Shown in pieces: positions 1-64,000 of a DNA stretch of 64,000 bases (its first letter is position 1; the number at the start of each line of letters is the position of its first letter). The notes beneath the pieces are model-generated. The model was not told the DNA's origin. It did no database searches and saw only the letters and a list, made by a program, of their open reading frames with translations. A program made the translations under genes and the position numbers. The DNA lies in assembly GCA_029953615.1 (NCBI GenBank), contig CP124529.1, positions 2,508,998 through 2,572,997 of the forward strand, read 5' to 3'. This stretch comes from Pseudomonas putida. GTDB lineage: Bacteria > Pseudomonadota > Gammaproteobacteria > Pseudomonadales > Pseudomonadaceae.

Positions 1-3000
1 GTGACCCTGACCAACAAAGACGGCCTGCCGATCGACAAGCACGGTGCGCTGACCTTTACGCTGAACGATGGCACCACCATCACTGTTCCGGCGAACAGCA
101 CCACCGGCAGCACTACCGTAACGGCGCCGGACAACGTATACACCGGTGCCAACGACCCCGTGATCAAATCGATCGCCTCGGTCAGCGGCACCGACGCCGG
201 CAAGTTCGAGCAGCTGACGCTGGACAAGACCCCCGTCAGCACCACTGTCACTGACGAGCCAGGTACGCCGGGCAATCCAGGTGGCAATAACGAAGGTGAC
301 TTGGTCAAAGTCACCATCACCGCCGACCAGCCTTCGGTGGCCGAGAACGTCAAACCGACCTTCACCGTGCACATCAACCAGGCCCTGGCCCACGATCTGG
401 TCGTGACCCTGAGCAACAATGCCCAGGTCACCATCAAGGCGGGTGAAACCAGCGCAGCGTACGAGCACGCGGCCCAAGGCGATGACGTGTACAAGGATGC
501 GGGCGAAGTCAGCCTGGGCATCAAGTCCGCGCTGGACGCCGATGGCCGTACCTTCGAGAACCTGCAACTGGGTGATGCGGCCAAGGTTCAGGTCACCGAC
601 ACCACCGACGAAGTGGTGGCCAAGCTGACTGCTACTCCTTCGGTTACCGAAGGTGGCGTAATCACCTACACCGTGACCCTGACCAACAAAGACGGTCTGC
701 CGATCGACAAGCACGGCGCGCTGACCTTCACGCTGAACGATGGCACTACCATCACCGTGCCAGCCAATAGCACGACCGGTTCGGCTACTGTCACCGCTCC
801 GGACAACGTCTATGTCGGTGCCAACGACCCCGTGATCAAATCGATCGCCTCGGTCAGCGGCACCGATGTCGGCAAGTTCGAGCAACTGACGCTGGACAAG
901 ACCCCCGTCAGCACCACTGTTACCGACGAACCAGGTACGCCGGGCAACCCAGGCGGCAACAACGAAGGTCAAGGTGAGACACCATCACCGCCGACCAGCC
1001 TTCGGTGGCCGAGAACGTCAAACCGACCTTCACCGTGCACATCAACCAGGCCCTGGCCCACGATCTGGTCGTGACCCTGAGCAACAATGCCCAGGTCACC
1101 ATCAAGGCGGGTGAGACCAGCGCAGCGTACGAGCACGCGGCCCAAGGCGATGACGTGTACAAGGATGCGGGCGAAGTCAGCCTGGGCATCAAGTCCGCGG
1201 TGGACGTCGATGGCCGTACCTTCGAGAACCTGCAACTGGGTGATGCGGCCAAGGTTCAGGTCACCGACACCACCGACGAAGTGGTGGCCAAGCTGACTGC
1301 TACCCCTTCGGTTACCGAAGGCGGCGTAATCACCTACACCGTGACCCTGACCAACAAAGACGGCCTGCCGATCGACAAGCACGGCGCGCTGACTTTCACG
1401 CTGAACGATGGCACTACCATCACCGTGCCAGCCAATAGCACGACCGGTTCGGCTACTGTCACCGCTCCGGACAACGTCTATGTCGGCGCCAACGACCCTG
1501 TGGTCAAATCGATCGCTTCGGTCAGCGGCACCGATGTCGGCAAGTTCGAGCAGCTGACGCTGGACAAGACCCCCGTCAGCACCACTGTCACTGACGAGCC
1601 AGGTACGCCGGGCAATCCAGGTGGCAATAACGAAGGTGACTTGGTCAAAGTCACCATCACCGCCGACCAACCTTCGGTGGCCGAGAACGTCAAGCCGACC
1701 TTCACCGTGCACATCAACCAGGCCCTGGCCCACGATCTGGTCGTGACCCTGAGCAACAATGCCCAGGTCACCATCAAGGCGGGTGAGACCAGCGCAGCGT
1801 ACGAACACGCGGCCCAAGGCGATGACGTCTACAAGGACTCGGGTGAACTCAGCCTGGGCATCAAGTCCGCGGTGGACGTCGATGGCCGATGGCCGTACCT
1901 TCGAGAACCTGCAACTGGGCGATGCGGCCAAGGTTCAGGTCACCGACACCACCGACGAAGTGGTGGCCAAGCTGACCGCCACCCCTTCGGTTACCGAAGG
2001 CGGCGTAATCACCTACACCGTGACCCTGACCAACAAAGACGGTCTGCCGATCGACAAGCACGGCGCGCTGACCTTCACGCTGAACGATGGCACTACCATC
2101 ACCGTGCCAGCCAATAGCACGACCGGTTCGGTCACTGTCACCGCTCCGGACAACGTCTATGTCGGCGCCAACGACCCTGTGATCAAGTCTATCGCTTCGG
2201 TCAGCGGCACCGATGTCGGCAAGTTCGAACAGCTGACGCTGGACAAGACCCCGGTAAGCACCACCGTGACCGATGAGCCAGGCAGCGGCCAGGGCGATGT
2301 CACCACGGTTGGCATCAGCGGTAGTACGTCGCTGACCGAAGGCGAAACCGGCCACTACACGCTGGCCCTGACCAACCCGTCGAAGTCTGAGGTAACCATT
2401 ACCCTCAGCTACAGCGGCACTGCCAAGAATGGCGAGGACTTCACCGGTGTCACCACCGTGAAGATCCCGGCCAACAGCACCGGCACCACCTTCGACATCG
2501 CGACCATCGACGACAAGCTTGTCGAGGGTACCGAGAACTTCACCGTGAAGATCGAAAGTGCCACCGGTGGCAGCTTCGAAAACCTGAAGGTCGACAGCAG
2601 CAATGCCAGCGTGACCACTGCTATCCTCGACAATGACCACTTGCCGGTTTCGCCTGGCGGTGCAGTGTTTGGCGTGGAAGACACCGACTACGTGTTTGCC
2701 TGGGGCGATTTCAAAGTCACCGATGCTGATACCAACACCGGCTTGTCCGTGACCATTACCTCGCTACCGGCTGCGGGTAGCCTGCAGTTCTTCAACGGTA
2801 CAACGTGGGTGAACGTGACCGTTGGCCAGGTGGTCAGCCAGACTGACATTACTGCCAACAACCTCAAGTTCGTTCCGGCGCCCAACCAGTCGGGTGCGGA
2901 CAACTACGGAGGGAATGGCGTAGGTAACCAGCAGGCCGACTACGCGCAGTTCAAGTTCAAGCCGAACGATGGCACCAACCTGGGCAGTGAAGTGACCATG

Positions 3001-5605
3001 AAGGTCGACATCAGCCCGGTTGCCGACAAGCCGACCCTGAGCTTTGGCAGCGCCGAGATCGAGTCCAAAGGCCTGACCAAGGAAGTGTGGACCAGCCTCA
3101 AAGGCCTGGGTACCGACGGTAGTGGCCTTACCGGCGATGCCCTGAAGACGGTCTTTGCCAACTCCGGCAATGCCAACGCCAGCAGCACCACCACCAATGT
3201 GCAGTCCGAGGGCAGCGTCAGTGCTGGTACCGGCTCGAAAACCTCCGGCCTGATCTATCTGGAAGCCGGCAAGACCTACAACTTCAGCGGTACTGCCGAC
3301 GACAGCTTCGTGGTCACCATTGGTGGCAAGACCGTGGTCACCGCCACCTGGGGCGCGGGTGGCCAGGTTTCGGGCAGCTTCACCCCGAACACCAGTGGCT
3401 ACTACCCGATCGAGGTCTATCATGCCAACCAGACTGGGCCAGGCAGCTATGACCTGAACATCCAGGTCGGCTCGGGTGCTGTCACCGACCTGAGCAGCTC
3501 GAACATCAAGATGTACCAGAACGTGACCGAGATGGCCAACGCCGGCCTGGGCGTGTCCGACCTGCACACCGTCAATGGCCAGAGCTACTACGACGGCTAC
3601 AAGCTCAATGAAGGGCCGGAAGGTGGTTCGGTGAAACTGGTCGGTATCTCGACCGCGCTGACCGATACCGACGGTTCCGAGAGCCTGAGCGTATCCCTCA
3701 GCGGTATTCCGAAAGGCACTGTGCTGAGCGATGGCGCAGGCCACACTGTCACGGTCGGCACGGGCCCCGTAGACGTGACCGGCTGGAAACTCAGCAGCCT
3801 GACGCTGACTCCGCCGGCCTACTTCAAAGGTTCGTTCGACATCACGGTCACTTCGGTCGCGACCGAAAGCGTGGGCGGTTCGGCTGTCACCACCGGCAAT
3901 ATTCCGGTGACCGTATACGCCGCGACCTATAAAGCCAGCGTGGGTACTTCGGGCAACGATGCGATGACCGGCAGCGAAGGCAACGACATCATGGTCGCCG
4001 ACGTATCCGGCCTGAACGTGGTGCAAGGCAAGAACTACAACATTGCCTTTATCGTCGACAGCTCGGGCAGCATGAGCGACAAGTCGCTTTCCGATGCGAA
4101 GACCCAGCTCGCCTCGGTGTTCAATACGCTCAAGGCCAGCCTGGGTTCGGACACGTCGGGCACGGTCAACATCTTCCTGGTCGACTTCGACACCCAGGTC
4201 AAGCAGAACGTGGCGGTGAACCTTGCCGACCCGAATGCCCTGAGCAAGCTGCAGTCCGTGTTGAACTCCATGGCGAGCGGCGGCGGTACCAACTACGAAG
4301 ACGTGTTCAAGGCCACCGCCAACTTCTTCAAGAGCACCATGGCCAGCGGTAATGCCAATGCCGAGAACCTGACCTACTTCATCACCGACGGCAAGCCGAC
4401 CTACTACCAGAGCGGGGAGAGCACCAATCCGCGGCTGTGGACCAACGGCAAGTACCTGGATGACGTGGTCAACGTCAACAACTACAAGCTTGGCGACACT
4501 TTCAGCGTTTGGGCCGACGCCACTCACAAAGTCGAGATCAGCAGCAGTGGCTCGGTCAAGGTGCTGACCTACGGCGAGAACAAGCGCGGTGAATTGGTGC
4601 TGCAGTCCACCAGCACCGTCGGAACCCTGCATGCCCAGGGCGACGGCACCTACGAGTTCTCCAGCCTGGACGGTTCGGGCTACGGTGAGTACTGGAACTA
4701 CCAGGAGTCGGCAGCAGGCACTACCGCCAGCTTCAACCTGCTCGGTGGCACCAATGGCGTGAGTAAAGTGCAGGCGATTGGCTTGAACAGCGATGTCACG
4801 CTGAACGATCTGAAACCGTACGACTCTGCTGGCAAGCCCCAGGCAGGCATTGACCCGTCCGACCTGGCCAAGGCGATTCTCGGCCATTCCGAGGCGACCT
4901 TGCCGGGCGCTGACAGCCTTGATGGCGGCAACGGCAACGACATCATCTTTGGCCGACCTGATCACCCTCAACGGTGTCGTCAGCGAAGGCTACCAAGCGC
5001 TGCAGACCTATGTGGCACAGAAGAGTGGCGTCGAAGCCAGTGCCATTACCACCAGCAATGTCCACCAGTACATTACCGAGCACTACAACGAGTTCGATAT
5101 TTCCGGTGCCAACGACGGCCACGACTTCCTGTCGGGCGGCAATGGCAATGACATCCTCTTTGGTCAGGGGGGTAACGACACGCTGGATGGTGGCAAAGGT
5201 AACGACATCCTGCTGGGCGGTACCGGCAACGACACCCTCATCGGAGGCCAGGGTAACGATATCCTGATCGGCGGAAGCGGTGCCGACACCTTCGTGTGGA
5301 AGGCTGGTGACATCGGCAACGATGTGATCAAGGACTTCAAGGTGGCCGAGGGTGACCGCATCGACCTGAAGGACCTGCTGCAGGGCGAGAAGGGCAGCAC
5401 CATCGACAACTACCTGAAGCTCACCACGGTGGACGGTACGACGACGCTGCAGGTCAGCAGCGAAGGCAAGCTCAACGCTGCCGGTGGTATCGCCAACGCC
5501 GACGTGACCATCAAGCTGGAAGGGGTGAACTGGTCCAATACCACGATCAACTCGTTGATCAGCGGTGCTGACCCGACCATCATCATCCACAACAAGGACA
5601 GCTGA
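1..5605 (+). CDS. lapA: LapA-like giant RTX adhesin, 3' part (5' end outside window, three frame breaks)
   Basis: This is the C-terminal part of a surface adhesin secreted by a type I system and used for biofilm attachment; the gene begins before the window. Positions 1-2280 hold Ig-like repeats in 672-bp (224-aa) units: the same codons recur at 1, 673, 1341 and 2020. Then come a Calx-beta-like domain (about 2300-2640), a PA14/lectin-like region (about 3050-3500), a von Willebrand A domain (4036 on, MIDAS motif DSSGS), RTX nonapeptides (GGNGNDIIFG at 4921-4950 and a block at 5135-5290) and a C-terminal secretion signal ending IIHNKDS. Three breaks interrupt the frame: a missing C near 980, a 7-bp tandem duplication (GATGGCC twice, 1881-1894) and an extra C at 4953-4954. 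All read through cleanly when corrected, so sequencing or assembly error in a repetitive gene is likely. The symbol is by family resemblance and locus context. Confidence 0.88.
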
Positions 5606-5614
5606 TGCGCTAGC

Positions 5615-5631
5615 GGGCTGCCCTGCAGCCC
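5615..5631 (+). terminator. Hairpin just after the adhesin stop
   Basis: Perfect 7-bp stem GGGCTGC/GCAGCCC with a CCT loop, ten bases after the adhesin stop codon. There is no T-run, so it may stabilise the mRNA end rather than terminate transcription. Confidence 0.4.
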
Positions 5632-5718
5632 GATCGCCGGCAAACCAGCTCCTACAGGGGCTGTGCAGCTCTCTAGAGTTGTGCGGTTCCTGTGGCAGCT
5701 GGCTTGCCGGCGATTGGC
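5632..5718. repeat. REP pair (type A, GCCGGCAA core)
   Basis: Inverted pair of P. putida REP elements: ATCGCCGGCAAACCAGCTCC on the left and its inverted partner AGCTGGCTTGCCGGCGAT on the right. It lies between the adhesin and the next gene. Confidence 0.8.
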
Positions 5719-5849
5719 CGCTCAGCGGCCACAGCTCTTTCCTGACATCCTGCGACAGCGCATACTCTGGCGCCGGGCCTGCGTGCCCGGCGATCTTTGC
5801 CTATGCTGCTGTCTACCACCAAGGAACCAACGTGACGAGGGACACCGCC

Positions 5850-6191
5850 ATGTTCTACGTGCAACGCGATGCCGCCGGCCAGTTGCGGCGGGTAGAAGCG
5901 GCCGCTTTCGACGAGTTCACCGAAATGCTTCCTGCCGACCATGCCGATATCCAGGAATGGTTTGCCGATGACGTCGTGGAAAACAGCCTCAACCAGCTGA
6001 AGCAAAGCGACCTGGACATGATCCGCGTGCTCGAGGACCTGATCGATGTGCTGACCGCCAAGGGGGTGTTCAATATCACCGACCTGCCCGCTGGCGCGCA
6101 GGCCAAGCTGCTCAACCGCTCCAAGGCGCGCAAGGCGCTCAGCAGCCTGACCAACCTCATCGAAGAAGAGGAGCAGGGCGGCTTGATCTGA
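5850..6191 (+). CDS. Conserved Pseudomonas hypothetical protein, 113 aa
   Basis: A small acidic soluble protein starting MFYVQRDAAG, with no signal peptide and no membrane segment. It is largely helical, with a Leu/Ile-rich centre (residues about 45-75) and an acidic end (IEEEEQGGLI). I recall homologues next to lapA in other P. putida genomes, often labelled hypothetical or misnamed tryptophan synthase beta; nothing in the sequence supports that enzyme. The ATG at 5850 has GAGGG about 8 bases upstream; an in-frame GTG at 5832 is less likely. Function unknown. Confidence 0.75.
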   Translation: MFYVQRDAAGQLRRVEAAAFDEFTEMLPADHADIQEWFADDVVENSLNQLKQSDLDMIRVLEDLIDVLTAKGVFNITDLPAGAQAKLLNRSKARKALSSLTNLIEEEEQGGLI

Positions 6192-6220
6192 TCATCGGCG
6201 AGCAAATCCCGGTGCTATGG

Positions 6221-6266
6221 TTATTCCGTATAGGTATTTAAATTATTGTGCTTATGACTTTATAGT
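6221..6266 (+). promoter_or_regulatory. AT-rich control element upstream of the dioxygenase-ABC operon
   Basis: An AT-rich island in otherwise GC-rich DNA begins TTATTCCGTATAGG and contains TATAGT at 6261-6266, a possible -10 box without a good -35. Related ATTCC-containing AT-rich elements occur upstream of atsB and sftP in this window. A CysB-type or other sulfur-starvation activator site is inferred from this sharing. A leader of about 120 bases with a small CACGGG/CCCGTG hairpin follows before the start codon. Confidence 0.4.
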
Positions 6267-6388
6267 CACTTCCACTGCGTACCCGTCGACCAATCGATGC
6301 GCCGCACGACTTGAACCCACACGGGAAATCCCCGTGCGTTTCTGATCGTTGCGCGCCGTTGAAGTCGCGCACTGCGTGGGAGTGAACA

Positions 6389-7288
6389 ATGTCAGCCGCC
6401 TCGAACGCCTTGTCGATCATCGACAGCGCCCAGCCGCAACACTTTGAAATCCGCCCGTTCTCCGGTGCCGTAGGCGCCGAGATTGTCGGCCTGGACCTGG
6501 CCAGGCCGGTCAACGCCGAGGATTTCGCCCGTATCCATCGCGCCCACCTCGACCACCACGTGCTGGTGTTCCGCGACCAGCGCATCAGCCCTGACCAGCA
6601 GATCGCTTTCAGCCGCCGGTTTGGTCCATTGCAGATCCATGTGCTCAAGCAGTTCCTGCTCGCCGGCCATCCCGAAATCCTGATCGTTTCCAACATCATC
6701 GAAAACGGCCAGAACATCGGCTTGGGCGATGCCGGCAAGTTCTGGCACTCGGACCTGTCGTACAAGCAACTGCCCAGCCTCGGCTCCATGCTGCATGCCC
6801 AGGAATTGCCCGGCGAGGGCGGCGATACCCTGTTCGCCGACATGCACAAAGCCTGGGATGCCGTACCCGAGGCCCTGCGCAAGGTAGTCGAGGGCCGCAG
6901 TGCTGCGCACTCCTACACCGCCCGTTACGCCGAGACCAAGTTCGAAGGCAACTGGCGCCCGACCCTGACCGCCGAACAACTGGCACAGGTCCAGGAAGTC
7001 ATCCACCCGGTGGTTCGTACCCACCCGGAAAACGGCCGCAAGGCGCTGTTCGTCAGCGAGGGCTTCACCACCCGCATCGTCGGCCTGCCGGACGATGAAA
7101 GCCGCGACGTGCTGCAACAGCTGTACGCCTTGAGCGTGCTGCAACAGAACATCTACCGCCACCAGTGGCAGCCCCACGACCTGGTGTTCTGGGACAACCG
7201 CTCGCTGATCCACCTGGCCACCGGTTGCCCCGCACACCTGCGACGCAAGCTCTACCGCACCACCATCCAGGGCGATGCCCCGTTCTGA
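6389..7288 (+). CDS. TauD/TfdA-family Fe(II)/2-oxoglutarate dioxygenase
   Basis: A 299-aa cytoplasmic non-heme iron oxygenase of the TauD/AtsK/TfdA family. Such enzymes hydroxylate the carbon next to sulfur or oxygen in sulfonates or sulfate esters, releasing sulfite or sulfate. The facial triad is visible: H120-x-D122 (in FWHSDLSYK) and H275 (in RSLIHLATGC), with R290 as the likely 2-oxoglutarate anchor. It is the first gene of a tight operon with an ABC importer of the taurine/sulfonate type (19 bases to the next gene), so it probably processes the imported compound. The substrate cannot be told from sequence: it is clearly a different member from the AtsK-like protein at 54090, so alkylsulfonate, taurine or another organosulfur compound are all possible. 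GGGAG lies about 6 bases before the ATG. Confidence 0.88.
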   Translation: MSAASNALSIIDSAQPQHFEIRPFSGAVGAEIVGLDLARPVNAEDFARIHRAHLDHHVLVFRDQRISPDQQIAFSRRFGPLQIHVLKQFLLAGHPEILIVSNIIENGQNIGLGDAGKFWHSDLSYKQLPSLGSMLHAQELPGEGGDTLFADMHKAWDAVPEALRKVVEGRSAAHSYTARYAETKFEGNWRPTLTAEQLAQVQEVIHPVVRTHPENGRKALFVSEGFTTRIVGLPDDESRDVLQQLYALSVLQQNIYRHQWQPHDLVFWDNRSLIHLATGCPAHLRRKLYRTTIQGDAPF

Positions 7289-7306
7289 CGACTGAGGAAA
7301 CCCATC

Positions 7307-8327
7307 ATGCGTAAATCCATCAGCCGCCTGGCGGCAAGCATCGGCCTGGGCGCAAGCCTGGTCGTCGGTAGCCTGGCAGCCCCCGCCGCGGCGCAGGCAG
7401 AAGGCAAGATCCGTATTGCCGAGCAGTTCGGCATCGTCTACCTGCTGCTGAACGTAGTGCGTGACCAGCATCTGATCGAAAAACATGGCAAGGAGCAGGG
7501 CATCGACATCGAAGTCGATTGGGCCCAGCTGTCGGGTGGTTCGGCCATCAACGACGCACTGCTGTCCGGTTCGGTGGACATCGCCGGCGCTGGTGTCGGC
7601 CCATTGTTGACCGTGTGGGACCGCACCAAGGGCCGACAGAACGTCAAGGCCGTCGCCTCGCTGGGCAACTTCCCGTACTACCTGGTCAGCAGCAACCCCA
7701 ACGTGAAGACCATTGCCGACCTCTCCGACAAAGACCGCATCGCCGTACCGGCGGTAGGCGTTTCGGTGCAGTCGCGCTTCCTGCAGTACGCCGCCGCCCA
7801 GCAGTGGGGCGACAAGGAATACAACCGTCTCGACAAGTACACCCTGGCCGTGCCGCACCCGGATGCCACTGCCGCACTTTTGGCCGGCGGCACCGAGCTG
7901 AACGGGCACTTCTCCAACCCGCCGTTCCAGGACCAGGTGCTGGCCAACAAGAACCGTGCACGTGGTGCTCGACAGCTACGACCTGCTCGGCCCCAACTCG
8001 CCGACCTTGCTGTTCGCCACCGAGAAATTCCGCAAGGACAACCCCAAGACCTACAAGGCCTTCGTCGATGCGCTGACCGAAGCTGCGGACTTCGCCCAGA
8101 AGGACAAGGCGGCTGCCGCCGACACCTACATCCGCGTGACCAAGGCCAAGATCGACCGCGACACGTTGATCAAGCTGATCGACAACCCGCAGTACGAATT
8201 CACCGTCACGCCAAAGAATACCTACAAGCTGGCCGACTTCCTCTATCGGGTAGGCGCCATCAAGCACAAGCCGGAATCGTGGAAGGACTATTTCTTCCAG
8301 GATGAACGCCCGCTGCAGGGGAGCTGA
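7307..8327 (+). CDS. Sulfonate/taurine-type ABC transporter substrate-binding protein (one frame break)
   Basis: A periplasmic binding protein of the SsuA/TauA/NrtA family, 339 aa after correction. The N-terminus MRKSISRLAASIGLGAS...AAAQA is a typical Sec signal peptide. The mature part begins EGKIRIAEQFGIVYLLLNVV and keeps the family's SGGSAINDALLSGSVDIAGAG segment. The frame breaks at 7954-7955, where AACCGTG is read instead of AACGTG; removing one C joins ...VLANKN to VHVVLDSYDLLGPNS and the protein then runs to ERPLQGS. One extra base in a conserved gene whose operon partners are intact suggests a sequencing error. It is followed after 6 bases by the ATPase. Confidence 0.85.
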
Positions 8328-8333
8328 CCGATC

Positions 8334-9197
8334 ATGACCGCCCCATTGCCAGGCCACACGGCCAGCAACCTGAGCCGTGTCGCAACGCCACCTTTGCTCA
8401 AGGTGGCTAACCTCAGCCTCGAATATCGCACCGCGCAGCGCGTGGTGCGGGCCACTCACCAGGTCAGCTTCGAAGTCGACCGTGCCGACCGCTTCGTGCT
8501 GCTCGGCCCCTCCGGCTGCGGCAAGTCCACCTTGCTCAAGGCCGTGGCCGGGTTCATCTCGCCCCAGGAAGGGCAGATTCTGCTGCAGGGCCAGCCGGTC
8601 AGCGGCCCAGGCCCCGACCGCATCGTGGTGTTCCAGGAGTTCGACCAGCTGCCGCCGTGGAAGACGGTGAAGCAGAACGTCATGTTCCCTCTTTTGGTGT
8701 CGGGCCAGCTGAAGCGCGCCGAGGCCGAAGAGCGAGCATTACACTACCTGGAAAAAGTCGGCCTGGCGGCCTTCGCCGATGCTTACCCGCACACCCTGTC
8801 GGGCGGTATGAAGGCGCGCGTGGCGATCGCTCGTGCCCTGGCAACGCAGCCGAAGATCCTGCTGATGGACGAACCGTTCGCCGCCCTGGACGCGCTGACC
8901 CGGCGCAAGATGCAGGAAGAGCTGCTGCTGCTGTGGGAAGAGGTGCGCTTTACCCTGCTGTTCGTTACTCACTCCATCGAAGAAGCGCTGGTGGTCGGCA
9001 ACCGCATCCTGCTGCTGTCGCCACACCCGGGGCGGGTGCGTGCCGAAGTGCACAGCCACCAGTACGACCTGGGCAGCCTGGGTGGCAGCGACTTCCAGGC
9101 CAGTGCCCGGCGCATCCATCGTTTGCTGTTCGATGAGGCAGATGCGCCTGAACAGCCCGACGATCTTGGTTTCAACGATATCCGCATCGCCTACTGA
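8334..9197 (+). CDS. Sulfonate/taurine-type ABC transporter ATP-binding protein
   Basis: A 287-aa ABC ATPase of the SsuB/TauB/NrtD branch that powers import by the adjacent permease. Walker A is GPSGCGKST (about residues 58-66), the signature is LSGGMKAR, Walker B is ILLMDEPFA and the switch histidine is in FVTHSIEEAL. The C-terminal 40 residues are specific to this subfamily. The signature has Lys-Ala instead of the usual QQR, a mild oddity. It lies between the binding protein and the permease with short gaps, so all four genes from 6389 are probably co-transcribed. Confidence 0.9.
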   Translation: MTAPLPGHTASNLSRVATPPLLKVANLSLEYRTAQRVVRATHQVSFEVDRADRFVLLGPSGCGKSTLLKAVAGFISPQEGQILLQGQPVSGPGPDRIVVFQEFDQLPPWKTVKQNVMFPLLVSGQLKRAEAEERALHYLEKVGLAAFADAYPHTLSGGMKARVAIARALATQPKILLMDEPFAALDALTRRKMQEELLLLWEEVRFTLLFVTHSIEEALVVGNRILLLSPHPGRVRAEVHSHQYDLGSLGGSDFQASARRIHRLLFDEADAPEQPDDLGFNDIRIAY

Positions 9198-9212
9198 CAG
9201 GAGCTTCAGCCC

Positions 9213-10076
9213 ATGACCACTACACCTGTACGCCAGGAATACGAGGTGCAGCTGGAGCCCCTGCTCAGTGTGCCCGTGGAGCGCAACCTGCCGTTGGCTC
9301 AGCGCCTGTGGCAGCACGGCTGGCTGCGCAAGGCGGTCATCCTGCTGGTAATCGCCGCGCTGTGGGAGGCCATCGCCCGTTACCAGGGCAACGATCTGCT
9401 GCTACCGACCTTCCTGCAGACGGCCACGGCGCTGTGGGACGGCCTGGTCAGCGGTGAGTTGCCGGCCAAGGTTGGCGTGTCGCTGGTGATTCTGCTCAAG
9501 GGTTATTTGCTGGGGATCATCCTGGCGTTCGGCCTCACCAGCCTGGCGGTGTCGACCCAGCTTGGGCGCGATCTGCTGGGCACCTTGACCTCGATGTTCA
9601 ACCCGTTGCCGGCGATTGCCCTGTTGCCCTTGGCCTTGCTGTGGTTCGGGTTGGGTGACAACAGCCTGATCTTCGTGCTGGTGCACTCGGTGCTCTGGGC
9701 GTTGGCGCTGAACACCTATGGGGGCTTTCTCGGGGTGTCCGAGACCCTGCGCATGGCGGGACGCAACTACGGCCTGAAGGGGCTGCGGCTGGTGCTGCAT
9801 ATCCTTGTCCCCGCAGCGCTACCGTCGATCCTGTCGGGGCTGAAGATCGGCTGGGCGTTCGCCTGGCGCACACTGATCGCTGCCGAACTGGTGTTCGGGG
9901 CCAGCAGTGGCAAAGGCGGGCTGGGCTGGTACATCTTCCAGAACCGCAACGAGCTGTACACCGACAAGGTGTTTGCCGGGTTGGCGGTAGTGATCCTGAT
10001 CGGCTTGCTGGTGGAAGGGCTGGTGTTCAATACGCTGGAGCGGCTGACAGTGCGGCGCTGGGGGATGCAGCGCTAG
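9213..10076 (+). CDS. Sulfonate/taurine-type ABC transporter permease
   Basis: A 287-aa inner-membrane protein of the BPD_transp_1 (SsuC/TauC) family with about six membrane segments from residue 40 on. The EAA-type loop that contacts the ATPase is visible as GLKGLRLVLHILVPAALPSI. Usual length for the family is 250-290 aa. It has GACAGGAG before its ATG and is the last gene of the operon; a REP pair follows within about 15 bases. Confidence 0.9.
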   Translation: MTTTPVRQEYEVQLEPLLSVPVERNLPLAQRLWQHGWLRKAVILLVIAALWEAIARYQGNDLLLPTFLQTATALWDGLVSGELPAKVGVSLVILLKGYLLGIILAFGLTSLAVSTQLGRDLLGTLTSMFNPLPAIALLPLALLWFGLGDNSLIFVLVHSVLWALALNTYGGFLGVSETLRMAGRNYGLKGLRLVLHILVPAALPSILSGLKIGWAFAWRTLIAAELVFGASSGKGGLGWYIFQNRNELYTDKVFAGLAVVILIGLLVEGLVFNTLERLTVRRWGMQR

Positions 10077-10088
10077 GCAGTAAGCCTG

Positions 10089-10192
10089 TACCGGCCTCTT
10101 CGCGGGCTTGCCCGCCCGCACAGGTACTGCACCGCTCTCAAGGTCGATGGGGATCCTGTGGGAGCGGGCAAGCCCGCGAAGAGGCCGGCACA
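10089..10192. repeat. REP pair (type B, CGCGGGCTTGCCCGC core)
   Basis: Two REP elements in inverted orientation: CTTCGCGGGCTTGCCCGC on the left and GCGGGCAAGCCCGCGAAG on the right, with about 40 bases between. It separates the convergent permease and regulator genes. Confidence 0.85.
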
Positions 10193-10194
10193 GG

Positions 10195-10755
10195 CTATGG
10201 ATTCTGGTACTGAGCCGCCGCATTGCTGAGAGTCTTGCCAATCTCCTCGCGCAATCCGCCAGGCTGCTCTACCACCACCCCATCACCATGGCTCAACAGC
10301 CACCAGCGCAGCGGCCAGCCGTCGCTCACCGTGGCCCGCAACCGATGCCCCTGCTCCAGCGCCGTCAGTTGCATGTCACTGCTCAACGGTGCATCCCGCA
10401 ACTGCCGCGCCAGCGCATCGCTGATCCGCGCCACCAGCACCACCCCCTCACCGCGGGCCGGTTGCAAGGCATCGCCACGCAGGTACGTCAGCAGGTCGAA
10501 ATTGCCGCGCAACTCACCCACGGCGCTTGCCGACCAGTGCCAGCCAAACGGGATGCTCTTGTCATTGCGCTCCAGCGGAAAGATCAGCGACAGCTCATTG
10601 AGATCGCGCTCGACAGTGCGTTTGCTGACAGTGAAGCCCACGTCACGCAGGCGCCAGACCAGCTCGGCGCTGGTGATGCCTGGGGAACGGCTGGGCAGCT
10701 GGCGCAGCAGCGCCCACTGCCGGCTGAGGGTGGCGCGAGTGGTGGCGAACGGCAA
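10195..10755 (-). CDS. Compact HTH regulator with a WCX-like C-terminus but no WYL domain
   Basis: A predicted DNA-binding regulator of 186 aa from a TTG start. The N-terminal 60 residues look like the winged helix of YafY/DeoR-type WYL regulators (GITSAELVWRLRDVGFTVSK followed by RTVERDLNELS). The C-terminus (LRATVSDGWPLRWWLLSHG, then VVEQPGGLREEIGK) resembles the WCX dimerisation domain. The central WYL ligand domain of ordinary 310-330 aa relatives seems absent. The TTG at 10753-10755 is preferred because AAGGA lies 9 bases upstream; a GTG at 10822-10824 would add 23 residues but lacks a good ribosome site. It is divergent from the SEL1 gene. Target unknown. Confidence 0.65.
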   Translation of the reverse strand: MPFATTRATLSRQWALLRQLPSRSPGITSAELVWRLRDVGFTVSKRTVERDLNELSLIFPLERNDKSIPFGWHWSASAVGELRGNFDLLTYLRGDALQPARGEGVVLVARISDALARQLRDAPLSSDMQLTALEQGHRLRATVSDGWPLRWWLLSHGDGVVVEQPGGLREEIGKTLSNAAAQYQNP

Positions 10756-10962
10756 AAGATAACGTCCTTGTCTAGGCTTGCCGCAATAGGATGGCGGCAG
10801 GCGTGGGGCATGGCAATTGGCCACAGCCTGCTCAGATCAAGGAAGTCGCATTTGGTTGCCTGGTACCGAATCGTTCGCGACAGGTTTTGACGTGACGTCA
10901 CGCAGAATCACGCCTCATCACAGCCAAAGGTTGGGGCTGTGCATCGTTCAATGAGGATGAAC

Positions 10963-11757
10963 ATGTTTGCTGCCAGCAATATCCATTCGCTGCTTGCCCG
11001 CCTTTTGCCCGAGCGGGTCATTGCCCCACCGGCTGCTGTCGGGAGGCGACAGCGACTGTTTGCAGGGATTGGGTTTCCCAGCCAGCGCTCGCTGCTGGTC
11101 AGCCGCCTGGACGAAGCCAGCGACTTGCAGGCGGTGTACAGCGACCTGCGCCGCCAGGCCTTGCAAGGCAACGTGGCGGCGCTCAACGACCTTGGCTGGA
11201 TCTGGCTCAACGGCAAGTACTGGCGTGCCGACACCGGATTGGCCGGCCACCTGTTACGCATGGCGGCTCTGCAGGGCAATGCTGCGGCGTGGTTCAACCT
11301 TGGGCAGCAACATTACTTCGGCAAAGGCATCGAGCCCTCTTACGTGCAGGCGGCGGAGTGCTACCGGCAGGCTTTCGAGCGGGGCATGCTGCATGCGGCT
11401 GCCGCGCTGGGTGACCTGTACGAGGAAGAGGTGTGTGATAGCAGCCTGCAATGGCGGGTCGACCTGGTGCAGGCTTACCAGTGGTTCTTGCGCGGGGCCG
11501 AGCGGGGCGAGGCGCGCTGCCGTTTCGAGGTGGGTTACCGGTTGATGCACGGGCTGTACGTGGAGGCTGATCTCAAGGCAGCGTTGTACTGGCTGGAGCT
11601 GGCGGCAGCGGCGGGGGTAGTGCAGGCGGCCGAGGAACTGGCGGTGCACTTCAGCAGCCGTGACGCGGGCCGCTATCAGGAGTGGCGTGACCGGGCGGTG
11701 CAAATGGGCAGCACGCTGGCCTTGACCATGAAGCTGGAGGACCAGATACAGCCCTGA
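10963..11757 (+). CDS. SEL1-repeat protein
   Basis: About 264 aa with SEL1/TPR-like helical repeats between residues about 60 and 240, for example AALNDLGWIWLNGKYW, AAWFNLGQQHYFGKGI and AAAALGDLYEEEV. Such proteins act as protein-protein scaffolds; no catalytic motif is seen. The ATG at 10963 has AGGA five bases upstream; in-frame ATGs at 10951 and 10957 and a GTG at 10939 are alternatives. No clear signal peptide. Transcribed away from the compact regulator at 10195-10755, which may control it (inference from position). Confidence 0.75.
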   Translation: MFAASNIHSLLARLLPERVIAPPAAVGRRQRLFAGIGFPSQRSLLVSRLDEASDLQAVYSDLRRQALQGNVAALNDLGWIWLNGKYWRADTGLAGHLLRMAALQGNAAAWFNLGQQHYFGKGIEPSYVQAAECYRQAFERGMLHAAAALGDLYEEEVCDSSLQWRVDLVQAYQWFLRGAERGEARCRFEVGYRLMHGLYVEADLKAALYWLELAAAAGVVQAAEELAVHFSSRDAGRYQEWRDRAVQMGSTLALTMKLEDQIQP

Positions 11758-11776
11758 ATTTACTGTTGCCTGCCCG

Positions 11777-11872
11777 GGCCCTTTCGCGGGCTTGCCCGCT
11801 CCCACAGGGACCGCACAGGACCTGAAATTTGTGCAACTCTCCTGTGGGAGCGGGCAAGCCCGCGAAAGGGCC
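11777..11872. repeat. REP pair (type B)
   Basis: Inverted pair CCTTTCGCGGGCTTGCCCGC and its partner GCGGGCAAGCCCGCGAAAGG, directly after the SEL1 gene. Confidence 0.85.
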
Positions 11873-11956
11873 AAGAAGGTAAACGCATGAACAACATTTC
11901 ACCCAAGCTATCCGTCACCCCCGGTTGACGACAGGGGGAGGCACAGGCGTATATTG

Positions 11957-11972
11957 ATAGTTAGCAAACTAT
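11957..11972 (+). promoter_or_regulatory. Probable MarR operator
   Basis: Dyad ATAGTTAGCAAACTAT: six-base perfect arms around AGCA, 20 bases before the marR-like start and overlapping the likely -10 region (TTGACG lies at 11924-11929). Position and form fit an autorepressor site for the MarR protein encoded next. Confidence 0.6.
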
Positions 11973-11992
11973 GAATATCCTTGGTTCCTGTC

Positions 11993-12445
11993 ATGTCCCT
12001 TGATCTCCTGCGCCTGCAAGTCAGCAGTGGCATGGTGGTTGCCGCTCGCCACTGGCGGCGCCTCTGCCATACCGCTCTGACCGGTTACGGTATTTCCGAG
12101 GCCTGCGCCGCGCCGTTGCTGATGATCGTGCGCCTTGGCGACGGCGTGCATCAGGTGGCCGTAGCCCAGGCCGCCGGCCTGGAAAGCCCGTCGCTGGTGC
12201 GCCTGCTCGACCAATTGTGCAAAGCTGGCCTGGTATGCCGCAGCGAGGATCCGCTGGATCGCCGCGCCAAGGCCCTGAGCTTGACCGCTGAAGGCCGCGC
12301 CCTGGCCGAATCCATCGAAACCGAACTGGTACGCGTGCGCCGCGAGGTACTGCATGGCATCGACCAGGCCGACCTGCAAGCCGCGTTGCGCGTGCTGCGT
12401 GCCTTCGAAGCCGCCGGTCTGGGCAACACAGGCGGGGCTGCATGA
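11993..12445 (+). CDS. MarR-family transcriptional regulator
   Basis: A 150-aa winged-helix regulator. The reading head QVAVAQAAGLESPSLVRLLD and wing SEDPLDRRAKALSLTAEGRA are typical of MarR/SlyA proteins, which repress efflux genes and release DNA on binding aromatic acids. It overlaps the efflux gene behind it by four bases (ATGA), so it is the first gene of the operon and probably its repressor through the dyad at 11957. The ATG at 11993 is preferred over a GTG at 11981 because it fits the family's N-terminus (MSLDLLRLQVSSGM). Confidence 0.88.
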   Translation: MSLDLLRLQVSSGMVVAARHWRRLCHTALTGYGISEACAAPLLMIVRLGDGVHQVAVAQAAGLESPSLVRLLDQLCKAGLVCRSEDPLDRRAKALSLTAEGRALAESIETELVRVRREVLHGIDQADLQAALRVLRAFEAAGLGNTGGAA

Positions 12446-14529
12446 ACGGTTTCTTCAGCTCGGTGCCCCCGGCCCGCGACTGGTTCTATGGCGTGCGAAC
12501 CTTTGCCGCGTCCATGATTGCCCTGTACATCGCCCTGCTCATGCAGTTGCCGCGCCCCTATTGGGCCATGGCTACGGTGTACATCGTCTCCAGCCCGTTC
12601 CTCGGTCCCACCAGTTCCAAGGCCCTGTACCGTGCCGTGGGCACGCTGCTCGGTGCCGGCGGGGCGATCTTCCTGGTACCACCGCTGGTGCAGTCGCCAT
12701 TGCTGCTGAGCATCGCCATCGCCCTGTGGACCGGCACTTTGCTGTTCCTCTCGCTGAACCTGCGCACCGCCAACAACTACGTGCTGATGCTCGCCGGCTA
12801 CACATTGCCGATGATCGCCCTGGCGGTGGTCGACAACCCGCTGGCAGTGTTCGACGTGGCGTCTTCCCGCGCCCAGGAAATCTGCCTGGGAATTGTCTGC
12901 GCGGCGGTGGTCGGGGCGATTTTCTGGCCACGCCGGCTGGCGCCGGTTGTGGTCGGTGCCACCGACAGCTGGTTCACCGAGGCGATCCGCTACAGCGACA
13001 CCTACCTGGCCCGCGATGTCAGCGCCGACAAGGTTGGCGGCATGCGCGGGGCGATGGTTGCCACCTTCAACTCGCTGGAGCTGATGATCGGCCAGCTCGG
13101 CCATGAAGGCGCCGGTCCGCACACCCTGAAGAACGCCCGTGAGTTGCGCGGGCGGATGATCCACCTGCTGCCGGTGATCGACGCCCTTGATGACGCCCTG
13201 GTGGCCCTCGAAGGCCGCGCCCCGGCTCAGTTCGCTCTGTTGCAACCGCTGCTCGATGCCGCCCGCGAATGGCTCAAGGGCACCGCCGACAGCGCCTCGG
13301 TCGCCCGCTGGACCGCCCTGCACGAACAGATCGAGCGCCTGCAACCTGGCGCCGCGGCCCTCGACCAGCGCGCCGATCTGCTGCTGTCCAACGCCCTGTA
13401 TCGCCTGACCGAATGGGCCGACCTGTGGCAGGACTGCTGCAGCCTGCAACATGCCCTGCGCAGCGACGATTCCAAACCCTGGCGCGCGGTGTATCGCCAC
13501 TGGCGCCTGGGCCGCCTGACGGCGTTCTTCGACCGTGGCCTGATGCTGTACTCGGTGGCCTCCACCGTGCTGGCGATCATCGTCGCCTGCGGCCTGTGGA
13601 TCGGCCTGGGCTGGAACGATGGCGCCAGCGCAGTGATCCTGGCCGCCGTGTCGTGCAGCTTCTTCGCTGCCATGGACGACCCGGCGCCGCAGATCTACAG
13701 GTTCTTCTTCTGGACGCTGATGTCAGTCATCTTCTCCAGCCTGTACCTGTTCCTGGTGCTGCCCAACCTGCACGACTTCCCGATGCTGGTGCTGGCCTTC
13801 GCCGTACCGTTCATCTGCGTCGGTACCCTGACCGTGCAGCCGCGCTTCTACCTGGGCACCTTGCTGACCATCGTCAACACCTCGACCTTCATCAGCATCC
13901 AGGGCGCCTACGACGCCGACTTTTTCACCTTCCTCAACTCCAACCTGGCCGGCCCCGTGGGGCTGCTGTTCGCCTTCATCTGGACCTTGGTGATGCGCCC
14001 GTTCGGCGTGGAACTGGCGGCCAAGCGCATGACCCGCTTCGCCTGGCGCGACATTGTCGAGATGACCGAACCGGCCACCCTGGCCGAGCACCGTCAGGTG
14101 GGCGTGCAGATGCTCGACCGCCTGATGCAGCACCTGCCGCGCCTGTCGCAAACCGGCCAGGACAGCGGCGTGGCATTGCGCGACCTGCGCGTTGGGCTGA
14201 ACCTGCTCGACCTGCTGGCCTACATGCCGCGTGCCGGCCAGCAGGCTCGCGAGCGCCTGAACACGGTGATCGAGGAAGTCGGCGCGCACTATGCCGCCTG
14301 CCTGCGCACCGGCGAGCGTCTGCACGCCCCGGCCGCGCTGCTGCGCAACATGGAGCGCGCGCGCCTGGCGCTGAACCTTGATGAGCTGTACGAGCGCGGT
14401 GATGCCCGCACCCACCTGCTGCACGCCCTGAGCGGCCTGCGCCTGGCGCTGCTGCCGGGGGTGGAGGTGATGCTCGAGCCAGCCGAACAACCGCAACTGC
14501 CCCCCGGCCTCGACGGAGCACCCTTGTGA
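12442..14529 (+). CDS. FUSC-family inner-membrane efflux protein (AaeB/YccS-like)
   Basis: A 695-aa membrane protein of the fusaric acid resistance/AaeB family, which exports aromatic carboxylic acids. It has the expected two-half layout: a membrane block near the N-terminus (residues about 10-165), a soluble helical region, and a second membrane block (about 360-520) followed by a cytoplasmic C-terminus. It starts inside the marR-like gene (ATGA overlap) and itself overlaps the DUF1656 gene, so expression is coupled. Length and architecture are normal; substrate unknown. Confidence 0.9.
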   Translation: MNGFFSSVPPARDWFYGVRTFAASMIALYIALLMQLPRPYWAMATVYIVSSPFLGPTSSKALYRAVGTLLGAGGAIFLVPPLVQSPLLLSIAIALWTGTLLFLSLNLRTANNYVLMLAGYTLPMIALAVVDNPLAVFDVASSRAQEICLGIVCAAVVGAIFWPRRLAPVVVGATDSWFTEAIRYSDTYLARDVSADKVGGMRGAMVATFNSLELMIGQLGHEGAGPHTLKNARELRGRMIHLLPVIDALDDALVALEGRAPAQFALLQPLLDAAREWLKGTADSASVARWTALHEQIERLQPGAAALDQRADLLLSNALYRLTEWADLWQDCCSLQHALRSDDSKPWRAVYRHWRLGRLTAFFDRGLMLYSVASTVLAIIVACGLWIGLGWNDGASAVILAAVSCSFFAAMDDPAPQIYRFFFWTLMSVIFSSLYLFLVLPNLHDFPMLVLAFAVPFICVGTLTVQPRFYLGTLLTIVNTSTFISIQGAYDADFFTFLNSNLAGPVGLLFAFIWTLVMRPFGVELAAKRMTRFAWRDIVEMTEPATLAEHRQVGVQMLDRLMQHLPRLSQTGQDSGVALRDLRVGLNLLDLLAYMPRAGQQARERLNTVIEEVGAHYAACLRTGERLHAPAALLRNMERARLALNLDELYERGDARTHLLHALSGLRLALLPGVEVMLEPAEQPQLPPGLDGAPL

Positions 14530-14738
14530 TTGGTGAACTGGATATCAGCGGGGTGTTCCTGCCCACGCTGCTGGTGATGATGTTTGGCACCTACCTGCTG
14601 TTCCTCGGGGTGCACGCGGTGCTGGTGCGCCTGCATTTCTACCGCCTGGTCTGGCACCGGGCGTTGTTCAACGTTGCCCTGTATGCCGTGCTGCTTGGTG
14701 CGGTGGACCACTTTTGCCGAAACCTGATGCTGCCATGA
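14526..14738 (+). CDS. DUF1656 small membrane protein
   Basis: A 70-aa protein with two membrane helices (IGELDISGVFLPTLLVMMFG onward and the segment near LFNVALYAVLLGAV). DUF1656 proteins sit between FUSC and HlyD genes in AaeX-type efflux operons; their role is not settled. Starts with GTG at 14526, overlapping the FUSC stop, and its own stop overlaps the next ATG at 14735. Confidence 0.88.
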   Translation: MIGELDISGVFLPTLLVMMFGTYLLFLGVHAVLVRLHFYRLVWHRALFNVALYAVLLGAVDHFCRNLMLP

Positions 14739-15610
14739 AAAAACCTTTGCTGACTTTGGGCCGTGTGGTCCTGACCTTGCTGGTAGTGACCTTCGCCGCC
14801 GTGCTCGTGTGGCAGATGGTGGTGTACTACATGTTCGCCCCCTGGACCCGCGACGGCCACATCCGCGCCGACGTGATCCAGATCGCGCCGGACGTATCCG
14901 GGCTGATCCAGAAGGTCGAGGTGCGTGACAACCAGACGGTCAAGCGTGGCGATGTGCTGTTCACCATCGACCAGGACCGCTTCACCCTGGCCCTGCGCCA
15001 GGCCAAGGCGACCCTGGGCGAGCGCCAGGAAACCCTGGCCCAGGCCGCCCGCGAAGCGCAGCGCAACCGCAAGCTGGGCAACCTGGTGGCCGCCGAACAG
15101 CTGGAAGAAAGCCAGTCCCGCGAGGCCCGTGCCCGTTCCGCCGTCAGCGAAGCGCAGGTGGCCGTCGATACCGCCCAGCTCAACCTCGACCGCTCGGTGG
15201 TACGCAGCCCGGTGGACGGTTACCTGAACGACCGTGCACCGCGTAATCACGAATTCGTCACGGCCGGCCGCCCGGTGCTGTCGGTGGTCGACAGCGCCTC
15301 GTACCACGTCGATGGCTACTTCGAGGAAACCAAGCTTGGCGGTATCCACATCGGTGATGCCGTGGACATTCGCGTCATGGGCGACAACACCCGCCTGCTT
15401 GGCCATGTGCAAAGCTTTGCCGCCGGCATCGAAGACCGCGACCGCAGCAGCGGCGCCAACCTGCTGCCCAACGTCAACCCGGCGTTCAGCTGGGTACGCC
15501 TGGCCCAGCGTATTCCGGTGCGCATTGCCTTTGATGAAGTGCCGCAAGACTTCCGCATGATCGCCGGGCGAACCGCTACGGTGTCGATCATCGAGGGCCA
15601 ACGCCCATGA
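14735..15610 (+). CDS. HlyD-family periplasmic adaptor subunit (AaeA-like)
   Basis: A 291-aa membrane fusion protein that links the FUSC pump to the outer-membrane factor. One N-terminal membrane helix (residues about 8-30) is followed by a biotinyl-lipoyl-like half motif (APDVSGLIQKVEVRDNQTVK), an alpha-hairpin rich in Ala/Glu/Arg (about 85-155) and the second lipoyl half (VVRSPVDGYL). The ATG at 14735 overlaps the previous stop (ATGA); an upstream in-frame ATG at 14714 lies inside DUF1656 and is less likely. Confidence 0.9.
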   Translation: MKKPLLTLGRVVLTLLVVTFAAVLVWQMVVYYMFAPWTRDGHIRADVIQIAPDVSGLIQKVEVRDNQTVKRGDVLFTIDQDRFTLALRQAKATLGERQETLAQAAREAQRNRKLGNLVAAEQLEESQSREARARSAVSEAQVAVDTAQLNLDRSVVRSPVDGYLNDRAPRNHEFVTAGRPVLSVVDSASYHVDGYFEETKLGGIHIGDAVDIRVMGDNTRLLGHVQSFAAGIEDRDRSSGANLLPNVNPAFSWVRLAQRIPVRIAFDEVPQDFRMIAGRTATVSIIEGQRP

Positions 15611-17035
15611 AACAGCTGATCCTGGCCGGGCTGTGCCTTTCGCTCGGGGCCTGCATGATGGTCGGCCCCGACTACGAAGTACCGAAGGACGCGGCGGTGC
15701 AACGCAGCGACCTCAACGGCCCGCTGCGCCAGGATGCCGACAGCGTGGTCTCGGCACCGGTGCCCGAGGACTGGTGGCAGCTGTACCAGGATCAACGGCT
15801 GAACGAGCTGGTGCGTCAGGCCCTGAGTGCCAATACCGACCTGCGCGTAGCTGCTGCCAATATTGCCAAGGCCCGTGCCCAGGTCGAAGTTGCCGAGTCG
15901 CAGGGTGGCTTCAATGGCGGCGTCAAACTGGGTGCCCAGCGCCTGCAGGAGTCGGGCGAAGCCTTCCTGTTGCCCGAGAAGGTGCCGGTGGCCAACATCG
16001 GCGAGGCCATTATCAGTGCCTCGTACCAGTTCGACCTGTGGGGCACCTTCAAGCGTGGCACCGAGGCCGCCAAGGCTAATGCCGACGCAGTGCAGGCCGC
16101 CGCCGATACCGCCCGCATCACTCTGGTGGCGGACGTGGTCAAGGCTTACACCCAGGTGTGCTCGGCCAACGAGGAATACCATATCGCCCGCGAGTCGCTC
16201 GACCTGCAGGAGCAGAGCGTGAAGCTCAACCAGCGCTTGCGCGATGCTGGCCGTGGCGACGAAACCCAGGTCACCCGCTCGCAGACCCAGTTCAAATCCT
16301 TGCGCGCCGAACTGCCACGCTTCAAGGCGGAGCGCGAGACTGGCATGTATACCCTGGCCGCTTTGTTGGCCAAGCCGGTCGACCAACTGCCTGCCGGTAC
16401 AGCCGATTGTGCCGAGCTGCCGCACCTGAAGCAGCTGGTGCCGGTGGGCGATGGGCGCTGCACTGCTCAAACGCCGCCCAGATGTGCGTCAGGCCGAACG
16501 CCAGCTGGCTGCTGCTACCGCCTACATTGGCGTGGCCACAGGCGCCCTGTACCCGGATATCAGCATCGGCGCTCAGGTGGGCACCATCGGTATCCTCGAG
16601 AACCTCGGTGAGCCGTCTACCAACCGCTGGGGTTTTGGCCCGCAGATCAGCTGGACCATCCCCACCAACGGCACCCGCGCCCGCATTCGCATGGCCGAAG
16701 CCTCGACCCAGGCAGCCTTGGCGAATTTTGATGGGGTAGTGCTGAACGCCATCCGCGAGACCCAGACCCGTCTGGCGCAGTACAGCGCCCTGTTGGACCG
16801 GCGTGACGCGCTGACTGAGGCGGAGAAGTCGGCCAAGGAAGCGGCGGACCAGACACACCGGTATTACCAGGCTGGGCGTGAGTCGTTCCTGGCGGACCTG
16901 CAGGCGACTCGGACTTATACCGATATGCGTGCGCAGTTGGCAGCGGCCAATAGCCAAGTGGCGTTGGGGCAGATTGGCGTGTTCCTGGCGTTGGGTGGGG
17001 GGTGGAAGGCAAGTGCGGATGTACAGCCACGCTGA
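15607..17035 (+). CDS. NodT-family outer-membrane efflux lipoprotein (one frame break)
   Basis: Outer-membrane factor of the tripartite efflux system, 475 aa after correction. The N-terminus MKQLILAGLCLSLGAC is a lipoprotein signal with lipobox LGAC and acylated Cys16. Family blocks are present: WWQLYQDQRLNELVRQAL, YQFDLWGTFKRGTEAAKA and the C-terminal KRRPDVRQAERQLAAATAYI repeat. The frame breaks at 16453-16455: one G too many in GATGGGCGCTG. Removing it joins LKQLVPVGDG to AALLKRRPDVRQAE without loss. A sequencing error is the likely cause. The start overlaps the HlyD stop by four bases; it is the last gene of the efflux operon. Confidence 0.87.
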
Positions 17036-17129
17036 CAGAACGATTGTTCAAGTCTGATGGCTGGGGGGGGAACTGATTGCCCTTGATAGTGTTGCTAGTT
17101 ACTCAGCTGTTTGAAAGTTCGCCATGCTC

Positions 17130-17148
17130 TGCCTGACTTAACCAGGCA
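17130..17148 (+). promoter_or_regulatory. Hairpin abutting the Rhs ribosome-binding site
   Basis: TGCCTG/CAGGCA stem with a seven-base loop ends 8 bases before the Rhs-core ATG and includes part of the AGG-rich ribosome site. It could dampen translation; inferred from position only. Confidence 0.35.
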
Positions 17149-17156
17149 GGTGGAAC

Positions 17157-18131
17157 ATGGAAATATCTACTTATGCTGTATCCGGTGGCTCGGTAAAACT
17201 CTTTTACAGGCAAAAGGAGTTGGCCAAAGAAGTGGGAACATCGAATGCACGCTCCCTTGTGAGTGACGGGCGGACCACTGTCGCGCAGGTCAATGGCGGG
17301 CAAAAATCCGGCTTGGTCTTGCTGGCGGCGGACTCAATGCACAGTGTCATTGAGGCGCAGGCAGGGCACTATCGTGCTAAGTTCAACTATCCACCCTACG
17401 GATTCACTGCTCCCCAGCCCTTCGTCGCGGCAGGTTTCAATGGCCAGCCTCGTGACTGGCTGACGGGCTGCTATCTGCTGGGGGCCGGCTACCGGGCTTT
17501 CAGCCCTGTGCTGATGCGCTTCAACAGCCCGGACAGTTGGAGCCCGTTCGGCAAGGGCGGGTGGAATAGCTATGCCTATGTTTCGTGTGATCCAGTTAAC
17601 TTCTGCGATCCTACAGGGCATGTGAAGTACCCGCAGAGAACGCTGCTGCGGCCTGCAAAGCGGCCTGATTCGTTAGCTGTGCCTTTGCAGCAGATAAACG
17701 CTCCCGTTGCACCCGCACCACCGAAATCTCGATCAAGTTCAAGTGGGTCGACCTCTTCGACGTCAACGACACCCTCGACCCCTTCAGTGGGAAGTTCGCC
17801 CAGAAGTGATCGGTACAGTTCGCAAAGTTCTTTGTTCTCCAGCACATCCTCAGGGAATGGCCGAGGGTGGACGTTGGATAAATCGAATGCACAGTTCAAG
17901 TTGTCCGGGCTTTCAGAGGCTGAGCAAAGATCTTTCGACATTTTTCAGAATGCCATCTATCACTTGGGAGCATCACCAAAGAGCGCAGCAATGCTGATGG
18001 GTGGGGCCGATTACAAACAGCTCGACAAGAAAACCAACCTCTACCAGATTCGCCTGAGGAAAAGTGAGCGTGTGACGTTCACCATCGAAGACAAGCGAGC
18101 GATCATTCGCCAGGTAGGTGGGCATACATGA
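17157..18131 (+). CDS. Orphan Rhs-core protein with a RelE-like C-terminal toxin domain
   Basis: A 324-aa protein with the last part of an Rhs/YD shell and the conserved RHS-associated core (GYRAFSPVLMRFNSPDSWSP, then SYAYVSCDPVNFCDPTGH), after which Rhs proteins carry variable toxin tips. A low-complexity Ser/Thr/Pro linker (about residues 180-235) leads to a C-terminal segment of about 85 residues (LSGLSEAEQRSFDIFQNAIY ... LYQIRLRKSERVTFTIEDKR). Its end, with an IRL strand, RVTF strand and closing GGHT, resembles RelE/HigB-type mRNA-cleaving toxins. There is no N-terminal Rhs barrel, signal or VgrG/PAAR partner, and no open frame for an immunity protein directly downstream, where a REP pair begins. 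The tip is less GC-rich than its neighbours, as expected for exchanged toxin tips. The toxin assignment is inference. Confidence 0.7.
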   Translation: MEISTYAVSGGSVKLFYRQKELAKEVGTSNARSLVSDGRTTVAQVNGGQKSGLVLLAADSMHSVIEAQAGHYRAKFNYPPYGFTAPQPFVAAGFNGQPRDWLTGCYLLGAGYRAFSPVLMRFNSPDSWSPFGKGGWNSYAYVSCDPVNFCDPTGHVKYPQRTLLRPAKRPDSLAVPLQQINAPVAPAPPKSRSSSSGSTSSTSTTPSTPSVGSSPRSDRYSSQSSLFSSTSSGNGRGWTLDKSNAQFKLSGLSEAEQRSFDIFQNAIYHLGASPKSAAMLMGGADYKQLDKKTNLYQIRLRKSERVTFTIEDKRAIIRQVGGHT

Positions 18132-18175
18132 CATTTCCGAACCTGAAACCAGACCCCGGGGCCGCTGTGCGGCCC

Positions 18176-18262
18176 ATCGCCGGCAAGCCAGCTCCCACAG
18201 GTACTCTACTGCCTTAAAGTTCAGTGATTTACTTGTGAGAGCTGGCTTGCCGGCAATAGGGC
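18176..18262. repeat. REP pair (type A), left flank of the RAYT gene
   Basis: ATCGCCGGCAAGCCAGCTCC on the left, and AGCTGGCTTGCCGGCAAT on the right in inverted orientation. Same subtype as the pair on the other side of the transposase gene. Confidence 0.85.
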
Positions 18263-18281
18263 CCTCACAGGCGATACACGA

Positions 18282-18737
18282 TCAGAGCCAGATCGCATCC
18301 CAATGCGGATAATCCCCAGCCCTCGTAACCAGCCCCGCCCGCTTCGGGTTCATGACGATGTACCGCGCCACATCTTGTACATCCTCCTCCCGGCGCAAGG
18401 CCCGGTCATGAAACCCCTTCTGCCAGAGCTGACCGCTTCGCCCTCGATGCCTGTTGATCATCATGGTGCTGCGGGACTTCACCCGGCGCATCAGGCGCTT
18501 CAGGCTGGCGGGCCCAAGCTCGACCAGCCAGTGAAAATGATCTGGCATCACCACCCAGGCCATCGATCGGGCGGCACCTTCCTCCTCAGCCTGGCGGAGC
18601 TCTGCCACCAGCAAACGGGCCGAGTGAAAGTCATTAAAGATCGGGGCCCTGTTAAGGGTGGTGCTGGTAAGCAAATACAATCGGCTGGTTTCCGAAAACC
18701 GGCCAAGCCGTAACTGGTCTGAATGGGGACGATCCAT
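18282..18737 (-). CDS. REP-associated tyrosine transposase (RAYT, TnpA-REP)
   Basis: A 151-aa Y1-type single-strand transposase of the IS200/IS605-related RAYT family, which nicks and joins REP hairpins. The HUH motif is in VVMPDHFHWLVEL (His67 and His69), the catalytic tyrosine is probably Tyr126 in ARYIVMNPKRAGL, and the GQLWQKGFHDR signature is present. All active-site residues are intact, so it may be functional. It is flanked on both sides by type A REP pairs, the arrangement in which REPs are dispersed through the genome. Confidence 0.92.
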   Translation of the reverse strand: MDRPHSDQLRLGRFSETSRLYLLTSTTLNRAPIFNDFHSARLLVAELRQAEEEGAARSMAWVVMPDHFHWLVELGPASLKRLMRRVKSRSTMMINRHRGRSGQLWQKGFHDRALRREEDVQDVARYIVMNPKRAGLVTRAGDYPHWDAIWL

Positions 18738-18840
18738 GTTCCCTGCCTCCTGATGATTTGTTGATCAGGCTAGTGGCTATGAATGTGCTGGTGATGAATC
18801 AATTGGTACCCGGTGTTTCCAGTGATATCGGTGCAGCCTT

Positions 18841-18928
18841 CATCGCCGGCAAGCCAGCTCCCACAGGTCCAGCACTGGGCCTGAGGGCAGCGCGGTACCT
18901 GTGGGAGCTGGCTTGCCGGCGATGAGGC
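18841..18928. repeat. REP pair (type A), right flank of the RAYT gene
   Basis: CATCGCCGGCAAGCCAGCTC on the left and GAGCTGGCTTGCCGGCGATG on the right. With the pair at 18176 it frames the transposase gene. Confidence 0.88.
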
Positions 18929-19033
18929 CCTGACAGGCAACACAAACAGCCTCTCCCGCTTCATCTGATTTGTAGCAAGATTTTTCATGAAATCCGCCCG
19001 GCGCCCTTGAGCGAAGCAAAGTGGAAGTGAACA

Positions 19034-20977
19034 ATGTTCTCTTTCGCATTCCCTTCGAGACTGGCCATGAAAACCCGTTCCCGTCTGCTTGCCTTGCTGC
19101 CGGTTATATTGCTCGGCCCGCTGCTGGCGCTGTGCAGCACCCTGGCGTTGGCCGAAGCCCCCGCCGAGGCCACCAAGGCCCTGCACCTGCTGGACTACAT
19201 TGGCGCCGACTACCCGCCCACCGTACAAGACGGCAAGGTGATCGACGATGGTGAATACCGCGAGCAGCAGGAGTTCAGCGCGGTATTGGCCGACTTGGTC
19301 AAAGGCCTGCCTGCGCATGCTGAACAAGCAGCCCTGGAGCAGGGCGTCCAGGCGCTGCGCCAGGCCATCGACCAGCGCCAGGACGGCCCGGCTGTTGCCA
19401 AGCAGGCCCGCCAGCTGGGTGCTCGCCTGGCGGTAGCCTATGAGGTCAGTCAGGCTCCGGTGATTACCCCAGACCCGGCCCGTGGCGCTTCGCTGTATGC
19501 GCAAAACTGCTCGATCTGCCACGGCGACACTGGCGCCGGCGACGGCCCGGCCGGCGTGGGCCTGGAGCCTGCACCCGCCAACCTGCGCGATGTTTCGCGT
19601 CTCGACCAGTTGAGCCTGTTCGATCTCTACAACACCTTGGCGCTGGGCATCGACGGCACCGAGATGCCTTCGTTTGCCGATCAGTTGGACGATCGCCAGC
19701 GCTGGGATGTAGCCGCCTACATCGCCAGCTTCACCGCCAAGCCGGAAGCCGGCAAAGGCGACAAGACCTGGAATATCGCCGACCTGGCCCGCCAGACCCC
19801 GGCCGAAGTCGCCGCCAGCGAAGGCCCCACGGCCGTGGAGGCCTTCCGCGCCCAGCGTGCGCAGCCGCCGCAGGTCAAGCGCGGCCCGGCGCAATTGCTC
19901 GAATACACCGCCAGCACCCTGGACAAGAGCCTGGCCGCCTACCGGGCAGGTGACCACGACCAGGCCTATGACCTGTCGGTGGCAGCCTACCTGGAAGGCT
20001 TCGAACTGGTGGAAAGCTCGCTGGACAACATCGACACCCAAGCGCGCAAGGACACCGAGAAATCGCTGATGGCCTACCGTCAGTCGCTGCAGGACGGCCT
20101 GCCCGTGGCCCAGGCCGAACAACGCCTGAGTGAAGCCAAAGCCAAGCTGGAACAGGCTTCCAGGCTGCTGGGCAGCGATGGCCTGAGCTGGTCGCTGAGC
20201 TTTGTCTCCGGCTTGCTGATCCTGCTGCGCGAAGGCCTGGAGGCGATTCTGGTGCTCGCAGCGATCCTGGCCTTCCTGCGTAATACTGGCCAGCAGTCGG
20301 CGGTGCGCAGTGTCAATATCGGCTGGGGCCTGGCGCTGGTGGCCGGTTTCGCCACCTGGGCCCTGGCGGCCTACGTGATCGACGTCGGTGGCGCCCAGCG
20401 CGAACTGCTGGAAGGCTGCACGGCGCTTTTCGCCGCGGTGATGGTGCTGTGGCTTGGCGTGTGGATGCACGACCGCCGCCATGCCGCCGCCTGGCAGGAC
20501 TACATCAAGAGCAGCCTGGTCAGTGGTGGCGGGCGCTTCGGCTTTGCCGTGCTGGCGTTCTTCTCGGTTTACCGCGAACTGTTCGAAGTGATCCTGTTCT
20601 ACGAAACCCTGTGGCTGCAGGCTGGCCCAGCGGGGCATCAAGCGGTGCTGGCGGGTGGTGCCACGGCGCTGGTGCTGCTGGTGGGATTGGCCTGGGTGAT
20701 CCTGCGTGGCTCGGCCAAGCTGCCGCTGTCGCTGTTCTTCAGCATAAACGCTGCGCTGCTATGTGCCTTGTCGGTGGTGTTCGCCGGGCATGGCGTGAAG
20801 GCCCTGCAAGAGGCCGGAGTGCTGGGCACGCGGCCGGTGGCGTTCTTCGAGTTCGACTGGCTGGGGATTCACGCTGACGCCTATTCGCTTTCGGCGCAAG
20901 TGGTGGCCTTGCTGGCCATCGTATTCCTGTACGGGCGCTCGCGCCTGGTGGAAAAGCGCAGGGTAGCGGCCAACTGA
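19034..20977 (+). CDS. Cytochrome c-FTR1 iron permease fusion
   Basis: A 647-aa protein predicted to take up iron across the inner membrane. A signal or anchor segment (about residues 12-40) is followed by a periplasmic part with one c-type heme site (C159-S-I-C162-H163, plus a distal Met in TEMPSFADQL). The C-terminal half is an FTR1-type permease of about seven helices with the two REGLE-like iron motifs: LILLREGLEAILV and SVYRELFEVILFY. In yeast FTR1 works with a ferroxidase; here the fused heme domain may handle iron redox (inference). The start is uncertain: ATG 19034 or ATG 19067 (MKTRSRLLALLPV), the latter giving a more standard signal peptide. Confidence 0.86.
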   Translation: MFSFAFPSRLAMKTRSRLLALLPVILLGPLLALCSTLALAEAPAEATKALHLLDYIGADYPPTVQDGKVIDDGEYREQQEFSAVLADLVKGLPAHAEQAALEQGVQALRQAIDQRQDGPAVAKQARQLGARLAVAYEVSQAPVITPDPARGASLYAQNCSICHGDTGAGDGPAGVGLEPAPANLRDVSRLDQLSLFDLYNTLALGIDGTEMPSFADQLDDRQRWDVAAYIASFTAKPEAGKGDKTWNIADLARQTPAEVAASEGPTAVEAFRAQRAQPPQVKRGPAQLLEYTASTLDKSLAAYRAGDHDQAYDLSVAAYLEGFELVESSLDNIDTQARKDTEKSLMAYRQSLQDGLPVAQAEQRLSEAKAKLEQASRLLGSDGLSWSLSFVSGLLILLREGLEAILVLAAILAFLRNTGQQSAVRSVNIGWGLALVAGFATWALAAYVIDVGGAQRELLEGCTALFAAVMVLWLGVWMHDRRHAAAWQDYIKSSLVSGGGRFGFAVLAFFSVYRELFEVILFYETLWLQAGPAGHQAVLAGGATALVLLVGLAWVILRGSAKLPLSLFFSINAALLCALSVVFAGHGVKALQEAGVLGTRPVAFFEFDWLGIHADAYSLSAQVVALLAIVFLYGRSRLVEKRRVAAN

Positions 20978-20979
20978 TT

Positions 20980-20998
20980 GGGGCTGCAGCGCAGCCCC
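20980..20998. terminator. Hairpin between convergent genes
   Basis: Perfect GGGGCTGC/GCAGCCCC stem with an AGC loop, located between the FTR1 stop and the convergent small gene. It probably serves both strands; no T-run longer than two. Confidence 0.5.
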
Positions 20999-21011
20999 TT
21001 GCAATCCTGGA

Positions 21012-21257
21012 TCAGGCCGGTTGTGGTGCTTTGAGGATGTTCTGCAGCAACTGGACACTTTCGACAGCGTCATGACCCAGGCTGGTCAGGTAGCCGCCAT
21101 CAGGTTGATCGGTCAGCCCCTTTTCATGCAGGCGTTGCGCAGCGGCAACCAGAGCGGGGGAGGCGTTCTTGTGAATCTTGATGCCTTCCTGGCTGCTGTC
21201 GTGCTTGAACAGCGAAAGTACTTCCAGTTCAGCGATCAGATCGGGGGTAAAAGGCAT
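21012..21257 (-). CDS. TIGR02647-type conserved small protein
   Basis: An 81-aa soluble protein beginning MPFTPDLIAELEVLSLFKHD, a pattern I recognise as the TIGR02647 family of gammaproteobacterial proteins of unknown function. The ATG at 21255-21257 has CAGGAG six bases upstream; the longer open frame beyond it is not supported. No membrane or signal segment. Confidence 0.8.
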   Translation of the reverse strand: MPFTPDLIAELEVLSLFKHDSSQEGIKIHKNASPALVAAAQRLHEKGLTDQPDGGYLTSLGHDAVESVQLLQNILKAPQPA

Positions 21258-21327
21258 GGCGACTCCTGACTTCCAGACAAGGATGGCGGCACCGTTCCAC
21301 GGTGCCTGATCTTCGAGTGTAGCCGGG

Positions 21328-21630
21328 TTATTCGTCCTCGCCTTGATCCATCTCAGGCGGCAGTTCCGGCAGCGCACGCAGGGCATTCTCGTACCACTCG
21401 CGGTCGAACTCGCGTTCTTCCATCAGCATATTGTCAATTTCGAAGGCCAGTACATGGGCCATCAGGTTGAGAATGTCTTCGCGCTCGTAACCGACCAGGG
21501 TCAGTTTGTTGAACGTGGCTTTCGCCGCCGCCGGGTCGCCGCTTTCGATCTGGTTCTCGATGGCCTGGGTCAGCGTTGCCTCGGCGAAGGCTTCGTCGTC
21601 GTCAATGTCGATGTCGGTGGGCTCGCTCAT
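21328..21630 (-). CDS. Acidic conserved hypothetical protein, 100 aa
   Basis: A strongly acidic, helix-rich small protein (DIDIDDDEAFAEATLTQAIE near the start, PPEMDQGEDE at the end). No domain that I recognise. The ATG at 21628-21630 has AGGAG eight bases upstream. It is transcribed in the same direction as the TIGR02647 gene, 70 bases before it, and may share its transcript. Confidence 0.72.
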   Translation of the reverse strand: MSEPTDIDIDDDEAFAEATLTQAIENQIESGDPAAAKATFNKLTLVGYEREDILNLMAHVLAFEIDNMLMEEREFDREWYENALRALPELPPEMDQGEDE

Positions 21631-21777
21631 GGCGGTACTCCTGGGATGGGATGCACAGTGTGCCACGCCTGTGGCGCCAATGCCCGGGCATTGACAGGGT
21701 GCATGACACTGGTCAGGAGTGGGCGATCGGTCTATAAAAGCCGGGCCAACCCCTTACGGCCTGGAGGCTGTTACCTC

Positions 21778-22440
21778 ATGCTCAAGCTTCATGGATTCTC
21801 GGTCAGCAACTACTACAACATGGTCAAGCTGGCCCTGCTGGAAAAAGGCCTGCCTTTCGAGGAAGTCACCTTCTATGGCGGCCAGGCGCCACAGGCGCTG
21901 GAAGTGAGCCCGCGAGGCAAGGTGCCGGTGCTGCAGACCGAGCACGGCTTCCTCAGCGAAACCAGTGTGATTCTCGACTATATCGAGCAGACCCAGGGCG
22001 GCAAGGCGCTGCTGCCGGCCGACCCGTTCGGGCAGGCCAAGGTGCGTGAACTGCTCAAGGAAATCGAGCTGTACATCGAGCTGCCGGCGCGTACCTGCTA
22101 TGCCGAGTCTTTCTTTGGCATGTCGGTGGAGCCGCTGATAAAGGAGAGAGCCCGTACCGACCTGCTGGCCGGTTTTGCCACGCTCAAACGCAACGGCCGC
22201 TTCTCACCCTATGTAGCGGGTGAGCAACTGACCCTGGCAGACCTGATGTTCTGCTTCTCGGTCGACCTGGCCTGTGCCGTGGGCAAGAAAGTGCTGAACG
22301 TCGACTTCCTGGCGGACTTCCCGCAGGCCAAGGCGTTGTTGCAGCTGATGGGCGACAACCCGCACATGGCGCGGATCGTGGCGGACAAGGAGGCGGCGAT
22401 GCCGGCCTTCATGGAGATGATTCGTAGCGGTAAACGCTGA
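21778..22440 (+). CDS. Glutathione S-transferase
   Basis: A 220-aa two-domain GST. The N-terminal thioredoxin-like half (MLKLHGFSVSNYYNMVKLAL, with SPRGKVPVL and FLSETSVILDYIEQ marking the glutathione site) is followed by an all-helical C-terminal half (LTLADLMFCFSVDLA). Ser9 and Tyr12/Tyr13 near the start are candidates for glutathione activation. Substrate unknown. Start at 21778 with GGAGG upstream. Divergent from the acidic small gene. Confidence 0.88.
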   Translation: MLKLHGFSVSNYYNMVKLALLEKGLPFEEVTFYGGQAPQALEVSPRGKVPVLQTEHGFLSETSVILDYIEQTQGGKALLPADPFGQAKVRELLKEIELYIELPARTCYAESFFGMSVEPLIKERARTDLLAGFATLKRNGRFSPYVAGEQLTLADLMFCFSVDLACAVGKKVLNVDFLADFPQAKALLQLMGDNPHMARIVADKEAAMPAFMEMIRSGKR

Positions 22441-22451
22441 GCCAGGTGTTG

Positions 22452-22524
22452 GCCCCTTCGCGGGCATGCCCGCTCCCACAGGGAAATGCTGTACCTGTGG
22501 GAGCGGGCGTGCCCGCGAACGAGG
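22452..22524. repeat. REP pair (type B)
   Basis: CTTCGCGGGCATGCCCGCTC and its inverted partner GAGCGGGCGTGCCCGCGAA, between the convergent GST and argH genes. Confidence 0.85.
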
Positions 22525-22545
22525 GCAAAGCCCTCGCAATGGGCC

Positions 22546-23940
22546 TTAACGCGAAGCCAGCAGCGCCTTGCCGCGGGCAACGGCGGCACGCACCTGCGCC
22601 GGCGCGGTACCACCAATGTGGTTGCGGGCATTCACCGAGCCTTCCAGGGTCAGCACGGCAAACACGTCCTGCTCGATCTGGTCACTGAACTGGCGCAGTT
22701 CGTCCAGGCTCATCTCTGCCAGGTCCTTCCCGGTGTCCACCCCATACTTCACCGCATGGCCCACGATCTCGTGGCAATCACGGAACGGCAGGCCACGGCG
22801 TACCAGGTAGTCGGCCAGGTCGGTGGCGGTGGAGAAACCGCGCAATGCCGCTTCACGCATGATTGCATGCTTGGGCTTGATCGCCGGGATCATGTCGGCG
22901 AAGGCACGCAGCGAGTCGCGCAGGGTGTCGGCGGCGTCGAACAGCGGTTCCTTGTCTTCCTGGTTGTCCTTGTTGTAGGCCAGCGGCTGGCCTTTCATCA
23001 GGGTCAGCAGGCCGGTCAGGGCGCCGAATACACGGCCGCTCTTGCCACGTACCAGTTCCGGCACGTCCGGGTTCTTTTTCTGGGGCATGATCGAACTGCC
23101 GGTGCAGAAGCGGTCTGGCAGGTCGATGAACTGGAACTGCGCGCTGGTCCACAGCACCAGCTCTTCGGAGAAGCGCGACAGGTGCATCATCGCCACGCTG
23201 GCCGCGGCGCAGAATTCGATGGCGAAGTCGCGATCCGACACGCCGTCCAGCGAGTTGCCGGCCACGGCTTCGAAGCCCAGCAGCTTGCAGGTGAGTTCGC
23301 GGTCGATCGGGTAGGTGGTGCCGGCCAGTGCGGCGCTGCCCAGGGGCATGCGGTTGGCACGCTTGCGGCAGTCGACCAGGCGCTCGTAATCGCGGCTGAG
23401 CATTTCGAACCAGGCCAGCAGGTGATGGCCGAAGGTGACCGGCTGGGCCGTCTGCAGGTGGGTGAAGCCAGGCATGATGGTTTCGGCTTCACGCTCGGCC
23501 TGCTCCAGCAGGCCCTGCTGCAGGCGGGTAATCTCGGCCAGGATCAGGTCGATTTCGTCACGCAGCCACAGGCGAATATCGGTGGCCACCTGGTCGTTGC
23601 GGCTACGGCCGGTGTGCAGCTTTTTGCCGGTGATGCCGATACGGTCGGTCAGGCGTGCCTCGATATTCATGTGCACGTCTTCGAGGTCGACGCGCCAGTC
23701 GAAGGTGCCGGCCTCGATCTCGCCCTGGATGGTCTTCAGGCCATCGATGATGGTGTCGCGCTCGGCATCGCTGAGCACGCCGACCTGCGCCAGCATGGTG
23801 GCATGGGCGATCGAACCCATGATGTCGTGGCGGTACAGGCGCTTGTCGAAATCGACCGAGGCGGTGAAACGGGCGACGAAGGCGTCGACGGGTTCACTGA
23901 AGCGGCCGCCCCAGGACTGATTGGTCTTGTCGGTGCTCAT
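22546..23940 (-). CDS. argH: Argininosuccinate lyase
   Basis: 464 aa; catalyses the last step of arginine synthesis, argininosuccinate to arginine and fumarate. The fumarase/aspartase superfamily signature [12 protein letters not shown], with the catalytic loop serine, is intact, as are the N-terminal [10 protein letters not shown] and the [12 protein letters not shown] block. Length matches other pseudomonads. ATG 23938-23940 (MSTDKTNQ) is preferred over the one four codons upstream. It is divergent from algR. Confidence 0.97.
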
Positions 23941-24236
23941 GGATTCACTCATTGCAGGCGTGAACGAAAAAGTGGCGCCGATGATAGCAGGGTTGGGCGG
24001 GCCGCCGCAGGGCGCTGGTCGAGAGAAATGCGCGGAAAACGACAGAGAAGGATTTGCAGGAATGAACGGCAGTGTTCCACGGACCGTCTACAGTTGGACA
24101 GAGGACTGGCAGTGAATCTGCCGGCCGAGTGAATCTTTGGCCATCGCACCGGTCTAGAGCGTGACCTTTGTGTCGCTCGAACCATACCTGTCTACGCTAT
24201 ACCTGTGCGAGACTCATTCAGGAATCCAGCGCAATT

Positions 24237-24980
24237 ATGAATGTCCTGATCGTTGATGACGAACCCCAAGGCCGTGAGCGCCTCAGCCGGCTGCTCGGCG
24301 AACTGGAGGGTTACACCGTGCTGGAGCCTAGCGCCACCAACGGCGAGGAGGCCTTGGCGCTGATCGAAAGCCTCAAGCCCGATGTGGTCCTGCTGGACAT
24401 CGGCATGCCAGGCCTGGACGGCCTGCAGGTTGCTGCTCGCCTGTGCGAGCGCGAGGCGCCGCCGGCGGTGGTGTTTTGCACCGGGGACGACGAATACGGT
24501 GCAGAGGCTTTCAAGGACAGTACCCTCAGCCATGTGACCAAACCTTTTCAGGCCCAGGCCTTGCGCGATGCCTTGCGCAAGGCTGAAAGGCCCAACCGCG
24601 CCCAGTTGGCGGCGCTCACCCGGCCGGCCAATGAAGGTGGCGGCCCGCGTAGTCACATCAGTGCCCGCACGCGCAAAGGCATCGAGCTGATCCCTTTGCC
24701 CCAGGTGATCTACTTCATTGCCGACCACAAGTACGTGACCTTGCGCCACGAGGCCGGGGAGGTGCTGCTCGACGAGCCGCTCAAGGCCCTGGAAGACGAG
24801 TTCGGCGAACGCTTCGTGCGTATCCACCGCAACGCGCTGGTCGCCCGTGAGCGTATCGAACGCCTGCAGCGTACGCCGCTGGGGCATTTTCAGCTGTACC
24901 TGAAAGGCCTTGACGGCGACGCCCTGACCGTCAGCCGACGCCATGTGGCCGGTGTGCGCAAGATGATGCAGACCCTCTGA
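24237..24980 (+). CDS. algR: LytTR-family response regulator AlgR
   Basis: 247 aa. A receiver domain (MNVLIVDDEPQGRERLSRLL; phospho-acceptor Asp54 in LLDIGMPG; Lys in HVTKPF) is followed by a LytTR DNA-binding domain (from about residue 140: LIPLPQVIYFIADHKYVTLR ... SRRHVAGVRKMMQTL). In P. aeruginosa AlgR controls alginate and twitching genes and is paired with the sensor FimS/AlgZ. Here no sensor gene lies between argH and algR; only 296 bases separate them. hemC follows downstream past a REP pair. Confidence 0.95.
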   Translation: MNVLIVDDEPQGRERLSRLLGELEGYTVLEPSATNGEEALALIESLKPDVVLLDIGMPGLDGLQVAARLCEREAPPAVVFCTGDDEYGAEAFKDSTLSHVTKPFQAQALRDALRKAERPNRAQLAALTRPANEGGGPRSHISARTRKGIELIPLPQVIYFIADHKYVTLRHEAGEVLLDEPLKALEDEFGERFVRIHRNALVARERIERLQRTPLGHFQLYLKGLDGDALTVSRRHVAGVRKMMQTL

Positions 24981-24983
24981 GCC

Positions 24984-25086
24984 TGTACCGGCCCAATCGC
25001 CGGCAAGCCAGCTCCTACAGGTATAGCGTCAGCCTTGAGCCTTGCACGGCCCCTGTGTGGCTTGCCGGCGATTGTGTCGGTACAGG
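24984..25086. repeat. REP pair (type A)
   Basis: ATCGCCGGCAAGCCAGCTCC on the left and GGCTTGCCGGCGATTG on the right, between algR and hemC; outer arms TGTACCGGC / GTCGGTACA extend the symmetry. Confidence 0.82.
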
Positions 25087-25171
25087 TAGGTACAGGATCC
25101 TGATCCACATCTGCTAGCGATACCGGCGATGCTGTTATCATCGACAGCATTTCTCTGGATCGGGGCGTTTC

Positions 25172-26114
25172 ATGTCCACTCGCGAAATCCGCATTGCCAC
25201 CCGTAAAAGTGCCTTGGCCTTGTGGCAGGCCGAATACGTCAAAGCCCGCCTCGAGCAGGCCCACCCCGGTCTGCTGGTGACCCTGGTGCCCATGGTCAGC
25301 CGTGGTGACAAGCTGCTCGACGCGCCACTGGCGAAGATTGGCGGCAAGGGCCTGTTCGTCAAGGAACTGGAAACTGCCCTGCTGGACAATGAAGCCGACA
25401 TCGCCGTGCATTCGATGAAGGACGTGCCCATGGACTTCCCCGAAGGCCTGGGCTTGTACTGTATCTGCGAGCGCGAAGACCCGCGCGATGCCTTCGTCTC
25501 CAACCGTTTCGCCAGCCTCGACGCGCTGCCGGCCGGCAGCATCGTCGGCACCTCCAGCCTGCGTCGCCAGGCCCAGTTGCTGGCGCGTCGCCCGGACCTG
25601 CAAATCCGCTTCCTGCGTGGCAACGTCAACACGCGCCTGGCCAAGCTGGATGCCGGTGAGTACGACGCCATTATCCTCGCCGCCGCTGGCCTGATCCGTC
25701 TGGGCTTCGAAAACCGCATCACCTCCACCATCAGCGTCGATGACAGTCTGCCGGCTGGCGGCCAGGGCGCGGTGGGCATCGAGTGCCGTAGCGCCGACCA
25801 GGAAATCCACGCGCTGCTGGCGCCGCTGCATCATGCCGATACCGCCGACCGGGTAGTGGCCGAACGCGCCCTGAACAAACGCCTGAATGGCGGCTGCCAG
25901 GTACCGATTGCCTGCTATGCGGTGCTGGAAGGTGACCAGCTGTGGCTGCGTTGGCCTGGTTGGCCAGCCCAGCGGCGGCACCCTGCTGGCGGCCGCTGCC
26001 CGCGCGCCACGTACTGCCGCCGAAACCTTGGGCGTGCAGGTGGCCGAGGATCTGCTGGGGCAGGGCGCCGAGGCCATCCTCAAGGAAGTCTACGGCGAGG
26101 CCGGCCACCCGTGA
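25172..26114 (+). CDS. hemC: Porphobilinogen deaminase (hydroxymethylbilane synthase), one frame break
   Basis: 313 aa after correction; joins four porphobilinogens into hydroxymethylbilane in heme synthesis. Family blocks are intact: [36 protein letters not shown], and the cofactor-cysteine region [14 protein letters not shown]. The frame breaks at 25951-25952 (CGTTGGCC for CGTGGCC, one extra T); correcting it gives [20 protein letters not shown] and a normal end EVYGEAGHP at 26114. Without correction the frame runs into hemD and would give a false fusion. An essential gene broken by one base implies sequencing error. Confidence 0.93.
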
Positions 26115-26878
26115 GCTCATGGCGCCTGTTGCTGACCCGGCCTGCCGAGGACTGTGCGGCACTGGCGCAAAGCCTGGCGGCGGCAGGGGTGGCCAGCAGT
26201 TGTCTACCGCTGCTGGCGATCGAGCCCGTCGCTGTGGATAACCAGCAGCGCCCAGTGCTGGAGGGCCTGCAGGGCTACCAGGCGATCATCGTGGTCAGCA
26301 AGCCGGCTGCCCGGTTGTTGCTTGAGCAACTGACCGATGCCGGCCTGCAGCCCCCCGTGCAAGGCTGGTTCACTGTGGGCGAAGCGACCGCCGCCGTGCT
26401 GCAGGGGGCGGGTCTGGCGGTGAGCGTGCCGCCACGTGGCGATGACAGCGAAGCGTTGCTGGCGCTGCCGGCCCTGCGCCAGGCAGTTGCCGTGCCGGCG
26501 CCACGAATCTTGATCGTTCGTGGCGTTGGAGGTCGCGAACTGCTGGCAGAGCGTCTTGCAGAGCAAGGTGCTAGTGTCGATTATCTGGAACTGTATCGTC
26601 GCTGCCTGCCGGCTTACCCGGCGGGCACCCTGATGCGCCGCATCGAAGCGGAACGCCTCAATGGCCTGGTGGTCAGCAGTGGGCAGGGTTTTGAACACTT
26701 GCAGCAAATGGCCGGTGCCGATTGGCCGCAGTTGGCGCGCCTGCCGCTGTTCGTGCCCAGCCCGCGGGTCGCTGAACAGGCCAGGGCCGCCGGGGCCCAA
26801 CAGGTTGTGGATTGTCGTGGCGCCAGTGCCACGGCCTTGCTGGCAGCCGTGCAGCGCAGCGCTGCACCTGCCTCTTAA
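26111..26878 (+). CDS. hemD: Uroporphyrinogen-III synthase
   Basis: 255 aa; closes and inverts ring D of hydroxymethylbilane to uroporphyrinogen III. The sequence is weakly conserved across the family, as usual, but shows the two-domain HemD pattern ([56 protein letters not shown]). The start is GTG at 26111, overlapping the corrected hemC stop by four bases (GTGA), which indicates translational coupling. Confidence 0.92.
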
Positions 26879-26923
26879 GGCGCTAAGCTGAACGCGATGC
26901 GCCCCCATGCAAAGGATGGATAC

Positions 26924-28024
26924 GTGAGCGAGACTGTCTTGTCCAATAACGATCAGCCGTCGGCACAGGCGCCGGCGGAACCCGTCACCGCCCCACCTGC
27001 CAAGCGCTCCGGCAGTGGCCTGGCAACACTGGCCCTGCTGTTGGGCGCGGCCGGAGTGGCGGTAGGTGGCTGGGGTGTCTGGCAGGTGCGTCAGCTGCAA
27101 GGCAGCGAATTCAACCAGGGCCAGCACATCGAGGCACTGAACCAGCGCGCCGAGGCCCTGCAGCAGCGTGAGCAGCAGATCAGCGCGCAACTGGCCAGCC
27201 TGCCGGCGGCCAGCGAGCTGGAAGACCGCCGCCGCCTGGTGGCACAGCTGCAAGGCGACCAGCAACGCCTCAGCCAGCGCCTGGAAACCGTGCTAGGCGA
27301 AAGCCGCAAGGAATGGCGCCTGGCCGAGGCCGAGCACTTGCTGCGCCTGGCCACCCTGCGTCTGTCTGCGCTGCAGGACATCACCAGTGCCAAGGCCTTG
27401 GTCGAGGGGGCCGACGAGATCCTGCGCGAGCAGAGCGACCCGGGTGCCTTCGCCGCCCGTGAGCAGCTGGCGCGCAGCCTGGCCACGCTCAACAGCACCC
27501 AGCAACCGGACCGTACCGGTCTGTTCCTGAAACTGGCCGCCCAGCGCGAACTGGTGCAGCAACTCAGCGCCCAGTCGCCGGAATTCGACACCAATGCCGA
27601 TGCCCTGGGCGCCCTGACCGCCGATGGTGATGGCGCCAGTCGCCTGTCGCAGTGGTGGGCCGAGATCTCCAAGTACTTCCAGATCGACTTCAACGCCGAT
27701 GACAACGTGCGGCCGCTGCTTGCCGGGCAGCAACTGAACCAGCTGCGCCTGGCCCTGAGCCTGACCATCGAGCAGGCCCAGTGGGCTGCGCTCAATGGCG
27801 ATAGCAAGGTCTACACCCAGGCGCTGGACGACGCCCGTAGCGTGCTGCTGGCCAACTTCAACGCCGACAACCCGCAAAGCAAGGCCATGCTGGACAGCCT
27901 CAATGCGCTGGCCGAACAACCGGTGTCGGTGGTTACCCCTGACCTCAGCGAAAGCCTGGCGGCAGTGCAGGCCTATATCCAGCGCCGCCACCTGCCGGCC
28001 GAGGCTGAAGGGGGCAAGCCATGA
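26924..28024 (+). CDS. hemX: HemX, membrane-anchored coiled-coil protein of the heme operon
   Basis: 366 aa. A Pro/Ala-rich cytoplasmic N-terminus, one membrane helix (about residues 35-57: SGLATLALLLGAAGVAVGGW), a periplasmic coiled coil (QRAEALQQREQQISAQLASL ...) and a helical HemX domain. Its biochemical role is uncertain despite old annotation as a methyltransferase; no SAM motif is present. GTG at 26924 is chosen because AAAGGA lies 8 bases upstream. Overlaps the hemY start (ATGA). Confidence 0.88.
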   Translation: MSETVLSNNDQPSAQAPAEPVTAPPAKRSGSGLATLALLLGAAGVAVGGWGVWQVRQLQGSEFNQGQHIEALNQRAEALQQREQQISAQLASLPAASELEDRRRLVAQLQGDQQRLSQRLETVLGESRKEWRLAEAEHLLRLATLRLSALQDITSAKALVEGADEILREQSDPGAFAAREQLARSLATLNSTQQPDRTGLFLKLAAQRELVQQLSAQSPEFDTNADALGALTADGDGASRLSQWWAEISKYFQIDFNADDNVRPLLAGQQLNQLRLALSLTIEQAQWAALNGDSKVYTQALDDARSVLLANFNADNPQSKAMLDSLNALAEQPVSVVTPDLSESLAAVQAYIQRRHLPAEAEGGKP

Positions 28025-29261
28025 AGCGTGTCTACCTGCTGGCCGTGCTGGCGATCGTGGTCGCCGCAGCACTGGGTATCGCGGTTGCCAAGCACAGCGG
28101 CTACGTACTGATTTCCTATGGCAGCTTCCGCTACCAGTCGGGGCTGTGGGCGGCCCTGGCCGGCTTGCTGGCCGTGCTGCTGCTGCTGTGGCTGGTGCGC
28201 TACCTGGTCGGGCTGGTGCTGACTTCCAGCGGCGTGGTCAACCCGTGGTCGCGGCGTAATCGCAGCCGGCGCGTGCGCCTGGCCATCGAGCAGGGCCAGC
28301 TGGACCTCGCCGAGGGCCGTTGGGCCAGTGCCCAGCGCCACCTGCACCGTGCCGCAGAGGCCGAGCGCCAGCCGTTGCTGTACTACCTCGGTGCTGCGCG
28401 TGCAGCCAACGAGCAAGGCCGGACCGAAGACAGCGACAACCTGCTGGAGCGCCTGCCCTGGAGCGCCAGCCGCAAGCGGAACTGGCAATCGCCCTGACCC
28501 ATGCGCAGTTGCAGATGGACCGTGGCGAAAGCGATGGCGCGCTGGAGACCCTGCTGGCCATGCAGGAGCGCCACCCGCACAACAGTCAGGTGCTGCGCCT
28601 GCTGCAGCGGCTGCACCTGGAGCGCGGCGACTGGTCGGCACTGATCCGCCTGCTGCCCGACCTGCGCAAAGGCAAGGTACTGCCGGCCGCCGAGCTGGCT
28701 GCGCTGGAGCAACGTGCCTGGGGCCAGAACCTGAGCCTGGCCACCACCCGTGGCGAAGACGCGCAAAGCGCCCGTCAGGCCCTGGAGCGCGCCTGGCAGC
28801 AACTGACTGCGGCTCAGCGCCAGGAGCCACAGCTGGTGCTGGCCTATGCCGAACAGTTGCGCCAGGTAGGGGCCCAGAGCGAAGCCGAACAGGTGCTGCG
28901 CACCGCCCTCAAGCGTGACTACGAAAGCCACCTGGCCCGCCTGTACGGCCTGGTGCGTGGCGATGACCCGGCGCGCCAGCTGCAAACTGCCGAAGGTTGG
29001 CTCAAGGCCCACCCGCAAGATGCCAGCCTGCTGCTTACCCTGGGCCGCCTTAGCCTGCAGAACCGCCTGTGGGGCAAGGCGCGCGACTACCTGGAAAGCA
29101 GCCTGCGCATGGAGCGCAACCCCGAGGCCTGCGCCGAGCTGGCACGCCTGCTCGCCAGCCTTGGCGAGACCGAACGCAGCAACCAGCTGTTCCAAGAGGG
29201 CCTCGGTCTGCTGGACGAGCGCCTGCTAGCCCTGCCTTTGCCAGAAGGCGTACGCGCCTGA
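28021..29261 (+). CDS. hemY: HemY, TPR protein of the heme operon (one frame break)
   Basis: 413 aa after correction. Two N-terminal membrane helices (residues about 5-25 and 40-63) precede TPR-like repeats. It belongs to the HemY_N family, not to protoporphyrinogen oxidase; the role is unknown but probably supports heme synthesis at the membrane. The frame breaks near 28455 (GCGCCTGCCCTGGAG; restoring one G in CTGGCC gives ERLALERQPQAELAIA). The remainder, to ALPLPEGVRA, is normal, so a sequencing error is likely. It overlaps hemX by four bases. Confidence 0.88.
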
Positions 29262-29414
29262 CCTACCCTCGGGCCCGTGCCAAGGTGCGGGCTCCGGGGG
29301 CGGGTAACTTGTCCACCGACGTAAGTTAGATCTGCAGTCCATTTCTTCAGATGTTTCCTACCGAATGGCTGGAAATTTCCTCCGCGATTCAGCGACTTGT
29401 CGTTGCTGTCGCGC

Positions 29415-29451
29415 CTTGAAACAAAGCGTGTCTTTCCTCTACCGTTTCAAG
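29415..29451 (+). promoter_or_regulatory. Inverted repeat in the dsbB leader
   Basis: Perfect 8-base arms CTTGAAAC and GTTTCAAG, 21 bases apart, ending 32 bases before dsbB. A 10-base palindrome GGAAATTTCC lies at 29371-29380. Either could be a regulator site; no family is assigned. Confidence 0.4.
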
Positions 29452-29483
29452 TCACTTCCATTATCCCGGGACCTTCACCGCCC

Positions 29484-29990
29484 ATGCTGCCGGCCCGTTT
29501 GCGCACCTTTTTCCTACCTGCCTGCCTCGCTGCACTGGCGGTACTGGCTGCGTCCTTGCACCTGGAAAACGCCCTCGGCCTGGTGCCATGCCCGTTGTGT
29601 TTCAGCCAGCGGTTGTTGCTGGGCCTATACGCGCTGCTGTGCCTGACGGCAGTGCTGCAGGCGCCGGGTACGGCGGGCATTCGCTGTTACGCGCGGGTGA
29701 CGCTGGCCTGTTCGGCTGCCGGGGCGTTGCTGGCAGCGCGACATGTCTGGTTGCAAGGGGATGCCAGGGCCATTCCTGTCTGCCCGATGCCGATCGGGCG
29801 TCTGTTCGAGCAGTCCTGGGGCGAGGCGGTTCGGCAACTGTTGCTCGGCGGCCCGGATTGCAACGCGCTGACCTGGAGCTTTCTTGACCTGACCCTGCCC
29901 GAGTGGAGCCTGCTGGCCTTCCTGCTGCTGGCGGCGCTGCCCTTGAGTTGCCTGCTGGCGTATCGTTTCCGCAGCCTGGCGAGAACATGA
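29484..29990 (+). CDS. dsbB: Disulfide bond formation protein B
   Basis: 168 aa, four membrane helices; reoxidises DsbA and passes electrons to quinone. Both cysteine pairs are present: Cys36-P-L-Cys39 in the first periplasmic loop and Cys100/Cys126 in the second. Located between hemY and rsd as in P. aeruginosa, where the gene is called dsbH or dsbB. ATG at 29484 is chosen from the position of the first helix (LRTFFLPACLAALAVLAASL). Confidence 0.93.
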   Translation: MLPARLRTFFLPACLAALAVLAASLHLENALGLVPCPLCFSQRLLLGLYALLCLTAVLQAPGTAGIRCYARVTLACSAAGALLAARHVWLQGDARAIPVCPMPIGRLFEQSWGEAVRQLLLGGPDCNALTWSFLDLTLPEWSLLAFLLLAALPLSCLLAYRFRSLART

Positions 29991-30006
29991 CCTGGCGCAA
30001 GGTTGC

Positions 30007-30027
30007 GCCATTGGTGCGACCAATGGC
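30007..30027. promoter_or_regulatory. Perfect GntR/FadR-type operator dyad upstream of rsd
   Basis: Nine-base perfect arms GCCATTGGT and ACCAATGGC around GCG. The core TTGGTGCGACCAA matches the TGGTNNNACCA pattern bound by FadR-subfamily GntR regulators such as PdhR and LldR. No T-run follows, so a terminator for dsbB is less likely. It lies about 190 bases before rsd. Confidence 0.5.
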
Positions 30028-30220
30028 CATGTAACAGGGTATTAAACACTTGTATGAACTTTGTCCGCTGCGTACCTTGAAGGCCAGACCGCGCGGGAAT
30101 AATCTCCCAGCACGCATACCGAAAACACAACTGCTCGATGCCGTCTGCTGATGTCACCTTTGTGCTGCACGGTCGTGGTGCGAGGTGCAGCGGCATCTAC
30201 CCAGAAGGGAAGAGATCGCC

Positions 30221-30691
30221 ATGCTCGATAGTTGTCAGAACGCTCAGGAACGCTGGGGTGGGGTTCACAAGCTGATCGACCGCTGGCTGGAGGAGCGCCA
30301 GGAACTGGTGCAGGCTTTTCGCGCGCTGCGCGACGCCAAGCCGGCCTTTGCCGACAAGGACACGAACGGGGAGTTTTGCGCGCTCCTCGTCGACTACGTT
30401 TCGGCGTGGCATTTCGAAGTCTGCGAGCAGCTGGTCAGTGAAGCAAAGGCCTTCGGAGACGAGAAGGCGCTGAAACTGGCCGAAGAGATCAACCCACGGA
30501 TCAACGACAGTACCCAGATCGCACTGGCCTTCAATGACCATTGCGCCAAGGGTGAGTGCAAGGACACCCAACGCTTTGCCGAAAAGCTGGGCAAGCTGGG
30601 TGGCCTGCTGCACGAGCGCTTCGAACTGGAAGACTGCCTGATCGAAGTGTTGCACAACGCGCACAAGGAAGAAGGCGCGGTCCAGGCCTGA
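30221..30691 (+). CDS. rsd: Anti-sigma70 factor Rsd/AlgQ
   Basis: 156 aa; binds region 4 of RpoD and shifts RNA polymerase toward alternative sigma factors; known as AlgQ (AlgR2) in Pseudomonas. The family block NAQERWGGVHKLIDRWLEER and EFCALLVDYVSAWHFEVCEQ are conserved. ATG at 30221 has GAAGGGAAGAG upstream. Convergent with the FKBP gene. Confidence 0.94.
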   Translation: MLDSCQNAQERWGGVHKLIDRWLEERQELVQAFRALRDAKPAFADKDTNGEFCALLVDYVSAWHFEVCEQLVSEAKAFGDEKALKLAEEINPRINDSTQIALAFNDHCAKGECKDTQRFAEKLGKLGGLLHERFELEDCLIEVLHNAHKEEGAVQA

Positions 30692-30700
30692 GTATTGGCG

Positions 30701-31339
30701 TCAGTCGCCAACCGCCAGCAGCTCGATCTCGAACACCAAGGGTGTGTAGGGTGCGATCAGGTCACCTGCACCCTCGGCGCCATAGGCTTGTGCCGACGGG
30801 ATCACCAGGCGCCATTTGGCGCCAGCGTGCATGTTTGGCAAGGCCACCTGCCACCCTTCGATCACCGAATCCAGGCTGAACCACTGGGGCGTCTGGTTCT
30901 GGTCGAACACCGAGCCGTCTGGCAGCCTGCCTACATAACGCACCTGCACCTTGCCACCGGCCTTGGGCTGCGCGCCCGTACCTGCTTGCAGTTCGCTGTA
31001 GAGCACACCCTCCGGTAGTTCGTGCACACCATAACGACCACGCTCGTTGGCCATGAAGCGTGTTTCGGCAGCCTGCAGCTTCTGCATGGCGGCATCGCCT
31101 TCCTGCGTTTCATGCTGCTGGAGCACGGCCTGCATGCGTGCCTTGTCGAGTTTCAGCGGTTGCCCCTGGTAGGACTGGCGCAGGCCTTCGACCAGCGCAT
31201 CCAGTTGCAGGCCCGGCATCTCCTGGCGTAGCCGCTCACCCAGGCTGGCGCCTAGGCTGTAGGCAAGGTCATGTTCGTCGCTGTCGGCCAGGGCGAGGGG
31301 TGCCAGCAGGCATAAACCGAAAACAAGATATCGAGGCAT
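30701..31339 (-). CDS. FKBP-type peptidyl-prolyl isomerase, periplasmic
   Basis: 212 aa. Signal peptide MPRYLVFGLCLLAPLALA, an FkpA/Mip-like N-terminal helical dimerisation domain (AYSLGASLGERLRQEM; RFMANERGRYGVHELPEGVL) and a C-terminal FKBP domain (VQVRYVGRLPDGSVFDQNQT ... VIEGWQVALPNMHAGAKWRL). Catalyses proline isomerisation and assists folding in the periplasm. Homologue at the same place in P. aeruginosa, between algQ and algP. Confidence 0.92.
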   Translation of the reverse strand: MPRYLVFGLCLLAPLALADSDEHDLAYSLGASLGERLRQEMPGLQLDALVEGLRQSYQGQPLKLDKARMQAVLQQHETQEGDAAMQKLQAAETRFMANERGRYGVHELPEGVLYSELQAGTGAQPKAGGKVQVRYVGRLPDGSVFDQNQTPQWFSLDSVIEGWQVALPNMHAGAKWRLVIPSAQAYGAEGAGDLIAPYTPLVFEIELLAVGD

Positions 31340-31743
31340 GGTCAGTTCCTGCGCCAGTGAGCGGGGAAGTATGCCAGTGTTTCGACAGACTTCTGTTTTG
31401 TATCAACCAGTACTGGCCCTATCGCCGGCAAGCCAGCTCCCACCTCGATCGCGCCTGCCTTCAAGGCCTGTGCAGTACCTGTGGGAGCTGGCTTGCCGGC
31501 GATGAGGCCAGTACAGGCAGACAATTGTGCCGACATGGAGAAGGTTGTGGGCGATAGGGCCGGTACCGATAACTGCCAAATATCAGCAATGATTTATTCA
31601 GCAACTACACTTGCTCGGAGCTGCAAGATAACAACTTTGCCCAGGCATGCAACGCGGCGTAAACAATACTGTCAACATGCCCTAGCGGCGGTAGCAGCAG
31701 AAGCATAGTATGAGCCGCAATCTCGTCAGCCAGGAGGTAAACC
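31340..31743. other. 404-base intergenic region between the FKBP gene and algP
   Basis: Holds a type A REP pair (31411-31516), then about 225 bases leading to algP. GGAGG at 31733-31737 is the algP ribosome site. Both genes are divergent, so their promoters should lie here, but I see no convincing -35/-10 pair. Confidence 0.6.
31411..31516. repeat. REP pair (type A)
   Basis: ATCGCCGGCAAGCCAGCTCC on the left and GAGCTGGCTTGCCGGCGATG on the right, with outer arms TACTGGCC / GGCCAGTA. Confidence 0.87.
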
Positions 31744-32869
31744 ATGTCGGCTAAAAAGAAGCCAGTAAGTACGCCGTTACACCTGCTCCAGCAACTTTCG
31801 GGCAGCTTGCTCGAACACTTGGAGGATGCCTGCTCGCAAGCGCTGGCTGATGCGGAAAAACTGCTGGCCAAGTTGGAAAAGCAGCGTGGCAAGGCCCAGG
31901 AAAAACTGCACAACGGTCGCCTGAAACTGCAAGACGCGGCCAAGGCAGGTAAAGCCAAGGCGCAGACCAAGGCGCAAAAAGTCATTGGCGAACTTGAAGA
32001 GTTGCTCGATTCCCTCAAGGAACGTCAAACCCAGACCCGTTCTTATATCCAGCAACTCAAGCGCGATGCGCAGGACAGCCTCAAGCTGGCCCAGGGTGTA
32101 GGCAAGGTTCGCGAAGCCGCAGCCAAGGCGCTTGATCAACGTGCTGCCAAGACCACCAAACCGGCAGCCGTCAAACCCGCCACCAGGGCTGCTGCGGCCA
32201 AGCCAGCCGCCAAAGCCACCGCTGCTGCAAAACCTGCAGCCAAGCCGGCTGCCAAGGCCACCGCTGCTGCCAAACCTGCAGCCAAGCCGGCTGCCAAGGC
32301 CACCGCTGCTGCCAAACCTGCAGCCAAGCCGGCTGCCAAAGCCACTGCTGCTGCCAAGCCTGCAGCCAAGCCGGCTGCCAAGGCCACCGCTGCTGCCAAA
32401 CCTGCAGCCAAGCCGGCTGCCAAAGCCACTGCTGCTGCCAAGCCTGCAGCCAAGCCCGGCTGCCAAGGCCACCGCTGCTGCCAAACCTGCAGCCAAGCCT
32501 GCAGCCAAAGCCACTGCTGCAGCCAAGCCTGCAGCCAAAGCCACTGCTGCAGCCAAGCCTGCAGCCAAGCCTGCCGCCAAAGCCACTGCTGCTGCCAAAC
32601 CTGCAGCCAAGCCAGCGGCGGCAAAAGCGCCAGCCAGAGCCGCTGCTGCCAAGCCTGCCGCGAAACCAGCGGCCGCCAAGGCACCCGCCCGCGGGGCCAC
32701 CAAACCCGCCGCAGCCAAGCCTGTTGCCAGCAAGCCAGCCGAAACCAAACCGGTCACGCCTGCCGCCAGTACCCCGGTCGCCGGCACCAACTCGGCCACC
32801 CCGGCAGCTTCGGTAGCACCATCGGCACCCGTCAGCACCCCGGCTCAGGCACCGTCTTCGGCGTCCTGA
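31744..32869 (+). CDS. algP: AlgP, histone-H1-like Lys/Ala/Pro-repeat protein (one frame break)
   Basis: 374 aa after correction. Residues 1-135 form a coiled-coil domain (LLQQLSGSLLEHLEDACSQA; KVIGELEELLDSLKERQTQT); the rest is a basic KPAAKPAAKATAAA repeat tail like eukaryotic histone H1. In P. aeruginosa AlgP influences algD transcription. The tail is encoded by 42-bp tandem repeats (about 32200-32600), a site prone to slippage. The frame breaks at 32455-32457 (AAGCCCGGC for AAGCCGGC). Because such repeats rearrange naturally, a real shift cannot be excluded, but the downstream frame keeps the KPAAK pattern to the stop, so an error is likelier. Confidence 0.9.
32200..32600 (+). repeat. 42-bp tandem repeats inside algP
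   Basis: A 42-base unit coding KATAAAKPAAKPAA recurs about five times from 32214, followed by shorter variants. Units differ mainly by synonymous changes such as AAA/AAG and CCG/CCT. Confidence 0.85.
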
Positions 32870-33327
32870 AGCGCTGCCGCCGCGACGCGCAAACAAACAA
32901 GCGCGTCGTGGTGGCGGGCCTGGTCCGGCGCCAGCCGGGCCAGCCAGTCGTCCATGCACTCATGGACGCCCGCTGGCCACTGTCGCGAGCGCTCTTGCAA
33001 GCGTTCCAGCAAAGCTTTCTCGGCCAGTAATTCCAACCCCTTCACCTGCTCACGCAGCACCGCCAGTTGCGCATCACTTTGCGCTGCTGCTCGCCACTGT
33101 TGGCGCAAGCTACGTAATGGATTGACCACTTCGCGCTGCCAGGGCCCGGCAACCTCGCGCAGTACCTGTACGCGCTCGTCCCGCACAGCCACGCCACGCG
33201 CCTGTAGCCAGGTTGCACACAGCAGCAGGCAGACATCGCCACCTTGCGCCTGCAGGGCGAGGCAGGCCGCTTCCACGCCGGGCCTGGCATACAGGGCCAG
33301 GGCGTGATTCCACAGGTCGGTGTGCAT
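32845..33327 (-). CDS. TIGR02444-type conserved protein
   Basis: 160 aa, soluble and helical, beginning MHTDLWNHALALYARPGVEA, a pattern of the TIGR02444 family of unknown function common in Pseudomonas next to algP. Convergent with algP and overlapping its 3' end by 25 bases. The ATG at 33325-33327 agrees with the family start. Confidence 0.8.
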   Translation of the reverse strand: MHTDLWNHALALYARPGVEAACLALQAQGGDVCLLLCATWLQARGVAVRDERVQVLREVAGPWQREVVNPLRSLRQQWRAAAQSDAQLAVLREQVKGLELLAEKALLERLQERSRQWPAGVHECMDDWLARLAPDQARHHDALVCLRVAAAALQDAEDGA

Positions 33328-33377
33328 GGTTCCACTCGCGCTATGGGCCGAGGAAGCTGGTAGACTCCGCGACCATC

Positions 33378-35288
33378 ATGATCAGACTATCCAACCTCAC
33401 TTTACAGCGTGGGCCGCAGCGCTTGCTAGAAGGCGCCGAGATGACCCTGCACACCGGTCACAAGGCCGGCCTGATCGGCGCCAACGGCGCCGGAAAATCC
33501 AGCCTGTTCGCCTTGCTGCGCGGTGAGCTGTCGCCCGATGCCGGCGATTGCCAGCTACCGGGTGACTGGCGCATCGCCCACATGCGCCAGGAGGTCGATA
33601 CCCTCGACCGCCTGGCCGTGGACTATGTGCTCGACGGCGACGTGCGCTTGCGCAAGGTCCAGGCCGATCTGGCCGCGGCCGAGCAGGCCCACGACGGTAC
33701 AGCCCTGGCGCGCCTGCACATTGAGCTGGATAGCGCCGACGGCTATACCGCCGACGCCCGCGCCCGCAAGTTGCTGGCCGGGCTGGGCTTCACCAACGAG
33801 CAGATGGACCGCCGCGTCGGCGACTTCTCCGGTGGCTGGCGGATGCGCCTGAACCTGGCCCAGGCCTTGATGTGCCCGTCCGACCTGCTGCTGCTTGACG
33901 AGCCCACCAACCACCTGGACCTGGACGCTATCCTGTGGCTGGAGGACTGGCTGAAGGGTTACCCCGGCACATTGTTGCTGATCTCCCATGACCGCGACTT
34001 CCTCGACGCAGTGGTCGACCATGTGCTGCACGTCGAGCAACGCAAGCTGAACCTGTACAAGGGCGGCTATACCGCCTTCGAGCGCACCCGTGCCGAGCGC
34101 CTGGCGCAACAGCAGCAGGCCTACGAGAAGCAACAGGCCCAGCGTGCGCACATGGAAAAGTACATCGCCCGCTTCAAGGCCCAGGCCACCAAGGCCCGCC
34201 AGGCACAGAGCCGGATCAAGGCCCTGGAACGCATGGAGGAGCTGTCGGCGGCGCATGTCGATTCGCCGTTCGACTTCGTCTTCCGCGAGTCGCAGAAAAT
34301 CTCCAGCCCGCTGCTGAGCCTGTCCGAAGGCCGCCTGGGCTATGGTGACAAGGCGATCCTCGACAAGGTCAAGCTGCAGCTCACCCCGGGTGCGCGCATT
34401 GGCCTGCTCGGTCCCAACGGTGCCGGCAAGTCGACCCTGATCAAGAACCTCGCCGGCGAGCTCGAGCCGCTGTCGGGCCGCCTGGTGCGCGGCGAGAACC
34501 TGGCGGTGGGCTACTTTGCCCAGCACCAGCTGGACTCGCTGGACGACAAGGCCAGCCCGTTGCTGCACCTGCAGCGCATCGCCCCCACCGAGCGTGAGCA
34601 GACCCTGCGCGATTTCCTGGGTGGTTTCGACTTCCATGGCGACCGCGTCGACGAGCCGGTGGTGAACTTCTCCGGGGGTGAAAAAGCCCGCCTGGCGCTG
34701 GCGCTGATCGCTTGGGAGCGGCCGAACCTGCTGCTGCTCGACGAACCGACCAACCACCTCGACCTGGAAATGCGCCTGGCGCTGACCATGGCTCTGCAGG
34801 AGTTTGCCGGTGCCGTGGTGGTGGTGTCGCACGACCGTCACCTGCTCAAGAGCACCACCGACGATTTCCTGCTGGTGGCCGACGGCAAGGTCGACGTCTT
34901 CGATGGTGACCTGGACGACTACAGCCGCTGGCTCGTCGAGTACCGCCAGCGCAGCGCGCCGGCCAGTAGCGCCCCGGTCAACCCGGACAAGACCGACAAG
35001 AAAGCCCAGCGCCAGGCTGCTGCAGCCTTGCGCCAGCAACTGGCCCCGCACAAGAAGGCTGCCGACAAGCTGGAAGCCGAGCTCAGCCAGGTGCATGCGC
35101 AACTGGCCGAGATCGAGACTGCGTTGGGTGATGGTGGCCTCTACGAGGCGTCGCGCAAGGACGAATTGCGTGACCTGCTGGCGCGCCAGACCAAGCTGAA
35201 GCAGCGCGAAGGCGAACTGGAAGAGGCCTGGATGGAAGCCCTGGAAACCCTCGAAAGCATGCAGGCCGAGCTCGAGGCGCTGTCCTGA
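33378..35288 (+). CDS. ABC-F family ribosome-associated ATPase (YheS-like)
   Basis: 636 aa, two ABC domains and no membrane segments. Walker A motifs are GANGAGKSS and GPNGAGKST, signatures FSGGWRMRLNLAQAL and FSGGEKARLALAL, Walker B LLLLDEPTNHLDL twice. A charged linker (about residues 235-285) and a C-terminal coiled coil (LAPHKKAADKLEAELSQVHA) match the Uup/YheS group, which act in the ribosomal E site to relieve stalled translation. ATG at 33378 is the family start (MIRLSNLTLQRGPQRLLEGA); the longer frame to 33213 overlaps the divergent gene and is rejected. Confidence 0.92.
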   Translation: MIRLSNLTLQRGPQRLLEGAEMTLHTGHKAGLIGANGAGKSSLFALLRGELSPDAGDCQLPGDWRIAHMRQEVDTLDRLAVDYVLDGDVRLRKVQADLAAAEQAHDGTALARLHIELDSADGYTADARARKLLAGLGFTNEQMDRRVGDFSGGWRMRLNLAQALMCPSDLLLLDEPTNHLDLDAILWLEDWLKGYPGTLLLISHDRDFLDAVVDHVLHVEQRKLNLYKGGYTAFERTRAERLAQQQQAYEKQQAQRAHMEKYIARFKAQATKARQAQSRIKALERMEELSAAHVDSPFDFVFRESQKISSPLLSLSEGRLGYGDKAILDKVKLQLTPGARIGLLGPNGAGKSTLIKNLAGELEPLSGRLVRGENLAVGYFAQHQLDSLDDKASPLLHLQRIAPTEREQTLRDFLGGFDFHGDRVDEPVVNFSGGEKARLALALIAWERPNLLLLDEPTNHLDLEMRLALTMALQEFAGAVVVVSHDRHLLKSTTDDFLLVADGKVDVFDGDLDDYSRWLVEYRQRSAPASSAPVNPDKTDKKAQRQAAAALRQQLAPHKKAADKLEAELSQVHAQLAEIETALGDGGLYEASRKDELRDLLARQTKLKQREGELEEAWMEALETLESMQAELEALS

Positions 35289-35328
35289 AAGGGCCAGGTA
35301 TTGCGCTACCCTAAAGGGCTGCGCAATA

Positions 35329-35366
35329 CCTGTGGGAGCGGGCTTGCCCGCGAAGAGGCCGGTACA
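35329..35366. repeat. Single REP element (type B)
   Basis: CCTGTGGGAGCGGGCTTGCC followed by CGCGAAGAGGCCGG; no inverted partner nearby. Confidence 0.75.
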
Positions 35367-35454
35367 AGCAGCAAATTCTTCAAAATCTTCTGGTTATTTT
35401 TTCACCAACACCTTAGCTTAACGTTTTGCAGCATATGTTCGAGCGAGGTGTGTG

Positions 35455-36087
35455 ATGTCGATGGAAGTGTGGTTGGGCTTCTTTGCCGCCTGTTGGGTGA
35501 TCAGCCTTTCACCCGGTGCCGGGGCGATTGCCTCGATGTCCAGCGGCCTGCAATACGGCTTCTGGCGTGGTTACTGGAACGCCCTGGGCCTGCAGCTGGG
35601 CCTGATCGTGCAGATCGCCATCATCGCCGCCGGCGTCGGCGCCATCCTGGCCGCCTCGGCCACGGCCTTCCAGGTCATCAAATGGTTCGGTGTCGCCTAC
35701 CTCATCTACCTGGCCTACAAGCAGTGGCGTGCCTTGCCCATGGACATGAGCGATGAATCCGCCGTGCGCCCGATCGGCAAACCGCTGAGCCTGGTGTTCC
35801 GTGGCTTCCTGGTCAACGTCAGCAACCCCAAGGCGCTGGTGTTCATGCTGGCGGTGCTGCCGCAGTTCATCAACCCGCATGAACCGCTGTTGCCGCAGTA
35901 TGTGGCGATCACCGTGACCATGGTCGCCGTGGACATGCTGGTGATGGCGGGCTACACCGGGTTGGCAGCGCGGGTGTTGCGCTTGCTGCGTACGCCCAGG
36001 CAGCAGAAGCGTTTGAACCGGACGTTCGCCGGGTTGTTCATTGGTGCGGCCACCTTCCTGGCGACCCTGCGCCGCGCGCCAGTCTGA
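35455..36087 (+). CDS. LysE/RhtB-family amino-acid exporter
   Basis: 210 aa with about six membrane helices. The N-terminal SLSPGAGAIASMSSGLQYGF and FRGFLVNVSNPKALVFMLAVLPQF motifs define the RhtB branch (homoserine/threonine and related exporters). ATG at 35455 with GAGG upstream; a GTG one codon earlier is possible. Monocistronic, bounded by REPs on both sides. Confidence 0.9.
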   Translation: MSMEVWLGFFAACWVISLSPGAGAIASMSSGLQYGFWRGYWNALGLQLGLIVQIAIIAAGVGAILAASATAFQVIKWFGVAYLIYLAYKQWRALPMDMSDESAVRPIGKPLSLVFRGFLVNVSNPKALVFMLAVLPQFINPHEPLLPQYVAITVTMVAVDMLVMAGYTGLAARVLRLLRTPRQQKRLNRTFAGLFIGAATFLATLRRAPV

Positions 36088-36100
36088 CAGACCGCATACA

Positions 36101-36191
36101 GGCCATTCGCGGGCTTGCCCGCTCCCACAGGTACTGCGCCGCCCTCGGGGCTGCAGAGAACCTGTGGGAGCGGGCAAGCCCGCGAATGGGC
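36101..36191. repeat. REP pair (type B)
   Basis: GGCCATTCGCGGGCTTGCCC on the left and GGGCAAGCCCGCGAATGGCC on the right, a long nearly perfect inverted repeat between convergent genes. Confidence 0.87.
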
Positions 36192-36196
36192 CACCG

Positions 36197-36949
36197 CTAT
36201 TTCTGTTTGTCCACCAATCCCTTGAGCAAATCCACCGGCAGCGGAAAGACGATAGTCGAGCTCTTGTCCCCGGCAATCGTCCCCAGCGTCTGCATGTAGC
36301 GCAACTGCATCGCCCCCGGCTCCTTGCTCAGCATTTGCGCCGCCTGCATCAGCTTCTCCGATGCCTGCAACTCGCCCTCGGCATGGATCACCTTGGCCCG
36401 CCGTTCACGCTCGGCCTCGGCCTGGCGGGCAATGGCGCGCACCATCGATTCGTTGAGGTCGACGTGCTTGATCTCGACGTTGGCCACCTTGATGCCCCAG
36501 GCATCGGTCTGTGCGTCCAGCACCTGGCGAATGTCCGAGTTCAACTGCTCGCGTTCGGCCAGCAGTTCATCCAGTTCGTGTTTGCCGAGCACCGCACGCA
36601 GAGTGGTCTGTGCCAGCTGGCTGGTTGCCACGAGAAAGTCCTCGACCTGGATGATTGCCTTCTGCGGATCGAGCACGCGAAAGTAGACCACGGCGTTGAC
36701 CTTGACCGAGACGTTGTCGCGGGTGATCACATCCTGCGGTGGTACATCCAGCACCACGGTGCGCAGGTCGACCCGTACCATTTGCTGGATCACCGGGATC
36801 AACAGGATCAGCCCCGGCCCCTTCACCTGCCAGAAGCGCCCCAGCTGGAACACCACGCCGCGCTCGTATTCGCGCAGTATGCGGAATGCCGACAGCAACA
36901 GCATCGCCAGCACGATCAGTACCGCGCCGAAGCCCAATTGCATGAACAT
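36197..36949 (-). CDS. SPFH/stomatin-like (slipin) membrane protein
   Basis: 250 aa. One N-terminal membrane helix ([20 protein letters not shown]) and a prohibitin/SPFH domain ([40 protein letters not shown]), then a charged coiled coil. Slipins form large membrane rings and are typically encoded beside an NfeD protease, as here. The third in-frame ATG (36949, MFMQLGFG) is chosen because AGGAG lies seven bases upstream; ATG 36955 overlaps the NfeD stop but sits too close to that site. Confidence 0.9.
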
Positions 36950-36951
36950 GG

Positions 36952-38298
36952 TCATTCTCCTTGCGCCGCGGGCGCGGCGGCGCTCACTTCCAGCATGACG
37001 CCATGGCGCGCGGTCACCCGCACGTTCTGGCCCGCTTGCAGTGGCGTTGCACACTGCGCCTGCCATTGCTCACCCTGGGCCAGCACAAAGCCACAGAACG
37101 GGTTACCCGTCATCACCTGGGTGACGGTGACCAGGCTGCCGACGAGGCCGGCGTCACCGCTGACCAGCGCCCGTCGGCGGGCCTTGAGGGCCATGCCCAG
37201 CACACCGCCAATCAGCAGTGCCGAAAGCACCGCCAGGGTGCCGATCAGGGCCAGCGGGATGCCGAAACCAGGGGCGTCGGTGTCGATCAGGATCAGCGCG
37301 CCGACCACGAAGGCGACGATGCCGCCAAAGCCGACCACGCCGAAACTGGGCAGGAAGGCTTCGGCGATCATGAAAGCGATGCCGAGCAATATCAGCGCCA
37401 CCCCGGCGAAGCTCACCGGCAACAGTTGCAGGGCATACAGCGCCAGCAGCAGGCAGATGCCGCCGACCACGCCGCCGAGCGTCGAGCCCGGGTTCATGAA
37501 CTCGAACAGCAAACCGTACACGCCGATCATGATCAGGATCAGTGCCACGCTGGGGTTGGTTATCACCGCCAGCACCCGTGTGCGCCAGTCCGGCAGGTGC
37601 TCGACCAGGCTGGCGCCGGCGGTTTGCAACAGCCGAGGCTGGCCAGCGACGGTCAGCGTCTTGCCATCGAGTTTGCGCAGCAGGTCGGGCAGGTCATCGG
37701 CCACCTGGTCGATCACGTTCAGCCGCAAGGCCTCGCTGGCAGACAGGCTGACCGCCTCGCGCACGGCCTTCTCCGCCCAATCGGCATTGCGCCCGCGCAG
37801 TTGCGCCAGACCACGAATGTACGCCGCTGCATCATTGACCTGCTTGCGCGCGAGGGTTTCGTCATCGCTGCCTTTGGCCTTGTCGTCCTTGGGCGTGCCT
37901 GGCGGGGCGCCGATCTGCACGGGTGTGGCGGCACCCACGTTGGTACCGGGCGCCATGGCCGCGACATGGCTGGCATAAAGGATATAGGTGCCGGCGCTGG
38001 CGGCGCGGGCACCGCTGGGGGCGACGAAAGTGGCGACCGGCACGGGGCTGGCGAGAATCGCCTTGATCATCTGGCGCATGGCGCTGTCCAGCCCGCCCGG
38101 GGTGTCCATGCGGATAACCACCAGTTGGGCGCCCTGCGCCTGGGCCTGGTCGAGGCTGCGTACCAGGTAGTCGGCGCTGGCTGGGCCGATAGCGTCATCG
38201 ATGCCCAGCACCCAGACCGCAGCGGGCGCTGCCTGGCCGCCTGGCGTGATGCCAAGCAGCAACAGCAGCAACAGCCAGCGCCAGCAGCGGGCGATCAC
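36952..38298 (-). CDS. NfeD-family membrane serine protease
   Basis: 448 aa. Signal peptide, a ClpP-like protease domain with the likely catalytic Ser101 ([12 protein letters not shown]) and Lys152 ([12 protein letters not shown]), four or more membrane helices (residues about 240-370) and a C-terminal OB-fold NfeD domain. Partner of the stomatin gene, which it overlaps at its stop; archaeal homologues cleave the stomatin C-terminus. GTG start at 38296-38298 with GAGGTGA upstream. Confidence 0.9.
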
Positions 38299-38396
38299 CT
38301 GTCGTCACCTCGATTGCCTCTATTGCACAAGTTTAGCCCTGCCTGCTGGTACCCGGCCTAAAATTGGAGATTGGGGGACGAAACCGGAGGTGCATC

Positions 38397-38855
38397 ATGC
38401 GTATGGCAAAGACCCTGCAGGATCGCCTGGACAAGGCCAACTGCGACTACGACATCATTCCCCACCCACATTCGGCCACCAGCCTGGAGTCGGCCCGCAC
38501 GGCCGGCGTGCCCGCCGAGCGGGTCGCCAAGTCGGTGATGCTCGATGACCGTCATGGCAACTACATCATGGCCGTGCTACCGGCCAACCGGCATCTGGAC
38601 ATGACCAAGGTGCGAATGTCCGGGGCCTGGCAACTGACCCGTGAAAGTGGCCTGCCGAGCCTGTTCGGTGACTGCGAGCGCGGTGCCGTGCCGGCGCTGG
38701 GTGATGCCTACCAGATAAAGATGCTGCTTGATTCGAGTCTTACCCGCCAGGGCGATGTCTATCTGGAGGCGGGTGATCACGATCATCTGATCCACATGAG
38801 CATGGAGCAATACCTGAAGCTGGTGCCGCGCGCCGAAGTGCGCGAGCTCAGCTGA
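38397..38855 (+). CDS. YbaK/ProX-type aminoacyl-tRNA deacylase-like protein
   Basis: 152 aa with the YbaK/EbsC fold: TSLESARTAGVPAERVAKSV and the catalytic-lysine-type segment VAKSVMLDDRHGNYIMAVLP, then GDAYQIKMLLDSSL. Members hydrolyse mischarged tRNAs such as Cys-tRNAPro; exact substrate unknown. GGAGG six bases before the ATG. Divergent from the NfeD-stomatin pair. Confidence 0.85.
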   Translation: MRMAKTLQDRLDKANCDYDIIPHPHSATSLESARTAGVPAERVAKSVMLDDRHGNYIMAVLPANRHLDMTKVRMSGAWQLTRESGLPSLFGDCERGAVPALGDAYQIKMLLDSSLTRQGDVYLEAGDHDHLIHMSMEQYLKLVPRAEVRELS

Positions 38856-38915
38856 TGCTCTCAACCCATGCCGGGCCGGCATCGTCGACGACCGGTCTGG
38901 CGACGAGGAGGAACC

Positions 38916-39158
38916 ATGGAAAAGCCGATTCATCCTTTGTCCGAGATTTTCAAACAGCTGGGGCTGTCTGACGATCCGGTCGATATTGACCGTTTCATCA
39001 CCACCCATTCGCCGCTCGATGACGATATAAAGCTGGTTGATGCGCCTTTCTGGAACGATTCCCAGCGCGATTTCCTGAAAGAGAAGTACATCGCCGATGA
39101 CGACTGGATTCCGATGATCGACCAACTGAACGAGGCGCTGCACCTACGCAAAAAATAA
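38916..39158 (+). CDS. DUF2789 protein
   Basis: 80 aa; MEKPIHPLSEIFKQLGLSDD and FWNDSQRDFLKEKYIADDDW are typical of the DUF2789 family of small cytoplasmic proteins of unknown function. A strong GAGGAGGA ribosome site precedes the ATG. Sixty bases behind the YbaK-like gene and perhaps in the same transcript. Confidence 0.85.
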   Translation: MEKPIHPLSEIFKQLGLSDDPVDIDRFITTHSPLDDDIKLVDAPFWNDSQRDFLKEKYIADDDWIPMIDQLNEALHLRKK

Positions 39159-39227
39159 AGCGCCGAGTGGTGCCTGACGAGTGATTGGCCGTTGCTATGC
39201 TCAGGAAAACAACAAGGGGATAGCGCG

Positions 39228-39866
39228 ATGAAAGATCCCTACGCACCGGGTTTCTGGTGCTCCGTGACGATCCTGGGCACGTTGACGGCCAGTTATTTCT
39301 ACGGCATTCGGCAAACGCAACAGATGAACCAGGCAGTGCACTTCCTGTATGCCGCTGCCGCTGTCACCGTGGCGGTTGCCCTGGTGGCGCTGGCCTGGAT
39401 CGCCTGGCAGCAACTGCACCTGAACAAGCGCGAAGTGGTGCAGGGGCGAACGTTGCTGACCATCTGGAACACCAAGGTCGCGCTGCGCCGCGTCGAAACG
39501 GTGTTCGACCGCTATTTCTGGGGCAGCTACTGGCATTCGGGGCGCACCTTCGAAGAGGTCATGGGCGAGCTCAAGGGCACACCGCTGGAGCAGAGCCTGG
39601 ATGCCCTGAAACGCCAGTGCCGCTTGCTCGACCGCGAAATTCATGACCACCATCACCATTGGCTGGCCAATGCCCGCGATCTGTCCAGCGTGGCCCAGGC
39701 CATGGCTCGTGAACGCTACCAACTGGATCTGGGCGAGCCAACCCGCAGCGGCCATGGCAATACCGCCGTGCTCAACCGGGACCTGGAAGTACTGGTGTAC
39801 ACCTGGTCGGCGCGCCTGCGCAGCTTCGACCATCAACTGGACGAACTGGAGCGTGCCTACCATTGA
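39228..39866 (+). CDS. Hypothetical inner-membrane protein
   Basis: 212 aa. Two membrane helices (about residues 8-27 and 38-61) followed by a cytoplasmic helical region with a His cluster (REIHDHHHHWLANARD). No family recognised. AAGGGGA lies 9 bases before the ATG. Its stop is 6 bases from that of the convergent CBS gene. Confidence 0.72.
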   Translation: MKDPYAPGFWCSVTILGTLTASYFYGIRQTQQMNQAVHFLYAAAAVTVAVALVALAWIAWQQLHLNKREVVQGRTLLTIWNTKVALRRVETVFDRYFWGSYWHSGRTFEEVMGELKGTPLEQSLDALKRQCRLLDREIHDHHHHWLANARDLSSVAQAMARERYQLDLGEPTRSGHGNTAVLNRDLEVLVYTWSARLRSFDHQLDELERAYH

Positions 39867-39872
39867 GGTGCT

Positions 39873-40310
39873 TCATTCACCGCGGATGTACTGCTCCAGT
39901 TTCATGATCAGGCTTGCCTGTTCGGCGATGGTTTCCTTGACCAGGTCGCCGATCGACAGCAGGCCGAGCAACTCGCCATTGCTGACCACCGGCAGGTGGC
40001 GCAGGTGGCGGTTGGTCATCAGGTTCATGCAGTACTCCAGGTTCTGCTTCGGCTCCACGGTAACCACCGGCGCACTCATGATTTCGCGCACGGGGGTAGC
40101 GGCGGACGAGCGGCCCTTGAGCACCAGTTTGCGCGCATAGTCCCGTTCACTGACGATACCTACCACCTGGTTGGCCTCGACCACCGGTAGCGCACCGACG
40201 TTTTTCTCCGCCAGCAGCTTCAGGGCGTCGAGTACCGAGTCATCCGGGCCGATGGTGTACACGGTCTGGTGCTGGGATTTGGTCTTGAGGATTTGTTCGA
40301 CGGTCTTCAT
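39873..40310 (-). CDS. Two-CBS-domain protein
   Basis: 145 aa made of a tandem CBS pair (ALKLLAEKNVGALPVVEANQ; LEYCMNLMTNRHLRHLPVVS) that binds adenosine nucleotides and usually senses energy state. No effector domain is attached. The ATG at 40308-40310 begins the family motif MKTVEQILKTK; the frame extends further upstream without support. Confidence 0.88.
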   Translation of the reverse strand: MKTVEQILKTKSQHQTVYTIGPDDSVLDALKLLAEKNVGALPVVEANQVVGIVSERDYARKLVLKGRSSAATPVREIMSAPVVTVEPKQNLEYCMNLMTNRHLRHLPVVSNGELLGLLSIGDLVKETIAEQASLIMKLEQYIRGE

Positions 40311-40430
40311 ACGGGCCTCTGCGGGTGGAAAAGCACTGTCTCGGAGTAAATAAAGCATCCGGCACGGCGCTCTGCACGGCAATGCAGGAAACGGCATCGA
40401 GTCGATTGAAAAACGTCATGAGTGGTCGCC

Positions 40431-40517
40431 TGTACCGGCCTCTTCGCGGGCTTGGCCCGCTCCCACAGGTTGCGCAATTCCTGTGGGAGCGGGCGTGCCC
40501 GCGAAGAGGCCGGTACA
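40431..40517. repeat. REP pair (type B)
   Basis: TGTACCGGCCTCTTCGCGGG on the left and CCCGCGAAGAGGCCGGTACA on the right: a perfect 20-base outer inverted repeat between the CBS and M20 genes. Confidence 0.88.
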
Positions 40518-40522
40518 GTCAA

Positions 40523-42253
40523 TCAGAGTTTCGGCATCTGCCCGATCCGCGCCACCATTTCGCTCACCACCTGCAAGTCCAGCATGAACTGCTCAACGGT
40601 CTTGAACTCGTTGTCGTTGTGCCCGGTGTACTTCACATCGGGCATGGCCAGGCCAAACTGCACGCCGTTAGGCAGGTCATGTACCGAGGTCGCACCCGCC
40701 GAAGTACCAAACTCATGCTTCATGCCCAGGTTCTCGGTAGCCACGTCAAGCAAGGCCTTGACCCATTCGCCCTCGGGGTTGCGGAACATCGGCTCGTCCA
40801 GGCTGTAGTCGAAGGCCACCGAGGTGTGGCTTTGCCGGGTCCATTTGCCCAGTTTGTCGGCCAGTTCGTCCTTGATCGCGGCAATTGGCTTGCCTTTCGG
40901 AATGCGCAGGTTCACCGCCAGTTTCAGGCCTTTTTCATCCACCCCGACAAAGGTCAGCGAGGCGGTCAGCGGGCCCATGAACGGGTCCTTGAAGGCCACG
41001 CCGAGCTTGTTGCCCAGGTAGTCCAGGCCCCAGTTGTCGGCGGCGTAGCGGGCGGCGTCGGTGAAGTGGTTGTGCTTGAGCGGCACATCCTGGCCCAGCC
41101 CGTTGATGAAGCCGAGCATGCGCGCCACCGGATTGACCCCGGACTCCGGCTCCGAAGAGTGGGCGGAAACACCGGTCACGGTGAGCAACACCTGCTTGCC
41201 CTCGGCCTTGGCAGCGATGCTGAAGTCGCCGCCATTGCGCTTGACGTAATCGGCGCCGGCTTTTTCCAACTGACTGGCCAGCTTCGCCGGGTTGTCGGTG
41301 ACCAGTGTCGCGACCGAGGTTGTCGGGATCTGGTTGGTGGCCAGGCCGCCGGTCAGGTTGACGATCTCGGCGCCCTTGCCACTGGCCTGGCGCTTGCTGA
41401 AGCTGGCCATGACCGTGCCGTAGCCTTTCTCGGCGATGACCACCGGGTAGCCGCCATCGAGAGCCAGGTTGTAATCGGGCGTGGGGTTGCGCTCGAAGTA
41501 GTAGGGGATGGCATCGCCGCTGGTTTCTTCGGTGGTATCGATCAGCAGCTTGAACTGCCGGGCCAGCGGCAGGTTCTCGTCCTTGGCCACTTTCAGCGCG
41601 TACATCGCCACGACAATGCCGTTCTTGTCGTCTTCGGTGCCGCGGCCGTACATGCGGTCGCCGACCAGGGTGACCTTGAACGGGTCCAGGCGGGTGCCAT
41701 CGGCCAGCTTCCAGTTGTCCGGGTTGACCGGTACCACGTCGGCGTGGGCATGGATGCCGACCACTTCCTTGCCGCTGCCCAGCGAAATCTCGTACACCCG
41801 GTTGTCGATGTTGCGGAAAGCCAGGCCGAAGCTGTCGGCCAAGGCCTTGATCTTTTCGGCGATCCGGAGGAACTCGGGGTTTTCGTGCTGCGGCGTACCC
41901 TCGACGTTGAAGGTGGGGATGGCCACCAGTTCACGCAGGGTTTCGCTGGCAGCCTTGCCATACTTGATGCGGGTATACAGGCCGAGCAGGCGGTTGATCT
42001 CGTTCTGTTGCTCGGCTGCCAGTGGCTTGCCGGCCAGGTAGGCGTCGAGCGTTGCCTCGAGGTTGTCGGCCTTGGCCAGGTCGTTGCCCTTGAGTTTGCC
42101 GAGGAACTGCTTGAAGTCGCTTGGGTCGCTGCCGTCGAAGGCTTTGACGATGGCTGCGGACTGCTGCTGGGTAAGGTTGGCCTGGGCCGGCAGGGTGAAC
42201 AGGCCGATGCTGGCCAGCAGCAGGGTGGTGGCGGTAAGTTTTTTCAGGTGCAT
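40523..42253 (-). CDS. M20-family dipeptidase, exported
   Basis: 576 aa zinc peptidase of the PepV/M20 type. Signal peptide MHLKKLTATTLLLASIGLFT...AQA directs it to the periplasm. Metal and catalytic residues are visible: GIHAHADVVP, GRGTEDDKNG, the DTTEETSG acid pair, and the C-terminal KYTGHNDNEF histidine. The large insert is the dimerisation/lid domain. Start uncertain among ATGs at 42253, 42265 and 42280; 42253 gives the cleanest signal peptide with AAGGA 12 bases upstream. The frame continuing through the tRNA gene is not coding. Confidence 0.87.
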   Translation of the reverse strand: MHLKKLTATTLLLASIGLFTLPAQANLTQQQSAAIVKAFDGSDPSDFKQFLGKLKGNDLAKADNLEATLDAYLAGKPLAAEQQNEINRLLGLYTRIKYGKAASETLRELVAIPTFNVEGTPQHENPEFLRIAEKIKALADSFGLAFRNIDNRVYEISLGSGKEVVGIHAHADVVPVNPDNWKLADGTRLDPFKVTLVGDRMYGRGTEDDKNGIVVAMYALKVAKDENLPLARQFKLLIDTTEETSGDAIPYYFERNPTPDYNLALDGGYPVVIAEKGYGTVMASFSKRQASGKGAEIVNLTGGLATNQIPTTSVATLVTDNPAKLASQLEKAGADYVKRNGGDFSIAAKAEGKQVLLTVTGVSAHSSEPESGVNPVARMLGFINGLGQDVPLKHNHFTDAARYAADNWGLDYLGNKLGVAFKDPFMGPLTASLTFVGVDEKGLKLAVNLRIPKGKPIAAIKDELADKLGKWTRQSHTSVAFDYSLDEPMFRNPEGEWVKALLDVATENLGMKHEFGTSAGATSVHDLPNGVQFGLAMPDVKYTGHNDNEFKTVEQFMLDLQVVSEMVARIGQMPKL

Positions 42254-42376
42254 GGTTGTGCGCATTCCTTCGCCAATCATTGTTGTGGGTGACCCGTCGG
42301 GAAACGGGAAGACGCCCACGCTAACACCAATGACCCGTGGTACGGGAGTGCCAGAAACGCGACATGTCGCACAAAC

Positions 42377-42409
42377 GAAAAAGCCCCGGGCACAGGCCCA
42401 GGGCTTTTT
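42377..42409 (-). terminator. Rho-independent terminator of the tRNA gene
   Basis: On the minus strand AGCCCTGGGC and GCCCGGGGCT form a stem followed by T5, directly downstream of the tRNA 3' end. Confidence 0.85.
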
Positions 42410-42413
42410 GATG

Positions 42414-42490
42414 TGGCGCACTCGGCGGGATTCGAACCCACGACCCCTGCCTTCGGAGGGCAGTACTCTATCCAGCTGAGCTACGAGTGC
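42414..42490 (-). tRNA. tRNA-Arg(CCG)
   Basis: 77 bases including an encoded CCA. The minus strand starts GCACTCG and ends CGAGTGC-GCCA (acceptor stem pairs), with D-arm AGCTCAGCTGGATAGAG, anticodon loop CTCCGAA between CTGCC and GGCAG (anticodon CCG, reading CGG), and T-arm GTGGGTTCGAATCCCGC. All four arms fold. Confidence 0.97.
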
Positions 42491-42658
42491 AACGCGCACG
42501 CATGATACCCATCTGATCCGGTGGCGTCCATCGCCTTGATCTGTAGCCGTTTTTACCTTTCGCCGAGAGTGGCCACGCCAGCAATCACCAACGCATCTAT
42601 CCATATGCGATATCGGTATTTCCATGGCAGTTAATATGCCCTCTATCCTCTGGTCACA

Positions 42659-42674
42659 ACTTGTTATAACAAGT
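42659..42674 (+). promoter_or_regulatory. Palindromic operator before the GntR gene
   Basis: ACTTGTTATAACAAGT is a perfect 16-base palindrome 22 bases before the gntR-like start; its TATAAC may be the -10 box. It is the natural autoregulatory site of the GntR protein encoded next. Confidence 0.65.
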
Positions 42675-42696
42675 CACCGATCAGCGAAGAGACCCC

Positions 42697-43446
42697 ATGG
42701 CCGAACTGCTCCCCCTGTCCCCGGTACCGCTTTACACCCAGCTCAAGGAGTTGCTGCGCGAGCGCATCCTCGACGGCACTTACCCACCGCATAGCCGCAT
42801 GCCTTCGGAAAGCGAGCTGGGCAAGGCCTTCGACGTCAGCCGCATCACGGTGCGCCAGGCATTGGGCGACCTGCAGAAGGAGGGGCTGATTTTCAAGATT
42901 CATGGCAAGGGCACCTTCGTCGCCAAGCCCAAGGCATTCCAGAACGTCAGCACCCTGCAAGGGTTGGGCGAGTCGATGACGCAAATGGGTTACGAGGTGA
43001 TCAACCGCCTGCGCAGCTTCCGCCATGTGCCGGCCAATGCATTGGTGGCCGCGCGGCTGCAGGTCGAGGAGGGCAGCCTGGTCACCGAGATCCGCCGGGT
43101 GCGGTTGATCAACCGCGAACCGGTGTCGCTGGAGCTGACCTGGTTGCCCAAGGCCGTCGGCGAAAAACTGGAAAAGGCCGACCTGGTCACCCGCGACATT
43201 TTCCTGCTCCTGGAAAACGACTGCGGTATTGCCCTTGGCCACGCCGACCTGGCTATCGATGCGGTGCTGGCCGACAGCGACCTGACCCAGGCGCTGGATG
43301 TTGAAGAAGGTTCGCCGATCATGCGTATCGAGCGCCTGACCCATGCCGCTGACGGTACGCCACTGGACTTCGAACACCTTTACTACCGTGGCGATGCTTT
43401 CCAGTACCGCCTGCGTATCGACCGCCAGAAGGGGAGCAAGGCATGA
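42697..43446 (+). CDS. GntR/HutC-family transcriptional regulator
   Basis: 249 aa. Winged helix at residues about 12-80 (PPHSRMPSESELGKAFDVSR, ITVRQALGDLQKEGLI) and a UTRA ligand domain (RLRSFRHVPANALVAARLQV ... LDFEHLYYRGDAFQYRLRI). HutC-type proteins repress an operon until a pathway metabolite binds. It heads the operon: its stop overlaps the flavoprotein start by four bases. A perfect palindrome stands just upstream. The ligand is unknown; it should be the substrate or product of the enzymes and importer behind it. Confidence 0.92.
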   Translation: MAELLPLSPVPLYTQLKELLRERILDGTYPPHSRMPSESELGKAFDVSRITVRQALGDLQKEGLIFKIHGKGTFVAKPKAFQNVSTLQGLGESMTQMGYEVINRLRSFRHVPANALVAARLQVEEGSLVTEIRRVRLINREPVSLELTWLPKAVGEKLEKADLVTRDIFLLLENDCGIALGHADLAIDAVLADSDLTQALDVEEGSPIMRIERLTHAADGTPLDFEHLYYRGDAFQYRLRIDRQKGSKA

Positions 43447-45167
43447 GCATCCAGACTCAGGATTACGACATCATCGTTATCGGTGGCGGTACCGCCGGGC
43501 CGATAGCGGCGATCAAGGCCAAGGAGCAGGACAAAAGCCTGCGCGTGTTGCTGCTGGACAAGGCCAACGTCAAGCGCAGTGGTGCCATCAGCATGGGCAT
43601 GGACGGCCTGAACAACGCGATCATCCCCGGCCACGCCACCCCCGAGCAGTACACCAAGGAAATCACCGTGGCCAATGACGGTATCGTCAACCAGGCCACG
43701 GTGCATGCCTACGCCACCCACAGCTTCGAAACCATCGAGCAACTCGACCGCTGGGGCGTGAAGTTCGAGAAGGACGAGACCGGCGACTACGCGGTGAAAA
43801 AGGTTCACCACATGGGCGCCTACGTGCTGCCCATGCCCGAAGGCCACGACATCAAGAAGGTTCTTTACCGTCAGCTCAAGCGTGCCCGAGTCGAGATCAG
43901 CAACCGTATGGTCTGCACCCGTGTGCTGCTCGATGGTGAAGGCGCGGCCGCTGGCGTGCTGGGTTTCGATTGCCGTAGCGGCGAGTTTCGGGTGGTGCGG
44001 GCCAAGGCGGTAATCCTTGCCTGCGGCGCGGCCGGGCGCCTGGGCTTGCCGTCGTCGGGTTACCTGATGGGCACCTACGAGAACCCGACCAACGCCGGTG
44101 ACGGCTATGCCATGGCGTACCACGCAGGTGCCGAGCTGGCCAACCTCGAGTGCTTCCAGATCAACCCGCTGATCAAGGACTACAACGGCCCGGCCTGCGC
44201 CTACGTCACCGGCCCACTGGGTGGGTATACCGCCAACAGCAAGGGTGAGCGCTTTATCGAGTGCGACTACTGGAGCGGCCAGATGATGTGGGAGTTCCAC
44301 CAGGAACTCGAGGGTGGCAATGGCCCGGTGTTCCTCAAGCTCGATCACCTGGCCGAGGAAACCATCCAGAACATCGAACAGATCCTGCACAGCAACGAGC
44401 GCCCCAGCCGGGGCCAGTTCCACGCCGGGCGTGGCACCGATTATCGCCAGCACATGGTCGAGATGCATATCTCGGAGATCGGTTTCTGCTCGGGGCATTC
44501 GGCGTCGGGGGTGTGGGTCAATGAAAAGGCCGAGACCAGCGTCAAAGGGCTGTATGCCGCGGGCGATATGGCAGCGGTGCCGCACAACTACATGCTCGGG
44601 GCCTTCACCTATGGCTGGTTTGCCGGTGTGAACGCTGCGCATTACGTGATCGGGCGCGAGTTCGCCGAGGTCGATGCCGAACAGGTCGAGCGCGAGCGCG
44701 CGCGGGTGTTCGCCCCGCTGCTCCGTGAGCATGGCCTGCCCCCAGCGCAGGTCGAGTACAAGCTCAGACGCATGGTCAACGATTACCTGCAGCCGCCGAA
44801 GGTCACCAGGAAGATGGAGATCGGCCTGGAGCGCTTTGCCGAGATCGAGCGTGACCTGGACCAGATGAAGGCCAGTAACCCTCATGAATTGATGCGTGCG
44901 ATGGAAGTTTCGGTGATTCGTGATTGCGCCGAGATGGCCGCGCGGGCCTCGCTTTTCCGCGAGGAAAGCCGCTGGGGGTTGTACCACCACCGTGTGGACT
45001 TCCCCGAGCGCAACGATGGCGAGTGGTTCTGCCATTGCCATCTGAAAAAGGGCGAGCACGGAGAGATGACCAGCTTCAAGAAGGCCGTCGAACCCTACCT
45101 GATCGCCCTGGATACAGAAGAGCAGACCGCTTATGACCGGTTGCGTGTCAAAGCCGATGCCGCCTAA
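43443..45167 (+). CDS. AprA/FrdA-like FAD oxidoreductase
   Basis: 574 aa flavoprotein of the fumarate reductase / APS reductase alpha superfamily. The dinucleotide motif is DIIVIGGGTAGPIAAIKAKE (residues about 8-27); the second FAD contact is GLYAAGDMAAVPHNYMLGAF. The helical C-terminal domain ends with EWFCHCHLKKGEHGEMTSFK. The next gene is an AprB-like ferredoxin, so the pair resembles dissimilatory APS reductase AprAB, but no sat, qmo or dsr genes are in view, so sulfur-compound oxidoreduction is only one option. Overlaps gntR (ATGA) and is probably repressed by it. Cytoplasmic, no signal peptide. Confidence 0.85.
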   Translation: MSIQTQDYDIIVIGGGTAGPIAAIKAKEQDKSLRVLLLDKANVKRSGAISMGMDGLNNAIIPGHATPEQYTKEITVANDGIVNQATVHAYATHSFETIEQLDRWGVKFEKDETGDYAVKKVHHMGAYVLPMPEGHDIKKVLYRQLKRARVEISNRMVCTRVLLDGEGAAAGVLGFDCRSGEFRVVRAKAVILACGAAGRLGLPSSGYLMGTYENPTNAGDGYAMAYHAGAELANLECFQINPLIKDYNGPACAYVTGPLGGYTANSKGERFIECDYWSGQMMWEFHQELEGGNGPVFLKLDHLAEETIQNIEQILHSNERPSRGQFHAGRGTDYRQHMVEMHISEIGFCSGHSASGVWVNEKAETSVKGLYAAGDMAAVPHNYMLGAFTYGWFAGVNAAHYVIGREFAEVDAEQVERERARVFAPLLREHGLPPAQVEYKLRRMVNDYLQPPKVTRKMEIGLERFAEIERDLDQMKASNPHELMRAMEVSVIRDCAEMAARASLFREESRWGLYHHRVDFPERNDGEWFCHCHLKKGEHGEMTSFKKAVEPYLIALDTEEQTAYDRLRVKADAA

Positions 45168-45180
45168 GCGACACCTCACC

Positions 45181-45270
45181 TTGTGGGAGCGGGTTTACCC
45201 GCGAACACCGGCGAAGCCGGTGCCATCCATCGTGTTGGATTCTTCGCGGGTAAACCCGCTCCCACAGGGA
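45181..45270. repeat. REP pair (variant, GTTTACCC core) inside the operon
   Basis: TGTGGGAGCGGGTTTACCCG on the left and CGGGTAAACCCGCTCCCACA on the right, a 20-base perfect inverted repeat between the flavoprotein and ferredoxin genes. It may adjust the ratio of the two messages. Confidence 0.8.
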
Positions 45271-45326
45271 AACGTGCAAGCCTCTAGATAGAAGGGAGCC
45301 AATGAAGGCCCCGAGGACTCCGTGAA

Positions 45327-45572
45327 ATGGCCTACCAGCCGCAAGAAATCTTCTTCCGCAGCAGTGCCCCCGTCACCATCGACGAAGACAAGTGCATCGC
45401 CGACAAAGGCTGCACCGTATGCGTCGAGGTTTGCCCCATGGACCTGCTGGCGATCAACCCGGCCACCCAAAAGGCCTACATGGCCTTCGACGAATGCTGG
45501 TACTGCATGCCCTGCGAAAAGGACTGCCCCACCGGTGCGGTGAAGGTCGACATTCCGTACCTGCTGCGCTGA
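45327..45572 (+). CDS. AprB-like 2x[4Fe-4S] ferredoxin
   Basis: 81 aa with eight cysteines in two sets: Cys23, 29, 32, 36 and Cys57, 60, 63, 67 (CIADKGCTVCVEVCP and CWYCMPCEKDCP). The five-residue gap between the first two cysteines departs from ordinary bacterial ferredoxins and fits the AprB subunit of APS reductase. It probably carries electrons to or from the flavoprotein upstream. The conserved PYLLR end suggests a tight subunit contact (inference). Confidence 0.88.
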   Translation: MAYQPQEIFFRSSAPVTIDEDKCIADKGCTVCVEVCPMDLLAINPATQKAYMAFDECWYCMPCEKDCPTGAVKVDIPYLLR

Positions 45573-45584
45573 TTCATCCCGCCA

Positions 45585-45601
45585 TCCGGTGCACCACCGG
45601 A
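45585..45601 (+). promoter_or_regulatory. Stable intercistronic hairpin
   Basis: Perfect TCCGGTG/CACCGGA stem with a CAC loop, 13 bases after the ferredoxin stop. No T-run; probably an mRNA stability or processing element separating redox genes from the importer genes. Confidence 0.45.
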
Positions 45602-45689
45602 CGCCCCCCTGCAGTGCCCCTCGTTTCCCACCACCCAGGCCGGGGGCGGAGACGACCCAATTCCTATAACGACTCGAGGGGAAACACCC

Positions 45690-47096
45690 ATGCGCCTTGT
45701 TGCAACCGTGGCCGGCCTCGCGCTGGCGCTCACTGGCCTGAATGCCAGCGCCGAAACCATCCGCATCGCCATCGGCACCCAGGACACCACCATCAATTGC
45801 GCCACCGGTGGCCTGCTGATACGCGAGCTTGGCTTGCTGGACAAGTACCTGCCGCATGACGGCAAATACAAGGATGCCAAGTATCAGGTGGAGTGGAAGA
45901 ACTTCACCAGCGGTGCGCCACTGACCAACGAAATGGTCGCTGGCAAGCTCGACTTCGGCGCCATGGCCGACTTCCCTGGCTCGTTCAACGGCGTTGCTCA
46001 CCTGGATGCCGGCAAGCGCAGCCTGTTCGTAAGCGTGCTGTCGGGCAGCGTGCACGGCAGCGGCAACGGCATCGTCGTACCTGCGGCGTCCAGCGTGCAA
46101 TCGTTGGCTGAACTCAAGGGCAGGACCATTTCCGTGCCGTTCGCATCCACCGCCCACGGCATGCTGCTGCGTGCCGTAGCAGCCCAGGGTTGGGACCCGC
46201 AGAAGGATGTGCGCATCATCGCCCAGGCGCCGGAAATCGCCGGTTCCGCCCTGCGTAGCAACCGCATCGAGGCCCATGCCGACTTCGTGCCGTTCGCCGA
46301 ACTGTTCCCCAACCGCGGCTTCGCTCGCAAGATCTATGACGGCGCCCAGGCCAACGCACCGACCTTCCATGGCGCCTTGGTCGATGCCGGTTATGCGAAG
46401 AAATACCCGGAAGTGGTCACCGCCTACCTGCGTGCCAGTCTCGAAGCCGATCGGCTGATCGCTGCGGAGCCTGAGAAGTACAGCGAGTTGATCGAGCAAG
46501 TCACCGGCATCGAGGCCGAGGTCAATTACCTGTTCCACGGCCCGCTCGGCCTGCAGACCCGCGACCTGACCTGGAAGCCTGAATACCGTCAGGCGGTCGC
46601 CACTTCCATCGATACGCTCAAGCTGCTTAAAAAGACCGATCGCGGCCTCGACACCGACAAGTTCATCGACGACCAGTACATCCGTGCGGCCTTCAAGGAG
46701 GCTGGCCTGGACTACGACAAGGCGCTGAAGGACTACGACCCGCAGCCACTCAAGGCCAATGACGCACTGACCGGCAAACCGATTACCGATTTCAGCCGCC
46801 TGGCGCAGATCTGGGTACGCGGTGAAGGCAAGGTCCGCCACTACGCTTCGCCGGAGGCCGCGCTTGGCGCCTTGGCCCAACTGGAGCAGGAGGGCAAGGA
46901 CATCCGCGCCATCTACGCCCAGGCCGCCGACAGCGGGATCAAGTTGCTGGCGAACCAGGCCTGGTTCGTGCGCAACGCCAAGGGTGAACTGGCGGCGTTC
47001 CTGCTCAAGGACCAGGCCGAGCAGTATGCCAAGGCCCATGGCGGTGAAGCGCTGGACTTCGCCAGCGCCAACCAGAAGCTGGTCGCCCAGCGCTGA
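45690..47096 (+). CDS. Sulfonate/nitrate-type ABC substrate-binding protein with a NosL-like C-terminal domain
   Basis: 468 aa, about 120 longer than SsuA/TauA-type relatives. Signal peptide MRLVATVAGLALALTGLNASA; binding-protein core from ETIRIAIGTQDTTINCATGG to about residue 365. The tail (371-468: EGKVRHYASPEAALGALAQL ... AWFVRNAKGELAAFLLKDQA, then HGGEALDF) resembles NosL-type domains in its aromatic, A-x-YV-like and HGGxxLDF positions, though NosL's metal-binding Cys/Met motif is not obvious. Good ribosome site GAGGGGAAA. First gene of the transport section of the operon. Ligand unknown. Confidence 0.82.
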   Translation: MRLVATVAGLALALTGLNASAETIRIAIGTQDTTINCATGGLLIRELGLLDKYLPHDGKYKDAKYQVEWKNFTSGAPLTNEMVAGKLDFGAMADFPGSFNGVAHLDAGKRSLFVSVLSGSVHGSGNGIVVPAASSVQSLAELKGRTISVPFASTAHGMLLRAVAAQGWDPQKDVRIIAQAPEIAGSALRSNRIEAHADFVPFAELFPNRGFARKIYDGAQANAPTFHGALVDAGYAKKYPEVVTAYLRASLEADRLIAAEPEKYSELIEQVTGIEAEVNYLFHGPLGLQTRDLTWKPEYRQAVATSIDTLKLLKKTDRGLDTDKFIDDQYIRAAFKEAGLDYDKALKDYDPQPLKANDALTGKPITDFSRLAQIWVRGEGKVRHYASPEAALGALAQLEQEGKDIRAIYAQAADSGIKLLANQAWFVRNAKGELAAFLLKDQAEQYAKAHGGEALDFASANQKLVAQR

Positions 47097-47111
47097 CCGG
47101 GAGGCACCGAC

Positions 47112-47894
47112 ATGACCTGCAACCTCAAGCGCTGGCCGGTGCGCCTGGCTTCGCTGCTGGCCTGCCTGCTGTTCTGGCAGGTCGCGGCGAGCGCGAAGCT
47201 GGACCTCGGGCTGCTGACGTTCACCTATGTCCCCACACCGAAGGCGGTGCTGGAAGCTGCGTGGCAGTTGCTGACCTCCAGCACGCTGCTGGCGCACCTG
47301 GGCAGCAGCCTGTCGCGGGTGTTTGCCGGTTATGCCGCCGCGGCGCTGATCGGCGTGGCCCTGGGGTTGTTGATCGGTCGCTCGAAATGGGCCGAGGACA
47401 CCCTGCTGCCGCCAATGGAAGTACTGCGGCCGATTCCGGCGGTGGCGTGGATCCCGCTGGCGATCCTGATGTTCCCGTCGTCGGAGCTGTCGATGGTGTT
47501 CATAACGTTCACTGGCGCGTTGTTCCCCATCCTGCTGAACACCGTGCACGGCGTCGAGGCCGTCGACCCGCGCCTGGTTGCATCGGCGCGCAGCCTCGGT
47601 GCAGGGCGTGGGTCCATCCTGCGCGAAGTGGTGTTGCCTGGCGCATTGCCGAGCATCGTCACGGGCCTGGCCATCGGCATGGGTACCTCATGGTTCTGCC
47701 TGGTCACCGCCGAGATGATCTCCGGGCAGTTCGGTATCGGCTACTACACGTGGGAGTCCTACACCTTGCAAAACTACCCGGACATCATCGTCGGCATGCT
47801 GCTGATCGGCGTGCTGGGCATGGGCAGCAGCGCCCTGGTCAAGCGCCTTGGCGAGTTGGCCACGCCTTGGTACCGCGCGCGGAGGGCCAACTGA
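47112..47894 (+). CDS. ABC transporter permease (SsuC/TauC-type)
   Basis: 260 aa, about six membrane helices, with the ATPase-contact loop EVVLPGALPSIVTGLAIGMG. Partner of the binding protein before it (15-base gap) and the ATPase after it, whose ATG overlaps its stop. Similar in type to the permease at 9213 but clearly divergent. Confidence 0.9.
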   Translation: MTCNLKRWPVRLASLLACLLFWQVAASAKLDLGLLTFTYVPTPKAVLEAAWQLLTSSTLLAHLGSSLSRVFAGYAAAALIGVALGLLIGRSKWAEDTLLPPMEVLRPIPAVAWIPLAILMFPSSELSMVFITFTGALFPILLNTVHGVEAVDPRLVASARSLGAGRGSILREVVLPGALPSIVTGLAIGMGTSWFCLVTAEMISGQFGIGYYTWESYTLQNYPDIIVGMLLIGVLGMGSSALVKRLGELATPWYRARRAN

Positions 47895-48745
47895 TGAACA
47901 GTTATCAACCAGCGCCAGGGCGAATCGACGGGCGTGGCCTGTCGATTCGCCTGGGGCACGGCAGCGAAGCATTCGAGGCGGTGCAGCGTCTGGACTTTGC
48001 CGTGGAGCCTGGCGAGTTCGTCTGCATCCTTGGCCCTTCCGGTTGCGGCAAGTCGACCTTGCTCGGCGCCCTGGCCGGGCACCTGGTGCCCAGCAGCGGC
48101 CAGTTGAGCGTGGACGGCCAGGCTGTTGCCGGGCCGTCACCGCAGCGTGGCATGGTGTTCCAGCACCACACCTTGCTGCCCTGGCGTAGCGTGCTCGACA
48201 ACGTGGCCTTTGGCCTGAAGATGCAGGGCCAGGGCCGCGCCGAACGCCGCCGGCAGGCTCGTGAAATGCTGCGATTGGTGGGGCTGGACGACTTTGCCGA
48301 GCGCTGGCCCAGCCAGCTGTCCGGCGGTATGCAGCAACGGGCCGAGATTGCCCGGGTGCTGATCAACCGCCCGCGCCTTTTGCTGATGGACGAACCTTTC
48401 GGTGCCCTGGATGCGCAAACCCGCGCACGCATGCAGGAGCTGTTGCTGGATATCTGGGCAAGCATCCGCACCACCGTGGTGTTCGTCACTCACGATATCG
48501 ACGAGGCGCTGTTCCTGGCCGACCGTATCCTGGTAATGAGCCCGCGACCTGGCCGCTTTATCGAAGACCTGCACCTGGACTTTCCGCGGCCACGCCGCGC
48601 CAGCCTGCTGACCAGCCCTGAATTCACTCACCTCAAGCGTCACTGTCTGGCCTTGCTCCGTCACGAGGAAGGCCGCGAACTTCCGCGCCTGACCCCGTTG
48701 GGCCTGCCGGACACTGAGCACCCACCGCTACGGATCGCGCTATGA
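47894..48745 (+). CDS. ABC transporter ATP-binding protein (SsuB/TauB-type)
   Basis: 283 aa. Walker A GPSGCGKST (about residues 48-56), signature LSGGMQQRAEIARVL, Walker B LLLMDEPFGALD, switch His in FVTHDIDEALF. The ATG at 47894 overlaps the permease stop (TGATG), and its own stop overlaps the HEAT-repeat start, so the genes are translationally coupled. A much longer frame to 47261 is a read-through of the permease gene and is rejected. Confidence 0.92.
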   Translation: MNSYQPAPGRIDGRGLSIRLGHGSEAFEAVQRLDFAVEPGEFVCILGPSGCGKSTLLGALAGHLVPSSGQLSVDGQAVAGPSPQRGMVFQHHTLLPWRSVLDNVAFGLKMQGQGRAERRRQAREMLRLVGLDDFAERWPSQLSGGMQQRAEIARVLINRPRLLLMDEPFGALDAQTRARMQELLLDIWASIRTTVVFVTHDIDEALFLADRILVMSPRPGRFIEDLHLDFPRPRRASLLTSPEFTHLKRHCLALLRHEEGRELPRLTPLGLPDTEHPPLRIAL

Positions 48746-49707
48746 CTGAACGAACGACTGACAACCCCGACATCCTTGCTCTGCTGCCTCGCCTTGGTGC
48801 TGCCGACGCGAGTGTGCGCCGCATCGCCCTGATCGAACTGGCCGACCTGGAAGACCCCGATGGCTTGCCGTGGCTCACCGATGCACTGCTGGTGGACTCC
48901 GCCGACGAGGTGCGTGCCGAGGCCGCGCGCCTGCTCGAGGCCTGGGAAGAACCCGAAGTCGTGCAGGCCCTGTGCGCTGCGCTGGCCGACGCTGCCGAGC
49001 CGGTACGGCTGGCTGCCGCACAGAGCCTTAGCGAGCTCAAGAGCCTTGAAACCGGTCAGCTGATCCTGCCATGGGTCAAGCATGCCGATGCCTTCGTCCG
49101 TGCCAGCGCCCTGCGCGCCTTGCGCGAGCTGCGCCTGGAAGATGCTGCGGAACCTGCACTGCTGGCCCTGGCCGACGGCGATGCCGTGGTCCGGCGTGAG
49201 GCAGTGGGTATTCTTGGCTGGCTCAAGCACCAGCCGGCGTTGCCAGCATTGGCAACGCTTGCCGAAGACGAGCCGGACACCGAGGTGCGCCGTGCGGCCA
49301 TCGGTGCGCTGGGGCTCGCGCGCGACAGCGCGGTGCTGCCCGCATTGGTGGCTGCATTGACTGACAAGGCCTGGCAAGTGCGCGAAGAAGCCGCTACCAC
49401 GCTAGGCAAGGTGGGTCTGGCCCCGGCAGGCCCGGCACTGGTAAATGCGCTTGCCGATGACTTCTGGCAGGTACGTCTGCGTGCGGCGCGGTCGCTGGGG
49501 CGGCTGCGTCATGTTGCGGCCCTGGACGCGCTTGGCCAGTTGCTTGGCCACGGCATTGCCAACCTGCGCAAGGAGGCGGCTCTGGCCCTGGGGGAGTTGG
49601 GTCAGGCGCGTGCCTTGCCGGTGCTGCAGGCCGCCGAGGCCGATGCCGACCCCGAGGTGCGCAAGGCTGTGCGGATTGCCATGGCGCAACTGCGCGGGGC
49701 CTGCTGA
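48742..49707 (+). CDS. HEAT-repeat protein (PBS-lyase-like repeats)
   Basis: 321 aa composed almost wholly of about nine HEAT-like repeats of roughly 31 residues, for example DEVRAEAARLLEAWEEPEVV, DAVVRREAVGILGWLKHQPA and VRLRAARSLGRLRHVAALDA. This is the phycobilisome-lyase-type HEAT array, used elsewhere as a scaffold that assembles cofactors or complexes. Coupled to the ATPase upstream and the DUF971 gene downstream by stop/start overlaps. A maturation role for the AprAB-like enzyme is a guess from context. Confidence 0.85.
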   Translation: MTERTTDNPDILALLPRLGAADASVRRIALIELADLEDPDGLPWLTDALLVDSADEVRAEAARLLEAWEEPEVVQALCAALADAAEPVRLAAAQSLSELKSLETGQLILPWVKHADAFVRASALRALRELRLEDAAEPALLALADGDAVVRREAVGILGWLKHQPALPALATLAEDEPDTEVRRAAIGALGLARDSAVLPALVAALTDKAWQVREEAATTLGKVGLAPAGPALVNALADDFWQVRLRAARSLGRLRHVAALDALGQLLGHGIANLRKEAALALGELGQARALPVLQAAEADADPEVRKAVRIAMAQLRGAC

Positions 49708-49988
49708 TGAACGCCCCGCAAGCGGTTCGCAACATGCGCGGGCCCGGGCAGCTGGTGCTGCAATGGCAAGACGGCGAGCACAGCCTCAGCCATGCCCGGC
49801 TGCGCGGTGCCTGCCCCTGTTCGCAATGCCGAGCGGCACGACTGCAGGGGCGTATCAGCTTGGTGCGCGATGATGTGCGCGTGGTGCACATCGAGCCGCA
49901 AGGATATGGTGTACAACTGGTGTTCAGCGATGGGCATGAGCGGGGTATCTACCCTTGGGCTTACCTGCGTGACCTCAGTGCCCGGTGA
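49707..49988 (+). CDS. DUF971 protein with a Cys cluster
   Basis: 93 aa, one DUF971 domain (also the N-terminal domain of gamma-butyrobetaine hydroxylases): LSHARLRGACPCSQCRAARL, then RGIYPWAYLRDL. Three cysteines in ACPCSQC with nearby His could hold zinc or an Fe-S cluster. Stand-alone DUF971 proteins are often linked with Fe-S metabolism, which suits the ferredoxin in this operon. The start overlaps the HEAT gene stop (TGATGA). Last gene of the operon. Confidence 0.87.
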   Translation: MNAPQAVRNMRGPGQLVLQWQDGEHSLSHARLRGACPCSQCRAARLQGRISLVRDDVRVVHIEPQGYGVQLVFSDGHERGIYPWAYLRDLSAR

Positions 49989-49991
49989 GTC

Positions 49992-50252
49992 TTCTTCGCG
50001 GGCATGCCCGCTCCCACAGGTTTGGTGCAAGGCTCAGAAAACGCGCGGTTCCTGTGGGAGCGGGCGAGCCCGCGAACACCGGCGTAGCCGGTGCCAGCCA
50101 CCGCGTTGGATTCTTCGCGGGCATGCCCGCTCCCACAGGTTTGGTGCGAGGCTCAGAAAATGCGCGGTTCCTGTGGGAGCGGGCGAGCCCGCGAACACCG
50201 GCGTAGCCGGTGCCAGCCGCCGCGTTGGATTCTTCGTGGGCATGCCCGCACA
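49992..50252. repeat. REP array: 119-bp unit repeated 2.2 times
   Basis: TTCTTCGCGGGCATGCCCGC begins at 49992 and 50111, with a shortened copy at 50230, an exact 119-base period. Each unit holds an inverted REP pair (type B) plus a CACCGGCGTAGCCGGTG hairpin. It lies between the convergent DUF971 and atsC genes. Confidence 0.9.
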
Positions 50253-50255
50253 GGC

Positions 50256-51119
50256 TCAGAGCGCAATCAGCTCCGGCCTCAGCCCTTCGACCCGTCGCAC
50301 CGGCGGCGTCAGGTAACCGCTATCCCCGGTGATCTGGTGCAGCACCTTCTCCCGCAGCCCGTGAAGTGCTACACCCGTACGCAACCGTGGGTGGGGCAGG
50401 TCGATATCCACCACCGCCTTGATCCGCCCCGGGCGCGGCTCCAGCACCACCACCCGGTCGGCCAGGTAGGTGGCTTCTTCGGCGTCATGGGTGACCAGTA
50501 ACGTGGTGATGCCGGCACGTTCGCGAATGGCCAGCAGCTCGTCCTGCAGTTGCTGGCGGGTCAGCGCATCCAGCGCGCCGAACGGCTCGTCGAGCAGCAA
50601 GATGCGCGGGCTGGCTACCAGGCCACGGGCGATCGCCACACGCTGGGCCATGCCGCCGGAAAGCTGGTGTGGGTACGCCGACTCGAAGCCGACCAGCCCC
50701 ACCAGTTGCACGAACTCGTGTACCCGCCGCGCGCGTTCACCCTGGGTGAGCGGTTCGTTGACCAAACCCAGGGCGATGTTCTGTTCCACGCTCAGCCAGG
50801 GGAACAGCCGGTGTTCCTGAAACACGATGCCGCGCTCGCTACCAATGCCGCTGACAGTTTGGCCGTCGACGCGAATATTGCCGCTGTAGTCGGTATCCAG
50901 CCCTACCAGCAGGCGCAGCAGGGTGGATTTGCCACAGCCGGAAGCACCGACGATGGCAATGAATTCGCCTTGGTTGATCGACAGGTTGAAGTTGCGGATG
51001 GCTTCCAGCGGCTGGCCATCGACGCTGAACACTTTGCCGACCCCCTCGAAGCTGACCAGGGGCGGGGCGACGTCGGGCTGGTTGGCCGCGAGCAGGTGCG
51101 AGGTGTTGAAGGCGTTCAT
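50256..51119 (-). CDS. atsC: Sulfate-ester ABC transporter ATP-binding protein
   Basis: 287 aa ABC ATPase: Walker A GASGCGKST, signature LSGGMAQRVAIARGL, Walker B ILLLDEPFGALDALT, switch His in LVTHDAEEATY. Its ATG overlaps the fused-permease stop, and the atsR and atsK genes lie across the divergent promoter, so it matches AtsC of the P. putida S-313 sulfate-ester importer (assignment from memory of that cluster). The frame beyond 51119 lies inside atsB and is not used. Confidence 0.87.
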   Translation of the reverse strand: MNAFNTSHLLAANQPDVAPPLVSFEGVGKVFSVDGQPLEAIRNFNLSINQGEFIAIVGASGCGKSTLLRLLVGLDTDYSGNIRVDGQTVSGIGSERGIVFQEHRLFPWLSVEQNIALGLVNEPLTQGERARRVHEFVQLVGLVGFESAYPHQLSGGMAQRVAIARGLVASPRILLLDEPFGALDALTRQQLQDELLAIRERAGITTLLVTHDAEEATYLADRVVVLEPRPGRIKAVVDIDLPHPRLRTGVALHGLREKVLHQITGDSGYLTPPVRRVEGLRPELIAL

Positions 51120-52717
51120 GCGGTTCTCCAGCGCGTGGCGCGTGATTCGAGGCGTTGTCCAAGGGTGCCGAGCAGGGCGCCGACCAGGCCGATCAACAGC
51201 ATGGCGGCCATTACCTGGTCCATGCGGAACAGTTGCTGGGCGCCGATCATCAGGCTGGCGATGCCGCCGTCCGAGGGCATGAAGTATTCGGCACCGATGG
51301 TGCCCAGCCAGGCGTAGATCAGCGACAGGCGCAGGCCGGCGAAAATGGCCGGGGCTGCGCCGGGCAGCACCAGCAGGCGCAGGCGTTGCCACAGGTTCAG
51401 GCGCAGGGTGCGAGCCGCTTCGCCCAGTTGTGGCGACAGGCTGGCGATACCGCGCTGGGTGGCGATCAGCAGCGGGAAGAACGCAGCCATGCCGACGAAC
51501 ACCTGCTTGGCCCCTTCACCCAGGCCGAACCAGGCCGTGAGCAGCGGCACCCAGGCGAACAGGGCCACCTGGCGCAGGGCTGACAAGCTGGGCCCGAAGA
51601 TACGTTCGGCATTGGCCGAAAGCCCCAGCAGCAAACCGACCAGCAGGCCAGCGCCACCGCCCAGCAGCAAGCCGGTCAGGGCGCGCTGCAGGCTCAGCAA
51701 CAAGGCCTGCGGCAGCGAACCATCGGCCAGGCCGATCAGCAGGGTGCGCAGTACTTCAAGGGGCGAGGTCAGGATGTTGTTGTCGACCCAGCCGAAGCCG
51801 CTGCTGGCTTGCCACAGTGCTAACAGTGCCAGCGGTAGCAGCAGGCTCTGCCAACCTCGCGGTACGGGGCCACGCGCCTGCTCCCCTGTTGCCGCTTGCG
51901 GCCAGTACAGCAGGCGTTTTTCCAGGGCGGAGAAACTGCGCTCCAGCAGTGCGCCAACCAGGCCGATCACCAGGATGCACAGCAGCACCAGGTCGAGCAT
52001 GAACAGCTGTCGTCCCCACACCATCAGGTAACCGATCCCTTCGCTTGAGGCCAGCAGTTCGACCGCCAGCAGCGAGGTCCAGCCGGTGGCCAGGGCCAGG
52101 CGTACGCCGGTGAGAAAGGCCGGCAGGGCAGCCGGCAGCAACAGGCGCAGAAACAGCAGATGGCGAGGCAGGCGCAGCGCCGCAGCGGCTTCCCGCAGTT
52201 TGGGCTGGGCATCACGTACACCGACCAGGGTGTGCAAGGTAACGGGAACCACCACGGCTTTCACCAGCACCACCAGCTTGAGCAATTCGCCGATCCCGAA
52301 GAACAGCATGAACAACGGGATCCAGGCCAGGGTAGGAATCTGTGCCAGCGCCACGAAGGTTGGCAGCACCAGCGTCTGCGCCTGCCGCGAAGCACCCAGC
52401 CAGACGCCCAAAAGCAAGCCGCTGCCGATGCCGACCGCCAACCCCCAGAACAACCGCTGCAAGCTTATCCACAGGTGCCCCCACAGCTCGCCGGAGCCAA
52501 ACTCCAGTGCGCTCTGCCACACCAATGCTGGCGCTGGCAGAATCTGCTCGCTCATCCAGTGCAGCCGGCTGGCCACCACCCAAAGCAGCGCAATAACCAC
52601 AGGCAACACCCACGGCAGCAAGTTGGCGCGATCCTGGTGGGAGCGGCCTTGCGTCGCGAATGGGCCGCGCAACGGCCCCCGAAACCAACCCCGACCTCTG
52701 CTCAGAATTCCATTCAT
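51116..52717 (-). CDS. atsB: Fused double ABC permease for sulfate esters
   Basis: 533 aa, about twice the usual SsuC length. Two permease domains lie in tandem, each with its own ATPase-contact loop: FLRLLLPAALPAFLTGVRLA (about residue 205) and RLRLLVLPGAAPAIFAGLRL (about 465). The membrane-spanning dimer is therefore made from one chain. An unusually large permease is a recognised trait of AtsB in P. putida S-313. The N-terminal RGWFRGPLRGPFATQG stretch is cytoplasmic and basic. First gene of the atsBC transcript. Confidence 0.87.
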   Translation of the reverse strand: MNGILSRGRGWFRGPLRGPFATQGRSHQDRANLLPWVLPVVIALLWVVASRLHWMSEQILPAPALVWQSALEFGSGELWGHLWISLQRLFWGLAVGIGSGLLLGVWLGASRQAQTLVLPTFVALAQIPTLAWIPLFMLFFGIGELLKLVVLVKAVVVPVTLHTLVGVRDAQPKLREAAAALRLPRHLLFLRLLLPAALPAFLTGVRLALATGWTSLLAVELLASSEGIGYLMVWGRQLFMLDLVLLCILVIGLVGALLERSFSALEKRLLYWPQAATGEQARGPVPRGWQSLLLPLALLALWQASSGFGWVDNNILTSPLEVLRTLLIGLADGSLPQALLLSLQRALTGLLLGGGAGLLVGLLLGLSANAERIFGPSLSALRQVALFAWVPLLTAWFGLGEGAKQVFVGMAAFFPLLIATQRGIASLSPQLGEAARTLRLNLWQRLRLLVLPGAAPAIFAGLRLSLIYAWLGTIGAEYFMPSDGGIASLMIGAQQLFRMDQVMAAMLLIGLVGALLGTLGQRLESRATRWRTA

Positions 52718-52741
52718 CGGCCATCTCTCGAAGCGTTGTCA

Positions 52742-52763
52742 ATTTATTCATTTATGGAATTAA
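52742..52763. promoter_or_regulatory. AT-rich dyad between atsB and atsR
   Basis: Within a 297-base divergent region, ATTCATTTATGGAAT forms an ATTC/GAAT dyad 25 bases before atsB; read on the minus strand it is ATTCCATAAATGAAT, similar to the element before sftP. A CysB or SftR binding site is suggested by this similarity, not proved. Confidence 0.45.
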
Positions 52764-53014
52764 AAAAATCCAAAAATGACTTTCAAGAGATAAGAGCATG
52801 CACTCCCTGCATACGGAAGCCCCCCGCCGTTGCGTTTTCCTCATATTTTCCATGCGTTTTCCGCAAGCCCGCCGCAGACCCGCAGCCCGCCTGATTTATG
52901 CCTTTAAGTTACTGAAGAATGAAGTTTTGATCTTTGTAGGTTCTAACCAGACCTGCCTAGCTTCTGGCCAAAGCGCCGGCCATCGCCGGTGGCAGCCTGC
53001 CAAGGAGCCTTGCC

Positions 53015-54052
53015 ATGAAAACCCCGTTGCGCCACCTGATCACCGCCCTTGGGCTGGCCTTCACCCTCAGCGCCCATGCGGCTGAACCGGCCAAGCCAGA
53101 AAGCATCCGCATCGCCGTGCCCGACCTCAGCGCGGGCAGCAAGCCCAGCGCCGGTGGCGTGGTCGACGTGCTGCGTGACCAGCAACTGCTGGAGAAGGAA
53201 TTCGCCAAAGATGGCATTCGCATCGACTGGCACTTCTTCAAGGGCGCCGGGCCGGTGGTGAACGAAGCGTTGGCCAACGGCCAGGCCGATTTCGCCTATC
53301 TCGGCGACCTGGCCGCCATCGTCGGCAAGGCCAATGGCCTGGACACCCGCGTGCTGTCGGCGGGTGTACGCGGGGTGAAGAGCTACCTGGGCGTCGTGCC
53401 TGGTTCCGGCATCAAGACCCTGCACGACCTCAAGGGCAAGCGCGTGGCGGTGTTCCGTGGCACCGCCAACCAGCTGTCTTTCGCCAGCGCCCTGGCCAGC
53501 CAAGGGTTGAGCGAGCGCGAGCTGAAGGTGATAAACCTGGACTTCAATGCCGCCAACGCAGCGCTGGCCGCCAAGCAGATCGATGCCACCTGGGGCCTGT
53601 CCAACCTGTTGTCGCTGCGTGAGCGCGGGCTGGTCGAGCTGCCGGTCAACTCGCGTGATCTGGAAGGCGCCGGCAGCACCCAGGCGGTGCTGCTGGGCAC
53701 CGGCGATTTCATCCGCAAATACCCCGAGCTGGTTCAGCGCCTGGTCAACGCCCAGCAACAGGCCAGTGCCTGGCTGCGTGACGAACACAACCGCGAAGCC
53801 TACGTCGAGTTGGTGGCCAGTAATGCCAACTGGCCGCGCAGCATCCTGCGCGATGACCTGGCCAAGGAAGACCTCGGTCACTACTTCGATCCACGCCTGG
53901 ACGCCGGATTCGTCGGCCAGCTGCAGCAGGGCGTGGACCTGGCCGCCAAGGAGCGCCTGATTCGTCGTGGCTTCCAGGTGGCCGACTGGATCGAACCCCG
54001 CTTCCTCGATGCCGCCCTGCAACAGCAACAGGCCGTGCAGGCTGCCCGCTGA
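53015..54052 (+). CDS. atsR: Sulfate-ester ABC transporter substrate-binding protein
   Basis: 345 aa, signal peptide MKTPLRHLITALGLAFTLSAHA, then the SsuA-like core (ESIRIAVPDLSAGSKPSAGG; GQADFAYLGDLAAIVGKANG; KGKRVAVFRGTANQLSFASA). Periplasmic receptor for the AtsBC importer encoded divergently. CAAGGAGCC lies 8 bases before the ATG. Followed after 37 bases by atsK; the two are probably one transcript. Confidence 0.87.
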   Translation: MKTPLRHLITALGLAFTLSAHAAEPAKPESIRIAVPDLSAGSKPSAGGVVDVLRDQQLLEKEFAKDGIRIDWHFFKGAGPVVNEALANGQADFAYLGDLAAIVGKANGLDTRVLSAGVRGVKSYLGVVPGSGIKTLHDLKGKRVAVFRGTANQLSFASALASQGLSERELKVINLDFNAANAALAAKQIDATWGLSNLLSLRERGLVELPVNSRDLEGAGSTQAVLLGTGDFIRKYPELVQRLVNAQQQASAWLRDEHNREAYVELVASNANWPRSILRDDLAKEDLGHYFDPRLDAGFVGQLQQGVDLAAKERLIRRGFQVADWIEPRFLDAALQQQQAVQAAR

Positions 54053-54089
54053 CCCCCGTAAACCCGACAATGACCGCAAGGATACGACC

Positions 54090-54989
54090 ATGAGCAACGC
54101 TGCCCTGGCCACTGCGCCACAAAACCTCGAACTCGACATCCACCCGGTTGCCGGCCGCATCGGCGCCGAAATTCGCGGAGTGCAATTGTCCGCCGATCTC
54201 GATGCCGCCACCCTGGAAGCCATCCAGGCTGCGCTGGTGAAATACAAGGTGATCTTCTTCCGTGGTCAGACCCACCTGGATGACCAAAGCCAGGAAGCCT
54301 TCGCCAAGCTGCTCGGCGAGCCGGTCGCCCATCCCACCGTGCCGGTGGTGGATGGCACCAGCTACCTGTTGCAGCTCGATGGCGCCGAAGGCCAGCGGGC
54401 CAACTCCTGGCACACCGACGTGACCTTCGTCGACGCGTACCCCAAGGCCTCGATCCTGCGCAGCGTGGTGGCGCCTGCCTCCGGTGGCGATACCGTGTGG
54501 GCCAATACCGCTGCAGCCTACCAGGAGCTGCCTGAGCCGTTGCGCGAGCTGGCCGACAAGTTGTGGGCGGTGCACAGCAACGAATATGACTACGCGAGCC
54601 TCAAGCCCGATGTCGACCCGGCCAAGCTGGAGCGCTATCGCAAAGTGTTCACCTCCACGGTGTACGAGACCGAGCACCCGGTGGTGCGCGTGCACCCGAT
54701 CAGTGGCGAGCGAGCGCTGCAGCTGGGCCACTTCGTGAAGCGCATCAAAGGTTATTCGCTGGCGGATTCGCAGCACCTGTTCGCGGTGCTGCAAGGACAT
54801 GTGACACGCCTGGAGAACACCGTTCGCTGGCGCTGGCAGGCTGGGGATGTGGCCATCTGGGACAACCGCGCGACACAGCATTATGCGGTGGATGACTACG
54901 GGACCCAGCCGCGTGTGGTGCGGCGGGTGACCCTGGCGGGTGAGGTGCCGGTCGGGGGTGGATGGGCAACTCAGCCGCACTACGCGTAA
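54090..54989 (+). CDS. atsK: AtsK, Fe(II)/2-oxoglutarate-dependent alkylsulfatase (C-terminal frame break likely)
   Basis: 299 aa as read. AtsK oxidatively cleaves alkyl sulfates to aldehyde and sulfate with 2-oxoglutarate and O2, supplying sulfur. The facial triad is H108-x-D110 (NSWHTDVTF) and a late His in WDNRATQHYAVDD; the anchoring Arg is in RVVRRVTLAG. The chain is nearly identical to what I recall of P. putida S-313 AtsK up to EVPVG. There a five-G run (54954-54958) shifts the end to GGWATQPHYA. With four Gs the frame gives GVDGQLSRTTRKG and stops at 54996, 301 aa, as in S-313. An extra G from sequencing is likely. Confidence 0.93.
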   Translation: MSNAALATAPQNLELDIHPVAGRIGAEIRGVQLSADLDAATLEAIQAALVKYKVIFFRGQTHLDDQSQEAFAKLLGEPVAHPTVPVVDGTSYLLQLDGAEGQRANSWHTDVTFVDAYPKASILRSVVAPASGGDTVWANTAAAYQELPEPLRELADKLWAVHSNEYDYASLKPDVDPAKLERYRKVFTSTVYETEHPVVRVHPISGERALQLGHFVKRIKGYSLADSQHLFAVLQGHVTRLENTVRWRWQAGDVAIWDNRATQHYAVDDYGTQPRVVRRVTLAGEVPVGGGWATQPHYA

Positions 54990-55000
54990 AGGCTGATACC

Positions 55001-55109
55001 GCCGGGGCCGCTTTGCGGCCCATCGCGACACAAGGCCGTTCCTACAGGCGATCGCATGCCCCTGTAGGAGCGGCCTTGTGTCGCGAAACGGGGGCGAAGC
55101 CCCCGCCAG
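55001..55109. repeat. REP-like inverted repeat (type C, CGCGACACAAGGCCG core)
   Basis: ATCGCGACACAAGGCCGTTC and GAGCGGCCTTGTGTCGCGAA form an inverted pair (55023-55086), flanked by GC-rich hairpins GGCCGCTTTGCGGCC and GGGGGCGAAGCCCCC. A different REP subtype from the others here, between convergent atsK and sftR. Confidence 0.8.
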
Positions 55110-56024
55110 CTACAACTCGGTATCGCAGGCAATCAGCTGCCTGACCAGCCCCTGAGCCAGCGGCGATAGCCCATACCCCACCCGGCTCACCACCCCATAA
55201 CGGGTATAGAACGCTTCTTCCTGCTCCAGCGTCAGGTCGGCCAGCTGCAATGCCACCAGTCCCCCGTCACGCTGATACGGCCGCAAGTTGGCATTGCAGG
55301 CAATGCCGATCGTGTCCGAATGCATCACCACATTCAGCAGTGCATAGCCATGCTCGCACTCCACCGTCGGTAGAAAATCCTGTCGCCCGCTGAGGTCGCT
55401 GAGGATCTTGCGGATGTTCGGCGGGCGGAAGTTGGTGGCCAGCGGGTAATCGAACAGGTCTCGCGCCCGCACGCTCTCGCGCTCGGTCAACGGATGCCCG
55501 ACGCGGCAGCAAAAATGCCAGCGCTGCGGCGCCAGCTTGTGTACCTGGTAGTCCGGGTCGGACTCGAACTGGCGGGTGTCGGCGACGAAGAACTCGATCT
55601 CCTCGGCCACCAGCTTGCGGTTCAGCGCCTGCCAGTTATCCACCTGGAAGCAGGTCCGCGCCGCGGGGTATTCGGCGACAAAACGTGCCACTGCCCGCGG
55701 CACCAGGCCACCGGCTGGTGCCGGGCCGGAGCCGAAGCGCACCACGCCGGTGGTGGCGCCATTGAACTGGTGAATCTCGTTGACCAGGTTATGCGCGCCA
55801 TGCACCAGCCGCCGCGAATGCTCCAGCACCAGCAGGCCCTGGCGGGTTGGCGCCAACTCCTTGCTGGCGCGGTCCACCAGGCGGCAGCCGATGTTGTGCT
55901 CGAGGGTCTGAATGCTGCGGCTGAACGCTGATTGCGACAGGTTTACCGCAGCCGCCGCAGCAACGAAGCTGCGGTGCTCGACAAGGGCAATGTAGTGGCG
56001 CAGCTGACGGAGATCGATATGCAT
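55110..56024 (-). CDS. sftR: LysR-type regulator of sulfate-ester use
   Basis: 304 aa. Winged helix-turn-helix (MHIDLRQLRHYIALVEHRSF; LSQSAFSRSIQTLEHNIGCR) and a periplasmic-binding-like effector domain. The place between atsK and the divergent sftP-astA genes matches SftR of P. putida S-313, which controls the ats and sft genes in response to sulfate esters (from memory). Likely autoregulated through the AT-rich region shared with sftP. Confidence 0.87.
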   Translation of the reverse strand: MHIDLRQLRHYIALVEHRSFVAAAAAVNLSQSAFSRSIQTLEHNIGCRLVDRASKELAPTRQGLLVLEHSRRLVHGAHNLVNEIHQFNGATTGVVRFGSGPAPAGGLVPRAVARFVAEYPAARTCFQVDNWQALNRKLVAEEIEFFVADTRQFESDPDYQVHKLAPQRWHFCCRVGHPLTERESVRARDLFDYPLATNFRPPNIRKILSDLSGRQDFLPTVECEHGYALLNVVMHSDTIGIACNANLRPYQRDGGLVALQLADLTLEQEEAFYTRYGVVSRVGYGLSPLAQGLVRQLIACDTEL

Positions 56025-56093
56025 TTTTTACATTGAAACTTTCGGTCGAATGCAATTGCTGACAAGGGTTGGTCCCCTTATAAAGGGAGTCCG

Positions 56094-56116
56094 TTATTCC
56101 ACAAAATATGAATTAA
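56094..56116. promoter_or_regulatory. AT-rich dyad in the sftR-sftP divergent region
   Basis: TTATTCC followed by ATATGAATTAA, with ATTC/GAAT arms, in a strongly AT-rich 190-base region between divergent genes. A second dyad, CCCTTATAAAGGG, lies at 56075-56087. Candidate SftR and CysB sites; inferred. Confidence 0.45.
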
Positions 56117-56216
56117 AACTATTTATATCACTTAAAAGAATATAAGCCCGACTGACCGCGATTCGGTTCCGCCAACGGAAATGCTCGCCAGGGCCCATGC
56201 CTCAAGGAGCATTTGC

Positions 56217-58553
56217 ATGTCCGGAGTTTCCCGTTGGCCTGCGCGCGCGTCGCGTTTCACCTTGCCACCCTTGGCTGCCGGCGTGTTGCTGGCGGCGTCC
56301 TCTGCCAGCTTCGCCGAAGAGCCGGCCAACACCACCCCGGCGGTGGAGCAGGAAGCCAAGCTCGGTACCGTCACGGTCAATGCCCGCCGCCGCGAAGAAA
56401 CCGCGCAAAGCGTGCCCACGCCGATCAGTGTGCTCGACAGCGAAACCCTGGAGAGCCAGCGCATCTACCGCGTGCAGGACCTGCAGCAGCTGGTGCCCAG
56501 TACCAACGTGGCCTATGTGCATGCACGCCAGTCGAGCATTTCGATCCGTGGCCTGGGCAACAACCCGGCCAGCGATGGCCTGGAAGGCAGCGTCGGTATC
56601 TACCTGGATAACGTCTACCTCGGCCGCCCCGGCATGGCGGTGTTCGACCTGCTGGACGTGGAGCAGCTGGAGGTGCTGCGCGGCCCGCAAGGTACGCTGT
56701 TCGGCAAGAACACCACCGCCGGTGTGCTCAACATCACCACGCGCAAGCCAACCTTCCACCGTGAGGGCAGCATTCAGCAGTCGATTGGTGAAGACGGCTA
56801 CCTGCAGACCCAAGGCAGCTTCTCGGGGCCGATCAGCGACACCTTGGCCGGGCGCATCAGCGCCTACCGCACCGAAGACGACGGCTATGTGAAGAACATC
56901 CACAACGGCGACGACCTCAACGGTGGCAAACGCCAAGGCTTTCGTACCCAGCTGCTGTTCAAACCGAGCGAAACCTTCAACCTGCGCTGGATCGGCGAAT
57001 ACAACGAAGAAGACTCCGACAACGGCATCCTCAGCCTGTACAGCACCGGCCCGACCATCAATGGTGTCAACCGCTACGAAAGCCTGGCCGCCCAGGCCGG
57101 CGCGACGTTAGTGTCGGGCAAGCACCGCAAGGTCAACTTCGACGCCGACCAGCAAGTGACGGTGTTCCAGGGCGGTACCTCGGTGGAGGCCAACTGGACC
57201 CTGCCCAACGACTTCACCCTGACCTCGATCACCGCCTACCGCTGGTGGGACTTCACCCCGCGCAACGATGACGGCCTCAACGTACCGGTCTTCTACAGCG
57301 CCGGGGTGTCGGTGCGCGACAAGCAATACTCGCAGGAAATCCGCCTGGCTTCGCCCACCGGTGGTGCCTTCGACTACGTGCTGGGCGCGTACTATTTCAA
57401 GCAGGACCTGGACAACAAATCCTTCACTTACTACGGGCCACAGGCGGACATCTGGAACCTGACCCCGGCCGGCGCCCTGGCCAATGTCGACACCATTGGT
57501 AACGGGCACATCGACACGGACAGCTATGCGCTGTTCGCCCAGGGCACCTGGCACATCACCGACCGGCTGGATTTCACCGCCGGCATTCGCGGTACCTATG
57601 AAGAAAAGAGCGCCTGGGTGACCCGCGATGCACCAATCGGTGGCGCAGCGGTAACCGGGGCCGCCGCAGCAGCGCGCCAGGGACGCGTAGGCGCCTATGA
57701 TTCAGGCGACCTCAACCAGTACAGCTTCAGCCCCTCTGGCCTGCTGGGCCTGAGCTACCGCTTCAACGAGCAGCTGCTGGGCTACGCCACCCTGACCCAC
57801 GGCGAGAAGTCTGGCGGCATCAACCTTACCGTTGGCGCTGCGCCACGGCTGGGCACCGACTCGCTGCTGGTCGGCACCGAGCGGGTCAACAATGCCGAAG
57901 TCGGCTTGAAAAGCTCGCTGTTCGACGACCGCCTGCAACTCAATACCAACCTGTTCTGGGCCGAAGTGCATGGCTACCAGGCCAACGTCTACGACCAGAT
58001 CAACCGCGTGCAGTACCTGGCCAACGCCGGTAGCGTGCGCTCGCGTGGTCTGGAGTTCGAAGCCACGGCGTTGCCGCTGCGCGGCCTCACGGTCAACTTC
58101 AACGGCTCGTGGAACGACGTGCGCTACACCGACTACAAAGACGCCCCATGCCCTCCGGAGGTGAGCCTGGCCAATGCCACCGCCACCTGCGATTTGTCCG
58201 GCCACCAGGTGGTCGGCGCCTCCAAGTACATCGCCAACCTCAACACCCAGTACAAGTGGCAGGCCAGCGAGCACATCGAACCCTATGTCACTGCCAGCTA
58301 CGCCTTCCGCTCGAAGGCGGTGGGCACCATCGACGACTCCGATTTCGGCCAGATCCCCAGCTACGCGCTGGTCAACCTTTCCGCCGGTGTGCGCCTGGAC
58401 CAGGGCGACGGTGTGGTCGACCTGTCGCTGTGGGTGAAAAACGCCGGTGACAAGACCTATTTCACCAGCCTGTGGAACTCCGCCAACGGTGGCTATGCCG
58501 GCGTGCTCGGCACCCCGCGCACGTTCGGCGCCACCGCCCGTTACGACTTCTGA
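56217..58553 (+). CDS. sftP: TonB-dependent outer-membrane receptor for sulfate esters
   Basis: 778 aa. Signal peptide (about residues 1-32), TonB-box region LGTVTVNARRREETAQSVPT, plug domain (ISVLDSETLESQRIYRVQDL; EQLEVLRGPQGTLFGKNTTA) and a 22-strand barrel ending TFGATARYDF with the terminal Phe needed for insertion. AGGAG lies 8 bases before ATG 56217, so this start is preferred over the one at 56181. It is followed after 17 bases by astA, consistent with the sftP-astA pair described in P. putida S-313. Probably brings sulfate esters across the outer membrane. Confidence 0.9.
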   Translation: MSGVSRWPARASRFTLPPLAAGVLLAASSASFAEEPANTTPAVEQEAKLGTVTVNARRREETAQSVPTPISVLDSETLESQRIYRVQDLQQLVPSTNVAYVHARQSSISIRGLGNNPASDGLEGSVGIYLDNVYLGRPGMAVFDLLDVEQLEVLRGPQGTLFGKNTTAGVLNITTRKPTFHREGSIQQSIGEDGYLQTQGSFSGPISDTLAGRISAYRTEDDGYVKNIHNGDDLNGGKRQGFRTQLLFKPSETFNLRWIGEYNEEDSDNGILSLYSTGPTINGVNRYESLAAQAGATLVSGKHRKVNFDADQQVTVFQGGTSVEANWTLPNDFTLTSITAYRWWDFTPRNDDGLNVPVFYSAGVSVRDKQYSQEIRLASPTGGAFDYVLGAYYFKQDLDNKSFTYYGPQADIWNLTPAGALANVDTIGNGHIDTDSYALFAQGTWHITDRLDFTAGIRGTYEEKSAWVTRDAPIGGAAVTGAAAAARQGRVGAYDSGDLNQYSFSPSGLLGLSYRFNEQLLGYATLTHGEKSGGINLTVGAAPRLGTDSLLVGTERVNNAEVGLKSSLFDDRLQLNTNLFWAEVHGYQANVYDQINRVQYLANAGSVRSRGLEFEATALPLRGLTVNFNGSWNDVRYTDYKDAPCPPEVSLANATATCDLSGHQVVGASKYIANLNTQYKWQASEHIEPYVTASYAFRSKAVGTIDDSDFGQIPSYALVNLSAGVRLDQGDGVVDLSLWVKNAGDKTYFTSLWNSANGGYAGVLGTPRTFGATARYDF

Positions 58554-58570
58554 GCACAAGGAGCTATGCC

Positions 58571-60248
58571 ATGAATGCCAAGACCGAAACCCCTGCACTG
58601 CCTGAAGGCGCCTGCCTGACCGCCAAGGTTCCCGAACGTGACGAGGCGCTGCTCGGCGACGTGGTGGTCAACCCGTATCGCCTGGCGCCGCTGACCGCGA
58701 TCATTCGCGACGGTGGGCGCAGCCTGAGTGCCGCGCACGTGCGCGTGCTGGGGCGGGGCGAGCGCGGTGTGGACATCACCTACGAAGTATCCGACCGTTC
58801 GTTGTGGACCTACGGCGGTATCCCGGTATTCGGCCTGTACCCGGATCATGTCAACCAGGTGGAAGTCACCTACAAGCTCGACGGCGAGCGCATCCGCGAG
58901 CAGTACCAGATCTACGCCCCGGCCGTGCGCCTGCCGGTGGTGGCCGCGCAGACCGCCGCGTTGCCTGAAGTGCAGCCGGTCAAGGTAGCGCCAGGTTTTG
59001 AAAAACGCCTGTACCTGTTCAACCACCTGCAGGGCGACATCCCGGGCGGGCGCGCTTTCAAGTGGAATGCCCTGGGCGGCGCGGCAGAATGGGACCAGGT
59101 GGGCAACAACTGGATCGCCGACAGCAATGGTGACGTGCGCTGGTACCTGGACATCGAGCAGATCCACGACGCCAACCGCCGCGATGGGCTGGGCGGCACC
59201 ATGGGCTTCCAACAGACCCGCGACGGCAAGCTGATCTGGGGCCAGGGCCAGACCTACTCCAAGTACGACCTGCTGGGCCGGCGCATCTGGCAGCGCAGCC
59301 TGCCCGACAAATTCGCCGACTTCTCCCATGAAATCCGCGAGACGGCGAATGGCACCTACCTGCTGCGGGTGGGCACCAGCGACTATCGCCGCCCCGACGG
59401 CAAGCGCGTGCGCTCGATCCGCGACCACATCATCGAGGTCAACGAGGCCGGTGATGTGCTGGACTTCTGGGACCTCAACCAGATCCTCGACCCGTACCGT
59501 GGCGACCTGCTGGAAACCCTTGGCAAGGCAGCCATCCAGTTGCCGCCGGGCGTGCAGAAGCAGGATGAGCGGCTGGCCAACGAACTGGCTGAGGGTGACC
59601 TGCCCTTTGGTGACACCCCGGGGGTAGGCACCGGGCGTAACTGGGCACACGTCAATGCCATCGACTACGACGCCGATGACGACAGCATCATCGTTTCAGC
59701 ACGGCACCAGGGCGTGGTGAAGATTGGCCGTGACAAGCAGGTGAAGTGGATTCTCGCCTCGCCCCAAGGCTGGCCTGAGCGTCTGCGCGAGAAAGTGCTG
59801 ACGCCGTTGGCGAGCGAAGGCTTCGACTGGTCGTGGACCCAGCACACCGCCTGGCTGACCGGCAAAGGCACGCTGACCGTGTTCGACAACGGCTGGGGCC
59901 GCGACTTTGCACCGACCAGGCTGACCGGCAACTACAGCCGGGCGGTGGAATACCAGCATCGACGAGGCCAAGGGCACTGTCGAGCAGGTGTGGGAATACG
60001 GCAAGGAGCGTGGCGACGAGTGGTACAGCCCGGTGACCTCGGTGGTGGCCTACCGGCCGGAGACCGACACCCAGTTCATCTATTCGGCATCGGTGAACTT
60101 CCTGACCCCGGAGAAACTGACCACCACCGTGCTCAACGAGGTGCGGCGCGGGACGCAGGAGGTGCTGGTGGAGCTGAAGGTGCACAGCCGGCAGCCGGGC
60201 TCGGTCGGTTACCGGGCCTTGGTGATCGACCTGGCCAAGGCGTTCTGA
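58571..60248 (+). CDS. astA: Arylsulfotransferase (AssT-like), one frame break
   Basis: 558 aa after correction. Matches the bacterial arylsulfotransferase family, a six-bladed propeller that moves sulfate between phenolic esters without PAPS. The conserved segments with candidate catalytic histidines are FADFSHEIRETANGTYLLRV, GTGRNWAHVNAIDYD and SWTQHTAWLTGKG. There is no signal peptide, unlike periplasmic AssT enzymes, so a cytoplasmic role is indicated. The frame breaks at 59953-59954 (TACCAGC for TACAGC); removing one C gives AVEYSIDEAKGTVEQVWEYG and a normal end VIDLAKAF. AAGGAG lies 7 bases before the ATG. Confidence 0.88.
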
Positions 60249-60260
60249 GCCATCCCTTCC

Positions 60261-60281
60261 GGGAGGGCCGTCGGTCCTCCC
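60261..60281 (+). terminator. astA terminator hairpin
   Basis: GGGAGGGCC and GGTCCTCCC pair over nine positions (one G-T) around GTC; CATCCTATTTCC follows, a weak T-rich tail. Confidence 0.6.
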
Positions 60282-60311
60282 ATCCTATTTCCTTCAGCGC
60301 GTTCGTCTAAC

Positions 60312-60415
60312 CTGTACTGGCCTCTTCGCGGGCACGCCCGCTCCCACAGGTACTGCACCGAATTCGAAACCGGTGGGGTACCTGTGGGAGCGGGCGTGCC
60401 CGCGAAGAGGCCGGT
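60312..60415. repeat. REP pair (type B)
   Basis: TGGCCTCTTCGCGGGCACGC on the left and GCGTGCCCGCGAAGAGGCCG on the right, inverted, between astA and gabD. Confidence 0.87.
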
Positions 60416-60515
60416 TGCCATTATGCAAATCATGAAATTTCCGCCAGGCTGTTCAACCATTCGTTCTTTTTTTCGAACAGCCTATTGTCCAACACCCCAG
60501 CAGCCGCTTAGCATT

Positions 60516-60533
60516 CGTTTGAGATTTCAAACG
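60516..60533 (+). promoter_or_regulatory. Palindromic site upstream of gabD
   Basis: CGTTTGA and TCAAACG, perfect seven-base arms around GATT, 53 bases before the gabD ATG. The CATTCG part fits a LysR-type ATTC half site, but the regulator is not identified. Confidence 0.45.
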
Positions 60534-60586
60534 CTCGATGCCCTGCCTTGGGCGCTTTTCAACAATCAACAATTCGGGAAGCCGAC

Positions 60587-62029
60587 ATGCAGCTCAAAGA
60601 CGCTCAGTTGTTCCGCCAGCAAGCCTACATCAATGGTGAGTGGCTGGATGCGGACAACGGCCAGACCATCAAGGTCACCAACCCGGCCACTGGTGAAGTC
60701 ATCGGTACCGTGCCGAAGATGGGCACCGCGGAAACCCGCCGCGCCATCGAAGCCGCCGACAAGACCCTGCCGGCCTGGCGTGCCCTGACCGCCAAGGAGC
60801 GTTCGGCCAAGCTGCGTCGCTGGTTCGAACTGATGATCGAGAACCAGGACGACCTGGCTCGCCTGATGACCACCGAACAAGGCAAGCCGCTGGCCGAAGC
60901 CAAGGGCGAAATCGCCTACGCCGCCTCGTTCATCGAGTGGTTCGCCGAAGAAGCCAAGCGCGTCTACGGTGACACCATCCCGGGCCACCAGCCAGACAAG
61001 CGCCTGATCGTCATCAAGCAGCCAATCGGCGTTACCGCGGCCATCACCCCGTGGAACTTCCCGGCCGCCATGATCACCCGTAAAGCCGGCCCGGCCCTGG
61101 CCGCTGGCTGCACCATGGTGCTCAAGCCTGCCTCGCAAACCCCTTACTCGGCCCTGGCCCTGGTCGAGCTGGCCCACCGTGCCGGTATCCCGGCTGGCGT
61201 GCTGAGCGTGGTTACCGGCAGCGCTGGCGAAGTCGGCGGCGAACTGACCGGCAACTCCCTGGTCCGCAAGCTGTCCTTCACCGGCTCGACCGAAATCGGT
61301 CGCCAGCTGATGGAAGAGTGCGCCAAGGACATCAAGAAGGTTTCCCTGGAGCTGGGTGGCAATGCCCCGTTCATCGTGTTCGACGACGCCGACCTGGACA
61401 AGGCGGTCGAGGGCGCGATCATCTCCAAGTATCGCAACAACGGCCAGACCTGCGTCTGCGCCAACCGTATCTACGTGCAGGATGGCGTCTACGACGCGTT
61501 CGCCCAGAAGCTGGCCGCTGCTGTTGCCAAGCTGAAGATCGGTAACGGCCTGGAAGAAGGCACCACCACTGGCCCGCTGATCGACGGCAAGGCTGTCGCC
61601 AAGGTCCAGGAACACATCGAAGACGCCGTCGGCAAAGGCGCCAAGGTGCTGTCCGGTGGCAAGATCATCGAAGGCAACTTCTTCGAGCCGACCATTCTGG
61701 TCGACGTGCCGAAGACCGCTGCCGTCGCCAAGGAAGAGACCTTCGGCCCACTGGCGCCGCTGTTCCGCTTCAAGGACGAGGCCGAAGTCATCGCCATGTC
61801 CAACGACACCGAGTTCGGCCTGGCTTCGTACTTCTACGCCCGCGACATGAGCCGTGTGTTCCGTGTTGCCGAAGCCCTGGAATACGGCATGGTAGGTATC
61901 AACACCGGCCTTATCTCCAACGAAGTGGCGCCGTTCGGTGGCATCAAGGCTTCGGGCCTGGGCCGCGAAGGCTCCAAGTACGGTATCGAGGACTACCTCG
62001 AGATCAAATACCTGTGCATCAGCGTCTGA
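60587..62029 (+). CDS. gabD: Succinate-semialdehyde dehydrogenase (NADP+)
   Basis: 480 aa aldehyde dehydrogenase; oxidises succinate (or glutarate) semialdehyde, the second step of 4-aminobutyrate and 5-aminovalerate use. Catalytic Glu in VSLELGGNAPF, catalytic Cys in NNGQTCVCANR, cofactor motif FTGSTEIGRQLM. Length equals E. coli GabD. Strongly biased, G+C-rich codons suggest high expression. ATG at 60587 with CGGGAAG upstream. Separated from gabT by a strong terminator. Confidence 0.96.
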   Translation: MQLKDAQLFRQQAYINGEWLDADNGQTIKVTNPATGEVIGTVPKMGTAETRRAIEAADKTLPAWRALTAKERSAKLRRWFELMIENQDDLARLMTTEQGKPLAEAKGEIAYAASFIEWFAEEAKRVYGDTIPGHQPDKRLIVIKQPIGVTAAITPWNFPAAMITRKAGPALAAGCTMVLKPASQTPYSALALVELAHRAGIPAGVLSVVTGSAGEVGGELTGNSLVRKLSFTGSTEIGRQLMEECAKDIKKVSLELGGNAPFIVFDDADLDKAVEGAIISKYRNNGQTCVCANRIYVQDGVYDAFAQKLAAAVAKLKIGNGLEEGTTTGPLIDGKAVAKVQEHIEDAVGKGAKVLSGGKIIEGNFFEPTILVDVPKTAAVAKEETFGPLAPLFRFKDEAEVIAMSNDTEFGLASYFYARDMSRVFRVAEALEYGMVGINTGLISNEVAPFGGIKASGLGREGSKYGIEDYLEIKYLCISV

Positions 62030-62053
62030 TCGCACGGTAACGGTTTTACCTCT

Positions 62054-62093
62054 GCCAGCGGGGCGCGAGAGCGACGTCTCGCTGGCCTTTTTT
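62054..62093 (+). terminator. Rho-independent terminator after gabD
   Basis: GCCAGC...GCTGGC and GAGA...TCTC pair, followed directly by CTTTTTT. It lies between gabD and gabT, so gabT must depend on read-through or its own promoter. Confidence 0.85.
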
Positions 62094-62212
62094 ACATCGC
62101 AGTACCTGGTGGCCAGGGCGTTCACGGCAGTCGATCAACGAATACTGTTCGCGAGCACTCCCAGCCACCCCCGAATAAAAGCGCCACTCCAGACCGGCGC
62201 AATGAGGGCATT

Positions 62213-63490
62213 ATGAGCAAGACCAACGAATCCTTGATGCAACGTCGTGTCGCCGCCGTCCCACGTGGCGTTGGCCAGATCCACCCGATCTTCGTCGATA
62301 CCGCGAAGAACTCGACCGTGATCGACGTTGAAGGCCGCGAACTGATCGACTTCGCCGGCGGCATCGCAGTACTGAACACCGGCCACCTGCACCCGAAAGT
62401 GGTTGCGGCCGTGCAAGAGCAGCTGACCAAGGTCAGCCACACCTGCTTCCAGGTGCTGGCTTACGAACCCTATGTAGAGCTGTGCGAAAAGATCAACAAG
62501 CTGGTCCCGGGCGACTTCGACAAGAAGACCCTGCTGGTCACCACCGGCTCCGAAGCCGTTGAAAACGCCGTCAAGATCGCCCGTGCCGCCACTGGCCGCG
62601 CTGGCGTCATCGCCTTCACCGGCGGCTACCACGGCCGTACCATGATGACCCTGGGCCTGACCGGCAAGGTTGTGCCGTACTCCGCTGGCATGGGCCTGAT
62701 GCCAGGCGGCATCTTCCGCGCCCTGTTCCCGAGCGAACTGCACGGCATCAGTGTTGACGACGCCATCGCCTCGGTCGAGCGCATCTTCAAGAACGACGCC
62801 GAGCCGCGCGACATCGCCGCGATCATCCTCGAGCCGGTACAAGGCGAAGGCGGCTTCCTGCCAGCGCCGAAAGAGCTGATGAAGCGCCTGCGCGCCCTGT
62901 GCGACCAGCACGGCATCCTGCTGATCGCCGACGAAGTACAGACCGGCGCTGGCCGTACTGGCACCTTCTTCGCCATGGAGCAGATGGGCGTTGCGCCTGA
63001 CCTGACCACCTTCGCCAAATCCATCGCTGGCGGCTTCCCGCTGGCTGGTGTGTGCGGCAAGGCCGAGTACATGGACGCCATCGCTCCTGGCGGCCTGGGC
63101 GGTACCTACGCCGGCTCGCCGATCGCTTGCGCCGCGGCCCTGGCCGTGATCGAAGTGTTCGAAGAAGAGAAACTGCTGGACCGCAGCAAAGCTGTGGGTG
63201 AGCGCCTGACCACTGGCCTGCGCGAAATCCAGAAGAAGTACCCGATCATCGGCGACGTCCGTGGTCTGGGCTCGATGATCGCTGTCGAAGTCTTCGAGAA
63301 AGGCACTCACACCCCGAACGCTGCTGCCGTTGGCCAGGTTGTCGCCAAGGCCCGCGAGAAGGGCCTGATCCTGCTGTCCTGCGGTACCTACGGCAACGTC
63401 CTGCGTATCCTGGTTCCGCTGACCGCCGAAGACGCGCTGCTGGACAAAGGCCTGGCTATCATCGAAGAGTGCTTCGCTGAAATCGCCTGA
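62213..63490 (+). CDS. gabT: 4-aminobutyrate aminotransferase
   Basis: 425 aa class-III PLP transaminase; converts 4-aminobutyrate (also 5-aminovalerate) and 2-oxoglutarate to the semialdehyde and glutamate. The PLP lysine lies in TTFAKSIAGGFPLAG, the Asp that holds the pyridine nitrogen in LLIADEVQTGAGRTG, and the phosphate-binding TTGSEAVENAVKIARAATGR loop is intact. Optimal codon use as in gabD. ATG at 62213 with GAGGG upstream. Confidence 0.97.
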   Translation: MSKTNESLMQRRVAAVPRGVGQIHPIFVDTAKNSTVIDVEGRELIDFAGGIAVLNTGHLHPKVVAAVQEQLTKVSHTCFQVLAYEPYVELCEKINKLVPGDFDKKTLLVTTGSEAVENAVKIARAATGRAGVIAFTGGYHGRTMMTLGLTGKVVPYSAGMGLMPGGIFRALFPSELHGISVDDAIASVERIFKNDAEPRDIAAIILEPVQGEGGFLPAPKELMKRLRALCDQHGILLIADEVQTGAGRTGTFFAMEQMGVAPDLTTFAKSIAGGFPLAGVCGKAEYMDAIAPGGLGGTYAGSPIACAAALAVIEVFEEEKLLDRSKAVGERLTTGLREIQKKYPIIGDVRGLGSMIAVEVFEKGTHTPNAAAVGQVVAKAREKGLILLSCGTYGNVLRILVPLTAEDALLDKGLAIIEECFAEIA

Positions 63491-63504
63491 TGTAATGCGC
63501 TTCA

Positions 63505-63533
63505 GAAAAAACCCGCTTCGGCGGGTTTTTTTT
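63505..63533 (+). terminator. Rho-independent terminator after gabT
   Basis: AAAAAACCCGC-TTCG-GCGGGTTTTTTTT: a five-pair GC stem with a TTCG tetraloop and an eight-T tail. The A-run makes it usable in both directions. Confidence 0.93.
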
Positions 63534-63626
63534 GTGCCCAGGAAAGCCATGGAGCGCTATCGTTGTCGAAGGATTTGCTCAGGAAGCTGCGATGGACTGT
63601 GTGTCAGGGCTATTCAGGAGTTGGCG

Positions 63627-64000
63627 ATGAACGCTGCAGACCCCTCCCCACCGAGCGTACTGATTGTCGAGGGCGACCCCTGGGTGCGTGACCTGCTCAG
63701 CGAAATGCTGCTCAGCGTGCGCTGTGACGCCCGCCTGCAGGTCTGCGCCGACGGCTCGCAGGCCTTGAACGCACTGTCCAGCAAGCCCGACCTGATCATT
63801 GCCGCGCGTGAGCTGGCAGGTGTCGATGGCCTCGACCTGTTGCGCAAGGTACGCGCCAAAGGCCCGAGTTTGCCGTTCATCCTCATGAGCAACCGCATTG
63901 ACAGCGCCAGCGTGCACGAGGTGCTCCCCCTGCACCCCACGGCTTACCTGAGCAAGCCGCTGAACCTGGACACCCTGCGCAAACGCCTGGAAGAACTGCT
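63627..64000 (+). CDS. Degenerate receiver-domain protein, 5' part (runs off the window)
   Basis: The open frame starts at ATG 63627 with CAGGAG six bases upstream and continues without a stop to the right edge (124 codons). The visible part is a CheY-like receiver: PPSVLIVEGDPWVRDLL at the start, FILMSNR with the conserved Ser, and YLSKPLN with the conserved Lys. The phospho-acceptor position is Ala60 (PDLIIAARELAGVDG) where Asp is expected, and one of the acid-pocket residues is Gly16. So it is probably not phosphorylated in the ordinary way. The output domain lies beyond the window. Confidence 0.75.
   Translation, partial: MNAADPSPPSVLIVEGDPWVRDLLSEMLLSVRCDARLQVCADGSQALNALSSKPDLIIAARELAGVDGLDLLRKVRAKGPSLPFILMSNRIDSASVHEVLPLHPTAYLSKPLNLDTLRKRLEEL

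Follow-up and report, generated by a model that had tools for sequence, protein, structure and literature searches.

Desulfonation in the systems encoded by tauABCD and ssuEADCB is carried out by TauD and SsuD, both of which are O2-dependent. The operon described here, from Pseudomonas putida, has an importer of the same class and sulfite is the likely common end product, but its only redox enzyme is an Fe-S flavoenzyme resembling AprAB. In AprAB itself (PDB 1jnr/2fja) Asn74 and His398 contact the sulfuryl group, according to the portion of PMC2211403 available; the equivalents of these residues and of Lys267 are common to both systems, as is an AprB-type ferredoxin with a Trp, whereas Arg265, Trp234 and Leu278 are changed in the operon family and the aprA and aprB cut-offs are missed. 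The 21 annotated plasmid stretches of the operon family contain nothing under the gene names sat, qmo or dsr, a further difference from AprAB. A further relative is MtPAPSR, the FAD/Fe-S PAPS reductase of Methanothermococcus thermolithotrophicus (PDB 8a8o), which keeps the Arg and the Trp that are Leu and Tyr in the operon family; the portion of PMC10322725 available mentions no importer, HEAT or DUF971 partners.

The window analysed is a stretch of 64,000 nucleotides of contig CP124529.1, in which a check of the open reading frames finds the operon to consist of 8 ORFs, all on the + strand and all with ATG starts, spanning 42,697-49,988. The features are:

42659..42674, no strand, predicted operator for GntR, 5' of the GntR gene: a perfect palindrome of 16 bp, ACTTGTTATAACAAGT
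42697..43446, + strand, GntR-UTRA (HutC-type) regulator, 249 aa (UTRA E 7.1e-39, GntR E 6.2e-21)
43443..45167, + strand, AprA-like FAD flavoprotein, 574 aa (NCBIfam NF006131/PRK08275; FAD_binding_2 and Succ_DH_flav_C)
45327..45572, + strand, AprB-type ferredoxin, 81 aa (Fer4 dicluster, Fer4_7)
45690..47096, + strand, periplasmic substrate-binding protein (SBP), 468 aa (NMT1/NMT1_2; weak NosL-like C-terminal domain)
47112..47894, + strand, ABC permease (BPD_transp_1 E 1.1e-24)
47894..48745, + strand, ABC ATPase (ABC_tran E 1.3e-33, with its start and overlaps)
48742..49707, + strand, HEAT-repeat protein, 321 aa (HEAT_2 E 2.3e-49)
49707..49988, + strand, DUF971 (GBBH-like_N) protein, 93 aa, with CxCxxC (domain E 1e-21)

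The first-pass annotation had described eight genes on one strand with 4-base or TGATG overlaps, and the coordinates agree, with four of the seven joints overlapping: GntR/flavoprotein and ATPase/HEAT (-4 nt each), permease/ATPase and HEAT/DUF971 (-1, TGATG, each). The SBP and permease genes are 15 nt apart, the flavoprotein and ferredoxin genes 159 nt, with a repeat element inside the gap, and the ferredoxin and SBP genes 117 nt, so that the ferredoxin is flanked by the two loose joints of the operon. The palindrome that had been noticed ahead of the regulator is indeed perfect, and it is the sole exact copy in the 5.76-Mb genome, which has one further site with 2 mismatches. A site matching at least 12 of the 16 letters lies beside the GntR gene in 84 of the 88 loci with a GntR match; the locus L151, whose GntR is 52% identical, also has the operator-like site. 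The GntR protein is under the curated cut-off of every family among the 25 matches listed, and it may repress the operon at the predicted operator until the substrate or product binds.

A search for the same set in other genomes had been proposed, and the set is conserved together elsewhere: in every locus with enough flank (73 of 73 and 20 of 20, the 73 being 80 minus 7 dropped for short flanks) the genes for the ferredoxin, HEAT and DUF971 proteins are all no more than 8 kb away from that of the flavoprotein. This grouping of four genes is beyond chance. The unit is also present on rhizobial, burkholderial and cyanobacterial replicons, and some copies add ferredoxin-NADP reductase (FNR), FdxA, Fe-S carriers or sulfite/sulfate exporters, the exporters adjoining the operon in cyanobacteria. 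FNR is not encoded within the operon of the window. YeiH is enriched near the operon, with five of the six cases from one genus code, and taurine/alkanesulfonate genes are among the neighbours at some loci; by product names, 10 of the 21 annotated plasmid loci are without a sulfur-labelled neighbour. No TauE is found near the flavoprotein among the matches listed for 22 genomes. TauD is within 10 kb in 2 of the 22 genomes (expected 0.26) and within 15 kb in 3 (expected 0.39), a weak signal whose expected values are based on uniform placement and take no account of contig ends or of relatedness. A Crp/Fnr regulator, which may be linked to the cyanobacterial CysR, has PtrA and NtcA as its best named models, far below cut-off, and the gene listing of pANL of S. 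elongatus contains no cysR. Searches of open-access papers aimed at the operon or its family names gave no title or abstract opening that describes it, and one for the model names NF006131/PRK08275 and NF010374/PRK13800 gave a single paper, whose title is unrelated.

A sulfonate/nitrate-type importer had been noticed, and the sulfonate type has held up: taurine-binding (TauA) and aliphatic-sulphonate-binding (SsuA) proteins lead the solved chains nearest to the SBP, with one of its four PDB matches named a nitrate transport protein. The SBP scores 104.3 bits against the SsuA model TIGR01728 and 76.4 against the TauA model TIGR01729, below the cut-offs of 163.5 and 304.25. A NosL-like domain is detected in 5 of 13 SBP members (best E 1.3e-06). 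A tentative idea of a copper role draws on this domain and on genes for SCO1, PCuAC and cytochrome c that adjoin the operon at L151, the one locus where such neighbours were noted. An SAO-type ABC system (organometal) was considered and rejected: the permease reaches 154.7 bits against the SaoP model NF040733, about half the cut-off of 295, and the model scores a neighbouring double-length permease higher, so the match of the operon permease is generic. The importer is missing in 4 of the 73 and 2 of the 20 loci.

With its eight Cys the ferredoxin would hold two [4Fe-4S] clusters, and one cluster Cys has a Trp as its neighbour (CWYC). A pattern of eight Cys with such a Trp is present in 98 of 100 loci, with CWEC in all 12 AprA loci examined; against the AprB model TIGR02060 it scores 35.0 bits, below the cut-off of 135.65. 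The HEAT protein had been credited with nine repeats and has a clear 31-residue period across its 321 aa, about nine or ten repeats. It aligns to positions 610-895, the C-terminal part, of NF010374/PRK13800, a model of a fused flavoprotein-HEAT protein, and in two actinobacterial records (Tsukamurella, Nonomuraea) flavoprotein and HEAT are a single protein, scoring 1586.5 and 1568.1 bits against that model (cut-off 1196). The Cys cluster reported in the DUF971 protein, CxCxxC, is found in 93 of the 96 loci with a DUF971 match; in cyanobacteria NBP35-type Fe-S carriers take the place of DUF971.

The flavoprotein is a member of NF006131/PRK08275 (1136.7 bits, cut-off 587), whose name, like that of NF010374, is a generic fumarate reductase/succinate dehydrogenase one that gives no specific function. 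Its score against the AprA model TIGR02061 is 190.5 bits, below the cut-off of 641.75, and a search of the genome that encodes it finds nothing matching aprA at E<=1e-60. In a comparison of 26 family rows the equivalents of Asn74 and His398 (AprA numbering) are each kept in 26/26 and that of Lys267 is invariant. The position of Arg265, which in AprA also contacts the leaving phosphate, is Leu in 26/26, that of Trp234 is Tyr in 26/26, and that of Leu278, the adenine clamp, is Thr in 14, Ala in 11 and Gly in 1. Judged from the alignment, the flavoprotein keeps the sulfuryl-touching residues and loses key nucleotide-site residues, and with Arg265, Trp234 and Leu278 replaced its sulfuryl chemistry stays a proposal. 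In the tree the 26 rows form their own clade (support 76/92, long branches) joined to the sulfuryl enzymes; MtPAPSR groups with AprA at 100/99 and the family lies outside that clade. An AprA/AprB-like redox pair, as first described, is supported, and the phylogeny that had been called for places the flavoprotein within none of the characterised families included (AprA, PAPS reductase, SdhA and NadB).

It is scarcely credible that the enzyme is an ordinary soluble fumarate reductase or succinate dehydrogenase, as the NCBIfam name has it. The fold is shared with those enzymes (a result that leaves aside a first structure model of 10 sequences, pLDDT 56.2), but their dicarboxylate motifs FHPTG and HGANRLGG are lost, the SdhA windows FHPTG and HGANRLGGNS aligning with INPLIK and PHNYMLGAF, and on these active-site motifs the idea was rejected. 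Furthermore, the operon has no membrane anchor or SdhB-type subunit and the genome encodes a separate SdhA (980 bits to TIGR01816). An assimilatory APS or PAPS reductase is very improbable, even though the Methanothermococcus PAPS reductase is the best match in both sequence and structure: it was rejected on the changed Arg and adenine-clamp positions, the tree and the shortfall against the aprA model, and a nucleotide produced inside the cell would need no importer. The flavoprotein might instead work on the carbon or nitrogen moiety of the sulfonate taken up, transferring hydride to or from a C-C or C-N bond in the manner of the fumarate reductase superfamily, with sulfite freed later or by other enzymes. 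This is unlikely given the invariant equivalents of Asn74, Lys267 and His398, the missing dicarboxylate motifs and the link to sulfuryl enzymes in the tree.

NMT1 proteins bind many ligands, and a substrate without sulfur, bound by the SBP and reduced by the AprAB-like enzyme, would fit this range, the nitrate transport protein match, the scores under the SsuA and TauA cut-offs and the plasmid loci without sulfur-labelled neighbours. It is nevertheless an improbable reading, as cyanobacterial sulfite/sulfate exporters lie beside the operon, YeiH is enriched and the nearest enzymes are sulfuryl reductases. The sulfur link is itself drawn from the relatives of the SBP and from neighbours at part of the loci.

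Our best reading, held tentatively at a little under an even chance, is that of a sulfur-acquisition operon, in which the TauA/SsuA-type importer would take up a small sulfonate-like anion (an -SO3 compound). Electrons would pass from NADPH via ferredoxin-NADP reductase and ferredoxin to the AprAB-like enzyme and, within it, through two [4Fe-4S] clusters and the conserved Trp to FAD. The N5 of reduced FAD would then attack the sulfuryl sulfur in the manner of APS reductase, the remainder of the molecule would depart and the N5-sulfite adduct would decay to sulfite, to be assimilated or, where TauE/YeiH genes exist, exported. The DUF971 and HEAT proteins (NBP35-type carriers standing in for DUF971 in cyanobacteria) may mature or hold the enzyme. 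The first-pass annotation had the anion either reduced or oxidised; the sulfuryl residues kept, the nucleotide residues lost and the NADP-ferredoxin reductase of some copies now favour reduction with sulfite release. Since the N5 can attack an ordinary C-SO3 bond only where the leaving group is stabilised, an unusual substrate would be required. Against this best reading stand the replaced Arg265, Trp234 and Leu278, the 10 of 21 plasmid loci, the importer-less loci, the SBP scores, the lack of TauE among the matches listed, the genus bias of YeiH, the lack of an FNR in the window's operon, and the clade support and long branches.

The wider proposal is more doubtful, namely that an AprA-lineage flavoenzyme carries out an undescribed oxygen-independent, NADPH/ferredoxin-driven reductive desulfonation, applying flavin-N5-sulfite chemistry to a sulfo-compound brought into the cell rather than to APS. 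Such a route, equipped with a dedicated pair of proteins for Fe-S maturation (HEAT with DUF971 or NBP35), would be an alternative to the SsuD/TauD oxygenases on plasmids and chromosomes of Proteobacteria, Cyanobacteria and Actinobacteria. The operon may thus be an unrecognised O2-free way to obtain sulfite from imported sulfur compounds. If so, many soil, plant-associated and some photosynthetic bacteria would scavenge sulfur with a relative of the key enzyme of sulfate reducers, filed in databases under a misleading fumarate-reductase name, and a reductive route to organic sulfur would exist alongside the oxygenases. The HEAT-repeat and DUF971 proteins would in turn gain a testable role in maturing one specific Fe-S flavoenzyme.

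All eight open reading frames that the first-pass annotation had placed on one strand are confirmed, each starting with ATG, as are the overlapping joints it described, with four of the seven joints overlapping, two by 4 bases and two as TGATG. The genes for the substrate-binding protein (SBP) and permease lie 15 nt apart, and the ferredoxin gene is loosely joined on both sides, with gaps of 159 and 117 nt. By eye, the flavoprotein-ferredoxin gap (window 45168-45326) contains the inverted-repeat element GTGGGAGCGGG and its complement, with several copies of the element also present downstream of the operon (49989-50240). The domains found are GntR with UTRA, FAD_binding_2 with a Succ_DH_flav C-terminal domain in the flavoprotein, a dicluster ferredoxin, an NMT1-type SBP, permease, ATPase, HEAT and DUF971/GBBH-like_N. 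The host genome is 5.76 Mb, and the closest named relatives of its flavoprotein are from Pseudomonas.

The palindrome at 42659-42674 occurs as a single exact copy genome-wide, and 84 of 88 loci, mostly close relatives, have a similar site; the GntR protein is thus probably a local, dedicated regulator. The exact 16-mer is also present at locus L151, where the flavoprotein is 65% identical.

Among 57 genomes of relatives, the host genome counted, 15 hold a flavoprotein match of at least 900 bits; in one of these 15 (G034:C1:3546575-3548289) the match is split in two pieces and is possibly a broken copy. Across the phylum 21 of 398 genomes exceed the cut-off of the family model NF006131, as do none of 14 control genomes. 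The best 80 loci of a species-genome scan were kept, all titled Pseudomonas except one Paucimonas, and flank was sufficient in 73; ferredoxin, HEAT and DUF971 genes lie within 8 kb of the flavoprotein in all 73, GntR in 72 and a complete importer in 69. A second sample, possibly overlapping the first in species, comprises 20 loci from flavoprotein searches of genomes, of which 15 come from outside the window's family; the same three genes accompany the flavoprotein in 20, GntR in 10 and the importer in 18. Gene order varies, with DUF971 sometimes first and the importer sometimes apart or divergent. From these counts and orders, the core unit is flavoprotein-ferredoxin-HEAT-DUF971, with the importer a frequent but dispensable companion.

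The family is also carried on plasmids, with matches at E<=1e-40 in 54 of 72,556 records, five spanning only 23-50% of the protein and one being a distant relative named adenylyl-sulfate reductase. The 22 plasmid loci examined (21 annotated) come from rhizobia, Paraburkholderia, Cupriavidus, Aquabacterium, Methylobacterium, Methylocystis, Acinetobacter, Acidithiobacillus, four cyanobacteria and two actinobacteria. The Tsukamurella and Nonomuraea loci encode flavoprotein and HEAT as a single protein, of 893 and 940 aa respectively, scoring 1568 and 1587 bits against NF010374, the model of the fused form (cut-off 1196), in an operon that also holds GntR, ferredoxin and importer. In Mesorhizobium AR07 HEAT is annotated as two overlapping pieces (L171:13891-14848), possibly a broken copy, and in Nostoc edaphicum (L168:11917-18072) five genes, encoding two HAD hydrolases, a methyltransferase, GNAT and VOC proteins, separate flavoprotein from ferredoxin.

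According to PMC2211403, Asn74 and His398 of AprA are predicted to contact the sulfuryl oxygens directly, and Arg265 and Trp234 to do so via water; Arg265 also touches the phosphate/ribose, Leu278 contributes to an adenine clamp, and FAD N5 attacks the sulfur, with His398 possibly protonating the leaving sulfite. In our alignment all five residues are present in 8 of 8 AprA rows, and PAPS reductase has Asn, His, Arg and Trp at the equivalent positions, whereas the 26 operon-family flavoproteins keep Asn and His (26/26 each), replace Arg265 by Leu and Trp234 by Tyr (26/26 each), have Thr, Ala or Gly at Leu278 and bear their own insert with an invariant His. Judged by these residues, the operon flavoprotein retains the sulfuryl-contact pair but not key nucleotide-site residues. 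The ferredoxin has eight cysteines and a Trp adjoining a cluster cysteine in 98 of 100 loci (pattern search), likewise AprB frames at 12 of 12 AprA loci examined. The operon enzyme is not a member of AprAB, although it is proposed to work in like manner.

The DUF971 protein carries CxCxxC in 93 of 96 loci. An Mrp/NBP35 Fe-S carrier follows HEAT in 4 of 4 cyanobacterial loci (domains checked in two) and ApbC is close to the core at L151; because of these carriers and the HEAT-flavoprotein fusion, HEAT and DUF971 may be maturation factors for the Fe-S flavoenzyme. SCO1, PCuAC and cytochrome c genes adjoin the L151 operon (4640-8084).

The closest solved relatives of the SBP are taurine- and sulfonate-binding proteins, and it scores under the cut-offs of both family models. 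The window's SBP (45690-47096) has a NosL-like C-terminal domain at residues 372-463 (E 4e-4), which is seen in 5 of 13 members, best E 1.3e-06. The importer is not within 8 kb of the core at L058, L061, L064, L065, L135 and L147. LysR regulators of ~670 aa stand by cyanobacterial operons (L165:9583-11598, L166:9598-11598 and L167:9325-11361, all minus strand) and contain a stretch homologous to the SBP (33-34%, tblastn); the domain scan covered the L165 protein. They are possibly regulator-binding-protein fusions that sense the imported ligand.

By product name, 8 of the 21 annotated plasmid loci have clear sulfur neighbours, 3 are unclear (S. fredii, Cupriavidus, Acinetobacter) and 10 are without. 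YeiH or a putative sulfate exporter, plus TauE/SafE, lie downstream of the core on three cyanobacterial plasmids; other neighbours are TauE in Aquabacterium, sulfonate SBPs, metX and a sulfhydrylase in Nostoc, ssuD, sulfonate ABC and TauD on two Sinorhizobium plasmids, and sulfonate ABC in M. radiotolerans. Among 22 whole genomes YeiH is within 10 kb of the flavoprotein in 6, five from one genus code, against 0.09 expected under uniform placement, and TauD in 2 against 0.26; no TauE near the flavoprotein was among the matches listed. In the window the operon is followed by a second SsuA-type ABC system (50256-54989), whose double-length permease has two BPD_transp_1 stretches and whose SBP is of the NMT1 type, and then by a TauD-family dioxygenase gene.

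A ferredoxin-NADP reductase-like gene occurs in 10 of the 20 second-sample loci (type checked in four); in M. radiotolerans FdxA and ferredoxin-NADP reductase are downstream of the importer and in A. caldus FdxA comes after HEAT, and neither gene is inside the window's operon. The recurrence of these neighbours favours an enzyme working in the reductive direction.

NCBIfam already includes the flavoprotein family under a generic name, and no description of family or operon was found in open-access titles and abstract starts. In the proposed mechanism an -SO3 compound would enter by import, electrons would pass from NADPH through ferredoxin to FAD, and FAD N5 would attack the substrate sulfur, so that the remainder of the molecule departs and sulfite is set free. 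As APS has a good leaving group, on chemical reasoning the true substrate should have one too, such as an S-sulfo, N-sulfo, or alpha-carbonyl or otherwise activated sulfonate compound. As a whole, the operon is best explained, tentatively, as one that may serve sulfur acquisition.
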